64,000 nt of DNA from Sphaerolaimus hirsutus (lineage: Eukaryota; Nematoda; Chromadorea; Monhysterida; Sphaerolaimidae), in contig OZ038456.1 of assembly GCA_964036195.1 (NCBI GenBank), positions 16,988,001 through 17,052,000 on the forward strand. Direction: 5' to 3'. A program made the position numbers and the translations under genes. The notes beneath the pieces were generated by a model. The model was given only the letters and a program-made list of their open reading frames with translations, was not told the DNA's origin and made no database searches. Positions 1 to 64,000 of the stretch are shown here, piece after piece. Position 1 is the stretch's first letter. Each line of letters opens with the position of its first letter.

Positions 1-163
1 ATTTGAGTTCACCGAGACTTTTCGGATTTGCTGCGTGTGTTAGAATTGGTTCATATGCGCGATTGGGATTTTGGACTTTTACATTTTTATCAAAACTCAA
101 ATATTGTCGGCGCATTTTCCATTTGGAAATTTTCTCTAATCACGAAATTTTCTCTAATTCTAG

Positions 164-3100
164 TGAGCGCCAGCAGCGACCAGTACACGTGCGCGCACTG
201 CGGCCATTCCTTCCAACTGCAGCATGTGCAAGTGTGTTTTCGTTGTTCACTGATATCTGCTACATATTCATCCCCCGCACGGTACCGATGAAAGTATAAC
301 TGTATACCGTAGTGCCGTTTACCGGTATAACTGTATACCGTAGTACCGTTTACTCTGGGACTGTATCGATATTGGATGGGGGCCAGGACCGAACCGTGTA
401 AAATGTCGAATGTCACCCAAATGGGAATGCAAAATACATAAAAAATGGCAAAGAGAGGTACTCTGTAAAGGACTGAGGCCTTCTGTGCATGTAAACCCTA
501 ATTTTCACTCAAAATCGCTAGTTTTCATGCATTTTTTAAAGATTTTCACCTTCAAAATCACTAGTTCATGTGTTTTATTGTCTATTTTCAGCTATTTTTG
601 TAGTGTATGTGCTTATATACCCATTTTTGGTAATTTTTCGCCTACTTTTCGCGCTTTTTCTGCCTTTTTTACATCTTGAAGAAGCCTATATATTGAACCA
701 CTTCGAACCCCCAAATTTTTTTCCAGCAAAATATCTATACCTCCAGAGGAGCGATTAGCCACCTATCCAACCCCCTGGAGGGTCAAAATTAGGGTGTCAA
801 CAAAAACTTTTTGGCGGAAAACGGAAACGGAAAAAATTTTGCACTTGCCGGAAAACGGAAACGGAAACGGAAAAAATCTTGCACCTGCCGGAAAACGGAA
901 AACGGAAAAATTTGCTGAAATTATGCCGGAAACGGAAAAAATTTGCTGAAATTTTGCTGGAAATGGAAAAAAATTTGCAGAAATTTATCCAGAAATCAAA
1001 AAATTTGCAGAAATCTTTCTAGAAATAGAAACAATTCACATAATTGAGAACCTGCATGCATGTTTACCAGTTTGGCTGAAACAGAAAACAGAATTGAGCC
1101 AGAAAATTAAAAAAAGTTGGAGAAACAGACAATTGGGCCGGAAAACGGAAAAAAGGCGGAAAAACTGAAATTTTAGCCGGAAAACGGAAAATGAGCCGGA
1201 AAAACGGAAACGGAAAAAAAATTTAGCAGCCGGAAAACGGAAACGGAAACGGAAAAAAATTTGCCTGCGGAAACGGAAAACGGAAAGTTGACACCCTAGT
1301 CAAAATCTAGAATACCCCTGACATGCACAGAGACACAGGCTCTCTGTAAAGTAGTGGTAATTAACTCCCGGCGAAAATTGAAAAATATATGTAATTACCA
1401 CATTTACCGGCACACTACTACGGTACAGTAAACATCTCCCCACTAATTCCGGTACCATCCATTTATCCAACTTCTCAACACGCAGGAACTGCACAGTTCA
1501 AAGTGCCGCTGGTACTGGCGCAGCAAAAAGCACCTGCGCTACAGAAGTCGCGCCACCATGCAAAATCGCAGCCGCAATACTTTGCACATGCAAATGCAAG
1601 TGTGTAAATGGGCGGAGTTTGATGAGCACGTTGTTCAGGGTGAAGGTCAGGCTCTCGATGTTGTGCAAGGGGAAAGTACTGGATTTGGATGTGAAAATTT
1701 GGATGTGTCGGCTGATTTTCAGGTTGCTGGGAAGTTTAACATTGTGTGTTAATACTAGAAAAAAATTTACCATGTATTTTTGAATTGTTAAGTCCCTCTC
1801 AGGACTCAAGTTTGATCAGATCCCTGATGTCCCAGTTCCGATCACAGTAAAAACGACAATATATAATTTGTCATCTCAAATGCATCTATTTTTGCTCTAT
1901 GCCTCAGATACTGAGCCATTTCCTCGAAATACCTTCCCCCTCGAAATACCCCCTCAAAATTACAACTTTGAAAAAACCGAGGGTATTTCGAGAAAATACG
2001 GTATAATCAATCACGACAAACAAGCGCAAAACCCATCAATCGCAATTAATTTCAGGCAATACACACCGCGTCCCAATCATGTCCGCTAAACCTCAGTGCG
2101 AGCGGACCCGAAAACAAAGTGTCCAACATGTTGCCCGACAGCAAGCCCGGCAACGAGCCGCCCGACGTCGGGCAATTGCGTTTCGTTTGTGCGCACTGCG
2201 GCCGTAGATTCAAACGCAAGGACAATATGTTGAGTCATACCAGAAGGAGACACACCGGTGAACGGCCGTACGGATGCCAGTTGTGTGGTTTGTTGAGATC
2301 TTTGAACTGGGGCACTTCCAGACCCTGTAAAGTGTTAAAAGTGATTGAAAGTTTTAAAAGTGTGAAAATTCCTCTAAAATGCCAAACTATGGTTAACGAT
2401 GCAATTTTCCATGGAATTTGCATAACATTTGATATTTTACCTCCAGGGTATGGTATTTTACGGGCTAGGCCTAAATAGCATGTAAACCGTTTGGCATCTG
2501 GACCCGAATAGCATGGATTCCTCCCCGCTTGGCATCTAGACCCGCATAGCGTCCATCCAGTGCCAGATGCCAAGCGGGCGGTGGCGTAGATGCCAAGCGG
2601 ACGACTGGGGTCAGATGCCAAGCGGGTAGGGGGGTCTAAATGCCATGCGGGCGGGGGGGGGGGAATGTTGTGAGAACTGAGACCTCAGGCGGCAAACACA
2701 AAGGGTAAAGAAGAATGCAGTTCCACATAACAATGGATGTCCCTTGGTGCTTGGCTCCTGGATTACATGATGTATGTAATTTTGGTGGATGCGCGATAGC
2801 ATATAATGGTCACCCATTGTCAAAAAATTAGCAGACTGCAAAAATCAGAATAATGCTCAAACAAAAGCGATCAAGCTGATTGGTGATCAAGCACTCCCAG
2901 GCCCTGTACCAAACCTTCGTTTGCCATTTTCTCCAGGGTATTTTTGACACTTTGTATGACAGTTGACTTTTTACCGGTTCTGGGAGTGGAACCTGCTCTT
3001 TTGATTTTGAACTACTACCAATTTAACGTGGTAACTAATGTAATTTATCTTACAGGCATGAATTTTGCCGACTCGTCGCAGCTAAGCGTGCATCGATCGC

Positions 3101-3189
3101 GCTACCACACCGCCCTGACGAACGCTAATAAACGCACCAGGGGCCAATTCCACAGGTATACAAGTGACGCGAAAAGCGATAAGTGCTAA
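164..3189 (+). CDS. C2H2/C2HC zinc-finger protein (partial, multi-exon)
   Basis: Four exons fit in one frame: 164-231, 1486-1599, 2056-2287 and 3056-3155, or 3056-3189 if read to the TAA. Exons 1 and 2 together form one C2HC finger (CAHCGHSFQLQHVQ then ELHSSKC: C-x2-C-x12-H-x3-C) split by an intron. Exon 3 holds a C2H2 finger (CAHCGRRFKRKDNMLSH, H-x4-H) and the classic linker HTGERP. A third finger (CQLCG/MNFADSSQLSVH) is split across the exon 3/4 junction and is C-x2-C-x12-H-x4-H only when joined at G|GTTTGT and TTACAG|GC. The 5' part probably lies before the window. Exon 4 can be spliced at CACAG|GTATAC or end at TAA 3187-3189; I cannot tell which. A DNA-binding nuclear regulator is inferred from the fingers. 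The first intron carries nested transposons (about 490-1320). The gene converges with the GST gene. Confidence 0.75.
490..1320. mobile_element. Degraded CAGGGGT-type hAT-like element with a nested element
   Basis: The right end (about 1305-1320) reads TAGAATACCCCTG, and the interior matches the other copies of this family at 24.7, 27.1, 32.1 and 46.3 kb (CTCAAAATCGC, GGAGGAGCGAT). The left terminus is lost near 490. A second element (790-1298) is inserted in it. It lies in an intron of the zinc-finger gene. Confidence 0.7.
790..1298. mobile_element. TAGGGTGTC hAT-like MITE with perfect 8-bp TSD
   Basis: Terminal inverted repeats start TAGGGTGTCAAC and end GTTGACACCCTA. It is flanked on both sides by GTCAAAAT (782-789 and 1299-1306), an exact 8-bp target-site duplication typical of hAT insertion. 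The interior is a degenerate array of the word GGAAACGGAAA with long A-runs. There is no coding capacity. Confidence 0.88.
2308..2470. repeat. Foldback-type repeat fragment
   Basis: It begins with the terminal block CACTTCCAGACCCTGTAAAG shared with the foldback family and ends TTTTACCTCCAGGGTATGG. It lies directly after the exon 3 donor of the zinc-finger gene. Confidence 0.5.
2480..2660. repeat. Array of inverted and direct copies of a 14-bp word
   Basis: The word AGATGCCAAGCGGG or its complement CCCGCTTGGCATCT occurs about six times in both orientations within 180 bp, with the variable linkers GGACCCG and GGGGTC. No open frame accounts for it. It is followed by a G-run. Confidence 0.6.
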
Positions 3190-3351
3190 GTGGTACAGGG
3201 TGGTGCTAAGTGGTGCCAAGTTACAAGTAAACTTGAAGTAAAGTTACAAGTAAAGTAAGTGACTAGTAATCTCATTCACAAATTTACATGTTTTTCACTT
3301 CATTCACAACTTGATTCACAAATTTCCCTAAAGGTATACTTGTCACTAGAT

Positions 3352-3478
3352 TAGTGATGTAAAAACGCCAGGGCTTTGACACCAAGCGTCATGGCGCTTT
3401 TCATGAGCATGGCGCCATAGAAAATAGCGCCATGGCGCTCTTTCCATTCGCTAGCGCCATGGCGCTTTTACATCACTA
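3352..3478. mobile_element. TAGTGATG / GCGCC palindromic MITE
   Basis: The ends are TAGTGATGTAAAA and TTTTACATCACTA, inverted repeats. The interior is packed with GCGCCATGGCGC words. Flanking octamers CACTAGAT and CCGTAGAC match at 5 of 8 positions, so a duplication is only suggested. Relatives lie at 6877-7158 and 13080-13218, with fragments at 51749-51855 and 61100-61209. Confidence 0.65.
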
Positions 3479-3479
3479 C

Positions 3480-4608
3480 CGTAGACTCACCGCTTATCAC
3501 TTGACTTGTCACATCCTATTATTGTCCCTTTCTACCTATGGAATTGCACCAGGGCAACTAGGGGTGGAAAAATGACCATTGGCAGAAAAGGGGGTGTTGT
3601 TTAGATTTTGACTGTCTGTTGGAGACATTTCCGTTTCTGGTTGAGTTGTAGGTAGAGTGATAAGTGATAAAGTGCTGTGTGTGACTGGTAAACTGACAAG
3701 TGACAAGTATACTGAGTGAAAATACTTTCTCTTACAATTTGTCATTTAGAAATATTTTCATATATCACCAAATATTTTAGTCTCATCAATTTACTCATCA
3801 CTTTTTACTTGTCATTTGACAAAAATTGAAATGGTGCTGAAGTGGATTTTTAATGGCGTTATTGACATTTGATGCTATGAAAATGGCTCTCTCTTGTCTA
3901 CATTCCAACAATTGAGTTTTAGCTTTTCTGCATTGCTTTGATTTGCTTTAACATGTTTGCTGTCTCGTTTTGTATCTCGTTGTGTTTCGTGTTACCTACT
4001 TGTCATTCAGCTGCTCAACAAATCCATACTGGTCAATTTTTAAATTTTTTGCTTATTGACGTGTTTTTGTCGACGTTTTATGTGTGCATACTGTAGTTTG
4101 TATGATAAAAAACATGACAGGGAAATTTGTAAATGAAAATACTGGCCCATTATAACTTTTATTGTCACTACAACTTTTAGCTTATTTTCCACGGCACTTT
4201 CATAATCACCTGTCCACTTCTGGAAGTGAACAAAGATAAAATGACAAAATCTGACAAAATCTACAAACTATAAAAGAAGGTTTGATCACAATCACAACAC
4301 AACAACTAGGGCAAAATCACAACAATCTAGATTCTATGTAGTAAATATCAATGACGCTTTGGTTGTATTTTTCATACTTCCCAATATTTGGGGATAAAAG
4401 TAAGATCACACTTCCCTAAGCTATTTGTTCTCATTTTGATCCTACAAACACCATCAATACCAGATAAAAATGAGAATCTTGAAGAAATAGAGTAAATGCC
4501 TATTTAAAGCTCTTTGAGTTTTTGTGCACCCTGTAAATATCAAATGAAATCACACAAAAATCCGAACAATGATCATTTAGAAAAACATAGGGTCCATAGT
4601 ACACATTT
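3480..4608. other. Intergenic stretch between convergent genes
   Basis: AT-rich sequence between the zinc-finger gene and the GST stop codon. I see no coding exon or recognisable repeat apart from many short CAAGTGACAAGT-like words near 3650-3850, reminiscent of foldback arms. The GST 3' UTR should lie here. Confidence 0.5.
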
Positions 4609-7600
4609 TCACCCAGAAAGTGCTTTTCGCACTATAGCCATTCGATCAGGTGTGTTTGCTGGATAACGATTTTCACTTCCCAGGTACTTTTTAATTGATG
4701 GAATTTTTTTCATCTTATCCAGGTGTGCCTGTGGTTATTAGTTTGTTAAATAATTAGATTTTTTTTGCCAACAGTGGTTTGCGAAAATTTAATTTACGGC
4801 AATTTGCCAATACGAGATTGATTCCATGCTCAATTTATGTTTCGAATTCTTAAGGTGTCAGGATATTTTGAGGAATATAAAAAATCTGATGAATCTGATT
4901 CCAGTAAGATTTAATTGTATTTTTATTTTGAGAAGTTTTCTGAGAATTTTTTAAATTATCATTTTGAAAATCACCCATTCAGGCATATTTGTGAAAAAGA
5001 TGAGAATTTTTATATTTATATTTTTCCAGAATGATTGAATTGTATCTTCGTTTTTGAGGGATTTTCTCAATTATAATGTGTGAAAATCACCCATATTTGG
5101 AATACTTCTAGTAATCCACTGGCATCCATTGGTATTTTAAATTCCCTACCGAATCGATTGACAAGCATCCCATACCCTACGATGGGCAAGTTCTCCAGAA
5201 AAAAAAACACTTTCTGTGTTTTGAGTTTTTCAAAAATGAATGTTTTGAGTTTTTTCACGAAAAAAACTTGAGTGACTCTGTTTTTTTTCCTGTGTTTTTG
5301 TAAAAACTCTAGTTTTTTTCTCATAAAATGCGAGTTTTTACCCAAATACAGTGGTTCAAAGCAAAAACAGTGGTTTTCTCATTACAAATTTGTATATGCA
5401 TGTCCTGTATTTAAAATGTGCTGAAAAATGTAAACAGTCATGCAAAATGTCAAATTAAAGTTTTAACATTTGGCATTTTGAATAAGTCGGTGTCAATCAC
5501 AATTCCAATCATTGTCAGAATGACCAGGTGCCATTTTGATACTTAGGTTGTATTTTGTTACTTGTTATTAAATTAGGACCCTTTGTTATACTCGGCGGAC
5601 CGCAAAATATGCGCAGAATTCTACCATAATTTAATGAATAAAATTTTGTGATAAATTTCGAAATTAATCACTCCATAGTAAAAACGAAACATTATGATGA
5701 AAAAACTGTATAATTTTTGGTTCATTATTCAGATGGGTTATGGTAGGTTTCCATACTAAGTGTGATGTCCGCCAAGTATATCTGTTGATATGCACTTGTG
5801 CACATTTCTTGTTTTCTCAGTTCAACACTTAACAGTATTCCTCAAATCCAATGAAAAAAAAACAAAAAAAACTTTTCGTGTTTCCGTGTTTACGTGTTCT
5901 CCAATAAAAAACTCATTTGGGTTTTGAGTTTTTCAAAAATTTGAGTTTCCGTGGTTCTGTGTAAATCAAAAACACAGAAACTCATTGAGTTTCTGTGTTC
6001 AATTACTGTGTTTTTCCATCGTTGTCCACACCTGGCACTTTGGATAATTGGTCATTTGTTCAGCCTTGAACTCTTGCACCTGCAGCAGTGGCATCAACAA
6101 AGCCACATCAGCTAATGACATTTTGTCACTAACCAGCCATTTGTTGTTGCTGGATTTCAGAATCTGAAAAACTAGAATAAGAAAAGAAGTCTACCGTAAT
6201 CCACCTGAATAAAGAAGCTAATGTTTTTTTCTGATACATTACACGATCAGTTGCGAATTGTGCACTGCTGCATAAGTAAAGCCAGTCACAAAATATTTAA
6301 AACTATTTTCAACCGAAATAGAAACGCCTCATACAACCTACCGTATTACCTCGAAATACCCCCATGGGGGTTTATTATTTCGCCAGCTAAATTTGAGGGG
6401 GGTTATTCGAGGGGGGGTTTTATTATTTCGCCAGAAATTTTTGTCAGTTTCGTAGTAAATAGTAGGCATTTGCATACCCAAAACAGGTAATAAATGTGTC
6501 CAAACAGGAGACATTTGTACAATAAAACGTTGATAGCTACACAAACTAGTCTGTGTAGTTGCAATGCAAATTAACAGTAATATACATCATGTACATTGCA
6601 TACATGACGTATTTATTATGTACATGACGTACATCATTCCGAGGGGGGGGGGTATTTCGAGGGGGGGTTTATTAATTCCCCAGCCCATTTTGAGGGGGGG
6701 GTTTATTCGAGGGGGGGGGGTTATTCAAGGGGGGGATAATTCGAGGTAATACGGTATTTTCAACACGAAATAGAAACTCAACTTCGGCAGTCGGTTTTTG
6801 ATTTCACTTCTGATGCCCTATCTCCAGTTGTGGGTGGGGGGGGCACCACAAGTGAAATCAACAACCGACTGTCCAATAGTGATGGAAAAGCGCCAGGACT
6901 TTGGCGCCAAGCGCCATGGCGTTTTCCCGAACCCCAGCGCCAAGCGCCAATGGCGCCAGAGCAGAATGGCGCCAAGAGCAAGAGCAAGAGCATGGCGCCA
7001 GGCAAAAATAGCTCCAAGCGCCATGGCGCTTTTCCGGAACCCAGCGCCAAGCGCAAATGGCGCCACAGCATAATAGCGCCAAGCGCCAAAAGCGCCATGG
7101 CGCTTTTTCTTCTGGCGCTAGCGCCAAGCGCCAGCGCCATGGCGCTTTTCCATCACTGCTGCCGAACATGATGGGAAGGTGTTTACAACAACAGAAGCCC
7201 AAACCATATATTTACCTTCTCAAACTTGGGCAGATACCTTTCACAGGCATTTGTTGTGCTTTTTTCAACCGCATCATCTGAGTCGATGCAACGCCTGTTG
7301 AAAGTGTGATTGAAATCGATCCCTCCCTCTGCCAGCATGCAGATTCTGCGCAGGGTAAAATTAGGTAGCTCACTTTTTTCATGTTGTTTCAGTTACAGTA
7401 GTGATTGGTCATTTTTTGTTCTTTTGTTGCAAGGACTTCAATATCGAACTGGTAGCGTTCCTCCGGGGTGCTTCCCAGCATTCCATTGATCTCCGCAAAG
7501 TACCTGGGCTGTACCGAAAGTAGCGCACAACTGAATATGTAAAACCAATCACAGATCAAAGAAGATATATTTACCTCATTTCCTCAAATTACCCCCCGGG

Positions 7601-9223
7601 GTTTATTTCTTTAGAGTGAAAATTTTGAGAGAAAAACGTGAAAAATGCAACAATAACCACCATTTATAAGTTTTTACAGCCTTATATAAGGACGTAGATG
7701 CTATAAACGATGTTCCAACATAACACAGTAAGTGTTTTGAACGTCTGTTATGCATTTACCGGACCACAAATTCATAGTGCCCATTTTGAGGGGGTATTTC
7801 GAGGAAATACAGTACATAGGTAATCAAAAGATTCGAAAAAGTAGTAGTTTACCATATTTGCTAGAATAATTCCCCCTGCTAGATGAGTGAGGAAAATAGT
7901 TCCCCCTCTCAAATAGTTCCCCCTTATCACCATATGATAAATTTGTTGTGTATAATTTGAAAAAATGCCATGTTATGGTGTTCATTAGGCATGTTTCAAG
8001 AAATGGGTTGATGGAAACATCCTTGAAAATATAGGCACATCAAATATCACTAGTCATTTGATGAATAAAGTCATGTGAGAAATTGTGCACAAAATTAACT
8101 GATAGGCCGGAATTAGAGCTCAGCGTCGATTCGACGTGAAATGATGACGTGAAATGTTGTCGTGAAATTAATTACACGAGTGTGGATCATGCTACGGGTC
8201 TACAATTTTCTAAGGATAATATATGAATCAATACCTTAATCGTGTCCAATACTGAGTGTTATCAGCCACAACTAGAGCGAATTGAAAAATTCAATTTTTA
8301 TCATTTCACGTCATCATTTCACGTCGAATCGACGCTGAGCTCTAATTCCCGCTATACCGCCGACAAATTGATTTTACGGAATCACCGTGAAATTGATTTG
8401 TCGGCGGACCATTTTTCATTGAACGTTTTTCATTCAAAATCAAATTAAACATCTCCCATATGAAATTTTTTTCATTCAAATTCGAGTATTGAACATTGAT
8501 TTTCACTAAAAACTTGAAAACATGAAAATAATGGATTTATCGGTGACGTTTTATTTGTCGTATCACCTTCTATTTATCTTTATGCTGTAACTCCCACTTA
8601 AAGAAGGCAAAAAATCCATAAGCCATAAAGATAAGGTTCTTTTTAAAAAACACCTAAACCATAACCCATATCACACACAAGCATAGTCAAGGCAAAATTA
8701 CATCTGCCTCATATCAACTCCAGTGTGCACCACTTTTGGAACAGCCCATCACTGAGCAGTGGGTATGCTCTGCACCATGCCCATGCCCTTGTACTGCGTC
8801 AGCGGCAGTTGATCGAACTGGAGCTTGTGCTCGGACTTGAGCTGGGTGAATTTCTCGGGGGTGTCTACCGTGGAGCCGTGCGTGAACTGCGTGTGGGGGG
8901 TGAAGTTGCTATGGCAGTTATAGCTTGACGGATGTTTGTGTGAAGCACGGTAGTTGACAGTACAAAATTACGGAAAAATGTTAAAAAACAGATTTAAAAA
9001 TGAGAAACCAGCCGTTCTATCGTTTGCGTGAGTGCAAAAAAAGACCCAAAACCTGAAGTTATATTTGAGGTGCCATTCTACTGGAGGTATGCCATTCTAT
9101 TAGAAAAAATACGGTATCTGCACTATTGTAGCTCACCTCCATTCCAGCGGCGGCCAATGTGAGCCGTATAATTTCCGCCCTGCCGCGACAAGGTACGTAG
9201 GTGATGACGGGCATTTCAGACAT
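4609..9223 (-). CDS. Alpha-class-like glutathione S-transferase, complete, 6 exons
   Basis: The exons, in transcription order, are 9137-9223, 8753-8886, 7450-7503, 7216-7345, 6032-6163 and 4609-4728. All junctions are GT-AG and phase-consistent and give 218 aa with a stop. The N-terminal thioredoxin-like domain carries Tyr9 in TYVPCRGR with Arg15, equivalent to catalytic Tyr9 and Arg15 of alpha GSTs. The glutathione-site elements FDQLPL and MVQS follow. The all-helical C domain (about residue 80 on) includes ERYQICMLAEGG (compare ERALIDMYTEG in vertebrate alpha GST), RYLPKFEKIL, WLVSDKMSLADV and KKIPSIKKYL. It should conjugate glutathione to electrophiles in the cytosol. The alpha assignment is by eye; mu or sigma class is a weaker fit. 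The introns hold MITEs. The start was chosen as the first ATG of exon 1; a second Met is at position 4. Confidence 0.9.
5588..5781. mobile_element. TACTCGGCGGAC MITE (copy 1)
   Basis: Inverted ends TATACTCGGCGGACCGCA and TGATGTCCGCCAAGTATA, with paired inner blocks CTACCATAA and TTATGGTAGG. TA at each edge suggests Tc1/mariner-type insertion. It lies in GST intron 5. Full copies are also at 10954-11145, 18802-18994, 49511-49707 and 60884-61074. Confidence 0.8.
6339..6756. mobile_element. TACCGTATT / G-run MITE
   Basis: Left end TACCGTATTACCTCGAAATA, right end its inverted copy ending TAATACGGTA. Between them are repeated units of the form GGGGGGTTTATTATTTCG. It is one of about 15 related copies or fragments in the window. 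It lies in GST intron 4. Confidence 0.75.
6877..7158. mobile_element. TAGTGATGG / GCGCCAAGCGCC palindromic MITE
   Basis: The ends TAGTGATGGAAAAGCGCC and GGCGCTTTTCCATCACTG are inverted. The interior is almost entirely the words GCGCCAAGCGCC, ATGGCGCC and AAGAGCAAGAGC, so all reading frames look open and rich in Ala, Arg and Pro. Those frames are compositional, not genes. Confidence 0.75.
7571..7815. mobile_element. TACCGTATT-type MITE, diverged copy
   Basis: Begins CTCATTTCCTCAAATTACCCC and ends with the inverted block GGTATTTCGAGGAAATACAG, with G-run subterminal blocks. A further half-copy starts near 7850 (CATATTTGCTAGAATAATTC). It lies in GST intron 2. Confidence 0.6.
8109..8349. mobile_element. 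MITE with about 48-bp terminal inverted repeats
   Basis: The left arm starts GGAATTAGAGCTCAGCGTCG and continues through GTGAAATGATGACGTG. The right arm near 8300-8349 is its near-exact complement. No other copy is seen. A separate small perfect hairpin (CCGCCGACAAATTGATTTTA over its inverted copy) follows at 8357-8406. Confidence 0.7.
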
Positions 9224-9425
9224 TTTTATTGCAAACTTTAGCTGGTTGCTAGATTAATTTGTATTGTAATATTTATAACAGAAATCTCACGACGGAATGT
9301 CTGTCGAGGACGCGGTAACACTTGTACATATACGTAAACCTGTCATCACGTGATATATAAGTACTGTAGGTAGGTAAGGTAAGCTACCCTCGAATAAGCC
9401 CCCCATACGAAACATCACCCCAGCG

Positions 9426-9648
9426 CAGAGTTGTTAAAAGTACTGAACTTTTTCAAAAGTAAACGTGAACCTAAATTAATTATTTTTAACTCACAGGTGA
9501 GTACAGAAAACATAAAGTATTTATTTTTTACTTTTACTCGTGAGTAACTGAGTACCGGTATTTTTTCGGGAGGAAACGTAAACGTATTTACACAGTACTC
9601 GAGTATCCATATTTATCGAGTAAACGTAAATACGTTTTAACAACTGTG
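9426..9648. mobile_element. CAGAGTTG hAT-like element with perfect 8-bp TSD
   Basis: The ends are CAGAGTTGTTAAAA and TTTTAACAACTGTG. The octamer CCCCAGCG flanks both sides (9418-9425 and 9649-9656). The interior consists of degenerate GTAAACGTAAA and GAGTAA words. A longer relative is at 22961-23721. Confidence 0.88.
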
Positions 9649-9656
9649 CCCCAGCG

Positions 9657-10634
9657 TTAGCGATGCGAGGGAAAATAACTACCCAACCCACCCAACAGAC
9701 GTGTGTGTGGAATTCCTTAAATTAATTAAGATTCATTTTTTTTCTGCACTTGTTTCACCATTTTTGAGAAATAAAATTTTCATCTGGGCAGTATGGTGTA
9801 AAGAATTTTTGTATCATTGTCATATGAATTCATTGTCAAAAATCAAAATTTTATTGAACGGAAAAATTATTAATAAAATTTAATAGTTAATTTGATTCAT
9901 CCCAATGTTTTAAATTAAAATGCGGTTGCGTTTTTGGTTCCTTGTTTAGCTTTTCGTTGCACATTTCATGCACTTTGCGTGGTGGATGACATTTTTTCTG
10001 TCTTTCATTGTGGATAATTGTTCAGCAGCAGGTTATTACGTCGCGGATGAAGTACAGTTTGATGCCTATTACTAATATTTGAATTATCATTTTATCCATC
10101 CCAACTTAGCGAACAATCCGATGGGAAAACATCTAAACTCCCTGTTCGAATAACTTCCCAGTCAAAAAGTCTGATGAAAAATAAGTCCCAGAGGGATTTA
10201 TGTGGGAACATAAAGTACGAGAAATGATGACGGTTCCATGAAACTGGATGCATGTGCACGCATGAGCAAAAGCTGGAGCTTTTTATGTGCAAATAGCAAA
10301 CTGAAATGCTAGAGAGCGTTTCTCAAAGTAAAAACAAATGGATTGAATGAAAGATGGATGTTTTTTGTGTAAAAATGGATTAAATACTTTGCCAGATAAA
10401 TTTGAGAAAGAAGTAATCTAAGGAGAGGCTTTTGAAGCTTTAAAAATACACTGATGAATTGGTGAATGTTAAATAAAATTTTTTTTTTGCAATTGTTTAT
10501 TTCTTGTTACACACAGTTACAAATTTTATGGGTATGATATGTCTTTATGTTTGCCTAAAAGTAAAGATGATAATTCCTTGAACTCAAGGCTATGGTATGC
10601 TTATTAATGCAGAAAGCCTTATTAATGCAGAAAA
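9657..10634. other. Gene-free AT-rich stretch upstream of GST
   Basis: No exon, RNA gene or clear repeat recognised. Short open frames here have no protein-like composition. It separates the GST promoter side from the 3' end of the TPR-like gene. Confidence 0.5.
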
Positions 10635-13074
10635 TCACACAAAAACAGCAGTTGTATCATCAAACAATTTAGCTATCAAATCTGTATGTGACTCAGCTTT
10701 TTTTCCCTCATGAAGTCCCTTTTTCTCTCCACATTTCTCATCAAATGTGACACCATTTTTTCCCTTTTTTCCTTTCTTCACTTCCATGTCAGATTTTTCA
10801 TTTTCTTGGCCATCTGCCAATATTTGGTCTTGAAGTGTGTGGTTGCAGCCAATGTTATTCTGCCCAGGCAAATGGCTGAGTTTCCTCAAAACAACTTCTT
10901 GCCTGGCTGTTTTTCTGTCACCAAGTGTCACCTGGTAAAGTTGATTTTGCAGGTATACGCGACGGACATCACACTTAGTATGAAAACTTACGATAACCCA
11001 TCTGAATAGTGAACAAAAATTATACAGTTTTTCATCATAATATTTCGTGTTTACTATGGAATAATAAATTACAAAATTTATCACAAGATTTTATTCATTA
11101 AATTATGGTAGGTTTTCATACTAGGTGTGCTGCCCGCCGAGTATGCGTAGTGTGATTATTTTTGCCCACACAGGATTGAAACTACTGAATGATGTTTGTG
11201 AAGCCTAATTTATTATATTTTAAATAATACCTCAACCTTGAAGTGGTGTTTTCTGTGTGGATAAAAAATCCTTTATATTTTACTGTAAAATGATGAGTGC
11301 CAGAAAATTTTCCAACTGAAGTTTTTCCAAGTGTAGTAGTTGATTGCAGACGCCTGCAACCAATCTCTATCTGACACTTGTAACTTAACACAACACCTGG
11401 TGCCAATCCCAAGCCCTGTAAAGTGTAAGGTAAAGTGTCAAATGTAATGTCAAGTGTCAAGTCAAATGTCAAATGTAAAGTCAAGTGTCAAGTCAAATGT
11501 CAAATGTAAAGTCAAGTGTCAAGTCAAATGTCAAATGTAAAGTAAAGTGTCAATTGTGTATCCAAATCTTATTTTTTTCATATCCAAATCTTATGTTTTT
11601 GTATCCAAATCTTATTTTTCGACATAAGATTTGGATACAAAAACATAAGATTTGGATATGAAAAATAAGATTTGGATACACAATTGACACTTTACTTTAC
11701 ATTTGACACTTTACATTACATTTGACATTTGACTTGACACTTGACTTTACATTTGACATTTGACTTGACACTTTACTTTACATTTGACATTTGACTTGAC
11801 ACTTTACATTTGACACTTTACTTTACACTTACCAGGGCTTGGGACTGCACCCAGGTGGCAATCCCAAGCCCCTGTAAGGTGTAAAGTAAAGTGTCAAATG
11901 TAAAGTCAAATGCAAAGTAAAGTGTCAAATGTAAAGTCAAATGCAAAGTAGAGTGTCAAAAGTAAAGTGTCAATTGTGTATCCAAATCTTATTTTTGGTA
12001 TCCAAATCTTATGTTTTTGTATCCAAATCGTACTTTTTGACATAAGATTTGGATACAAAAACATAATATTTGGATACCAAAAATAAGATTTGGATACACA
12101 ATTGACACTTTACTTTACATTTGACACTTTCCTTTACACTTTACTTTACATTTGACACTTTACTTTGCATTTGACTTTACATTTGACAGTTTACATTGCA
12201 TTTGACAGTTTACTTTGCATTTGACTTTACATTTGACACATTACTTTACACTTTACAGGGCTTGGGACTGCCCCCAGAAAAAATGATTGTCACCTGATAG
12301 AACAGTGCCTGAGCATCCTGTCTGTTTGGGTCTGCACAAATTGCTCTTTTAATGTCTGCCACACAGTAGTGGTAGTAGCCCAGCTTGTGGAGAGCCTTTG
12401 ATAAAACAAGCTTTTTATTGTAGGTAATAATCAATTTATGGTTGGTTATTAGAAGGTACATGTGGATGGATGGAGTCAAGTCTTTATGAGTGTGAAAAGT
12501 GACATTTTTATGACTAGGAAGTTAACAGGAAAGAGTCACATCCCAGGAATGTTATTACAGTTATTATTATACCTGTCTGAATTTTCAGCGAAGCCATTTG
12601 TCTGATGCATTCAAAAAAACAAACGACAAAAATCATTTTCGTCTGAAAACTGGTCTTTGAAAAAAGTAAATTTTGATGCCTGTGAGGCGGCAGGGCAGTT
12701 GGGAGTAGTCCCAGAAAGTGTCAAGTGTCATGTAAACTATAATACAAATTTGACAATTGTCATGAAAATTGACACTTTGCATGACATTTTACATTAATTT
12801 TGACACTTAACTTTACACTTTACAGGGTCTGGGATCCAACACATCTGACACAAAAACACACCACAAAATCCCAATAAATCAAAATCCATCCCAACAACCA
12901 CAAAAACGCACCCTAGCCCTACACAACAGCAAATCGACATCATTCGGCCTTTGCGCCAGCATCTGACTGGCATCCACAACTTGTTCCTTCCACTCGTGCA
13001 GTTCCAGCGATACAAGAGCCACGTAGAGCCCAGGGGCCAGGTTCAATTGGAATGGTAAGGCGCAAATAAAGCGC
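10635..13074 (-). CDS. TPR-like protein, 3' exons (partial)
   Basis: Three phase-consistent exons read 13074-12912, 12410-12294 and 10931-10635 (stop). The first two join as LLLCRAR|LVLSKALHKLGYYHY and carry tetratricopeptide-like helix pairs: LELHEWKEQVVDASQMLAQ, then the stretch ending CADPNRQDAQALFYQ, with the Pro and Ala spacing usual for TPRs. The last exon is hydrophilic and Lys-rich (KKGKKGKNG) and ends DDTTAVFV. The most 5' exon abuts a GCGCC MITE at 13080 whose edge appears to supply the AG acceptor, so exon 1 may be truncated. Upstream exons were not identified. A scaffold role is only inferred from the repeats, and the family member is not recognised. Intron 2 holds two large palindromes. 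Confidence 0.62.
10954..11145. mobile_element. TACTCGGCGGAC MITE (copy 2)
   Basis: Ends ATACGCGACGGACATCACA and GTGCTGCCCGCCGAGTAT, with the same inner inverted blocks as copy 1. It lies just upstream of the acceptor of the last TPR-gene exon. Confidence 0.75.
11397..12277. repeat. Two back-to-back foldback palindromes
   Basis: First unit 11397-11854, second 11851-12277. Each starts with the terminal block GTGCCAATCCCAAGCCCTG (or variant) and ends with its complement. The arms are tandem-like strings of AAAGTGTCAAATGTAAAG. Each hairpin centre contains TCCAAATCTTA and its complement TAAGATTTGGA. The arms are close to perfect complements over roughly 200 bp each. Located in an intron of the TPR-like gene. 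Confidence 0.85.
12690..12836. repeat. Short foldback-family element
   Basis: Left TAGTCCCAGAAAGTGTCAAG, right TTTACAGGGTCTGGGATC, with arms of GTCATGTAAA and TTTACATTAA words. It shares terminal blocks with the palindromes at 11.4-12.3 kb. Confidence 0.6.
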
Positions 13075-13079
13075 CTGAC

Positions 13080-13218
13080 TAGTGGTGTGAAACGCGCCAG
13101 GACTGTGGCGCCAAGAGCCACAGCGAAATGGCGCTAAGCAAAATGGCGCTAAGCAAAATGGCACTTTTTACATTGTCCAAGCGCTGAGCGCCAGCGCCAT
13201 AGCGCTTGTATACCACTA
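13080..13218. mobile_element. TAGTGGTG / GCGCC MITE
   Basis: Ends TAGTGGTGTGAAACGCGCCA and GCGCTTGTATACCACTA, interior of GCGCTAAGCAAAATGGCGC words. It abuts the first recognised exon of the TPR-like gene. Confidence 0.65.
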
Positions 13219-13220
13219 CA

Positions 13221-13564
13221 CCCGGGGGCTGTCACAGACCCTGTAAAATGTCATGCCATGTGTCATGTAAAATGCTCTGTAAAGTGTGTCATGCCATGTG
13301 TCATGCAAAAGGCCCTGTCATGTGCATCCAAATCTTATTCTATTGTATCCAAATCTTATGTTTTTATCCAAATTTTATGTCCAAACGCAAGTGTTGGATG
13401 CAAAAACAAAAAATTTGGATACACATGACACTTTACGTGCGAGTGAAAAATATAAATTCTCTTGTGCGTGGACCCGCTCTATCCATTATTTAATTAAATT
13501 AAATTACCGGGTCTGGTTTACATCACATTTTTCAGGATCTTTCACAGGGTCTGGGACTGGCGGC
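13221..13564. repeat. Foldback-family element
   Basis: Left block CTGTCACAGACCCTGTAAAA, right block TTTCACAGGGTCTGGGACTG. The interior holds the centre words ATCCAAATCTTA seen in the 11.4-12.3 kb palindromes, but the arms are less symmetrical. Confidence 0.6.
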
Positions 13565-13863
13565 TGACAAATGAGTAAGCGTACAATGTCAGTGCTTACA
13601 CGAGTACGAGTGTTGGGCGCCTTACGAGCGCCTTACATTCTCATTGAATCGGGCACCAGCGGCAGTGTTCAATTGACATTTTTTGATGTGTTGTTTGCGC
13701 CGCTGCTCTATGTCTGCGTGTTTTGCGGTGATTAAGGTGTTTGTGTACTCTAGTACACTCAGAATATGTTTTGGTATTTTGCTCTATCCAGTAAATTCAC
13801 TCTGTACACTCAAATGAGTTGCAAGGTGATTTACGAGTTTATAAAGTTCAAAAATCTCGGCAG

Positions 13864-14541
13864 TAAACTAGAATGCGTATAAAAAACTCAGCGCACCGCA
13901 CGCTACGCATTTTTCCGGAGGAAACACCCCATCATGACGTCATCGTTAATAAAATCAATTTTTTTACTTCTCTTCTCAGAATAATTTTCTTTTTTAGTGA
14001 AAGTGGACAATCAAGTAGTGCTCCCGCGTTATCGACTAAGACATACAGTCATCCCCGGGTTATCTATCGGGTGGAGTGAAATTTTTGAAATCTTACCCGA
14101 TAATGCGGGAACCCGATAACTGGGGGGTGTAATATAGAAGCGCATTATTTGCATCAGATTTGATACAATTCACAAAAAAATTTCCACCCAGATTATAGTG
14201 GAATGTCTTATTAACTGCGCGACCTTGTAATTTACTGTGCGCAATGTGTATTTCATCGAGTTTATGAAGTTTTTTTGAGGAATTATTGTAAAAAGGTTTA
14301 TTCAATGCTTAATACCCTATAACTGAAGCCGTTTTGTATATGAAAATGCAGAATATTGTCATTAATCCCACCCGATAACCGGGAATGCGGGGAAGCCTTC
14401 AACCGGGGGAATTTTCATCACACATGTCCCCGGTTTTCACAATTCCACCCACTAACCCGAGGAACCCTATAACCGGGGGAACCGTTAACCCGGGGACGAC
14501 TGTAAGTGATTTTTGGCGCATAGTTTGCAGTCCGCCGAGTA
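13864..14541. mobile_element. ACGTCA-type MITE interrupted by a TA-flanked element
   Basis: Left end resembles GCGCACCGCACGCTACGCAT with the internal block CATCATGACGTCATCG. Right end GCATAGTTTGCAGTCCGCCG. It is split by the element at 14047-14502. Relatives: 16152-16409, 19603-19785, 56416-56677 and a fragment near 47320-47365. Confidence 0.65.
14047..14502. mobile_element. CAGTCRTCCCCGGGTTA element with TA duplication (pogo/Tigger-like ends)
   Basis: Ends CAGTCATCCCCGGGTTAT and AACCCGGGGACGACTG, both flanked by TA (14045-14046 and 14503-14504). Subterminal blocks CCCGATAAC / CCGGG recur inside. No coding capacity. Confidence 0.75.
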
Positions 14542-14831
14542 TAGGCACATTATAAATAAAACAAACAAGTGGTGGAAATCCTCAGTGGAAAAACGAGTGT
14601 ATTATTCCAAGGAACAGTTGATGCCCTTGTTAATTTTCTATGTAGATTACTCATCTCTTGCTGCTTTTTTAGGAAATGGTTTATAAATAGCTGTATATGA
14701 GAAATAATATATCAATGTAATATTTTAACTTAAATGACACTGTGAAAATTTAAGGGAAATTGACCCTAAAATAGTTTCCTTCATGCTAATGATGGCAAAC
14801 AATAATTAAAAATTTGCAAACAAATAAGTAT

Positions 14832-15122
14832 TTGCTTGAATAGTTCCCCCTTGAAAAATCCCCCCTGAAAGATGAGTGAGGAAAAAATAATTCACCCCCC
14901 TTGAATAATCCCCCCCTTAAGAGAGTTGATCAATTTGTTTTTCTCAATTTGAACAAAAATGGCACATTATTGTGTTGAAAAAGCATAATCCGTGAAACTA
15001 TTTTATACAAACATGCTTGAAAATTTGGACGAAAAAATAATTCCCCCTTGAATAATTCCCCCCTCAAAAAAGTCTGACGAAATAATAATCCCCCAGGGGG
15101 ATTATTCAAGAAAATACGGTAT
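14832..15122. mobile_element. TACCGTATT-type MITE
   Basis: Repeated units of GAATAATTCCCCC with a right end AGAAAATACGGTATG. The left end is degraded. Confidence 0.6.
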
Positions 15123-15726
15123 GTTATGATGCAAAAGTGGATGCCAATGTACAATAAAAATACACCATTTCTCTGGATGCATTTGTTGCAGAAAAAACTT
15201 GTATTCAGAAAAAAATGGAAATGCGAATTAGTGAAAATGTGGAAAAAATCATGTGAAGTAGAAACATTGTCAATAATAATATCAAGTTGTGGCAACAACT
15301 GGAAAACCACTGCAAAACAAAAATATTTGTTATCAAAGTGGTGAAGAAAATTTTAGGACCTGTTAGAAAAAGATTCTAGAATTTGGAACATCATTCAAAA
15401 AGTTTCAAATTTCTAATGACATAACATTTCAATAGTGATTTTTAGAAAAATGCTTAGAAATTTCTACACATTTTCCAAGAGTTTGCCATCGTTATTTCAA
15501 ATACAAACCCAACGCATTAGCAAAGCAATAAAGTGCCTGTCCAATTCTATACTTTATGTATTTTAATGATTGGCACGTAAGTATTTACAAATTGAAATGG
15601 GCAAACGTTTAGTTTAAATAGACGCTATCATTAGTGAAAGAAATTGGACAGACATGACAGGAATTGGGTTTCAATACCCAAGGGTCTATTTCTATCACGG
15701 GGAAACAAGCAGACATTTTCAAATGT

Positions 15727-16661
15727 CTAAGTCTGAAAGGGAGCAAATTCAAATGCATCCTGAGGCAAATGAAGCAGCTTCGGAGAATTTTGCACTTTAT
15801 TGCTATCGTGAAAAGTCACGTTCTTAGCGATTATGAAGGTGGAAATTGGCAAAGCGAAGCAAATTTTAACGATTTTTAGCTAACTTTCAGTTTTCACTCT
15901 CATTTGTATAATACGCAACTGGTAACTGGGATAAGGGCCAAGTTTTCATAAGTGACCCGATCTATTCCAATCGTTAAAATATTGCGTCACGATACCTAAT
16001 GCCGTCATGCACTCTCCACTGGAGAGACTGACGCAAATGTTTGTAGGGCGATACGTCTGCCGACTTTACCAAATCAATCGGAAGAGTCATCAAAACCATC
16101 TCAATCACACTATCCGACAACAGATCCATACTGAACAAAATACAGGTAGGTATGTATACTCTGCGGACCGCATGCTATGCATTTTTCTGAAGGAAGCACT
16201 CCATCATGACGTCATCGTTTATAAAATATAAATTATACCAGAAAAGAAGAAAAAACGATGCAGTGAAATTTTTTTTGCCTGCATGCTTTACTGCCTGTAA
16301 AAATTTTTTTTTGGTGAAAGTGCATACATAAGTGTCCTGCTCGGCGTTATTGACCAAGACATAAGTAATTTTGGGAGCATACTTTGCGCTTGCGGTGCGC
16401 CCAGTATATGTATTCATGTTTTTTTCCAGGTACCCATAATTGTCACTAGCTCTCCTAAGTTTACATTTTCCCAAAGAATTTTTACCTGTAAATCCTTTAC
16501 AATATTTTTAAGTCCCTTACAAAAATTTCCATAAAAAACAGGCTTACTTGTCAGCTTACTTACCCCATCACTTGTGCTCTTTAAGAAATAGCCCTCACTA
16601 TTTATCTCATCGGGTGCACCTACAAACATTTTAATGAACACTGTCATTTTATCCCGCCCGT
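15727..16661 (-). CDS. Unidentified protein, two 3' exons
   Basis: Exon 16661-16564 (acceptor GCGCATAG, donor GATGGG|GTAAGT) encodes DKMTVFIKMFVGAPDEINSE and then GYFLKSTSDG. It joins in phase to exon 15822-15727 (pyrimidine-rich acceptor ending CGCTAAG), which encodes NVTFHDSNKVQNSPKLLHL and ends FAPFQT followed by a stop. The intron contains an ACGTCA-type MITE (16152-16409). I do not recognise the family, and upstream exons are not found. Composition and splice signals look genuine, but two short exons are weak evidence. Confidence 0.38.
16152..16409. mobile_element. ACGTCA-type MITE
   Basis: Ends TATACTCTGCGGACCGCATG and GCGGTGCGCCCAGTATATG. It contains CCATCATGACGTCATCG and ACTAAGACATAAGT-like blocks shared with copies at 13.9, 19.6 and 56.4 kb. 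Confidence 0.7.
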
Positions 16662-16930
16662 CTATGCGCAAAATGTCATGTATTCATGTGGAAGGGGTTG
16701 GTTTTAGTAAAATTATTTTTACTAAAATTGTATTTTTAAAATTTTATTAGTGTTTCATTTTATTGTATTTTATTTTGTCATCAATTTTCCATTTTATTTT
16801 TTTCTGAGATTTTACCAACCCTGATGTGGGCCAAGTCGAAAATAATCAAATATTAGCATCATTACGACCTCACATGGGACTTGAAAATAGTGTAAAAGCG
16901 CTGACACCGGTACATTCGTGTACGTGTATA

Positions 16931-17302
16931 TACCGTAAATCCTCGAATAACTCCCCCCTGCTAGCTGACTGAGGAGAAAATACCCTCCCCCCTCTTTGAT
17001 GGGTGGGAAAGACGCCCATGTATAAAAACGTATTGTATGTACGTATATGTTCATTAGAATAATGATTTATTTCGCAGTTGATGCACACTAGCGTTGATTT
17101 CATTGCATGAATTACGGGTATTCTATTCTGTCTTACACGTTTATACTGCTGATAACAATTCAGACAATGTATTGATTATGCATATTCCTGAATATTTCGA
17201 CGAAATAATAAATCCCCCCTCTAATAACTCCCCCTCCCCTCGAATAAGACCCCCTCCAAAGAATTCTGACAAAAAACAACTGGAGATTCGAGGAGTTACG
17301 GT
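16931..17302. mobile_element. TACCGTA / CTCGAATAA MITE
   Basis: Left TACCGTAAATCCTCGAATAA, right ATTCGAGGAGTTACGGTA, inverted. Subterminal CCCCCCTC runs on both sides. Confidence 0.7.
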
Positions 17303-17430
17303 ATTTATATAAATGGCGGGCACGTTTGGGTCAATTTTTTCCACAACAATCCAGACAAATTTCATTATTATAGATAAATTTTTCAATGAAGATAATAAGT
17401 GCAGCTTCAAAAAAATTTGTTAATAAAATA

Positions 17431-18582
17431 TGTACAGGACCGATCACTCACATCCGACCATGAGCGATTTTTTTAGAAAATCATTCACCACCCTCGAACT
17501 AGGGCATATTGGCCGGGTCTGTTCCATGAAAAATAAAGTTCAAACATTTGTCTAAAAAAGTATATGGGCACCCCCTGGCTGGAACCCACCTTGGGCCGTG
17601 TAAACAGCCCACATTTTTTTATACTCTTTTTGGCTGATCACTCAAGTCCGACTGCGAGTGATAATCAACTAAAATCCTGCTTTTCAAGGCTGAATATTGG
17701 CCTGAAATACAGAGCATGTTCATGGCGAATTGTCAAATGCAACTTCAATTGCTTTTTTAGTGATAAAAATAGGATAATGATATTTTTTAGTTTGTATTGA
17801 TTTGTATGGCGGAACACACTTCGTCACAATTTTTATCGCAGCAATTTTCAATGCTGCAAAACGAAGCTATGAAAACACTTCCACATTAAAGAGAAAGCCA
17901 GAGGCAATTTTTTTAAACTTTCCCCACTCAAATGCCAAATAAATCAAATTTGAGAAAACGAAAGGTGAAATTTAAAAAACCTCGCTACATTTCCCTCAGT
18001 ACTAATTTTCTTCCCAGAACGAAATAAGTAACATCTTCGAAGTTCGCCTCACACATTCTCAAATTTGATATATTTGGCATTTGAGCGGGGAAAGTTTAAA
18101 AAAAATGCCTCTGGCTTTCTCTTTAATGTGGAAGCGTTTTCATAGCTTCATTTTGCAGCGTTAAAAATTACTGCGATAAAAATTCTGACGAAGTGCGTTC
18201 CGCCATACAAATCAATACAAACTAAAAAATATCATTATCCCATTTTTATCGCTAAAAAAGCCATTGAAGTTGCATTTGGCAATTCGCCATGAACATGTTC
18301 TGTATTTCAGGCCAAAATTCGGCCTTGAAAAGCAGGATTTTAGTTGATTATCACTCGCAGTTGGACTTGAGTGATCAGCCAAAAAGAATATAAAAAAATA
18401 TATGGGCCATTTACACGGCCCAAGGTGGGTTCCAGCGGGGGGTGCCCACATACTTTTTTAGGCAAATGTTTGAACTTTATTTTTCATGGAACAGACCCGG
18501 CCGAAATGCCCTAGTTCTGGGGTGGTGAATAATTTTCTAAAAAAATCGCTCATGGTCGGATGTGAGTGATCGGTCCTGTACA
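17431..18582. repeat. 1.15-kb near-perfect palindrome (foldback element)
   Basis: The left end TGTACAGGACCGATCACTCA and its complement at the right end bound two arms of about 550 bp that mirror each other with few differences and meet near 18005. The same peptide therefore appears on both strands (about 17564-17800 on + and 18451-18212 on -). These mirrored frames are products of the repeat, not genes. Confidence 0.88.
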
Positions 18583-18801
18583 TAGTGAAAACCACAATAT
18601 GCTTGAAGATTGGATACAGAATAAATATATGTAAATGAATATAATATAATCTTTCCGGGGGCATGTTCCAATCAAAAAATGTAATAAATACCGTGCAATT
18701 GTTCGACAAAAACACTGTACTACTTTTATTACACAATGTAGTAAATGTTACTTTACCGAATGATGAAAAAGATATTGTCTAAATTTCCAAACGAATTTTA
18801 A

Positions 18802-18994
18802 GTATACTCAGCGGACAGCACACCTAGTATGAAAACCTACCTTAATTCAATGAATAAAAACTTTGTAATAAATTTCGCAATTAAATTCCATAGTAAAAAC
18901 GAAGTATTATGATGAAAAACTGTAAAAAATTTGGTTCATTATTCAGATGGGTTATGGTAGGTTTTCATACTAAGTGTGCTGTCCGCCACGTATA
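18802..18994. mobile_element. TACTCGGCGGAC MITE (copy 3)
   Basis: Ends GTATACTCAGCGGACAGCAC and GTGTGCTGTCCGCCACGTAT, with the inner inverted blocks of copy 1. Confidence 0.78.
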
Positions 18995-19602
18995 AACAAA
19001 ATTACACAGTCCACAGCAAAAAAAATACAATGTTTGAAAAAAAACGCTGTAGAAAGGAAACCTTCGATTTGGTAGGTATGGTCAGTTACAAAACTCCACA
19101 ATAAAAAAATCTTTAAAAAAGAAATGTGATCTTATGAGTTGTAAATGTAGGTAGGGTGCGATCATTGCGAAAACCACATAAAGCTCTTCACTTTTTGAGA
19201 CATTATGGGATGGGATGGAATTCAAAATCGAGTTTTTCACCCAGAATTCTAATCTACCTATTATAAATAGTACAAGAAATTTGCACCTTCCATTCAGGCG
19301 AGAATGCAGACAAAAATTTTGAGAACATCAAAATGACTTCAAATGAATAGAATAATACCTCAAATGATGTCAAAAATCCATCATACATATATACTTAATA
19401 CTCTTCCTACGTCTGTAGGTTTTTAGATAATAATATTCATAATTATTAGAAAGTCATACCCAGACGACAAATACCTTTGACAATGGACAAATAAAAAAAT
19501 CAATTGAAAACTAGAATCAGTATGCAGCCACAAAATCACAGATGAGATTTGAAAAGTTGACCTATATTTCTGTTGGATAAATAAAATAAAATTTTAATAT
19601 TT

Positions 19603-19785
19603 ATACTCCGCGGACAACATGCTATACATTGTTCTGAACGAAACACTCCACAATGACATCATCGCTAATAAAATGACAAAAGCTCATACAAAAATTAAAT
19701 GTGGGCACTGGGAAGTATTGCCTTGGGAAGTTTCTGTGTAAGACATAAGTATGTGCGCATGTAAAGTATACTGTCCGCGGATTAT
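19603..19785. mobile_element. ACGTCA-type MITE, diverged
   Basis: Left TATACTCCGCGGACAACATG, right AAGTATACTGTCCGCGGAT, with CACAATGACATCATCGC inside. Confidence 0.6.
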
Positions 19786-20335
19786 ATCAATATTATTAAA
19801 GGTAAAAACTGAAGACAAGTGTCGAATCAATACAGTTGCAGCGTGAAGCGACCAGAAATACATGTTCAAAAATACAGAATATTTAACCAACAAAATATTT
19901 ACAGATATTTAATAGGTATCTATTTTGGTAATTTCTTTGTTTTTGCTTTTTTTCGAAATTTTTGTCATTATGAACATGATTTTCCCTAGCTGCAAGTGAA
20001 CAGAGAGAAAGAAAATGGTGCCATTACGTTACAGCCGTTTTTCGCTGCCATCTTTAGCCCTTTGGGTCCTGGTTCCAATTTACAGATGGCGCCATTTACT
20101 TGGCACTTTTACGTCAATTCGTATATCCCAATTGGAAAAATATGAATTTTAAATGATTTCTTTCGTATTGATCTCGAAATACGCATATAACCAATATCTC
20201 CCCAATTAGAACAAAAGACACGCAAATATAGAAAAATATTTTTGTAAAATAACACATCTTTAACGTAAACGCAATTTATGTAGACAAATAGCATTCTGAA
20301 TATCAGTTCAGAATTAAATAAAATCGAATAGAATT

Positions 20336-22175
20336 TCACATAAGCGAGCAATTTTTTGGATCTTCCAACAGATGTTGTTGTTCATTTTCCGCGGCTGATT
20401 CTATCAATTCCTGTAGGGCCTCTTCAATCCTGCACGTTTGAAGTTTTGAATGCAATTTGGAAAGTGAAATGAATTTTGAGCGAAAAATTTGGGCTTTACA
20501 TAGTGAAATTTGTCGGATTTTCGAATTTGAAAGTTTTTTATCTGGCATGTATAGTGAACCAACATTACACCTTACACCGAAAACCATAGCCGAATGGTGA
20601 ACAAAATGGCGAAGAAAATATGATAACAAAATATTCACTTCACATTAAAGTTTCCCCATTAGATAATTTAGCAGATGACACCATTCATGAAATTATGGTA
20701 ACATTGTGTTCAAGCTGCAAAGCATGGCATCTATAGCTGCATAGTTTTCATTGCTGATGATCTAGTGAGAGTGATCTTTATTTTGGGAAATATTCTAACT
20801 TTTGCTTCATTTTCAAAATAGGATATGAAAGCTTTCATATGACTCAGTAAAAAAGTAGCGTCACGAGTGCAAAGTGCATAGAAGAGATTAGGTATAGATA
20901 GTAACAAAAAAAACTGACTCATTCTCAGCAGCGATGGCCTGCTGAGCCAGCTGGTCTTTTTGATCCACCAGTTCAGTCAGCTGTTTCATCAGCGTATCGA
21001 TCGTACGTTTCTCGCGCTCGGTTTTTTCCGCATCTGCGGGTGGATTTTTTCATTTTTTATTTTATCCAGAGTTTTTGAGATTTTCCGTCCAATGTGTGGA
21101 CAGAGACTTGTATGACGGATTTTCAGTGATTGCTGTACAGTGACCGTGGTACTGTACTGTGCATGAAATGAAAAAAAAACTGTACAGAAAATATGAAAAA
21201 TTTATTATAAAAGATACAAAAATGTATATAAAGAATAGCTGCCTACTCTGGCCATCGTCTGATTTCGTAACTTATTGTACCGCTCGAAACAAATTTGTAT
21301 ACTTTTATAAACAAACAACTTTCTCCTCACACAAATAGGTGACACACATAAAAACAACCTCCCAAAAATGAATTATACTCGAAAAGAATGTCTACCTTCT
21401 CAAAAAATCGACCCACCCTGTATTCTCAAAACCTGATCCAATCGATTCTGCACCAAAGCAAATTGTCTCTGCGCATCTAAAACAGCCTGTTGCACGTTCA
21501 ATTGGTCATCTCTTTTCACCAACAAATCGCGTTGTTTCAACAATAATAGATATTGATTCATCAATTGTTGTTCTGTTTGTGTGTCTGTATTGGTGTTTGT
21601 GTGCGGGCCGTCTGGATGAGTAATTAGGTATAAGTAGAAATATGATTTTTTGGGAGGTGATATACGTACCTAATACACTTGACAAACAAATCTACCATAT
21701 CCCATCTGAAAAAATGCAAATATCTCAGTCCGCTCAGTATAGCTGAGTGCATTTTTGCCAAGAAAATTATTGCCTGGTTCCAATTGCACAGCTTGTCAAG
21801 CCAGGGAAAACCCCAGGAAGAATTACAACTTGTGGATGTCGAATATCTGCCATCGAAATTATCTAACCCACTTGACATCGAATGCGCAATGTTTCTTTAT
21901 TACAGAAACCAATCTGATTACCAGATTCACTATCAAGATTATCACACCTGGCCCAAATATTGACACTAGAAACTTGACAAAAAACTGACAAGTCAGTAGA
22001 CGTCTCCGAGGCCCAACTCAGCCAGTTAAATCATGAAAACACCCAAAAACAGACCAGTTTGCATGGCGCAGCGCATGTCCCTTTCCACAGCCTCAGCTTT
22101 GAGTTTGAGCGCGTTTTGTTTGTCGGCAACTAGTTGACGCCATTCTTCGATTTCTTCGTTGCTCGTCGGCTCGCG
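20336..22175 (-). CDS. EHBP1: EHBP1 exons 16-19: bMERB-like coiled coil and CaaX
   Basis: The exons encode [60 protein letters not shown] and [20 protein letters not shown], a continuous Glu/Lys/Leu heptad pattern. The ending is DPKNCSLM and a stop. The C-S-L-M terminus is a CaaX prenylation signal like CVLQ in vertebrate EHBP1. There are two E-x2-L-V-x2-K/R-x2-L blocks rather than one. Confidence 0.85.
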
Positions 22176-25100
22176 CTGAAGAAGTTTGTTGGCAGGGTGC
22201 CAGTTCTCTCGATCGGATATTTTACAGTATTTTTTTATCAGAGACTAGATATGGACATTTTTGATAGAATATAAAAACGACACTAAAACATCTGTGTGTT
22301 TTTGTTATCGATTTTTTTTTTGGAAAAATTCAGCGCGCAATTTCAGCGCTTGCTCGCGCGCCGGGCGCGTTACATTAAAAGTGAATTCAGCCCCTGCCAG
22401 GGACGTAGCCAGGATTTTTGAGCGGGGGGGGCGGATTGTATACGGAGCCCGGCGAACGGGGGGGGGGCGGCGCCCCCCCTAAAATTTTACCTCTATAGTA
22501 GGGGAATGGCGCCATGGCGCCACTGGCGTTGGCATTAGCGCCAAAACAGCAGTATATACCTGTATTTTACATGCAAATACAGCTACATGGACACGAATTG
22601 GGTCCATTTTCACTGGCTTTGGGGCTGGGATCAGCCGAAAATATACGTTACATTAAGGGAAAATGCGCGCCTGCGCGCAAATTGTTTTAAAACTGCCGAC
22701 AAAATCGACTTCTGGTAGTGCCATTTCTGGAACATTTTTTGGTCCGGCCTGGGAAGGGGGGGGGGCGGCCGCCGCCCCCCCCCCCTGGCTACGTCCTTGG
22801 CCCCTGGCCATATTTTATACGCACCATTTCCACCCAAGTGACACTCCCAGACTCTGTAAATTTCAAATATCATGCAAAGTGTCAAAATTAATGTAAAATG
22901 CACTGAAAAATGAAAAACGTTAAATAATCGTTTTCCAGGACATTTTACATGTCTTTTAACCAGAGTTGTTAAAATACCGGTATTTTTGGAAAGCGTAAGC
23001 GTAAGCGTAAATACACTTTCCAAATTTTGAGTATGGATACTGTAAGCGTAAGGTATTTTTAAAATACCTAGGAAAGCGTAAAAAAAAGCGTAAGCGTAAT
23101 TTTTTTTTGAGAGAGCGCTCTTGCTATTGAGCATCGGAAAATACCCTTGCTTTCACATTTAGATCAATGCATCACAGATTCTGTTCATTTTTGTAAAGTG
23201 AATACTTTCACAATCAAGCTCTCAGCGACATTTTTTCCACTTGGTAGTCTGCTCTTTGATGTAGATGGCAACTTATGGACAGCGACACTCAATTCCTCCT
23301 CACCTTGTAACTCGGAGTTGGTGCTGTCGATGGCGACAACATCGTTGTCGGAATCCATTTGCACCCCAAAAATTCCTAATCTGAAGCCACGATATTGCAA
23401 AGCGATACAATTTTTACCACACATTTGTATTTCGACACAAATTGTGCATGTGCCGCTATTTTCAGTGTTTTACTGCACACACGCAGTCATTTTTTTGGTA
23501 CGCGTTGTCGTTCATTTTCATTTTTGTAGTTTTACTCTTTTTCAAAAGCGTGAAACTGGACCGTGTGAAAAGTTTTTTACGCTTTTAATATCCGGGTAAA
23601 TTGGCCGGGAAAGCGTAATAAAGCGTACGGGTATTTTATGAAAGCGTAAGCGTAAGCGTAAGTATAAATACCCATTTACCCGGGTATTTCGGGTAAGCGT
23701 AAATACGCTTTCGCAACTCTGCTTTTAACACCTTACCCGACATTTTCCATTTCACAAAATCCAGCCCCCTCCCCCAAAACCACCCACTCAAACCCCACCA
23801 CTCACAATCCACTCATTAGGCAAATGGGCCCTGCCCAAACTGCTGCCTTTGGTGCCGTTGCTGCCGTGCTCCCCCGCGGACGGCCGGCGCACGGGCGTCG
23901 TGTCTCGCGACTGAGGGGATGTTGGGGTGGGTTGGAGTCTTGAGGCCCTAGTTGACACTAGTTGACACATGTCAACACACAATTTCGGATTCACGTGTCA
24001 CTGAGCGATGTGGATGTTCCAATGCACATACGGCAATGTTGATAAAATAAATGTTACGGCAAAAAAGCATTGGAAGATCGCTCTGCGACGCGTGAAGCCG
24101 AAATCTGAGTTGACACAGACTAGTCGACACCCGTGTGTCAACTAGTGTGTGGGCCGCCGATAGCGATTTGTTTTTTAATTGTTGGAATTGTTTGGTGATT
24201 TTTTGGAAGGCTAGTGCAGTGGTTGTGGGAACGGGAGGATCAAAAGGAAGTAGCGAAAAAAAAATTCATGCATAATTACAATTTGACCGAAATGGCGCTA
24301 CGCACACTGAAGCCGAAATATTCGGCATACGCACGTTTTCATCTGCCGAATCCGAACTAAAAAAATGCTGTTCGGACGGTTTTAGACCAGCATTTTTGGG
24401 TCCAGACATTCAGCAACCGTACGAATTCGGACAAATTCGGACGGATTTAGATGATTTTCCAGCATTTTTGGTCATATGCTGAATTTAACATTTCAGCATC
24501 TTGTGAAAAAATTGTATCCGGACACTTTCATTTCAGCAAACCAGTTCAGCAATTGGCAGAAAATCTACTGCTGTGAAATGATCCAGATCTCATCTAGTTT
24601 TTCATACATCTTCATGAAACATTTTTTATGAACATGTATGAACATGATCTCAGGGGTATCTTGAATTTCGACCCTCCGAGTGGTTGGATAGATAGCAAAT
24701 CGCTCCTCCGGAGGGATAGATAGCTGAAAAATTTTCTGGGGGGGGGTTTGGGGGGGGGTTGTGGTGGTTCGATATATAGGCTTTTTCGGGGCATAGAAGG
24801 AAGAAAAGGGAGAAAAATCGCTAAAAGTAGGTGTAAAATAGCTCAAAATGGGTATACAAGAGCATATAGTACTTAAAATAGCTGAAAATAGGCAGTTAGA
24901 CGCATGAACCAGTGATTTTGGAGGTGAAAATCTATATATAGGTATGAAAAATAGCGATTTTGAGCGAAAATTAGGGTATAGTTTCTGAAAAATCGCTCCA
25001 GATAGGTAGATAGCTGGGCGATTTGGGGGGGGGTTTAGGGGGTAGTAGCCCAAAATTTTGCCTCCGGGATAGATAGATAGCTGAGCGGCCTCCGGGATAG

Positions 25101-28100
25101 ATAGATAGCTGGGCGGTTTGGGGGGGGGTAACCCCCCCCCAACCCCCCCCATTCGAGACCCCTGCATGATCTTCAAAAATGAAGACCATAAATTTTTTTT
25201 AAAAACTGCTCATTCTTGAGATATTGTAGTTCAGCACAGTTCAACAGTGTGTAAACAGAAAAAACGTACGAACCATTTTGGGAATTTGGGCAATGTGTGT
25301 ACATGAGTAGGGTTCAAACGGGATTGACTTTTCGGGATCAGGATCGGGATCGGGATTCACTTTTTGAGATTTCGGGATCGGGATCGGGATTGGGATTGGT
25401 AATTTGAGATTTCGGGATCGGGATTGGCCGGGATTGGGGTCACGGGATCGGGATTGGGATAGGCATTTTTCCGGGATCGGGATTGGGTTCTAGGGATAGA
25501 AATTTTGGCCATTTTTCTGGCATTCACAGTTGTTCATAAAGGTCTCAAAACACTGTTGGATGCCAGAAAAGTGGCATAAAATTGACGCTGGGGGTTTGCA
25601 TCCACTTTTTTGCATGCAAAAACGTCATTATTTCACTTTTTATAATTTCCACTAATTTTTCCGGGATCGGGATCCCGGACTTGGGAGTTTCTCGGGATCG
25701 GGATCAGGATTTGAAAACTTTCGGGATCGGGATTGGTATTTTTGAGATTTCGGGATCGGGATCAGGATTGGGGTTTCAGGATCAGGATCGGGACTGGTAA
25801 ATCCCGGAATTTCACGGGATCCGGGATCGGGATCCCGTTTGAACCCTATACATGAGCGAATAGTAATGATAAACATTGGAACAGCGCGTGCCTAGGGTGT
25901 CAAAAAAATTTTGTTATGGAAAATGGAAACGGAAATTTTTTTGCACTTGCCAGAAAACGGAAATAAAATTTCAGCAACAAGGAAAACAAGGCCGGAAAAC
26001 TGGAAATGGAAAAATGAAATTTTGCCAGAAAACAAAAAAAATTGTGGAAATTTCCTGGAAATGCTAAAAATTGCTGAAATTTTGATGGAAAATGGAAAAA
26101 GTCACATAATTGAAAATTTGCATGCATGTTTACCAGTTTGGCTGAAACAGAAAACAGACAATTGAGCCAGAAAAGGGGAATATGAGGCTGAAAAACTGAA
26201 AATTGAGCCTGAAAACGGGAAAAAGGCGGAAAAACTGAAAATTCAGCCGGAAAATCTGAAAATTCAGCTGGAAAAAGGCAGAAAAACTGAAAATTTAGCC
26301 AGAAAAGGGATAATTAGCCAGAAAAACAGGAACGGAAATGGAAAAAAATTTTGTAGTCGGAAAACGGAACGGAAAACGGAAAAATTAATTCAATTACCGG
26401 AAAACGGAATGGAAAATGGAAAAAATTTGCCTGCAGAAAACGGAAACGGAAATTTGTCACCCTAAGCATGCCTGCAAACCAGATTGTTGAAAGTAATCAA
26501 TGTTTTCAAAGTTAATGTAAAATATTCATTTTTAGTCACTCCTGAGTGCAGAAAACGTATAGTAGAATTTTTTACTTTTATTTCCATGGGAAAATGTAAA
26601 AGTAAGTATTTTTGAAAACGATGACCATAATTTTCACTAGAAGTCACCCTTAACCCCAATTTTCATCCTTTTTGCCACTGCACACATGAAGTTGTGCATA
26701 CACTGTAGCGTCTGCCAAGCAGGGTTGGTTTTAGTAAAATTATTTTTACTGAAACTGCAGTAAAATTGTAAATAAATTATATTTTATTTTTATTTTTTCT
26801 TCAATTTTCCATTTTATTTTTATTTTTTTATTCTTCAATTTTCCATTTTATTATTATTTTATTATTATTTTTTTATTATTTTTTATTCTTTGTGACCAGG
26901 ATTAGTTTTTGTGAAATTCTTTTTACTAAAATTGTAGTAAAATTGTATAAAAATTGTATTTGATTTTTTTTCTTCTGAGATTTTGCCAACCCTGCTGCCA
27001 AGTAAAACCAATAATTATCCAAAATTTAGTTGACACAATTTTTGATGTCAACTAGTGTCAGGGGTATTCTAGTTTTCGGCCCTCCTGGGTGTTGGATAGA
27101 TAGCAAATCACTCCTCCGGAGGGATAGATAGCTGAAAATTTTTCTGGGGGGGGGGGGGTTCGCGGGGGCTCAATATATAGGCATAGAAGGGAGGAAAAGG
27201 AGAAAAATTGCTGAAAGTAGGTGAAAAATGGCTAAAAATGGGTATATAAGGACATATAGTACTAAAAATAGCTCAAAATAGGCAGTTAGATGCACGAACT
27301 AGTGATTTTGGAGGTGAAAATCTATATATAGGTATGAAAATAGCGATTTTGAGCGAAAATTAGGGTATAGTTTCCCAAAAATCGCTCCAGATAGGTAGAT
27401 AGCTGGCCGATTGGGGGAGGGGTTTAGGGGATAGTAGCCCAAAATTTTGCCTCCGGGATAGATAGATAGCTGAGCGGCCTCTGGAATAGATAGATAGCTG
27501 GGCAATTTGGGGGGGGGAACCCCCCCTTTCCTACCCCTGACTAGTGTGTGTGACAAGATATAATTGATGACAATTTTTGATGTCAACTTTATGACAAGAT
27601 ATAATTAGTTACATTCTCTGTACAGCATCAACTTCGGTCAATAGACAATAGTGATTATGTATATTGGATAGGGTTGGCACTAGGGTCGAAACGGAATCCC
27701 GATCCCGATCCTAAAACATTTCGGGATTTGGTGGTCCCGATCCTGAAACCTCAATCCTGATCCCGATCCCGAAATCTCAAAAGCCAATCCCGATCCCGAT
27801 CCAGAAACTTTCAAAATCACAATCCCGATCCCGAAAAAATTTATACAATCCCGATCCCGATCCCAGAAAATTTGGTCAACCTCATTAAATGCCCTTTTTG
27901 CATTAATAAATTTTAACCAATGTCCACTTTATGCCTCTTTTCTGGCATCCAGACGTGTTTTTGAGCCTGTTTTGTGAAAACATTGGCAAAAAACGAGTAT
28001 ATTAGAATGTTTTCAAAAATGCCATTATCGATCCCGAAAAATGCCAATCCCGATCCCGAAAGGTCAATCCCGATCCCGAAATCTCAAAAACCAATCCCGA

Positions 28101-31100
28101 TCCCGATACCAAAAGGTCAATCCCGATCCGATCCCGAGATCTCAAAAACCAATCCTCGTTTATCTTTGCATTTCAGCATTTGAGATTTTATCCTATTGCT
28201 GAATGTTTCCGCATGAAAAAGTGTACGCATCTTTTGAATGCTGAAATACATGCTGAATTGACAAACCGCCTAATTTTCAAGAGTACGGACGATTTGAGTT
28301 CAGCAAGTTTTTTTCTATTCAGCATTTAATTCGGCATTTGTCAAAAACGTGCGTATGCCGAATATTTCGGCTTCAGTGTGCGTAGCGCCAATAACTTATA
28401 AATAGCTCACGTTTTATCATAAAAATACACATAAATGTGCAGAAAATACGCCAACTTGCCAAAGAAAGATTGATTAACTTTAGTTTATAGAAATATAAAT
28501 ACAAATTCTGTAAAAAAGAGAAATATATAAACAGTTGTCCCGAAGGCCCCATATAAATATTTATCTACCCACATCAACCACACAAATACAAAAAACATAC
28601 AAACCCACCTGCCCAGCTCTATGTATTCTCTCTCCCAGCCTATTGCTCAATCTATTAATCGAATCAGACAACTGGTCCCGCCGCATAGATCCATATCTCA
28701 AAAAGGTGCCCAGCGCCAAATTGGCACCTGGCGCGGCGCCATGCGGCGGCACTTGGCACCCATCCAAATTCGTGCCGCCGCTGCTAGACTGGCGCGCGTG
28801 GGTTCTGAGGATTGTTGGGAAGTTGAGGGTTCAATGTCCTGGTTTTATGGAGATTTTTTGAATTGTCTGGTGGATAATTGTAGATTTTGTGTCGCCTGGG
28901 GGCAGTCCCAGATAGGGTTCAAACGGGATTGACTTTTCGGGATCGGGATCGGGATTGGTTTTTTGAGATTTCGGGATCGGGATCGGGATTGGCCGGGATT
29001 GGGGTCACGGGATCGGGATCGGGATTAGGGTGTCAACTTTCCGTTTTCCGTTTTCCGCAGGCAAATTTTTTTTCCGTTTCCGTTTCCGTTTTCCGGCTGC
29101 TAAATTTTTTTTCCGTTTCCGTTTCCGTTTTTCCGGCTCATTTTCCGTTTTCCGGCAATTTTTTTCAGTTTTTCCGCCTTTTTCTGTTTTCCGGTTCAAT
29201 TGTCTGTTTTTTTAAGTTTTTTCCACTTTCCAGCTCAATTTTCCGTTTTCTGTGTCAGCCAAACTGGTAAAAATGCATGCAGGTTCTCAATGAAGTGAAT
29301 TTTTCCTATTTCTAGTGAGATTTCTGCAAATTTTTTGAATTCAGGATAAATTTCTGCAAATTTTTATCCGTTTCCGGCAAAATTTCAGCAAATTTTTTCC
29401 GTTTCCGGCATAATTTCAGCAAATTTTTCCGTTTCCGTTTCCGTTTTCCGGCCTTCCATTTGTCCGTTTTCCGTTTTCCGGCAAGTGCAAATTTTTTTCC
29501 GTTTCCGTTTCCGTTTTCCGGCATGTGCAAAAATTTTTCCGTTTCCGTTTCCGTTTTCCGCCAAAAAGTTTTTGTTGACACCCTAATCGGGATTGGCATT
29601 TTTTCGGGATCGGGATTGGGGTCTTGGGATAGAGATTTTGGCCAATGTTTTGGCATCCACAGTTGTTCATGAAGGTCTAAAAACACGGTTGGATGCCAGA
29701 AACGTGGCATAAAATGAACGCTGGGGGTTTGCGTTCACATTTTTGCATGCAAAAACGTCGTTTTTTCACGTTTGATAATTTCCACTAATTTTTCCGGGAT
29801 CGGGATCCCGGACTTTGGAGTTTCTCGGGATCGGGATTTGAAAAGTTTCGGGATCGGGACTGCTAAATCCCGGAATTTCACGGGATTCGGGATCGGGAGC
29901 CCGTTTGAACCCTAGTCCCAGACCCTGTAAAATGTCATGCAAAGTGTCAAAAGTCACGTAAAACGCCCGGTAAAATGGCAATGACGTTTGCCATTTTACC
30001 GGGCGTTTTACGTGATTTTACATAACATTTTACAGGGCCGGGGACTGGCACCAGATAGTTTTAAAATGTGAAAATGGGAGATTATCCTAATGTTTTCACA
30101 CATTTTCATAATCTCCGGACAATTATTCAGCGTTTCCACGTTTTAACGGACAACTATTTACTTTTCCCAAACAACCCCCCCCCCCCAAACCAACTGATGC
30201 GCCAAGGTAATATGCACCGGGGTCTGACTGGCCGCTTGCGCAGCGGCGCTCCTATTCGGACTGGCCTTGTCCACGGGGCGGCCGCGCTCGCCGCCGGTGG
30301 CCACGGTGGACTCGGAGGTGGTGACCACGTCTGTTGTGTCTGTGGGGTTTGGAGGTGGGTGGGTTTTGAGGTGAGGTTGGAGATATTATTGGGGGATTTA
30401 TGGTTTTTACTGATTAGATGGCAACATACTACACCCGAAGGACGTAGCCAGGGGGAGGGGGCGGGGGGGGGCGGCCGCCCCCCCCTTCCCGGGTCGGACA
30501 AAAAAATATGCCAGAAATGGCACTTCCGTAAAGCGATTTTGTTGGTAGATCGGAAAAATTTTGCGCCCTACAGTATATTTCATTGATATTTACCTATAGT
30601 TTGGGACAAAAAAGCACCCAAAATCTGTCCCGGTCGCAGTATATGTATGTAAAATACATACATTTACAGCGGTATTTGGCGCCATTGCCAATGCCAATGG
30701 CGCCATGGCGTGGCGCCTCCGAATGGCGCCGGCGTCAAGGCGCCATTCCTTTACCACGAGGGTCAAATTTTAGGGGGCGCCCCCGTTCGCCGGGCTCCTT
30801 ATACAATCCGCCCCCCCCCCGCTCAAAAATCCTGGCTACACCCACGATCCGAAACTCGACACAACTTATTTAAAGCCTGATATTTACATAGTGAACGGTC
30901 CAGATTTTACCTACTACTGTTTTATCAACACAAACGATGGCAAACAACATTGACAAAACACTTGCACCACGGCAATGAACAGAGAAAAAAAAGTAGAAAA
31001 ATTTAGTCAAATAAAACATTCAAGTTCACATTCAATTTCAAAAGTCCACGATTGCGCATGCAAAAATTTAAATATTTTCAAGCATTTTGATGATACTTTC

Positions 31101-34100
31101 TGACAGAAAATAAACGAGAAATAACTACGCCTTCAAGGAACGTTATCAAACTATCATTACCTCGAATAACTCCCATGCTTCTGAATAAAAGAAAAAAGGC
31201 CCATGAATAACTCGAAATAGCTCCGCCTTTGCGCAACAAAAACGTTCGATTAAATCTGCATACCGTTACACCGTATATCCTCGAATAAGTCCCCCCAGAG
31301 TTATTTATTCGTCAGAAGTTTTTAAGGGGGGGGGGTTTCGAGGGGGATGTTATTTTTTTCTCACACTCACAAGAGGGGGGACTTATTCGAGAGGATGTAG
31401 TGATTCGAGAGGAATGACTTATTGGGGGATATAAGGTAATTTACTAACAATCGCGTTTCCGCGTGCTGCTGCGAAATTGATAAAATCCCGTCTCGGGCCC
31501 GATCGACTCTGGAAAAACAAAAAAAAAGAAATAAAAATGATGGCACGAGAAATGATGAACACATTTACACAGCACAAAGTTAAAAAACTTTATAGATTAT
31601 ATTTTCACTTGTGAGTACAAATACACATTATATATTGTGGATAAAAATAACAATTTTTACAAAAAGTACAACACTGATATAAAAATAGAAATGCAGTGTG
31701 AGTTAAGGGTGGGAAATGCACGGCACGCTAACGGTGCGGCCGTAATTCACCGGTGGCAAATTTTTACTGTTTACCCGTTATTGTACTTTTACTGCACGAT
31801 AGTGCGCGAATAGTTTGGCAGCCGCAGCCGGTAAATGGCTCGTCACGGTAAACCAGAAAATATCAGTAGCGGTACATACAATTCCCATTACCGGGACGGT
31901 ATACCTTTCTAAACCGCAATGTTAGTAATTAAACCCCAGTCTAGAACAAGCAATAAAAATATAAAAAGGAAGCGTAAATTTTCAGCGAATTAGCAAAGCA
32001 GCTGTGTGTAATTTACAAAAAAGCAATTAAGTACGTGCGCGGAATCCCATGAAAAAAACAACAATTTTTACTGAAACGTAAAACGCCATGACAAATGAGC
32101 AGGGGTGGGAAAGGGGTGGGGGTTGGGGGCGGGGTTACCCCCCCCCCCCCAAATCGGCCAGCTATCTACCTATCTGGAGCGATTTTTGAGAAACACGACC
32201 CCAATTTTCGCTCAAATCGCTATTTTTCATACCTTGTTATAGATTTTCACCTCCAAAATCACTAGTTCATGCGTCTCACTGCCTATTTTCAGCTTTTTTA
32301 GTAGTATGTGCTTATATACCCATTTTTCACCCACTTTTAGCGATTTTCACCCACTTTTCTTCCTTCTTTGCCTATATATTGAACCCCCGCGAACACCCCC
32401 CAGAAATTTTTCAGCTATCTATCCCTCCGGAGGAGCGATTTGCTATTTATCCAACCCCCGGAGGGTCGAAATCTAGAAGACCCCTGCAAATGAGCGCCGG
32501 ACGCCATTTTTATTTGGCACCATTTAACCCCCCCACCCCCCAAAAAAAAAAGTTTTAAAACATGACGTTTTAAAGTTTGTCATGACGAATCTGGCAACTT
32601 TTATTAACATGTGGCAATGTTATACACACACCACCACCACCAGTGGGGAGTATCGCAATTCTATACCTGCTCTACGCACGGTAACCGGCGACAAACGCAG
32701 GGCATTCTCGTTGGATCGTAATTCTATACGGGTGCTGGCCCGCTCGCTGCCAATACGACCTTCAAGTTTGAAAATATACAGGAAATAAATAGTGATTTTC
32801 AAATAAATTAATTTTAGGCAACCATTAAACACAGAATTCTACAGTGCGTGCAGTCGTGCAAATTCTAGCATACACATGTATAACTAAAAAAATATCGGCC
32901 TTAAACCGGGCCGTATATTTTTAGGGGACAAACAAAGGCAATAGCACTAAAGTGCAACGTGCAAACTGATTCAGGCATTTGACACTACAAAAATATAGGT
33001 ATTACACTGATAAATCACATTTTTATATATTACACACATAAACTGGTGAATCATTTAAGTTGGAAATTAGTCTATCCATTTTTGGCTGTCATTTGTAGCG
33101 GGGGTGCATTACCAACATTTGCCTACATTACTGCCAAGTGGCACCCCCCAGAGACCCCCATTCTGCCGGTGGAAATATCGACAATGCTAATATCTCTTCG
33201 GTTTTTACTTATTTAGATGATACACTACATATTTATGATTTTAAAATCACATGAGACAGGTCACTGGACAGGGTGCAAAATTAGACCATTTTCATGTGCG
33301 AAAGCATGTTTGCAAAATAATAACTGTTTACTTTATATGCGGACTAATTGTTTGCCAGGTGCGTGTGAAATAATGCTGTAAAAACGCAATACGACAAACA
33401 TGGTGATCGAATTTTTGCTAATACAATTTCGCATACAAAAGGACATAAAAATGGCATTGGCACAAATAACAATCATTGCAAAATATTTAAATTTTTCATA
33501 ACTTCACTCCACCCAAACTTTCTCAATGTCCACGCAAAAAAATAATAAAAAAATGTCAACTCACGAAGTTTACTAGGACTCGGGCTATTACTCTGCTGCG
33601 TTTCCTTCTTAGTGCCCTGATCAATAGATTTTTTCGCCTCCTGTATAAGCTCTTGCGCCCTGGCGCGCTTGTCCGAGGACTTTTGGGACGCAGTTTCACC
33701 ATTTTCACATGGCGCCGACAAATCCTGTGGATGGTATTTTTTAAATTTTGGAAATGTTTTGAAAATAATTTTGATTGACCGATTTTTGGTGGGTTGAGAA
33801 ATATGCCCGATTTCTTAGGGTTTTTTTCAATGCCTCATGTTCGTATTAAAATTTCGATGTCAATATTTGAATTCGATTCAAAAAAGTGCTCAACAAATTT
33901 TGGATGTGTGATGCAGTTCACGATTCTATGTTATTAAAATCAACGGGAACAGTTAAGATATCATAATGACTTTTTGATAACGATTAATGCTGTGATGAAT
34001 TTCACTCTATCTTGTACTGAAGTGAGTATTTTTATTCAATTTTCAGTAAGTTTCAATTTGCACACTTATCTTTGCATGCGCAAATCGAGGAACATTGCTT

Positions 34101-37100
34101 CGCACAATGAATCCACATCATTCTGAAAATAAATATAAACCGATACTCACTTGTTCCTGCAGGTGATACTCATTAGTAAATTGGTCCAAAATTTCCCTGG
34201 CGCGTTGTTTTAGCTCCGCCTTCTTTCCAGCTCCGCCCACATTATCAGTGGTATCATATGAAGTGTCTAAAGCGCCCATAGCCTGTGAAAAATGTGATGG
34301 GAAGATTATTCTCAAAAGTTACTTTATCGTTTTATATGTATACTCCGGTTACTTTACACCCTGCACGCGTGGTTCCCGCTGGAAGTGTGCCAACGATGGT
34401 TAACGCGTCCGAGTTTCATAAAAAGATGACAAAATTTATTGTTGTTAAAATGTTATTCATTAACATATTCACATCGATGAATTTTTTTCATATTTTTACG
34501 AAAATCGCATGATTTAATAATCATTGGCACGCTTCCAACACGAGACATAAATCAGTGCGAGGGCAGAGTATCACGTATGCCGAGTATACATACATAAATA
34601 TATCATATAATCGTATAAACTCAATATTCTTGAATAATAACGCCCGCATCACTAATGGCCCTACACACACTAGTATTCACCGTGACCGATGTGAAAACTG
34701 AAATGGCGACATGGCGACATCCAACCTACTCTTTTTGTATGCTATATCTGTTTTAGTTTTCAAATTTTTATTTTTTAACTTTCATTTATTAAAATTCCAA
34801 TCAAAATTAAATAAAATCATCCAACCGCATTCATTTATTTGAATTTGAAAAAAATTCAGTTTTCACACGAAGTCACGGTGAAAACTAGTGTGTGTAGGCA
34901 CAATAATTTCTGAATAAAAATTGCTTAACAACATAAGAATACCTCCACAGGGTTTATTCGACTTATATTTATTTTGAAAAACAAACAGCAAGTGCACACA
35001 CCGATATAGGGGGCAATTCTGAAGATTTCTCGCCGCTTCCCAGATTTAAATCGACTTGACTAGAATCCGCAGTTTCGTCCTTTTGCCCAACGTCACAAAT
35101 TTCACTGTTGACATTGTCAAAATTTTCACTTTCAGGCTTGACAGTCGGTTGTTTGTCATTGTTATTGTCAATATTTTGCGACTTTTGCAATTTGCCATCA
35201 TCTCGTGTCTGTTTGTCCAGTGTTTCTCTGTCGCCGCGCATTTTGTCAAATTCAGCCAACGTACTCGAGTCTGCCTCATTCAATTGCAGTATTGAGTGGC
35301 GATTGTCCTGAAGGAAAAACACAATTTTTTCAAATCTGTTTTGAAAAAACTTTTTTGAATTAAAAACACGAAATCGACAAATGATTTTTTTTGTATTTAG
35401 AACGCCCTAATGTAGGGATCAAACGAGATAAAATTTTCAGGATCACGAATGGCATTGTGGAAAGCGGGAATCGGGATTGGTATGGCAGCACAGAGATTAG
35501 GACTGGAAAATCACGACATTTGTCGGGATTAGGGATCCCGTTCATACGGCATCGTCACAGTTTTCGAACGGCCAATTTCGAATTAATGGCGTAAATGGAG
35601 CGTTAAAGTGTGTTGCTGCCACACTGACCTGTCAGCTTCGCATAGACTGTCACCATAATTAAATCAATAAAATAATGGGAAAATTCAATCCTAAACCACA
35701 GAAAAGGACCCCCTCACAAAAAAACCCTTACAGAACCCAAAACCAACCACTTTATCATGCTCCCCAGCACTCTCACCCCCTTTCTGTTCCACCCCCAAAA
35801 TGAGCGCCTGTCTCAATCTGCTCACATAAGCCACGATGGCGATTTTATTCGGCACGGCCATAACGACCATATCTTGGACATCTAAAAGTCTGGGCACGCC
35901 CAAATTCGCAGCGGCGGAAAATGCCCGTTCGCAGTTGCCCGGGATGTCGCCCGGCAGGCAGTTTGAGTAGTCGATTAGAGTTGGGTGGTGGCTGTTTGGG
36001 GGGGGGTTAATTGGGGTTATTTTGAATTTCGAGAACACCGTATTGGGCCCAGACAAACTAGTCGACATCGTGAATAAATGTCAACTGAATAACACGACAA
36101 AATTTCAAAGCGTCACACTTAACTAACTAAAACAATGAAAAGTGAGTGTTCGATATAAAAAACTACCATAATACTCTATCACGTAGGAAAGTTGAGATCA
36201 CATAATTAACCAAAATTTAGCTGACACAAAATATATTTAAAAAACGTTGTTTTTACAAACATTTTTGAAACTCAAAGCGGAGAAGTCATTATTTATGTAA
36301 ATAAAACCTATCACTCACCTGTGAATGAGTGCACAAAACGCCATACCATTACGCCAACTTGTACTAAAATTGGTCACTCTGACCCCTCTGTACGGTTTCA
36401 AACAATTTTGGCACCATTCCAAAAGTTCAGCACTGCCCCCAGAGGGCATTTTTTCCGAACTTTTAACCTGATGCTGCACTCTTGGGGGAGGGGTGGGGCT
36501 AACTCCTTCGGTGGTGTCATTATCGGGGATAAATACGATATTGGGGTCTCTGGGGGGTGGAGGGGGCGGAGCCTGAGGGGGGTATTTTTATTTTAAACGT
36601 GTGTGATACGTGAAGTGTTGAAAATTTGAAATTTTTTAGAGAATACCTAATGGGTGACTGAAGTGACCGACCCATAGTTGAAAATAATTTCCTCTAATGA
36701 GAAAAATATGCAAACGCAAAAATATGCAAACACGCGAATCTGCCTGCCCAAAACGACTTCGCAAACTCATAACGCTGCAGTGGATAAATGGGTTTGAACA
36801 TGGTTGTAATCCGCGATTAGTCATTCAGATTAGTTTACAATTTGAATTTTCGCAACCTCCTGCTCAAACGGGTCACAATTTTACTTTGTAAAAAATCGAA
36901 ACATCTGATCCCAATCAAAGTTTTAAAAATATGGGCCAAATTAGAATATAAGGCGAACAACAGGCGAGAAAGCCCATGAAATCGAGCACATAATATTAGG
37001 TTGTCAACTAAGTAACCTGAATTTTTTGCGTATGTGTGATCATAAAAAATTAATATTACTTAGTTGACAACCTAATAGACAAGCCCAGTGAAACTAAAGA

Positions 37101-40100
37101 AAGAGGTCAAAAAACACTGCCACTAGCGGGAATCGAACCCGCGTCTCTCGTTTGTAACACATTCCGTAACACGTATTCCACACAAAAGCCGCGGGTTCGA
37201 TCCCCTCCAGCGGCAGTGCCTTTTTGCACTCTTTCCCCAACCAACGTGCTGTCCATCGGTGGCGGCGTGTTCCCCGGCGCCGGACGTGACCTGCACGTTG
37301 GCCTCGATCGGCTGGTGCAGGTGCGGCGGGCGGGCCACGCGCGGCTCGCTGTAAGGTTTGTATTGGGTTTGTGAAGTGTGTAAAGTGTATGTTTTGGTGC
37401 ATATGGTGGGATGTATTCGAGTGAAGTTTGTATGTGATATGCACACGTGTGTTGGTTGATTTTGGGAGGATAAAAAAGAGAGAAAATTTTTTTATGGTCC
37501 CGGTCCCATCCCAACCCTAACATTTCAATTTCTGGCTGTTGACATTTCCAGTGCTGTCAATTTCCATGAAAGTTGCCGTGTGTTTACTTTTAAAAGCAAC
37601 GTTCAAAATAATGTTGTCGATAGCACCACAAAGTATAGCATTTAGGGTTCAAACGGGATTGACTTTTCGGGATCGGGATTGTTTTTTTGAGATTTCGGGA
37701 TCGGGATCGGGATTGGCCGGGATTGGGGTCACGGGATCGGGATTGGCATTTTTTCGGGATCGGGATTAGGGTTTTGGGATAGAGATTTTGGCCAATGTTC
37801 TGGCATCCACAGTTGTTCATAAAGGTCTCAAAACACTGTTGGATGCCAGAAAAGTGGTATAAAATGGACGCTGGGGGGTTTTCGTTCACACTTTTGCATA
37901 CAAAAATGTCATTTTTTTCACTTTTTATAATTTTTCCGGGATCGGGATCCCGGACTTGGGAGTTTCTCGGGATCGGGATTTGAAAATTTTCGGGATCGGG
38001 ACTGCAAATAATAGCTTAATAACAAACCCTAATAGCATTGCAATCATAAATTTTGGAAATTATTTTTTTCGAATTTCAGATTGATTTTTTAAAAAATCCC
38101 CGCTTAAAAATAAAACCAACTATGTAATATCGTCGGCCGGTTTCACACCCTCATACGAGGCCAGCGGCGCTTTTCCTGCGAATTTAAACAAAGAACAAAA
38201 TACATTTCCACATGTTTAAATTATGCAAATAAACGGAACCGTACTAAAGTGGGGGTCTATGCAAATAGACTGGTTATAAATAAATTTACCTATAAGGTGT
38301 TAAATGTTGAGTATGGAAAAATATCTGTAAAATCTATACAGTTTTGCGTTTGTGTAGTGCATAATGAGTTGCGGAGAAGTAGCTATTTGAAATGACATGC
38401 GTTTACGCAATTGTAATTATTGGATACATGAGTTATGGCGGACTATAATTTTCCTGAATAATTGAGTATCCTTGTAATGTAATTCTTACTACCACTACAA
38501 GCCATTAAAATTTTTTATGTTTGTAAATATTGATGGTGAACTAATTTTCACTACAGTAAAGACATGAATACCACCTCAATAGATAACTTCGCCATGTAAT
38601 TTGAAAAAGACAACGCTTGAATCATTCCGCAACCAACTTACAGCGTACACAAGACCAAAACATCAGATACCTTAAGATACCTGTGAGGCACCCCCTGACT
38701 GAATTCATGGAAAACATATTACATTGAATGATACTCGATTATCTTTAGACCCCTTTCACACCTTTTTTTCTGTGACGACATCGACAACCACAGCAAATTT
38801 TTCTAGGCGGTTGAACCATTAGACGCACATCACACAATGATGAACAGAATATTTAAATTAGGTTTGAAAACAGAATTCTCATCATATTAAAAGTTCATTG
38901 AAATTCAATTCAAGTTCATCATTAAAAGTTCAGTAATTCAAGTAAAAAGATCCATATTCATCAGATAAAATGGTCAAGTATACATATCACCTGGGCGTAT
39001 ATTTATGTAAGTCAAATTGCAGATGAATCGTGCTTGTCGTTTAAGAGTTACAGACGTTTGAAAAAAAATTGGCCATTGTCGCAGCCCAACAGATGGCGAC
39101 AATGGCAAAAAAATTCAAACGTCTTTAACTCTTGAAGGACAAGCACGATTCATCTGCAATTTGACATACATAAACATACGCCCAGGTGATATGTATACTT
39201 GGCAATTTGCTCTTATGAATATGGAACTTTTTACTATAATTATTGAACTTTTTCATGTTGTTGGAGTCGTCACAGAAAACAGGTGTGAAAGGGGCCTTAC
39301 TCAAAAATAAAATCTGAAATAACAACGAACTATGCAAAAATTCCAACGAAATTCGAATCCCCTCATAAAACTCCCATGTTAAATTGCACCAACGAAAAAC
39401 TCGGAGGGGGTTTATTCAAGGACGTACAGTAAATGGAACACATAAACGATAGCATGCATAAACACGGAGAAGAAACTTTCCAGCCCGCCACAAGTCATGT
39501 TCTAATGAAAGCTAAAGGTCACAAAAGCCAATAAAATAATAAACAGAGAGGTACACTTATAGGCAGGGACGTACACAGGATTTTTGAGCCGGGGGGGGGG
39601 CGGATTGAATACGGAGTCCAGCGAACGGGGGGGGGGCGGCGCCCCCCCTTCCCCCTAAAATTTGTTCCTGTAGTAACGGAATGGGGCTAACGCCAACGTG
39701 TACTATAAGTTATTATTTGTGCCTAAATTCATGGTACCCGGTACTCCGTTGAGGGCATTTGTAGTGATGATTTCACTCTGGACAGTAGAAAAATGAATTA
39801 TATATAACGTGCGGTGCGGAAATGCGCGCTCGCGAGCAAAATTTTTGCTAAGTGGGTACAAAATCGCTTCACAAAGTGACACTTCCTGGCACATTTTTTT
39901 GTCCGGCCCGGGAACGGGGGGCGGCCCCCCCGCCCCCCTGCGTACGTCCCTGTTTTTAGGTGGTGACAGCAAACTTTTGTGTCACTTATCCAACTGTGTC
40001 CCAACTTCGCAAGTAGACAATAGCCAAAAAGTGAAATATGGAGAGTTAAGTGACTAGTAAATTTATAAGTGACAAGCAGCTTTTACAAACTTTGTCACTT

Positions 40101-43100
40101 AGAAATTGTCACTTATTGCAGCAACTTTATCAGGTTAGCGATGTAAAAGCGCCACTTTGGAATTTTGTTAAGAGGGGATTTGAATTTAGTTTCATGTTTA
40201 TCACTTGAATTTGGCATACGGGATCAATCATATATTTTGCAGAAACATTCACGCAACATTTGCAGCCGCGTAACACCGGACAAACCGAACTAAAACAATG
40301 GCATAATACGAAGAAAAAATGGAAAACTACCGCCGGGAGTCTGATCATTGTGATTGGCATCAAACGGCACTTTTTCTTTCTCTTTTTCCAACTTTTTCTC
40401 ATCCGAAGTTGCGGTAGTCAGTTGTTCAATCCCGGTAGCTATAGATTTTAATTCGGCCGACACTTCGGGTGAACCTTTACGTTTTTAGAAAAGTTTTTTT
40501 TACCAAATGTTTTCAGGTGATTTCAGGGGTCTGATAGTGCGCCGGTTCAGATTGTAAATCGCTCCTTTGGATGGATATATCTACCCTCAAAATAACTACT
40601 TAATATCCCTTTAACTACTAAATACCCCTCTCATCTATCTACGTATCTGGAGCGAATTTTGGGCGATTTTACCCCAACCATCACACAATATACAAATTTT
40701 TTTGCACTTTTCGCCCATTTTACCTAAACCATTTTTACCACACCATTTTTACCAAATCGCTTGTTTGGGTTATAAATTACATATATAAATAGGTATAAAT
40801 GTAATTTTATATCTATTGTTGGCCTATCTTAAACCTGATTCAGCAATTTTTTACATTTTCTGCCTTTTACACATTGGAAAAGAACAATATATTGAACCCC
40901 GCGAAACTCTCACAAATTTTTTCCAGCAACTAGGTCCCCAAGTCAGCGTTCTGCTATCGATCGCAGGGCCGTATCCAGGCGGGGGGCTGAAGCATTCCGC
41001 CACCATGTAGGTAAAAATTAAGGGGGGCGGAGCCCCCCCCCCCCGTTCGCCGGGCTCCCTAAACAAGCAGCCCCCCGCTCAAAAATTTCTGGACACGCCC
41101 CTGATCTATCAAACCACTGCGAGTGTCAAAACCCTGGTGACCCCGGAAACAAATAGGGAAAATCTCATACACGGAGCTTTTGAAAATACACACTGCAAGC
41201 GACCGGTAACGGGGAAGCAAGCGCCAAATGCACATTGCAAGCAAGTGTAAAAAGAAGAGTTTTTTATATAAAAATAAGCAGTTTTTTGAAATATAAAAAC
41301 AACAACTACGTTTTTAGTTGTCTTGAGAAATAGAAGAACTCAAGTGCGAATTTTCAACATCATGCGCAAACAGTCTGGAGCTACAAAAGCTTGCAATCAG
41401 ACTCTGAGTAATATTCACACGCTTAACTATATGACAGTCGACGAAAATCCATTCAAAAAGTATTTAAAATACATTTTTTTCAATTTTAAAAACCACCCAC
41501 TCCAGACGCCGTCCCTGGGAGGCGGTGGCAGCGGGGCGATGTGTTCCTCGATCAAATCCATCGGAACTGCAATACCTTCCGCTTGGGATAATTCGCTTGC
41601 TACCGAACGCATGTCCGCGTCGCTGAGAAGTTTAGGGTGGATTTGGGTGGTGAATGGATCGATGTAATTATCATGACAAATTTTTGGGCACTACCCCCTG
41701 ACTCCTCCCTTGCTCAAATAGCTCATCTAGCAAGTGTTCAGCGATTTTCCCCTATTTTCACTGAAACTCGCCAATTTCTGCATATTTTTGCTAATATTCA
41801 CCTTCAAAATCGCTATACTGAGCTGAATAAAATATTTATGTAATTATATACCTATTTTATTTTGAAACTATTTTGGATATGGATTGGATAATCATAAATA
41901 TTTTTATTTTTGCGCGCTTTTTCCCCTTTTCTGCGTCATACAACCCGGCCTATATTGCCGGGCCTATATTGAATCCCAGGTATAAAGAAAAATCTGCAGA
42001 TATCTATGGCGAGCGATTTGCTATTTATCGAACTCTTCTTAATCACAAAATCCTGGAGACTCCTGCAATCAAATGTCTTGAAATGAGAACTCAGACAGAA
42101 AACCAAAAACTGAAAAGTACTGAAAACGTTGCAATTACACGCGCCTTACGCGCACCTTAATTTCCAAAAGAATCTCCCAGAAGAAAACAACTCACAGAGC
42201 ATCTCCCTCTTTAACAACACTAGCCTCCAGCACCAATTGCAAAGTGCAACATTTGACATGTTCAAAAAGGGGTCTCAATTGCAACTTGACTTGGACCCCC
42301 GCGGGGGACTCTGCGGGGTGCACGAAACGTCTCAAGTTTATTGAAACTGATGCTAGGGGTTTGTATCGATGGCGGCCAGCTGGGGGGAGCTCTTCTACGA
42401 TGAAGGACCATTCCTGGGAGGTGGGAATAGTGGTTTTGGAGTGGTTTTGGTTTTGGCTTTTTTATTTAGATTTTTTAGAAGAACTTTTTATAAAGATTTA
42501 CTGAAGAGCTGATTTTACGGCTGCGGTATCCAATGATATTGCAGAATCAAATTTAGACTAATTTTTTACAATGTTGAACAGTTTCTCCCAAGCCACAATT
42601 CCTAAAATTCACAAACCTAAAAACCTAAAGGCAACCTGGTTCCAATTTGTAAAAAAACAACAATTCATCAGTGAGAAGTAACATTTAACAGAAAAGTAAA
42701 TTCTTAACTGTGAAGTGAAATGGCAAGTAAAAAGCCAAAAGACAAATGACAAAAAAAACGTTAACTACGTTTTATTGACTTTGTATTTCACCTTACTTTA
42801 TTAATATACGTATATTTTAACTTACATATAAAATGAACTAAATTGTATCAAACTTATTTATATTATTTTTCACTTTTAATTTTACTTTTTTAAAATTCTT
42901 ACTTTCCATTTAACTTCTAACTTATAAAATAACTTATACTTCTCGACCCGCGGAAATGCCCCGCCCCCCCCCCCCCTAAATAACCTTATCCTCCCAAACT
43001 CCACTTCTCGCATCTTTATACATTGTAGCCAATATTTCCAAAGTTTCGGAATCGTCCGGCCACACAATAAGCCCCCTGAGCGGCTGACTTATCGTTGGCT

Positions 43101-43566
43101 CCCAATTGTAACTTTTTGTGCTGACCCTCCGCCTTCTGTGGGACCACGAAATTATCACCTGTAAATTTTTGGGTTATTTTGTCAAAGTCAGGCAGAATTT
43201 AGGTGTGCCATGTAAAATTCCCGGTAACATTTTCCATACTTTTACGTTTGTTTCAGCATTTTACATGACATTGGACATATTTTTGTGACGGTGACGTAAA
43301 AAATCAATTTTTGGCTGCTAGATTTTCTTACATTGAAATCAGACTTTTTGGACTCTGGATTTCACTTGAACCGAAGTTTACGACTAAAAATACCTATAAT
43401 ACGGCATTTCGCGATATCACTATTTCAGAACTAATAACTAAAAACGCACTTTTTTCGGCTGCCATTTGTCTGTGCATTCAAGCGATAATTCCTGGAAAAT
43501 AGCGCTAAATTTGTACTTTGCCGCTTTTTTGTTCGATCTCTGAAGCTTGCGCCACACAAGCGCCAT
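20336..43566 (-). CDS. EHBP1: EH-domain-binding protein 1 homologue, complete, 19 exons
   Basis: The exons are 43566-43450, 43158-42985, 42413-42196, 41622-41501, 40474-40331, 38175-38121, 37348-37246, 36572-36319, 35991-35751, 35307-35002, 34282-34151, 33724-33565, 30339-30195, 28804-28609, 23910-23806, 22175-22055, 21611-21417, 21033-20919 and 20429-20336. Phases match at every junction, giving 998 aa and a stop. Domain order is as in EHBP1: NT-C2 (about 1-170), CH (about 360-460), two RAR-type helices, bMERB-like coiled coil (about 825-985) and CaaX box CSLM. EHBP1 links EHD proteins and Rab8/Rab10 GTPases to actin during endocytic recycling; the role here is inferred. Total span is 23.2 kb, mostly transposon-filled introns. 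The start codon faces SMS about 350 bp away. Small extra exons in phase could have been missed. Confidence 0.9.
20640..20918. other. EHBP1 last intron, no other feature
   Basis: AT-rich intron sequence. A diverged piece of the family that contains CACCTTACAATGAAATC (see 55305-55470) may lie at 20560-20600, inside this intron. No gene seen. Confidence 0.4.
22398..22799. mobile_element. CAGGGACGTAGCCAGG hAT-like element
   Basis: Left end CAGGGACGTAGCCAGGATTT followed by a G-run. Right end CCCTGGCTACGTCCTTG. Flanks GCCCCTGC and GCCCCTGG agree at 7 of 8 positions. The interior includes GGCGCCATGGCGCCA words and the block GAAAATGCGCGCCTGCGCGC shared with copies at 39564-39952 and 46533-46858. It lies in an EHBP1 intron. 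Confidence 0.8.
22961..23721. mobile_element. CAGAGTTG hAT-like element with perfect 8-bp TSD
   Basis: Begins CAGAGTTGTTAAAATACC and ends TTTCGCAACTCTG. The octamer CTTTTAAC flanks both sides (22953-22960 and 23722-23729). Both ends are arrays of GCGTAAGCGTAA. The middle third (23150-23600) is unrelated unique sequence. It is nested inside a foldback element whose left block lies near 22836. Confidence 0.9.
24651..25164. mobile_element. CAGGGGT hAT-like element with perfect 8-bp TSD
   Basis: Ends CAGGGGTATCTTGAATTTCG and CATTCGAGACCCCTG. CATGATCT flanks both sides (24643-24650 and 25165-25172). Interior words GGATAGATAGCTG and GGGGGGTTTGGGG repeat near both ends. Confidence 0.92.
25308..25848. 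mobile_element. TAGGGTTCAAACGGG hAT-like element with perfect 8-bp TSD
   Basis: Ends TAGGGTTCAAACGGGATTGA and CCCGTTTGAACCCTA. TACATGAG flanks both sides (25300-25307 and 25849-25856). Both halves are arrays of CGGGATCGGGATTGGG. A unique middle (about 25500-25660) is shared with copies at 28913-29914 and 37643-38031. Confidence 0.92.
25893..26464. mobile_element. TAGGGTGTC hAT-like MITE
   Basis: Left TAGGGTGTCAAAAAAATTTT, right AATTTGTCACCCTA. Flanks CGCGTGCC and AGCATGCC match at 6 of 8 positions. The interior is made of GGAAACGGAAA words. Confidence 0.8.
26720..26994. mobile_element. CAGGGTTGG hAT-like element with perfect 8-bp TSD
   Basis: Ends CAGGGTTGGTTTTAGTAAAA and GATTTTGCCAACCCTG. 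CTGCCAAG flanks both sides (26712-26719 and 26995-27002). Interior words ATTTTATTTTTATTTT. A shorter relative is at about 16695-16822. Confidence 0.9.
27059..27539. mobile_element. CAGGGGT hAT-like element with perfect 8-bp TSD
   Basis: Ends CAGGGGTATTCTAGTTTTCG and TTTCCTACCCCTG. ACTAGTGT flanks both sides (27051-27058 and 27540-27547). Interior closely similar to 24651-25164. Confidence 0.92.
28913..29914. mobile_element. TAGGGTTCAAACGGG hAT-like element with perfect 8-bp TSD
   Basis: GTCCCAGA flanks both sides (28905-28912 and 29915-29922). It is inserted in the foldback element and itself hosts the element at 29026-29585. Confidence 0.92.
29026..29585. mobile_element. TAGGGTGTC hAT-like MITE with perfect 8-bp TSD
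   Basis: ATCGGGAT flanks both sides (29018-29025 and 29586-29593); the target is the host element's own repeat word. Ends TAGGGTGTCAAC and GTTGACACCCTA. It is the innermost of three nested elements. Confidence 0.92.
30434..30842. mobile_element. GGACGTAGCCAGG element, inverted orientation, eroded ends
   Basis: Left AAGGACGTAGCCAGGGGGAG, right CTCAAAAATCCTGGCTACAC. Interior blocks, including the GGCGCC words and GTTCGCCGGGCTCC, match the B-family copy at 22398-22799 reversed. No clear duplication at the ends. Confidence 0.65.
30850..32090. other. EHBP1 intron 12 sequence with one MITE
   Basis: Mostly unremarkable AT-rich intron. A TACCGTATT-type MITE lies at about 31267-31437 (CACCGTATATCCTCGAATAA to GGGGGATATAAGGTAAT). 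Confidence 0.55.
32100..32486. mobile_element. CAGGGGT hAT-like element with perfect 8-bp TSD
   Basis: Ends CAGGGGTGGGAAAGGGG and CTAGAAGACCCCTG. CAAATGAG flanks both sides (32092-32099 and 32487-32494). In an EHBP1 intron, opposite orientation to the 24.7-kb copy. Confidence 0.92.
35751..36572 (-). CDS. EHBP1: EHBP1 exons 8-9: calponin-homology domain
   Basis: Exon 8 begins with a run of six prolines and carries [36 protein letters not shown]. It joins through an AG|C codon to [10 protein letters not shown] in exon 9, which continues [20 protein letters not shown] and VAVP-like core residues to SRLRQAL. Length and spacing equal those of the vertebrate EHBP1 CH domain. This single CH domain is thought to contact actin. 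Confidence 0.9.
37117..37221. repeat. Palindrome carrying a tRNA T-arm / Pol III B-box on both strands
   Basis: The two ends are inverted copies of about 29 bp starting CACTGCCACTAGCGGGAATC and CACTGCCGCTGGAGGGGATC, with five differences. Each arm contains a B-box match: GGTTCGATCCC on + and GGTTCGATTCC on -. The acceptor-like ends GCCGCTG and TAGTGGC can pair over 7 bp including G-T pairs, yet no canonical D-arm or anticodon stem can be drawn. It is therefore not a normal tRNA gene. It begins 25 bp inside an EHBP1 intron, after the exon 7 donor. Confidence 0.65.
37643..38031. mobile_element. TAGGGTTCAAACGGG hAT-like element with 8-bp TSD
   Basis: ATAGCATT flanks both sides (37635-37642 and 38032-38039). 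The left end is standard. The right end is eroded to AACAAACCCTA. Confidence 0.85.
38750..39297. repeat. Nested foldback palindrome
   Basis: Outer ends CCCCTTTCACACC and GGTGTGAAAGGGGCC pair, as do TCTGTGACGAC and GTCGTCACAGA. An inner hairpin (about 38975-39200) pairs ACCTGGGCGTATATTTATGT through GTCGCAGCCC over about 95 bp. A relative with the same inner motif (GCAAATTGGCATGTGTGTACA) is at 57310-57890. Confidence 0.75.
39564..39952. mobile_element. CAGGGACGTAC hAT-like element
   Basis: Ends CAGGGACGTACACAGGATTT and CTGCGTACGTCCCTG. Flanks CTTATAGG and TTTTTAGG match at 6 of 8 positions. The interior shares GGAAATGCGCGCTCGCGAGC with the other copies. Confidence 0.8.
40520..41103. mobile_element. 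Degraded CAGGGGT element with a nested CAGGGCCGTATCCAGG element
   Basis: Outer left end TTCAGGGGTCTGATAGTGC. The nested element spans 40974-41103 (CAGGGCCGTATCCAGG to GGACACGCCCCTG) with flanks ATCGATCG and ATCTATCA, 6 of 8 identical. In the EHBP1 intron between exons 4 and 5. Confidence 0.6.
42196..43566 (-). CDS. EHBP1: EHBP1 exons 1-3: N-terminal C2 domain
   Basis: Exon 1 encodes [20 protein letters not shown] and ends [10 protein letters not shown], matching the family start (MASVWKRLQR...ECTKKWQPDK). Exon 2 continues [28 protein letters not shown] and VWEDK. Exon 3 continues [18 protein letters not shown] and [12 protein letters not shown] to the last strand before VVKEGDAL. This membrane- and Rab-binding NT-C2 fold is the most conserved part of EHBP1. 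Donors are GTGCGT, GTTATT and GTGAGT; acceptors end TTTACAG and CTCCCAG. Confidence 0.9.
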
Positions 43567-43914
43567 TTTTAATCACTGGGGAATCTTAGATAGCGTAATT
43601 TTGAGCCAGTATTCTTCAGTTGACCAGTAAAAGTTGAGCAGAAAGATCGTTCCTTTTTCTTTTTCTTCGTTAAATTTTTTTTGGATACCGTGGTGTATCC
43701 TACTCGTATTTTTGTTGAAAAGAAAAAGAAAAATTGCGAAATCCAGTCCTGTGATGAAATTTACTTGGCCCAACACTTTTAGCTTTATCCCGTTTTATAT
43801 ATCCTCTGCACGTCGGCACACTTTTCATCGGGTATTGCATAATATTTAAACCCTTGAACCGGGCTACCCGACAAAAACGTTTCGGGTCGATTTAACTTGA
43901 TCACTGGTGAAAGA
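43567..43914. promoter_or_regulatory. Shared EHBP1/SMS intergenic region, putative bidirectional promoter
   Basis: The start codons of EHBP1 (-, 43566) and SMS (+, 43915) face each other over 348 bp that contain no transposon, unlike almost all other spacers here. No convincing TATA box or CpG island is seen. Function as a bidirectional promoter is inferred only from arrangement. Confidence 0.5.
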
Positions 43915-46900
43915 ATGGCGTCAACGGAAGTTCACACTGCGTCATGGCTTGGAAACATGGACCTCACACAATATTTAATGGAATTTAGATCGAAATTATC
44001 TGCAAATAAGTTGGAATCTGCGGCTAAATCTTTCTGCGAGGACAAGAGTTTGCCATTTGAAGCGTGCACACCTCTAATTGGCATCGTGCCAGAAAGCCAA
44101 TATTTGTGTGTTCTCCGATCGGAATGCGCGTTCGTTTGCTCGGGAAGGCTCGGGATATTGATTGTATTTTTCAAAATGTGTCATAGTGTCATATGCCGAA
44201 ATTTTGTCGATTTTTTACAAACACTAAATATCTGTTTATCCTTCTGCGATATTTGAATGCGCTGATACGCGATGGAAACGCATCAGCGAGCTGCTGTAAA
44301 TTGTACGATCATCACGTTGACGCAACGTTGAAAAAAGAAATTATTACGTAATCAAATACCGTATTTACTCGAATAATCCCCCCGGGGAATTATTTTTTCG
44401 TCAGACATTTTTGAGGGGGGAACTATTCGAGGGGGGGAATTATTCGAGTGGGGGGATTATTATTTCATCAAAATTTTCTAGCATACACACGTATGTCCTG
44501 TTTCTATTTGGTCTAATCAAACCACACACTACTGTTTTGCTTGGTTTGACTTCATCAGTTGTTTTTTAAAACAAATAAGCTTTATCTACCTGCTGTCGTA
44601 GGGGAGGGGGGATTATTCGAGTGGGGGAATTATTATTTCCTCACTCATCTAACAGGGGGGAATTATCCGAGGGGGGGAATTATTCAAGTGGGGGGAATTA
44701 TTCGAGTAAATACGGTAGCTCTACTGGTTGCTAAAAATTTCCGCGTAGAAAGTATTTATCAGTCAAAATTCCATAGCAAGATTGACATTAATTATTTGGG
44801 CATCAATTTGGTGGAAAATCTGTCAGTTTTTCAGTAAAGATAAAAGGCGGTAAAAATATGCTTCCCCCACTTCACAGTGACATAACTCTGCGTTTTTTCC
44901 CGAAAACATGCATAATAACTGGTGATGTTGTCTGCAATGAAAATATTCTGGACATAAACGAACACGAAAAGTGGACACATAAAGTGACTGTTTTGGCAGA
45001 TAGAATTGAGAAGGATTTTAACGCTGTCCCATTGAGAAAGTTTGTGGGCGGAGGGGTTCAAATTTTTTCAGTCTATTTGTATTTTGTTTCTTTGAATTTT
45101 ATTTTGAATTTTCAATCACCTTCGAAACTTATCAGCTAACACATATCTATCCCTTTAACTTTTCTCAGATACGAACGGTGAGCCACAAAGCAACCATCTC
45201 CCACAGAATATTTGAAAAAAATTGGCACCTTTCCAACTTGATTACACAGGATTGCGCCTGTCTCTCGGGTGTCGCATATTCCGCAGATTTATGTTGGTTC
45301 GCTTAGAGAATTTCGGACACACGCTTTTGATAAAGTACTGTTTGATAAACAGAGCGATTATCAAAGTGTGAGGATCTTACATCATCCAGGTATTGATTTC
45401 TGCCTAATTTTCTGAATGTTGCCAATCAAACTTCTGGGGCCAGTTCCGCAAGTGGAAAAGTTAAGAGTTAAAATTTAAGAGTTGAGTAAAATGACAAATG
45501 ACAAGTTATGAGTAAAGTTAAGAGTTAAGAGTTGAGAAAAAAGACAAATGATTTTACTCAACTCTTAACTTTTAACTTTACTCTTAACTTATCATTTATC
45601 ATTTTACTCAACTCTTAAGTTTTAACTCTTAACTTTTCCACTTGCGGAACCGGCACCTGGGCACCCAGTAAAAAAAGTTTCGTGTTCGGATTAAATTTTT
45701 TGTCACATAGCATCTGAAAAAGGTATCCCTAAACATTCATAAACATCCCACAAATTCCCACATTTTTTCAGAATTTGGAAATACATTAATTTTGGATGGT
45801 GAAATCAATTTGTCAGAATCGGATGACATTTACACGGAGAGCCTCATGCGATTTTCTGAAATTAATTATTCTAATTTGGAGGTACTGATTCTCGGCGGCG
45901 GTGATGGAGCTTTGTTGAATAAAATTTTGGCACAAAAACCAAAATTTGTAACGATGTTGGAGGTGAGCACAAATTTTCAATATTTGAATTATTTTGAAGC
46001 AATTTTAATAATATTATTTTTTAAAGTTGGATGAAACGGTTTTGGAAGCGTGCCGTATGCATTTGAGATCTGTTTGTGGTAGCTCATTGGATGAATTGAG
46101 AGGGACTTCACATGAAGTTGGTTTTCCAAGTTTTGTTGTTTTTTCAAAATTTTAACAATTGGAAAAAATTTCAGATCATCATAGGTGACTGTTTTCCAAC
46201 ACTGCAAACGTTCTCTGAAAATGGCAGAACGTTCGATGTAATTATTTGCGATTTAACTGATGTGCCTGTGTCAACTGAAGCTGAATGGTTTGCAGGGGTC
46301 TCCAAGATTTTGGCCCTCGCGGGGGCTGGATAGATAGCAAATCACTCCTCGGGAGGGATGGATAGCTGAAAATTTTTCTGGGGGGGGCTGGCGGGGGCAC
46401 AATATATAGGCTTTTTCAAGGCAGAAGGGGGAAAAATCGCCAATGATCAGTTAAAAGTAGCCAAAAGTAGCTTTCAAATGGCTAAAAATAGGTATATAAC
46501 CATGTATATAGCCGGAAAGCACGATTTTGAAGCAGGGACGTATCCAGGATTTTTGAGCGGGGGGCTGCTTGTTTACGGAGGCCGGCGAGCGGGGGGGGCG
46601 TTGGCGCCAGTGCCATGGAACGCTGTATATGTATGTAAATGTACATACAAATACAGCAAACAGCACACATTTGCGTATATTTATAAAGATTTCGGCCACA
46701 GGGAGCAAATCTGCTACTAATACATTACGTCTGGTGAAAAATGCGCGCTTGCGCGCAAAAAATTTTTACGCTGACGTTGAAAAAGTTGCATTTTTCGGCC
46801 ACTTTCTGGTCTCACCCCGGGAAGGGGGCTCCCCCGCCCGCCCCTGTATACGGCCCTGTTTTGAAGGTGAACAACTATAAAAAGGTGCGAAAATTAGTGA

Positions 46901-48476
46901 TTTTGAGCGAAAATTGGGGCGAAATTTCTCAAAAACCACTCCAAATAGATAGATAGCTGAGCGATTTCGGGGGGGTGGGTGGTCTTTGGGGGTAGTAGCC
47001 AAAAATTTTGCCTCGGGATAGTTAGATAGCTGAGCGGCCTCCGGGATAGATAGATAGCTGGCCGATTTGGGGGGGCAGCCCCCCCCCCCCCCTTGGGGAC
47101 CCCTGATGGTTTGTCGTTCTGAGAACTATCCAGCGAATTATTATGCGCCCAAAATTGCAAAACTGCAAATAATGCGCCTAAAATTATATATGTCTTAGTC
47201 GAGCAGGATGCTTACATACGCATTTTCACAAATAGAAATATTTCAAAAAGAATAAATATCGGATTCGTGTACAACCAACATATGTTTCGTGCCTGAACTT
47301 TTATGAATAATATTTATATTATTAACGATGACGTCATGATGGAGTGTTTCCGGCCGAGTATATGGATTGTATTAAAAATGGCTATAAAATTGCTCCACCC
47401 ATTCCAGAACATAGCAAATCTACTCCATCCCCCAAACACCCCCACTTGTCCAGTCTGCGCCCCGCGTGCTCGTCCGGCGAGGCCGGCAGCGAGCTGTGCG
47501 CCGACTTTTGGAGTTCATCGATGCACGAGTGTACGGCCTTGGCCGCGCTGCCGCTGCTCAGACGCAAAACTGGCAGATTGCTTATGCACGTTGGTTTAGA
47601 CTGGGGCCAGTCCCGCAAGTTGACAAGTGTTTTACTCTTGACTTGACTCTTGACTTTGTCACTTGCGGAACCGGCAAGTGACAAAGTCAAGAGTCAAGTC
47701 AAAAGTCAAGAGCAAAGTCAGGGTTCAAGTGAAGAGTCAAGAGTAAAGCACTTGTCAAGTTGCGGCACTGTTCCCTGGGGTGACTTAGGCAAGTGGAGTC
47801 GAAGTAGAACACGTAAAAGTAAAGTAAAAGTGAAATGAAAAGTAAAAAGTTTCAACTTCAAAGTAACACTTGCAACTTTTTACTTCTCATTTTATTTTCA
47901 ATTCCACACGCTTGTGATGCTGATTTTTCTCTGGTTGGAGTGTTCTGTTGCTCAGGGACAGATTTATAGCTGTTTTTGGTATTTTATGTTCGGAACAAGA
48001 TTGTGTTATAGTGCTGAAAATGTCGATGTTTGATGTAATTTTGGATATTTATGTAGTTTGTCCAGTTTGTAGTTTTCCCGTTTAAACGGTGGGTTTTTTA
48101 TTTCTGATATCAACTCCTGTCTCGAACACGACTGAACAATCAAATGCCCATCCCTTACAAAATGAAAGGTCCGCATGAACCCTGCAGCGATGTGCACTTA
48201 TTTTAGAATGTACCAAGTACAAATCTGTCAATTCTTACCAACTTTTCACACATGTGGGCGGAGCTGGTAACCGAAAGCTGATTGGCGGTTTCGAAAATTT
48301 ACTGCAAAAGCTGTTACACGGAACGAACTTGCAGTTCGATAAAGTCACCAAAATGGTGCCAGGATTTTTAGAGACGTGAGTTTTTCCTCATTTTTCTTCA
48401 AATTTCCGATAAATTTTTTCGCGTTCTTTTCTGCAGATGGGCTTTTTACCAGATCGGGGAAGTATTGCAAGAATGA
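43915..48476 (+). CDS. SMS: Spermine synthase, 8-9 exons, with a transposon on one splice site
   Basis: Exons: 43915-44129, 44878-45043, possibly a 9-nt microexon 45169-45177, 45287-45389, 45772-45962, 46027-46116, 46175-about 46291, 48188-48375 and 48437-48476 (stop), about 372 aa; human SMS has 366. Key matches: RILHHPEFGNTLILDGEINL, ESDDIY, LILGGGDGALL (nucleotide-binding loop), ICDLTDVPVST (catalytic Asp), LFTHVGGAGN and VPGFLETWAFYQIG. It transfers aminopropyl from decarboxylated SAM to spermidine, making spermine. The N-terminal exons give the family's extra dimerisation domain, more diverged. AATAAA occurs at 48575-48580. The exon 3 start is uncertain (45250 is an alternative). An in-frame ATG at 43897 is an alternative start. 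Exon 6 is hit by the element at 46293-47105, so this allele may be impaired. Confidence 0.85.
44358..44716. mobile_element. TACCGTATT / GGGGGAATTATTCGAG MITE
   Basis: Left ACCGTATTTACTCGAATAAT, right ATTATTCGAGTAAATACGGTA. Three or more GGGGGAATTATTCGAG units lie inside each arm. In SMS intron 1. Confidence 0.8.
45434..45660. repeat. Foldback element (AGTTAAGAGT arms)
   Basis: Ends CTGGGGCCAGTTCCGCAAGT and ACTTGCGGAACCGGCACCTGG. The arms are strings of AAGTTAAGAGTTAAG and its complement. In an SMS intron. The termini match the 47601-47777 copy. Confidence 0.8.
46293..47105. mobile_element. CAGGGGT hAT-like element inserted at SMS exon 6 / intron 6 boundary
   Basis: Ends CAGGGGTCTCCAAGATTTTG and CTTGGGGACCCCTG. 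The octamer ATGGTTTG is duplicated exactly (46285-46292 and 47106-47113). The interior has GGATAGATAGCTG words as in the other copies. It contains the second element 46533-46858. The duplicated octamer spans the inferred exon end TGGTTT and the first base of the donor GTCGTT. Confidence 0.93.
46533..46858. mobile_element. CAGGGACGTATCCAGG hAT-like element with perfect 8-bp TSD
   Basis: Ends CAGGGACGTATCCAGGATTT and CTGTATACGGCCCTG. TTTTGAAG flanks both sides (46525-46532 and 46859-46866). Nested in the element above. Confidence 0.93.
47601..47777. repeat. Foldback element (AGTCAAGAGTCAAG arms)
   Basis: Ends CTGGGGCCAGTCCCGCAAGT and ACTTGTCAAGTTGCGGCACTG, then TTCCCTGGGG. The arms are AGTCAAGAGTCAAG words folding near 47665. 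In an SMS intron. Confidence 0.75.
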
Positions 48477-48574
48477 GTTTGTGTTAAGTTTTAGGTAATA
48501 TTTTAGGTTATAATGAATCTTCTTAACAATGTGTTATCTTCGACAGGCAGTTATTGCTCTGTAATAAGTTCAGA

Positions 48575-48580
48575 AATAAA
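48575..48580 (+). terminator. Polyadenylation signal AATAAA for SMS
   Basis: Canonical hexamer about 100 bp after the SMS stop codon. Confidence 0.6.
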
Positions 48581-49078
48581 TTTTACTTTGTTTACTAAGT
48601 TTACTTTGATTGTGCTTGTTTTTCGTAAGATACAAAAATACGTGAGCATAATAATTTTTGTCAGACTAAACCCTCACACATAAGATGGATTCTTGGAACA
48701 GCGTGTGTTAATTTTTCCTATACATAGTATTCATGGTTCCAATGGGAGGGGGTATTAATCAAGGAAATACAGTACTTTTCGTGTTTATTCTTATCTAACG
48801 CGCTTACATAATAAAAATGCACATGGTGTATTTACAATGTATTGATGTCAGTATTTATGTACACGTGAAAGAAGATTAACTGTGGTGTGGCGACGCATAT
48901 AAAAGTATTTGGGCAATTGTTGTAAATCGTATCGAGTATCCAAATTTCTGTTATCGAAGGAAATTTCGAAACAATACCAAATATCTGATCAGGTGAGACG
49001 CTTTAATATAGAAAAGTCATACTAACCGAACCCTCAATATATGTTACGTCCCAATAAACACAAAAATACAAAAAAATT

Positions 49079-49194
49079 ACCGTATAGCCTCGAATAAGTT
49101 CCCGGGGGAGTTGTTTTTCGTCAAAATTTTTTGAGGGGGACTTACACGAGAGGGAACTTTTCAAGGGGTAGGACTTATTCGAGGATTTACGGTA
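49079..49194. mobile_element. Short TACCGTA / CTCGAATAAGT MITE
   Basis: Left TACCGTATAGCCTCGAATAA, right TTATTCGAGGATTTACGGTA. It lies immediately 3' of the small membrane-protein gene. Confidence 0.7.
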
Positions 49195-49204
49195 GTATCA
49201 CATT

Positions 49205-50191
49205 TCACACTACATTCGTACCCAAACTCCGTGAACTGTCCGTCATTTTGTAAACCCTCTCATTACTCAAATCCGCGCTGTCGAAACTCATCGCGGTGTA
49301 TGTAGAAAATAACGGCGGTTGTTTGGTGCCGAACCATTTGATGTAATATCGGCATGATATGGTAATTAATAGCCAGATCACAAAGATGGCGAATAATGCA
49401 CCAATTAGGATTACTGTAATTGGGTGGGAGGAGTTTGGTTTAGTATTGGTACTGAATTTGAGCAGGGGTCTTCGGAGGGAGATTACCCCTTCCCAAACGC
49501 TCGGGAGATCTATACTCGGCGGACATCACACTTGGTATGAAAATCTACCATGACTCATCTGAATAATGAACCAAAAATTAAACAGTTTTTCCATCATAAT
49601 ATTTCGTTTTTATGATGTAATAATCAATTACGAAATTTTTCACAACATTTTATTCATTTAATTATTATGGTAGGTTTTCGTACTAAGTGTGCTGTCCGCC
49701 GAGTATAGTCACTACCGTATTTCTCCGTGTAAAGGACCCCCCGTGCACAACACCCGGGGTGTTATACAGCTGCATAGCACCCCGGGGGTGCTATGCTCGG
49801 TTTCAAAAAGATCACCCGATTTGAATTACTTAAATACGTGGCGTGGCGCGCGCCACTCATTGTATGTAGTTCCGCGGCACGCATTTTTCCATTGAATTGG
49901 TGCACACTGGGAAATAAAAAAATTGGATTTTTGTGCTTCCGTGTATAACACCCCCTGACCTAACACCCGGGTGTTATACAAGGTTTAAAAAAAGGTTGCT
50001 GCAAAGTGTCTCAATTTTGTATAGCTCCCGGGTGCTTTACACGGAGAAATACGGTAAGCGTTCTTAAATAAACTCTACAGAACTCAGAAAAAATGCTAAC
50101 CTGTGCTCACTTCGAGTGTCTTCAAAGTGACCAGATCTGCCGAATTACCAATAATTTCATCCGGGATGAAATTTTGCATTTCACTTTCCAT
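49205..50191 (-). CDS. 99-aa single-pass membrane protein, two exons, unidentified
   Basis: Exon 1 is 50191-50101 (ATG preceded by an in-frame TAG). Exon 2 is 49413-49205 (TGA). The donor GCACAG|GTTAGC and acceptor CCAATTACAG join in phase for exactly 300 nt. The protein starts MESEMQNFIPDEIIG, an acidic stretch of about 29 residues. One membrane span follows, VILIGALFAIFVIWLLITIS. The basic boundary CRYYIKWFG then leads into a Ser/Thr/Tyr-rich tail ending SRSLGTNVV. Charge distribution suggests N-out, C-in without a signal peptide. The hydrophobic C-terminal TNVV could bind a PDZ domain (inference). The intron is filled by two MITEs (49511-49707 and 49713-50055). It converges with SMS. No family recognised. 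Confidence 0.7.
49511..49707. mobile_element. TACTCGGCGGAC MITE (copy 4)
   Basis: Ends TATACTCGGCGGACATCACA and TGTGCTGTCCGCCGAGTATA, the best-preserved copy. Six bases separate it from the next element. Confidence 0.85.
49713..50055. mobile_element. TACCGTATTTCTCCGTGTAAAG MITE
   Basis: Ends TACCGTATTTCTCCGTGTAA and TTACACGGAGAAATACGGTA. Subterminal CACCCGGGGTGTTATAC words repeat in both arms. It shares only the outer TACCGTATTT with the CTCGAATAA elements. Confidence 0.8.
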
Positions 50192-52080
50192 CTATCCGGC
50201 AGTTTTCACTTTCTTTGTATTCTTATTTTTTGTTTTATATTCTTTTTAACTACAATAAAAATGCATTTTTAGCAGAAAAATTCACGCGGCTTGTAGATTA
50301 GCTATTTTATTTAGATTATTTTTGATGAGTTTCTTTAGAAGAAATCCTGGGACTCAGCTAAGATTTAATTAGGTGGAATAATTGAAGGTTTTTTCCAGTG
50401 TTTTGAATTAATTGTTCAATTAGCAAATTTACTGTTTTCAGTCTCAGCAACGCATGTTGATGCGGCTTCTGCGATTAAGGTATATTTTTAATTAATTAAA
50501 AAAACACCTGCTATTTTCAGCGACCGCGCAATAAACAAACATCGGTTTTGTTGTTGTTGTTGTTGTCAAATAAGTAATCAAAATAGGTAGGTAATCCAAA
50601 TCCAAATGGAGGTCCAAATAATGAAATGTAAATATGGGGAAAAATTTTAAGTCCGAAAAATACGAGTACTGTGGTAGATACTTACATTACATCAAATTCG
50701 ATGATAACGGTCTACTGGGGAAATTACTCCAGGTTTTTCAAGAAGGATCTTATTGTATTGCGTCAGTATTTTTTGAGAGATTTACTTGTATATTTTTGAG
50801 AAATTTTATGAGATTATATTAAATTGTGTATATTTTCTCCAAATCACCCATTTTTCCAATGCTAGTAACGGTAAAAGTGATGTAGCGAAGAAAACATTAC
50901 TTACACTACACAGGGTTCATTTCATGGCTGAAAAATTCCATTTTCAGTCTAGACTAGATTCAGTTCAGTCTAGTTAAATAAATATTTACTTGAAATCATC
51001 GCATTATTAGAATTTTGGATCATTTACCACACCCTTAAATATTTATCTTAATTATTAAACACATTTCGCCGAGTTTCCCATCAATACTTGTGACATATTT
51101 CTAATCACTTTTTTACACTGGCTTTTACACTGACTTTCTACTTTCTCATTTTGACTGAAAGTTGACTGAACTCAATGTTGCAGCTAGTCTTGATTAATAA
51201 ACAAAAACTGCTGTGTATTAGAACAAAAATTTAACTCTGCAAACTGAATAGATAAACAAATGTAAAACGATTCCAGCGAGTGTCACTCAATGTTTCACTT
51301 AAATTTATGTGTTGGCAAATAAGTATATTATTTGCATACTCCATCAGAGTAAACAAGTCCAGTCTTTTTCTAAAATTATGTTCTTTACCAGCGCCTATGG
51401 TAATTGAATACACTAAAACTGCATTTGAAACTTTTTAACACAATACAATGTACTGAAGGGAGATGATTTTTGAACAAATAAAGCCAAACATGAAAATTAA
51501 CCAATGTGCCTGCGCACACTAGTTCTCACACCAAATTTCGAAAACTCTCAAACCAGCTGAAAATGCATTTGAGTTTTCTACAATGAGGTGTCCGTCAACT
51601 ACAGTTGACGGAGATTAAGAATGACTCATTGTGGAAAACACAAACACGTTCAAAGCTCATTTATGAGTTTTCGAAATTTCGTGTGAAAACTAGTGTGCGC
51701 AGGGCCAATAGAATAAAAATCAGATAAATAAAATACCATCCTTAACACTAGTGATGGAATGGCGACATTCTGTGGCGCCATTATTTCAAAAGGCGCCCTT
51801 GTCGCTTGGCGCCATTATTTTGGATGGCGCCGGAAATGGCGCCAAGATGCCGGGATGAACGGTTATATTTTCCACATTCACCTGCCTTGTCTACTAAATG
51901 ATGTCATTTATTTGGTGTTTAACGCAGTTACCTTTGTAATTTGTTCCTAACATTGCAAGTTTGGGTTCATGTTTATGGGTTTTTTACCGCATAAATTGCA
52001 AATCTCCATATATGACCCACAATTCGAAAAATGTCAATCTAAAATAATTTTTTCGCATCTCTTACATAATTGATTTGCTA
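50192..52080. other. Gene-free stretch
   Basis: AT-rich sequence with a (GTT)n microsatellite at about 50544-50566 and one damaged TAGTGATGG / GCGCC MITE at 51749-51855. No exon recognised. Confidence 0.5.
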
Positions 52081-52084
52081 TATA

Positions 52085-52822
52085 TAATGCACCGTATTTC
52101 CTCGAGATACCCTCGGGGGGGGGGGGGGGTATATTTCCCCAGCTCGCTCAGACCTGGGGCCAGATTTAATACTCCCTACAGATTTGTAGGGTAGGGCGTA
52201 CACCCGATAGATGTTTTAAAGTTCAGCCGCATCGACGCACGTGCACCGAGAGCAAGGCGGTTTGTAAAATATACGAAACCATCGCTTAAGGGCGCCGATA
52301 TTGCAATATGACGTATATCGCTTCGATTTTGGCCCGGAAATCACTATTTCGTCATTTCTTGGCCGTCTGCCAATTCGCTTTTTATTTTATTTTGTCGGGC
52401 GGGTTACTCGCATAAGTCGCGCTTTTGTACGCTCGTGCATGCATTTCTTTCTTGTCGCTGCCCTCATGGTTTCGGTTGCAGACAGTGAACACTAAAAAAG
52501 TGACCACCTGAGTACCTGACTACACAAAAGCGCGACTCATGCGAGTAATAAATTAAAAAGCGAATTGGCAGACGCCCAAGAAATGACGAAATAGTTATTT
52601 CCGGGCCAAAATCGAAGCGATATACGTCATATTGCAATATCGGCGACCTTAAGGGATGGTTTCGTATATTTTACAAACCGCTTTGCTCTCGGTGCACGTG
52701 CGTCGATGCGGCTGAACTTTAAAAAATCTATCGGGCGTACGCCCTACCCTACAAATCTGTAGGGAGAATTAAATCTGGCCCCTGGGGGTAATTTGAGCGG
52801 CTTTATGTGAGGAAACGCGGTA
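52085..52822. mobile_element. TACCGTATT-type MITE hosting a foldback element
   Basis: Outer ends CACCGTATTTCCTCGAGATA and GAGGAAACGCGGTAG. The inserted foldback is at 52154-52783. Confidence 0.65.
52154..52783. repeat. 630-bp foldback with about 260-bp arms
   Basis: Ends CTGGGGCCAGATTTAATACT and AATTAAATCTGGCCCCTG. The arms mirror each other through TCAGCCGCATCGACGCACGT and the GATATTGCAATATGACGTAT block, meeting around a unique loop near 52430-52520. The terminal CTGGGGCCAG equals the ends of the copies at 45434 and 47601. Confidence 0.85.
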
Positions 52823-52829
52823 GGTAGTT

Positions 52830-54240
52830 GGCTTAGGAAGAGGCCGGACCGTACAATTGAAAGGGTTGTGGTTTATTAAAAAACTTCTAAAACATTACTT
52901 ACACCTATCCTAAATACAACTTTTGATTTTGTTTTGGTATCGCATTTCTCCAATGCGCGAGTTCTAATAAGTGCGAAATATCATAGAATGTTACAGCCAT
53001 GCAGATTGAATACCCTAATTAAAGATACATGGTTCCAAAGATAGTGTCAGTCAGTTAAGGAACTTTTGTTCTTGCACTAGAAAAACAGTGTTCAGTAATT
53101 GGCTAGTGTCCAACAATTGATTTGCGATAGTTTTTTGAAAAAGTCCCGTAGTGCCTCGTGGTAACCCTGAACAACTGCACTGATGTGTCTGAGGTGTGTG
53201 AACAAAGCTACAATAAAGTGAAAAGTTACAAAATATAGAGAGAAAAAAATGAAAAGACCTTTCATCCAAAGCCCAGGATTCAGTGTAGTATTTGGAAAAA
53301 AAGTCAAGACTAGTATTTTTTCAAAATGAAAAATGGACATGTTTCTCAAAATGTTTTGTCATTTTGTGCATCTTGCATTACCTTTCGCCGTTTGAAATAC
53401 ACCTACTGTGTACAAAAACTGAAAGCTCCCATGCAAGCAAAAATATTTGTGTGCCTTTAAACCTCAGTCACATTACTATTACTTGAAAATGCTATTTATT
53501 TTTGTAATTTATTGCACAGTGGTATTCCACATCACTCACATTATATAAGGCTCACAGCAATGAATGTTTGCAGTTTTTATTATAGCATTAGATTGGAACA
53601 TTGTGGAATGTGAACACATTTAGACTGTAGGGGGGCATTTTCTCATTTCAATTGGGGGGGGGGTAGACAGGCATTTTCAAACACTTTTTGGAAATGTGTT
53701 TTATTTGAAGGTTACTGTATATTATTAAATGAATTTAAGAATTTGTCAACTCAACTTGTATTTAAATGTAACAAAGTGGTCCAATAAGCAAATGTATTTC
53801 CAAAACATTTCCAAGTGTATCACAGTAAAAATCTAAACCCCATAAGTTACACACTGCGAATCCAGCAAATGTTGTGTTTTCAGTATCTAACAAGTTTTCC
53901 ATTTTTACCTTCACTTAATGTATTTCCGACTTTCACTTAATCCAGAAATCCAGTGTGCAGTCTGGAGCGGGATAAAATTCAAATAAAACTTTACTGATGC
54001 GCATTGGGGCACATATCCTGTGTTTCATGGGTGCAATGTTTCCTGAATGCTAATGGCTATATACCGTATTTTTATGCTTACCTACAAGTACCGGTTGCTT
54101 TACGAGAATGCTACCGTATTTCGATGAATAAAGTCGCGAGATAAATTCCACCACAAAATTCAATGATAGTGTGTAATCTGTGTAATGTAAATAATGGGAG
54201 GAAAAAATATATTTTGCGGGTTTTTTTTGAATGGATATGA
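52830..54240. other. Gene-free stretch
   Basis: No supported exon. One G-run tract lies near 53630-53665. Confidence 0.45.
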
Positions 54241-54279
54241 TGGATTTCATTGTAAAGTCAGTAGACTATAAAAACGCAA

Positions 54280-54790
54280 ATGTGGATTGAAGGAAATTCA
54301 TCTGTGGAACAAATTCTACCCTCGAATGAATTTAATTTACCCGACATAGTGTTGCGGGCAACCCGCTTCATTGCACAGTTAGGTGATTCAAATACAATTC
54401 GATTACTGAGTAAAAAAATTGAAATAAAGGTTGGATTTCGATATAGAATGCTACTGCTACTGCTAGCCACCTTTTCTCCAATATCTAAATATAGTCGCAA
54501 AAAGCATAAACAAGCTATTCCTGTATATCTTAATCCAGGAAGGTGCCTCGTTCCATTCTGAGTAAAAACATACAGCCTACACTGTCAGTAATCAAAGACA
54601 TTTGCAAGCAGATGGAGTTATTACAAAAAAGTAATGACCTAAATGCATGCATAGCATATTACTGTCAAACAAGGTACACTAATATGACCTTTGTCAGCTG
54701 TCAAATGGCATCAGTGTTCATGGGAATAATGGAAATGAAATACACTATTCATGAGACGGCAATGTCACTCATGTGCTTTGCGAATTGACA
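54280..54790 (+). pseudogene. Possible remnant coding region, unidentified
   Basis: Two overlapping open frames in different phases (54280-54561 and 54543-54788) have more protein-like composition than their surroundings: SSVEQILPSNEFNLPDIVL in the first and SVIKDICKQMELLQKSNDLN in the second. A frameshift between them would give about 165 residues, as in a decayed transposon or domesticated gene. No family is recognised, and it may be chance. Confidence 0.2.
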
Positions 54791-55304
54791 CTGAAAAACA
54801 GTAATATGTCTGTTCCGAAATTAGTGGGATGGTGCCATTTTGCAGCAATCCTGGAGGCATGAAAATTATCATTAAATTGTTAACTGTGTGGTAATAAATC
54901 AGGTTTTATAAAGACGTGGTAAATATCTGCATAAGTGGATATTATTGAGCGTAAAGCTACAGTTACTTACCTATATGCAAAGCTATCCAGCACTATATTC
55001 ACTTTTGTGCAAAAATTAACAAAATTATGAAATTATCAGCACGGTAATAATGTGTAGGGGTAGTGATACTCCAAAAGAGGAATCTCTCATTGTATATCTA
55101 AAAGCATTCCAGCGCAAAATTTTTTCCTTAAACATCTTCATTTGCTACTCAAATATTGAAATCTGCAAAACTTGTGCATGTGCACTCATGGGCTTCTTAT
55201 CACATGCATGGTAAAAAGGTTTTTTTCATTATCAATCAAATTCAAGTTCCACGCCATATATTTGACTACTTGACTATTTTACAACAAAATGAGTAACAGT
55301 AAAC

Positions 55305-55470
55305 TCCAGCGACATTACACCTTACAATGAAATCTACCATATCCCATCTGAATAAAAGAACAAACATAAAAAATTTCATCATATTTATCAAAGCAATTCA
55401 AAGCATGTTTGCTCTTTTATTCAGATGGTATATGGTAGATTTCATTGTAAGGTGCAATGTCACTGGAGTA
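55305..55470. mobile_element. MITE related to the TACTCGGCGGAC family
   Basis: Left ACATTACACCTTACAATGAA, right TTCATTGTAAGGTGCAATGT. Inner blocks CATATCCCATCTGAATAA and ATTCAGATGGTATATGG echo the ATTCAGATGGGTTATGG block of the TACTCGGCGGAC copies. A fragment lies at 21680-21750. Confidence 0.6.
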
Positions 55471-56415
55471 TATGAGGTATCATGTGTAGACATGCAAACT
55501 AAAACACTTTCAAAAAAGAGAGGGGGGTTAGGGAGGGGTTGAGCTATCAACACTGATGATGACTCTGCCTGCAGCTCAACAAAAGTCCTTGTTTGTTGAC
55601 ATGGGTTGAAACAAGGCACATTAGCATTAATGTTTGATGTCAAAAATTGCATGACACAAACAGTTTTTCGCATTCTTTATTAGAGTTTCATCCCTCTAGC
55701 CTTTACCTAGATGGACCAGTGTCCCAACACTTCTGGACAAGACCAACTACACATTTCATCATGCCTGTGATGCCTGGTCTGGTCTGTTCTGCATCTGGTA
55801 AAGTAGTTTTAAACATGATGAAATGGCAGAATATACATGATTAGCATTTTACCAGACATTGATAAGTTGCCTCAATATGAATAAGTTGCCTTATGAATTT
55901 TTTTGTGAATACCTTGTGCTAAAACGTTTTTATTTGGATCTGGTGTGATCGCCTCTAGACTGAACTACCTATAAGACTTTTAGGTTTTCAATGCTAAAAA
56001 TGATGACCAAAAAACTATTTATTGTGTGTGTAATTTTCCCATTTATAGCATCTTAGTACCTAGTTCGTTTACCTAATTATTTATTTGAAAATCATAAAAA
56101 AAATTGAATGCAAACAAATATATACAGGTATATTATTTAAAATTGTGTGATGTCCCTGAAATGATAAAATTACCGTCGTCCAGACGCCCCCCCCCCCCCC
56201 CAGTTGCCACATTTGCAACATTGTGACAGTATACGTAGCACATTTCCGATATAAATTACATGATGGTGCGCTGCATGCAAATAAACTAGTTTTTTTTAAT
56301 AAGATTAATGTGCTCTCTGAGTCTCTACCCTCAAATGGGAGGTGACTTGTTGAAAGCATCTGTTAGCCTTTTTTCATAGCTGTCCTGTTGTCGGTGTATT
56401 TATATACCTATATAC

Positions 56416-56677
56416 TTATAGCCGGTGGACCGCATGCTATGCATTTTTCAGAAGGAAACTCCCCATCGTGACGTCATCATTTATAAAATAAAAATTGTTC
56501 TAAAAAAGATTTCAAAAAACTTTCCGGGAAACAACATTCGCCGCTTGTACTACGCGACTCCGCCTTTATCTTTGAAAAAATATTTTTCTTTTTGTGAAAC
56601 TATAAGTATCCTGCTCGCGCATTGTCGACTAAGACATAAGTAATTTTGGGCGCATACTTTGCGGTCTGCCGAGTATG
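56416..56677. mobile_element. ACGTCA-type MITE
   Basis: Left ATAGCCGGTGGACCGCATGC, right ACTTTGCGGTCTGCCGAGTA, with CCATCGTGACGTCATCA and GACTAAGACATAAG inside. Confidence 0.7.
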
Positions 56678-56838
56678 CCCGTTTTATTAGCGAAAATAGA
56701 ACGGTTTGCGAAAATAAAATAGAATAAGGGGCTGTGGATTCATGTTTAATTATTTATGGCTGAATTGCCCATTTGGCATTGAGCATGATGTAACGATGGC
56801 AACGAAAACTTCGGAAATACTTCACTACATGAAAAAAG

Positions 56839-57134
56839 CAATTAGCGTATTTCCTCGAAATAACCCTTGTATCACCTCCTTGAAATACCGTCAGGTCTGA
56901 GCGAGTTTAGGAAGAAACACCCCCTTGAAATACCCCCGTCGGGAATTAGGTACATCATGCAAATATACAATGTACATTATGTATAATTGGTGGTATGTAA
57001 AAGCCCATCCCGTAATATGATCCTTCACGGAAGTAATAAACCCCGTGCAACAAGCCCCCCCCCCTGAAACAAAAATTGCTGGCGAAATAATAAGCTCCAG
57101 TGGGGTCTGAATATATTGAGAGGAAATATGGTTT
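56839..57134. mobile_element. TACCGTATT-type MITE, diverged
   Basis: CGTATTTCCTCGAAATAACC at the left, TATTGAGAGGAAATATGG at the right, with CCCCC subterminal blocks. Confidence 0.5.
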
Positions 57135-57309
57135 TTACTTCCCTGAAGAAAATCATTAAATGTTCAAAAATAAATGTATGTACCTGATTAAAAACAATTG
57201 TAAGGTTTCGTTGTATGGTTGTCATGGACATGGACATGGTGCATTTGTTTCCATAAACATTGCAATTCAAATACCTACCTAATTTATCTAATTATTTAGT
57301 ACCGATTTA

Positions 57310-57890
57310 TCTTAAATTTGCATGTGTGTACACTGAACTAGTGAGTATACTTAACTGTCTTTTCTTGCAGATATGGAGCTTTAATCCGGATTTATGGAAC
57401 TTTTTTACTTTTTTATTTGTCGGCACATAATGCAGTCTGAACGCAGCTTAGGGTCGTTTACACGGTTTCGTGTGCCGACAAAAAAGTTGAGCGAGAAAGT
57501 TCCATAATTCCGGAATAAAGTTCCGTATCTGCGGGAAAAGCCAGTGAAGTATGCTCACTAGTTAAGTTTACACACATGCCAATTTGCATATAATTTGAGC
57601 CTGTCGTTCAGGACTTATTTGCATTTGAAGATGAATTTCAGTTGTCGGTTCGGTTTCAAAACGAAAACCGAACCGACAACTAAAATTAATTTTCAAATGC
57701 CTATAATTCTTGAACGACATGCTCAAATTATCTGCAAATTGGCATGTGTGTACACATAAAAAGTGAGCACAATTCACCGTTTTTTCTTGCATATATGAAA
57801 CTTAATTCCAGAATTATGGAACTTTTCCACCAAACTTTTTTGTCGGCACACGAAAGCGTGTAAACGCTGCTTTAGGTAACCCGGGCGAGG
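57310..57890. repeat. Pair of nested foldback hairpins
   Basis: One hairpin (about 57340-57555) pairs GTGAGTATACTTAACTG with its complement around the GTGTGCCGACAAAAAAGTT motif. A second (57568-57757) pairs GCCAATTTGCATATAATTTG through TTCGGTTTTCGTTTTG. A half copy of the first follows to 57890. Confidence 0.65.
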
Positions 57891-57899
57891 TGCCAGCCA

Positions 57900-60660
57900 C
57901 TTGACTTGAAAGCACACCAAAATTCTGGCGCATCTAGCGGCTGGGCGATAAAAGCTCGCCATCAGCAAAAACTTTTTACAAAATAAAAACTTCGGAAACT
58001 CATGTATAATGCAAATGTCTAATACAAATTTCAACACATTTCAACAAACTGTGAGTATTAGCCTTCATTAGCGCCGATAATGATATCCTATTCATTATGA
58101 GAGTTCATTAGCTAGATCGTTAACCATTATTGTGAGCACTCTTAATCAATACTGAAAGGGCCAACTGTGCTTAAAAGTGCTTAAAAGTGCTTAAAAGTGC
58201 TCAGTTAAGTGACAAATGATATGAAAAGTGCAAAGTACTCGTTAAAATGATTAAATGTCATGCATGCATGTCACGCACTTCTATTGATTTCATGCATGTC
58301 ATGAAGTTCCGCTTTAGTATGGAAGTTCATGGGAAGTTGGGGAATGATGTATTATACTCACGGTTTCTTTTGAGATACTTTGGAAGTGGGAGAAGCATTT
58401 ACGTATTTTTTCTAATATGAAGGCAGCTTTCTTATAGTAGGGCGTCTCCAATTGAAGGTACACTTTGTCAACTCTATTTGAGTCACGAAATGAATAGAAG
58501 GGCGGTCTCCAATAGAAGAGCTTTTTTAAAATTAGGGCGCGTAAAAACGTTGATAAAAAAAAGAAGGGCGTTCTTCTATTAGAAGAAAAACGGTATAAAA
58601 GGTAGTGAAAGGTGGCAAAGCTTTTTAATCGTAGAAGAAAGTGTAGATTCAGAAACATCTTCAACTAAAAAACACTAAAAAGCCAGCCAAGTTAACAAAA
58701 TAACCGCCACCCCCCCCCCCCCTTGAAAAACCCCACATTGACATTGCCAATATACGCATAACACAGACAAAGTAACAATAGATAGGGAGGGGTTGATTTC
58801 TCTGTGTCACGCAATGCAAATTCGAAAAGTGAGCAGGGTGTCTTTCCAAGCGTGTATTCTTAGCTTAAATGCGAGACAGTAGACGGATTTACACTTTTCT
58901 TGCGGATGAACGAATACCGTATTTCTTATAATCGAAAAGCGCCCTTCTATTTTTCGTCAACTTTTTTTTACCCGCCTTTCTATTGAAGACCCGCCCTTCT
59001 ATTAGAAGAAATACGGTAGCTGCTTCCGTTTTATAACCCACAGTTGTTAAAATGTACATACATTTACTTGAAAAATACACGTACGCGAGTACGCGGTAAA
59101 TACATTTACATATACTTTTGAAAAAAGTAATCTACTCACTTTTACGCGTACATTTTAAAAGTACACGCGCACAGAGAAAATGTATTTTTGTTGCTAAAAT
59201 CACAATTTTCTGTTGCTTAAATAAGAAAATTTAGAAGAAATCATATCATTTTTCAAAAAAATACTAAATAATCACTAAAACGACATCTATTATGTGGTTT
59301 GAGTGATTATTTAGTATTTTTAGAGGGCTTAATTCGAGGGAGTGGGTTAATTCGACGGGGGATATTTCGAGGTAATACGGTATACTGAAAATTCAATGCG
59401 CCAATTCAAGTAGCTTATCGGGCTGCCCAAAAAAATGTCGGGCAGCTCAGTTTGAGCGTTATCTGCCTTAATAACAGGGAGGCAAGTCGTATGTTTTATT
59501 AGAATAACAGTGGTGTTTTTCATAACACTGATGTCATGCCAATTCTACAAGTAAACATGTTGACACGAAAAGTAATACTCAGTATAACAACTGAAGACTA
59601 AAGTCAATAGTTAAGTGATATAACAAGTCAAATGAACTTGTGGACAGCGTTGTAATTCCATATGTACTTGTCACTTAAATACAAGTCAACTTTACGTGTG
59701 ACTTAACACTTATAACTTTTCTTGTCACTTGAAAATTTCTTTTCCAGAATTTGCCTCAGTTATTTCAAATGAGGCAACAGACAAACTTGGCCAGACAAAA
59801 ACGCATTACATACAGACCATTCCACTGGAAGTAGTAAATAATAGTTTAATACACGTAGGTACCTATTAACTAACACATGTGAGCAATTTAAGTCGGTAAG
59901 TTAGCGACAACAATAACACTGAATAAGTTCAACCCATGTTTATAATTGGCTATTATAGAATGGGCACTTCATACGAGGCCAGACCAGTTAGTATGCTAGT
60001 CGATTCGTATGCTGCCAAAAAGCTCACTTAGAATGCTGTAAGGCATCACTTGACATGACACGTTGTATGCGACCATTGAATCATCTCATGCTTGCTCATC
60101 AAATGCGCCACTTAATATGGATTTCATGAGCATTAGAAGTGAATTGAATTTTTAAATATTTTTTAAGAATTTTCTTGTCATATGCCATGCCTTTTTTACT
60201 TTTTTACTTATCAATTCACTAATTCTCATTACTTTTCAATTCACTTCTAGCATTTGAAAGGAGGCACTACAGCATTCGAACTGTGCTATTCCGCATCATA
60301 CTAAGTGAGTAGCATACTAAATAATGCACCCCCTTCATACCGCAAAAACGTGCCCACACAAACAAAATAACAAAGCTATGATGTGTACATAAATAAATCA
60401 CACTCAAGAAGAACTCAAAAGAAATTTCAGAGCACATAAAATAATCACTTGTATTTCTACCACATTTTAACGATAACGTACCCTTAGGATGATTTCAAGT
60501 GTCAGTTAAGTTATTATACAGGAAACAAAATATATCTGCGCACACTTAAAGAACCCCCAGTGAAATAAATACATCTAATAACAGAAACCTATTAAATTCA
60601 ACAAAACAGGATATTATACATGTGTAATTTTAACATCAATTTTTACACAAACAAAAGTGC
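57900..60660. other. Gene-free stretch with minor repeats
   Basis: Contains a TACCGTATTTCTTATAATCG MITE at 58916-59018, part of a related copy at 58430-58600, half of a CAGAGTTG-type element near 59040-59165 and a CTCGAATAA-type remnant at 59309-59382. A three-fold tandem of AAAGTGCTTA lies at about 58166-58196. No exon recognised. Confidence 0.5.
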
Positions 60661-60665
60661 ACACT

Positions 60666-63462
60666 TCACTTGTTCCCACCAGCCACTCGAGTGGCGGCAG
60701 CACTCGTTCCCGCTTTAGCTGCCGCTTGCATTTGCACCGCACTGGTTGTTGGCAAAGTCATTGCCAGGGCTTGGGTTATTGTTGATTGCCTGTTTTGGGA
60801 GACGGGAGAAATTGGGGGTCGTGTTTTTTCCGCTGGTGTTTTTGCGATTTCGGTTTGATACAGTTTGATGGAGTAAACGTAAATATACTCGGCGGACCGC
60901 AAAGTATGCGCAGAATCCTACCATAACTTTATGAATAAATCTTGTGATAAATATTGTAATAAAGTTTTCCATTGTAAAGACAAAATATTACGATGAAAAA
61001 GTGTAAAAACTTTGGTTCATTATTCAGATGGGTTATGGTAGGTTTCCATACTAAGTGTGATGTCCGTTGAGTTTACTCACTGTCAACGCTGGTCTGGCGA
61101 TACCTGTGTGGCGCCACGATGAAAACGCCTGAGTTGGCGCCAATACCAAATGTGCCAGTGCGCTTCTGGCGCTTGGCGCCTTCGGGCTGGCGCTTTTTCC
61201 ATAACTAGTTGTAAGCATTCGAATCAGTGACGTAATAACAACATGCTAACTTTCAATTAGAATAGGATATTTGTCACGCAATAAAATACATACCAAACTT
61301 TATTATACCCAATTTTTCCCAGCGGATAATATGGAACGGAAATTTTTTCTTTCCTACGATAAGTAAACCCTCATGACATGAATAATACTGCGTATTGTTC
61401 CACCCAGTTGTGCTACGAAAATGATAAATGATTTCAAGATTTTCGTGATAGATATTTATGTATTTTATCATGGTTCTAAGAAGTGCACAATTGCGTGCGT
61501 ATTCGGATGGGAAAAACGCCAGGAAACTCCATGGTAACTTTCTATAGTAAAACCCCAAACACAGTGTTGACAAATATTGGATAACCCACAGGCTACTTGT
61601 CAACTGGTCTGTGTCAACTCAAATTTTAGTTTCTTATATTATATTTTACCGATCTCCCAATTCACTTGCCGTAATAATAATTTTTCAACACAGCCGCATG
61701 TGCCCTTGGAAATCGCTTTGCCACCGTGAAGCCAAAATCTGAGTTCACAGATCATTTGACACACACGTGTCAACTTGTATGGAAAAGTATAGCAAAAACA
61801 AACGAGAAATAAATGACATTTCAAATGGCTCAAACAAAAAAATGCAAAAAGTTGAAACTCCCCGGCCGGGAATTGAACCCGGGTCTCGCACGTGACAGGC
61901 GCGGATACTCACCACTATACTACCGAGGATGATGTCCTGAGCCTTCTAAAAATTACTCAGGTACCTTTGTATTTATTTTTCTAGAATTGGAACGAGTTCT
62001 AAATTGGAAGTTCTATTTACGAGTGAACAAGTTTGCTTACAAGGTGATTTAAGTTGCAAGTAAATCTGACATAGCCGGTAAATTTCTGTAAAAAAACTAT
62101 CATGTTTTCTCGAAATTCTCCCATATGCCAGAAAATTTTGACGGAGCGGGTTGATCCGAGGGGGGTTCATTAAAGGGAATGGCTAACCAATCAATAATTT
62201 TGCTTTACTCTCAAATTTGCCTCTTGCGGAACCAGTACCTGGTGCCAATCCCAGACCCTGTAAAAAGCCCTGTAAAATGTCAAATGTCATGAAAGTGTCA
62301 AAAGTCATGGAAAATGCCCTGCAAAATGGCAACCAAGTTGCTACTTTGCAGGGCCTTTTTCCATGACTTTTAACACTTTGCATGACATTTGACATTTTAC
62401 AGGGCATTTCCCCTGGTAAAGGTGTTACCTTCCCAGTCTCCCAAACACAGTAAAATGTAACCTGTGATGCAAAGTGTCAAAGTCATGTAAAAATCACGAA
62501 AAATGTCAAATACATAAGTATAAGAATATAAAAAACTTACATGAATTTTGACACTTTGCCAACTCATTTGACATTATTTCAGGGCGCCTGTGACCTGTAA
62601 AATTTTTGAAAGTACCTAATTTTTACATTTCTTATCGTTAAAATGCTGAATACAATTTCAACAGAGGGTATTCCGAGGATAGTGAATTCAAGGTGGTGTT
62701 TTGAGGGGATACGAAATCCCCTATGCATTGAAATGTAACTTACCACTTTCCTCTAGAAGACTCTAGACTCGTAGAACAGTTCTCAATTCTAAGTAAAAAT
62801 ACAATAGATACCTAAGTAATTTTTAGAAGGACCTGGACATCATCCTCGGTAGTATAGTGGTGAGTATCCGCGCCTGTCACGTGCGAGACCCGGGTTCAAT
62901 TCCCGGCCGGGGAGTGTTCTTTTTTTCATTTTTGCTGAACCTAAAACGTTTTGATCCTTATAGCCTGCCTGGCCTTTTCAAAAAATAGATAAAAAATATC
63001 CGTCCGATAAGCATCAAAATATATTCATAACGGCAGATGAATAAATACACCTATTGTTTAACACATCGCAAACTTTTTTCTCAATACACCAATTTTTTTT
63101 GAATATCTGTAATTTTAAATTTTCGCTTTGGTGCTTCGAATGGCGCGAAGAGCGCCAGCGCCATTTGGTAAGATCAGCACCAATAAATTTTTAGCATCGC
63201 AACTTGAAACCACACGGCGCCATTTTCCAAGAATGTTCAGCGCCATTACCACCCCTACCTCAAATTCACCCGCTCCAATCATAAACAGCGTCATTTTTCA
63301 CTCACTTATAATTGTGTTTTCTTGCCTTTGTCGGCAACGAGTGTCTCTGTTTGATCGATGACACATTCGTTCCATGTGCAGCGTTCGCATTTGCGCAGTG
63401 CCCGTTTGTCATGGATGAAGATGTCCTTTTTACGTTGTTTGGTGGTTGTTTGCTATCGGTGC
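60666..63462 (-). CDS. Unidentified protein, two 3' exons (partial at 5' end)
   Basis: Exon 63462-63306 (acceptor CCACCCCTCTAG, donor TTATAA|GTGAGT) encodes NNVKRTSSSMTNGHCANANA and SIKQRHSLPTKARKHNYK. It joins in phase, K codon AA|G, to exon 60789-60666 (acceptor CGTCTCCCAAAACAG), which encodes QSTITQALAMTLPTTSAVQM and ends ATRVAGGNK and a stop. The protein end is low-complexity, rich in Ser, Thr, Ala and Asn, with a basic patch. No domain is recognised. Earlier exons should lie beyond the window. The 2.5-kb intron holds a MITE, a foldback and two tRNA genes. Confidence 0.5.
60884..61074. mobile_element. TACTCGGCGGAC MITE (copy 5)
   Basis: Ends ATATACTCGGCGGACCGCAA and GTGATGTCCGTTGAGTTT. 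Inner blocks as in the other copies. Confidence 0.75.
61858..61929 (-). tRNA. tRNA-Asp (GTC)
   Basis: 72-nt cloverleaf: acceptor TCCTCGG pairing CCGGGGA-type 3' strand, D-arm with GTGGTGAGTA, anticodon loop CTGTCAC (anticodon GTC) on stem CGCGC/GTGCG, T-arm CCGGGTTCAATTCCCGG. No intron. A and B boxes intact. It is the inverted duplicate of 62843-62914. Its downstream T-run is weak. Confidence 0.93.
62235..62415. repeat. Foldback-family element
   Basis: Left CTGGTGCCAATCCCAGACCC, right CATTTTACAGGGCATTTCCC. The arms of GTCAAATGTCATG and GTCATGGAAAATG words fold near 62335. Confidence 0.75.
62843..62914 (+). tRNA. tRNA-Asp (GTC)
   Basis: Identical in the mature 72 nt to the minus-strand copy at 61858-61929, with anticodon GTC. 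It is followed within a few bases by a T7 run at about 62920, a good Pol III terminator. The 5' flank (TTTTTAGAAGG...GACATCAT) is also shared with the other copy. Confidence 0.94.
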
Positions 63463-63479
63463 CTAGAGGGGTGGTTAAG

Positions 63480-64000
63480 GGCGTAGTGAATTTAGGTGAT
63501 TGAACTTACTAAACCGGTTCCGACTCAAGTTCGGCACCGATTTTTTTTTACGATCTCCGTATCTCCAGCTGTCGGGGTATAGATGTATGAAACTTTTATT
63601 ACAGGAACTTAAGTTGACCGTGGTTGACACTTTAGGTGGCATTTTCAAGGAAATGTTTTTTATGCAATTTTGATGCTCTAACCCCCCTATGGCTGCCACC
63701 GTAAACTGACTATTCAAATGTCTATTGTCACTTTAAAGTCACTTTAAATGTAAAGGCACTTTTTGCTAGACAGACACCAGACAGGCAGACAGGCTAGACA
63801 GCAGAGTTGTACAAATACTGGTATATTTGGAAAACTTATGCTGGTTCAGCAGGTTTAATGGTTAGATAAGCTGGGCATTATCAAGTGGTTTTGTCGTTGC
63901 TTTATTCCGAGTCCCGAGTACGCGTGCGCATCAACATTAAATATCACAAATTCAACAACTATCTAAAATGTGCGCTTCTCAACAAATTCCCCCCTTAAAC
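63480..64000. other. Window end, no gene recognised
   Basis: Probable intron of the minus-strand gene at 60.7-63.5 kb. A short GACAGACACCAGACAGGCAG-type microsatellite lies at about 63768-63802. Confidence 0.45.

Follow-up and report, generated by a model that had tools for sequence, protein, structure and literature searches.

A nested hAT-type insertion across the inferred exon 6 donor of a predicted spermine synthase gene in the nematode Sphaerolaimus hirsutus

Transposable elements of the hAT type are defined by short terminal inverted repeats with CA...TG ends and make 8-bp target-site duplications. In maize, insertions of the hAT elements Ds and Ds1 in exons are reportedly spliced out. 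A second related system is that of the Introners, for which it is reported that the target-site duplication or the element end can supply a splice site, and that Aureococcus copies add 12 bp, i.e. four amino acids (PMC9860276). As for spermine synthase itself, a Drosophila study describes an intronic transposon allele of Sms with <0.05% of the control transcript and reduced viability (PMC5668419). In the present paper we describe a nested insertion at the inferred exon 6/intron 6 border of a predicted spermine synthase gene, found in a 64-kb stretch of the S. hirsutus genome, the whole of which is referred to below as the window. A literature search made without the species name returned nothing recognisable as this spermine synthase insertion.

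The gene was modelled by hand as eight coding exons, with homologues as a guide to the joints (Table 1). With exon 6 ending at TTT and exon 7 starting from CGATGTGC, the joined translation forms a single open frame of 365 codons, without internal stop or frame shift and with splice-compatible joints. This product matched the Pfam family Spermine_synth (E 1.2e-21) and the spermidine synthase tetramerisation domain (E 5e-11), both above cut-off, and its best match among solved structures was the spermine synthase 3c6k (E 4.2e-51, 177 bits, residues 135–359); a spermidine synthase came second with 68 bits. Named arthropod spermine synthases stood at the top of the protein search, the best with 42% identity, and the best matches were arthropod proteins at about 37–46%. 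Judged by its sequence the gene is a spermine synthase, with aminopropyl transfer to spermidine as its predicted activity. Alignment with homologues showed that GGGDG, DLTDVP and, at the C-terminus, FLETWAFYQ are all retained; in the human enzyme the Asp of DLTDVP is catalytic.

Repeats were also seen in the introns of this gene. Intron 1 holds an inverted-repeat element (44357–44717) with TACCGTATTTACTCGAATAATCCCCCC ends that are 96% complementary over 27 nt, and ends resembling these by eye lie near 49080–49195 and 49713–50055. Fold-back repeats are present in intron 3 (45436–45657, with 106-nt arms at 92%) and intron 6 (47603–47775, with 51-nt arms at 82%) and have one 33-nt stretch in common (85%). 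Further away in the window, two tRNA-Asp(GTC) genes that score equally with Rfam lie on opposite strands, at 61858–61929 (−) and 62843–62914 (+), and an ORF at 2050–2475 (+) matches a C2H2 zinc finger (zf-H2C2_2, E 4.2e-7), although not at the cut-off of that family. When 10 ORFs other than those of the spermine synthase gene, out of 40, were scanned with Pfam, the only matches were to C2H2 zinc fingers in one and to SWIM in another, all below cut-off.

The insertion on the inferred exon 6/intron 6 border is bounded by two copies of ATGGTTTG that are identical at 8/8 positions, an octamer found elsewhere in the window only once, as its reverse complement, at 7200. The probability of an 8-bp match at one particular pair of ends is, by simple arithmetic, approx. 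1.5e-5, with the terminal repeats not yet counted, and the ends of the insertion, CAGGGGTCTCCAAG and CAGGGGTCCCCAAG, match as inverted repeats at 13/14 positions. The duplication takes in A, TGG, TTT and the first base of the donor (G); the left junction reads TTT|GCAGGG and the right junction TTT|GTCGTT. With the insertion present, exon 6 continues into GCAGGGGTC, and the assembled copy has its old donor shifted 821 bp downstream, beyond stop codons. A perfect duplication covering the last coding bases and the first base of the donor, a GC in place of GT at the left junction and a GT donor displaced past 813 bp had all been proposed in the sequence-only reading of this DNA, and each reads as claimed. 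That reading had further proposed a hAT-like element, of which the hAT type and the placement at the inferred end of exon 6 hold, but not the view of it as a single element, since the 813 bp comprise two insertions.

Both the outer and the inner element have short terminal inverted repeats with CA...TG ends, both are flanked by 8/8 target-site duplications, as are three relatives of the outer element, and the outer element has five relatives within the window. On these features it is assigned to the non-autonomous hAT-type elements. Among the possible 8-bp target positions in the gene model, approx. 1.7% touch a donor dinucleotide and 3.4% any splice dinucleotide, so that insertions of this kind are to be expected in a transposon-rich genome and the exactness of this one is unsurprising.

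The inner element carries its own perfect 8-bp duplication, and the outer element without it measures 479 bp. The inner unit is absent from all five outer-element relatives in the window (5/5), each of which reads through the nesting point. The simplest order would be that the outer element arrived first and the inner one later, although a ready-made composite of the two could also have moved into the site. The disrupted state of the gene has probably survived one further transposition, from which no absolute age follows. Partial relatives of the inner element lie at 22398–22474, 39564–39643, 30780–30839 and 41037–41103.

Identity of the five outer-element relatives to the focal copy ranges from 0.66 to 0.78. 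The corresponding K2P distances are 0.27–0.47, compared with 0.125–0.182 among the three closest relatives; the focal copy thus stands apart, and dating of the insertion by divergence was dropped. All four family copies with an aligned 5′ end read CAGGGGT; if the terminal repeat can take over as a donor, as considered below, the same could therefore happen wherever a copy lands on an exon end, in one phase of three.

Table 1. Gene model, insertions, candidate donors and outer-element relatives (positions within the window)
Feature	Position	Strand	Details
Predicted spermine synthase gene	43915..48476	+	Eight coding exons, 365 aa; hand-made joints, homologues as guide
Exon 1	43915-44105	+	End among the least certain
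Exon 2	44878-45055	+	End among the least certain
Exon 3	45287-45389	+	Hand-made model
Exon 4	45772-45962	+	Hand-made model
Exon 5	46027-46116	+	Hand-made model
Exon 6	46175-46291	+	117 nt, phase 0 to 0, encodes ...DLTDVPVSTEAEWF
Exon 7	48188-48375	+	Starts CGATGTGC, phase 0
Exon 8	48437-48476	+	Includes stop; hand-made model
Left target-site duplication	46285..46292	+	8 bp, ATGGTTTG
Whole insertion	46293..47105	.	813 bp in total; second element lying within an outer one of hAT type (479 bp net)
Right target-site duplication	47106..47113	+	8 bp, ATGGTTTG; final G and next T belong to displaced donor TTT|GTCGTT
Left inner duplication	46525..46532	.	TTTTGAAG
Inner nested hAT-type element	46533..46858	.	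326 bp, ends CAGGGACGTATCCAGG and CAGGGCCGTATACAGG
Right inner duplication	46859..46866	.	TTTTGAAG
GC donor TTT|GCAGGG	joint 46291/48188		Unchanged 365-aa protein; unlikely
GT donor GGG|GTCTCC in terminal repeat	46298..46299	+	Would add Ala-Gly, 367 aa; score -6.94
GT donor ATG|GTTTGC	46288		Frame shift, stop after 294 aa; score -1.67
Upstream cryptic donor GAT|GTAATT	46238		In frame, 347 aa, without DLTDVP; score -0.01
Exon 6 skipped			117 nt; in frame, 326 aa, without DLTDVP
Read-through into element			Stop after 303 aa
Further in-frame GC sites within element, on paper	46313, 46319, 46325
Further in-frame sites in exon 6, on paper	GC 46280; GT 46262, 46268
Outer-element relative	24651-25164		Perfect 8-bp duplication CATGATCT
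Outer-element relative	27059-27539		Perfect 8-bp duplication ACTAGTGT
Outer-element relative	32100-32486	minus	Perfect 8-bp duplication CAAATGAG
Outer-element relative	near 496-789	minus
Outer-element relative	41749-41812	minus	Weak partial match

The products that the filled allele could still make depend on the donor that is used. Donors were scored with a matrix of human donor frequencies, which may miss the donor rules of this species, as both the inferred original donor and that of exon 2 are weak by it; this counts against a reading based on mis-splicing. The inferred original donor, TTT|GTCGTT, scored −9.19, a value equalled or bettered by 89% of the 3,414 plus-strand GTs in the window, and the exon 2 donor, GGG|GTTCAA, was nearly as weak at −7.53, provided that this joint is correct; the competing exon 2 joint TTT|GTGGGC scored −2.49. 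The only GT donor that retains both the whole of exon 6 and the frame is GGG|GTCTCC, six bases inside the element. Overall, the donor scores point towards the damaging products, whereas a rescue is compatible with the frame and with the total length of the segment. The sequence-only reading had foreseen a null allele, use of the GC donor or of G|GTTTGC, or conversion of the transposon into a new intron; a null allele is indeed possible, but the list omits GGG|GTCTCC, the in-frame skip of exon 6 and GAT|GTAATT, and what it called a new intron would amount to the lengthening of an intron already present.

Our preferred reading, to which we assign a probability of roughly 0.5, is that a non-autonomous 479-bp hAT-type element landed across the exon 6/intron 6 border, duplicating 8 bp, that a second hAT-type element of 326 bp then inserted into it, and that the transcript would now be mis-spliced, either by in-frame skipping of exon 6 or through cryptic donors such as the frame-shifting G|GTTTGC, with a reduced or null spermine synthase copy as the outcome. 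The anatomy is read directly from the sequence, while the succession of the two insertions and the effect on splicing are inferred. The scores of ATG|GTTTGC and GAT|GTAATT, set against that of GGG|GTCTCC on the human matrix (Table 1), support mis-splicing. A damaged copy could persist in a sequenced animal, as flies homozygous for a transposon allele of Sms are reported to survive, at a reduced rate (PMC5668419). On the other hand, the frame remains open through exons 7 and 8, which retain 12/17 strongly conserved columns, and the presence of a second insertion suggests that the first is not brand new, both of which fit a gene still in use and count against loss.

It is unlikely, though it deserves more weight than any other alternative, that the terminal repeat supplies a replacement donor, with GGG|GTCTCC at 46298 joined to exon 7, Ala-Gly added after Trp-Phe and the gene still working. 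In addition to keeping exon 6 and the frame intact, this donor scores better than the inferred original and close to that of exon 2, and with the two extra residues the DLT-to-LIL stretch would measure 19 residues in place of 17, within the homologue range of 19–23; the 12 bp that Aureococcus Introners are reported to add to the transcript are a precedent (PMC9860276). However, 73% of the GTs in the window score as well or better, the nearby G|GTTTGC is stronger, and the Trp would be shifted by two residues from the LIL helix, a spacing conserved in all 17 homologues with the Trp. The complete form of this proposal, in which the hAT terminal repeat replaced the destroyed donor 6 nt inward, Ala-Gly was gained in a shortened stretch before LIL, and the element, enlarged by the second transposon, became the start of intron 6, is in our view quite improbable.

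In favour of an exon 6 end at TTT, a TGA codon in frame just ahead of the acceptor of exon 7 requires exon 7 to start, and exon 6 to end, in phase 0, which TTT|GT fits, and the conserved Trp is followed after four residues by the LIL position both in the window and in 17/17 of the homologues with this Trp (19 were aligned out of 59 found, and 17 of the 19 have it). The exon 6 boundary consequently rests on the frame and the Trp spacing, not on the quality of its donor. The donor position had earlier been called well constrained, which is borne out by these two features but not by the donor score or by the segment from DLT to LIL, with 17 residues here compared with 19–23 in the 19 aligned homologues (20 in 13/19). 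The right-hand TTT|GTCGTT may have drifted after disuse or may always have been weak. Both the very poor donor and the short segment would be explained if the end of exon 6 were misplaced, e.g. by a missed small exon, and the element merely exonic or merely intronic; this we regard as doubtful, as the phase of exon 7 is forced, the Trp-to-LIL spacing is exact, and the empty-site alternatives G|GTTTGT and GTC|GTTCTG either run into a stop after a frame shift or have a still lower score.

A phase-2 joint from G|GTTTGT in the empty site was discarded, as it reads into TAG in exon 7 and the in-frame TGA bars an earlier acceptor. An older exon end past TTT, which in the empty site would read VVLRTIQRIIMRPKLQNCK and then a stop, was dropped, as exon 7 covers that part of the protein gap-free. 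U1 duplex energies were computed but left unused, since nothing ties the best duplex to the donor register and a shifted pairing apparently produced the value obtained for TTT|GCAGGG.

Could the copy have been a decaying paralogue or pseudogene before the insertion? The weak donors would agree with this, and strongly conserved columns are retained at 45/50 in exons 4–6 but at 10/15 in exon 7 (Fisher p 0.043) and at only 2/8 in exon 3 (p 0.0003). The low value for exon 3 indicates that exon 7 is not uniquely relaxed, and with exon 8 added the difference is no longer significant (12/17, p 0.11). The pattern is compatible both with loss of function and with its absence. Given also the uninterrupted 365 codons, the splice-compatible joints and the retained motifs, we hold prior decay to have a low probability.

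Donors of the GC class need a strong context, such as GCAAGT. TTT|GCAGGG, the GC donor that now occupies precisely the former site, is in frame and would leave the protein unchanged, but it has T at −1 and GG at +5 to +6, without a consensus of this type, and its use is very unlikely. Finally, although there are C and G runs within the element, an assembly artefact is barely credible, as misassembly does not make 8-bp duplications that are perfect around the outer element, around the inner one and in three other family copies.

The event belongs to a well-known kind, which it exemplifies cleanly, the splicing of maize Ds and splice sites at transposon ends being known already. Should the allele prove common and expressed, it would be a natural test of how a hAT end can take over a donor with the frame left intact; should it be null, it would join the other transposon alleles of metabolic genes. 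As with maize Ds and Ds1, a non-autonomous hAT-type element lies in a gene and splice sites at or near its end would decide the mRNA; the maize elements, however, lie in exons with splicing reportedly shown at the RNA level, whereas this one sits on an existing donor and is described at the level of DNA. The dSms e allele of Drosophila is likewise a transposon in a spermine synthase gene, but the fly insertion is inside an intron, whereas ours is on a splice site (PMC5668419). In Introners an element end can serve as a splice site, for which the candidate here would be the donor of the terminal repeat, in phase though weak; Introners create new introns in many genes, whereas the S. hirsutus insertion would lengthen one existing intron (PMC9860276).
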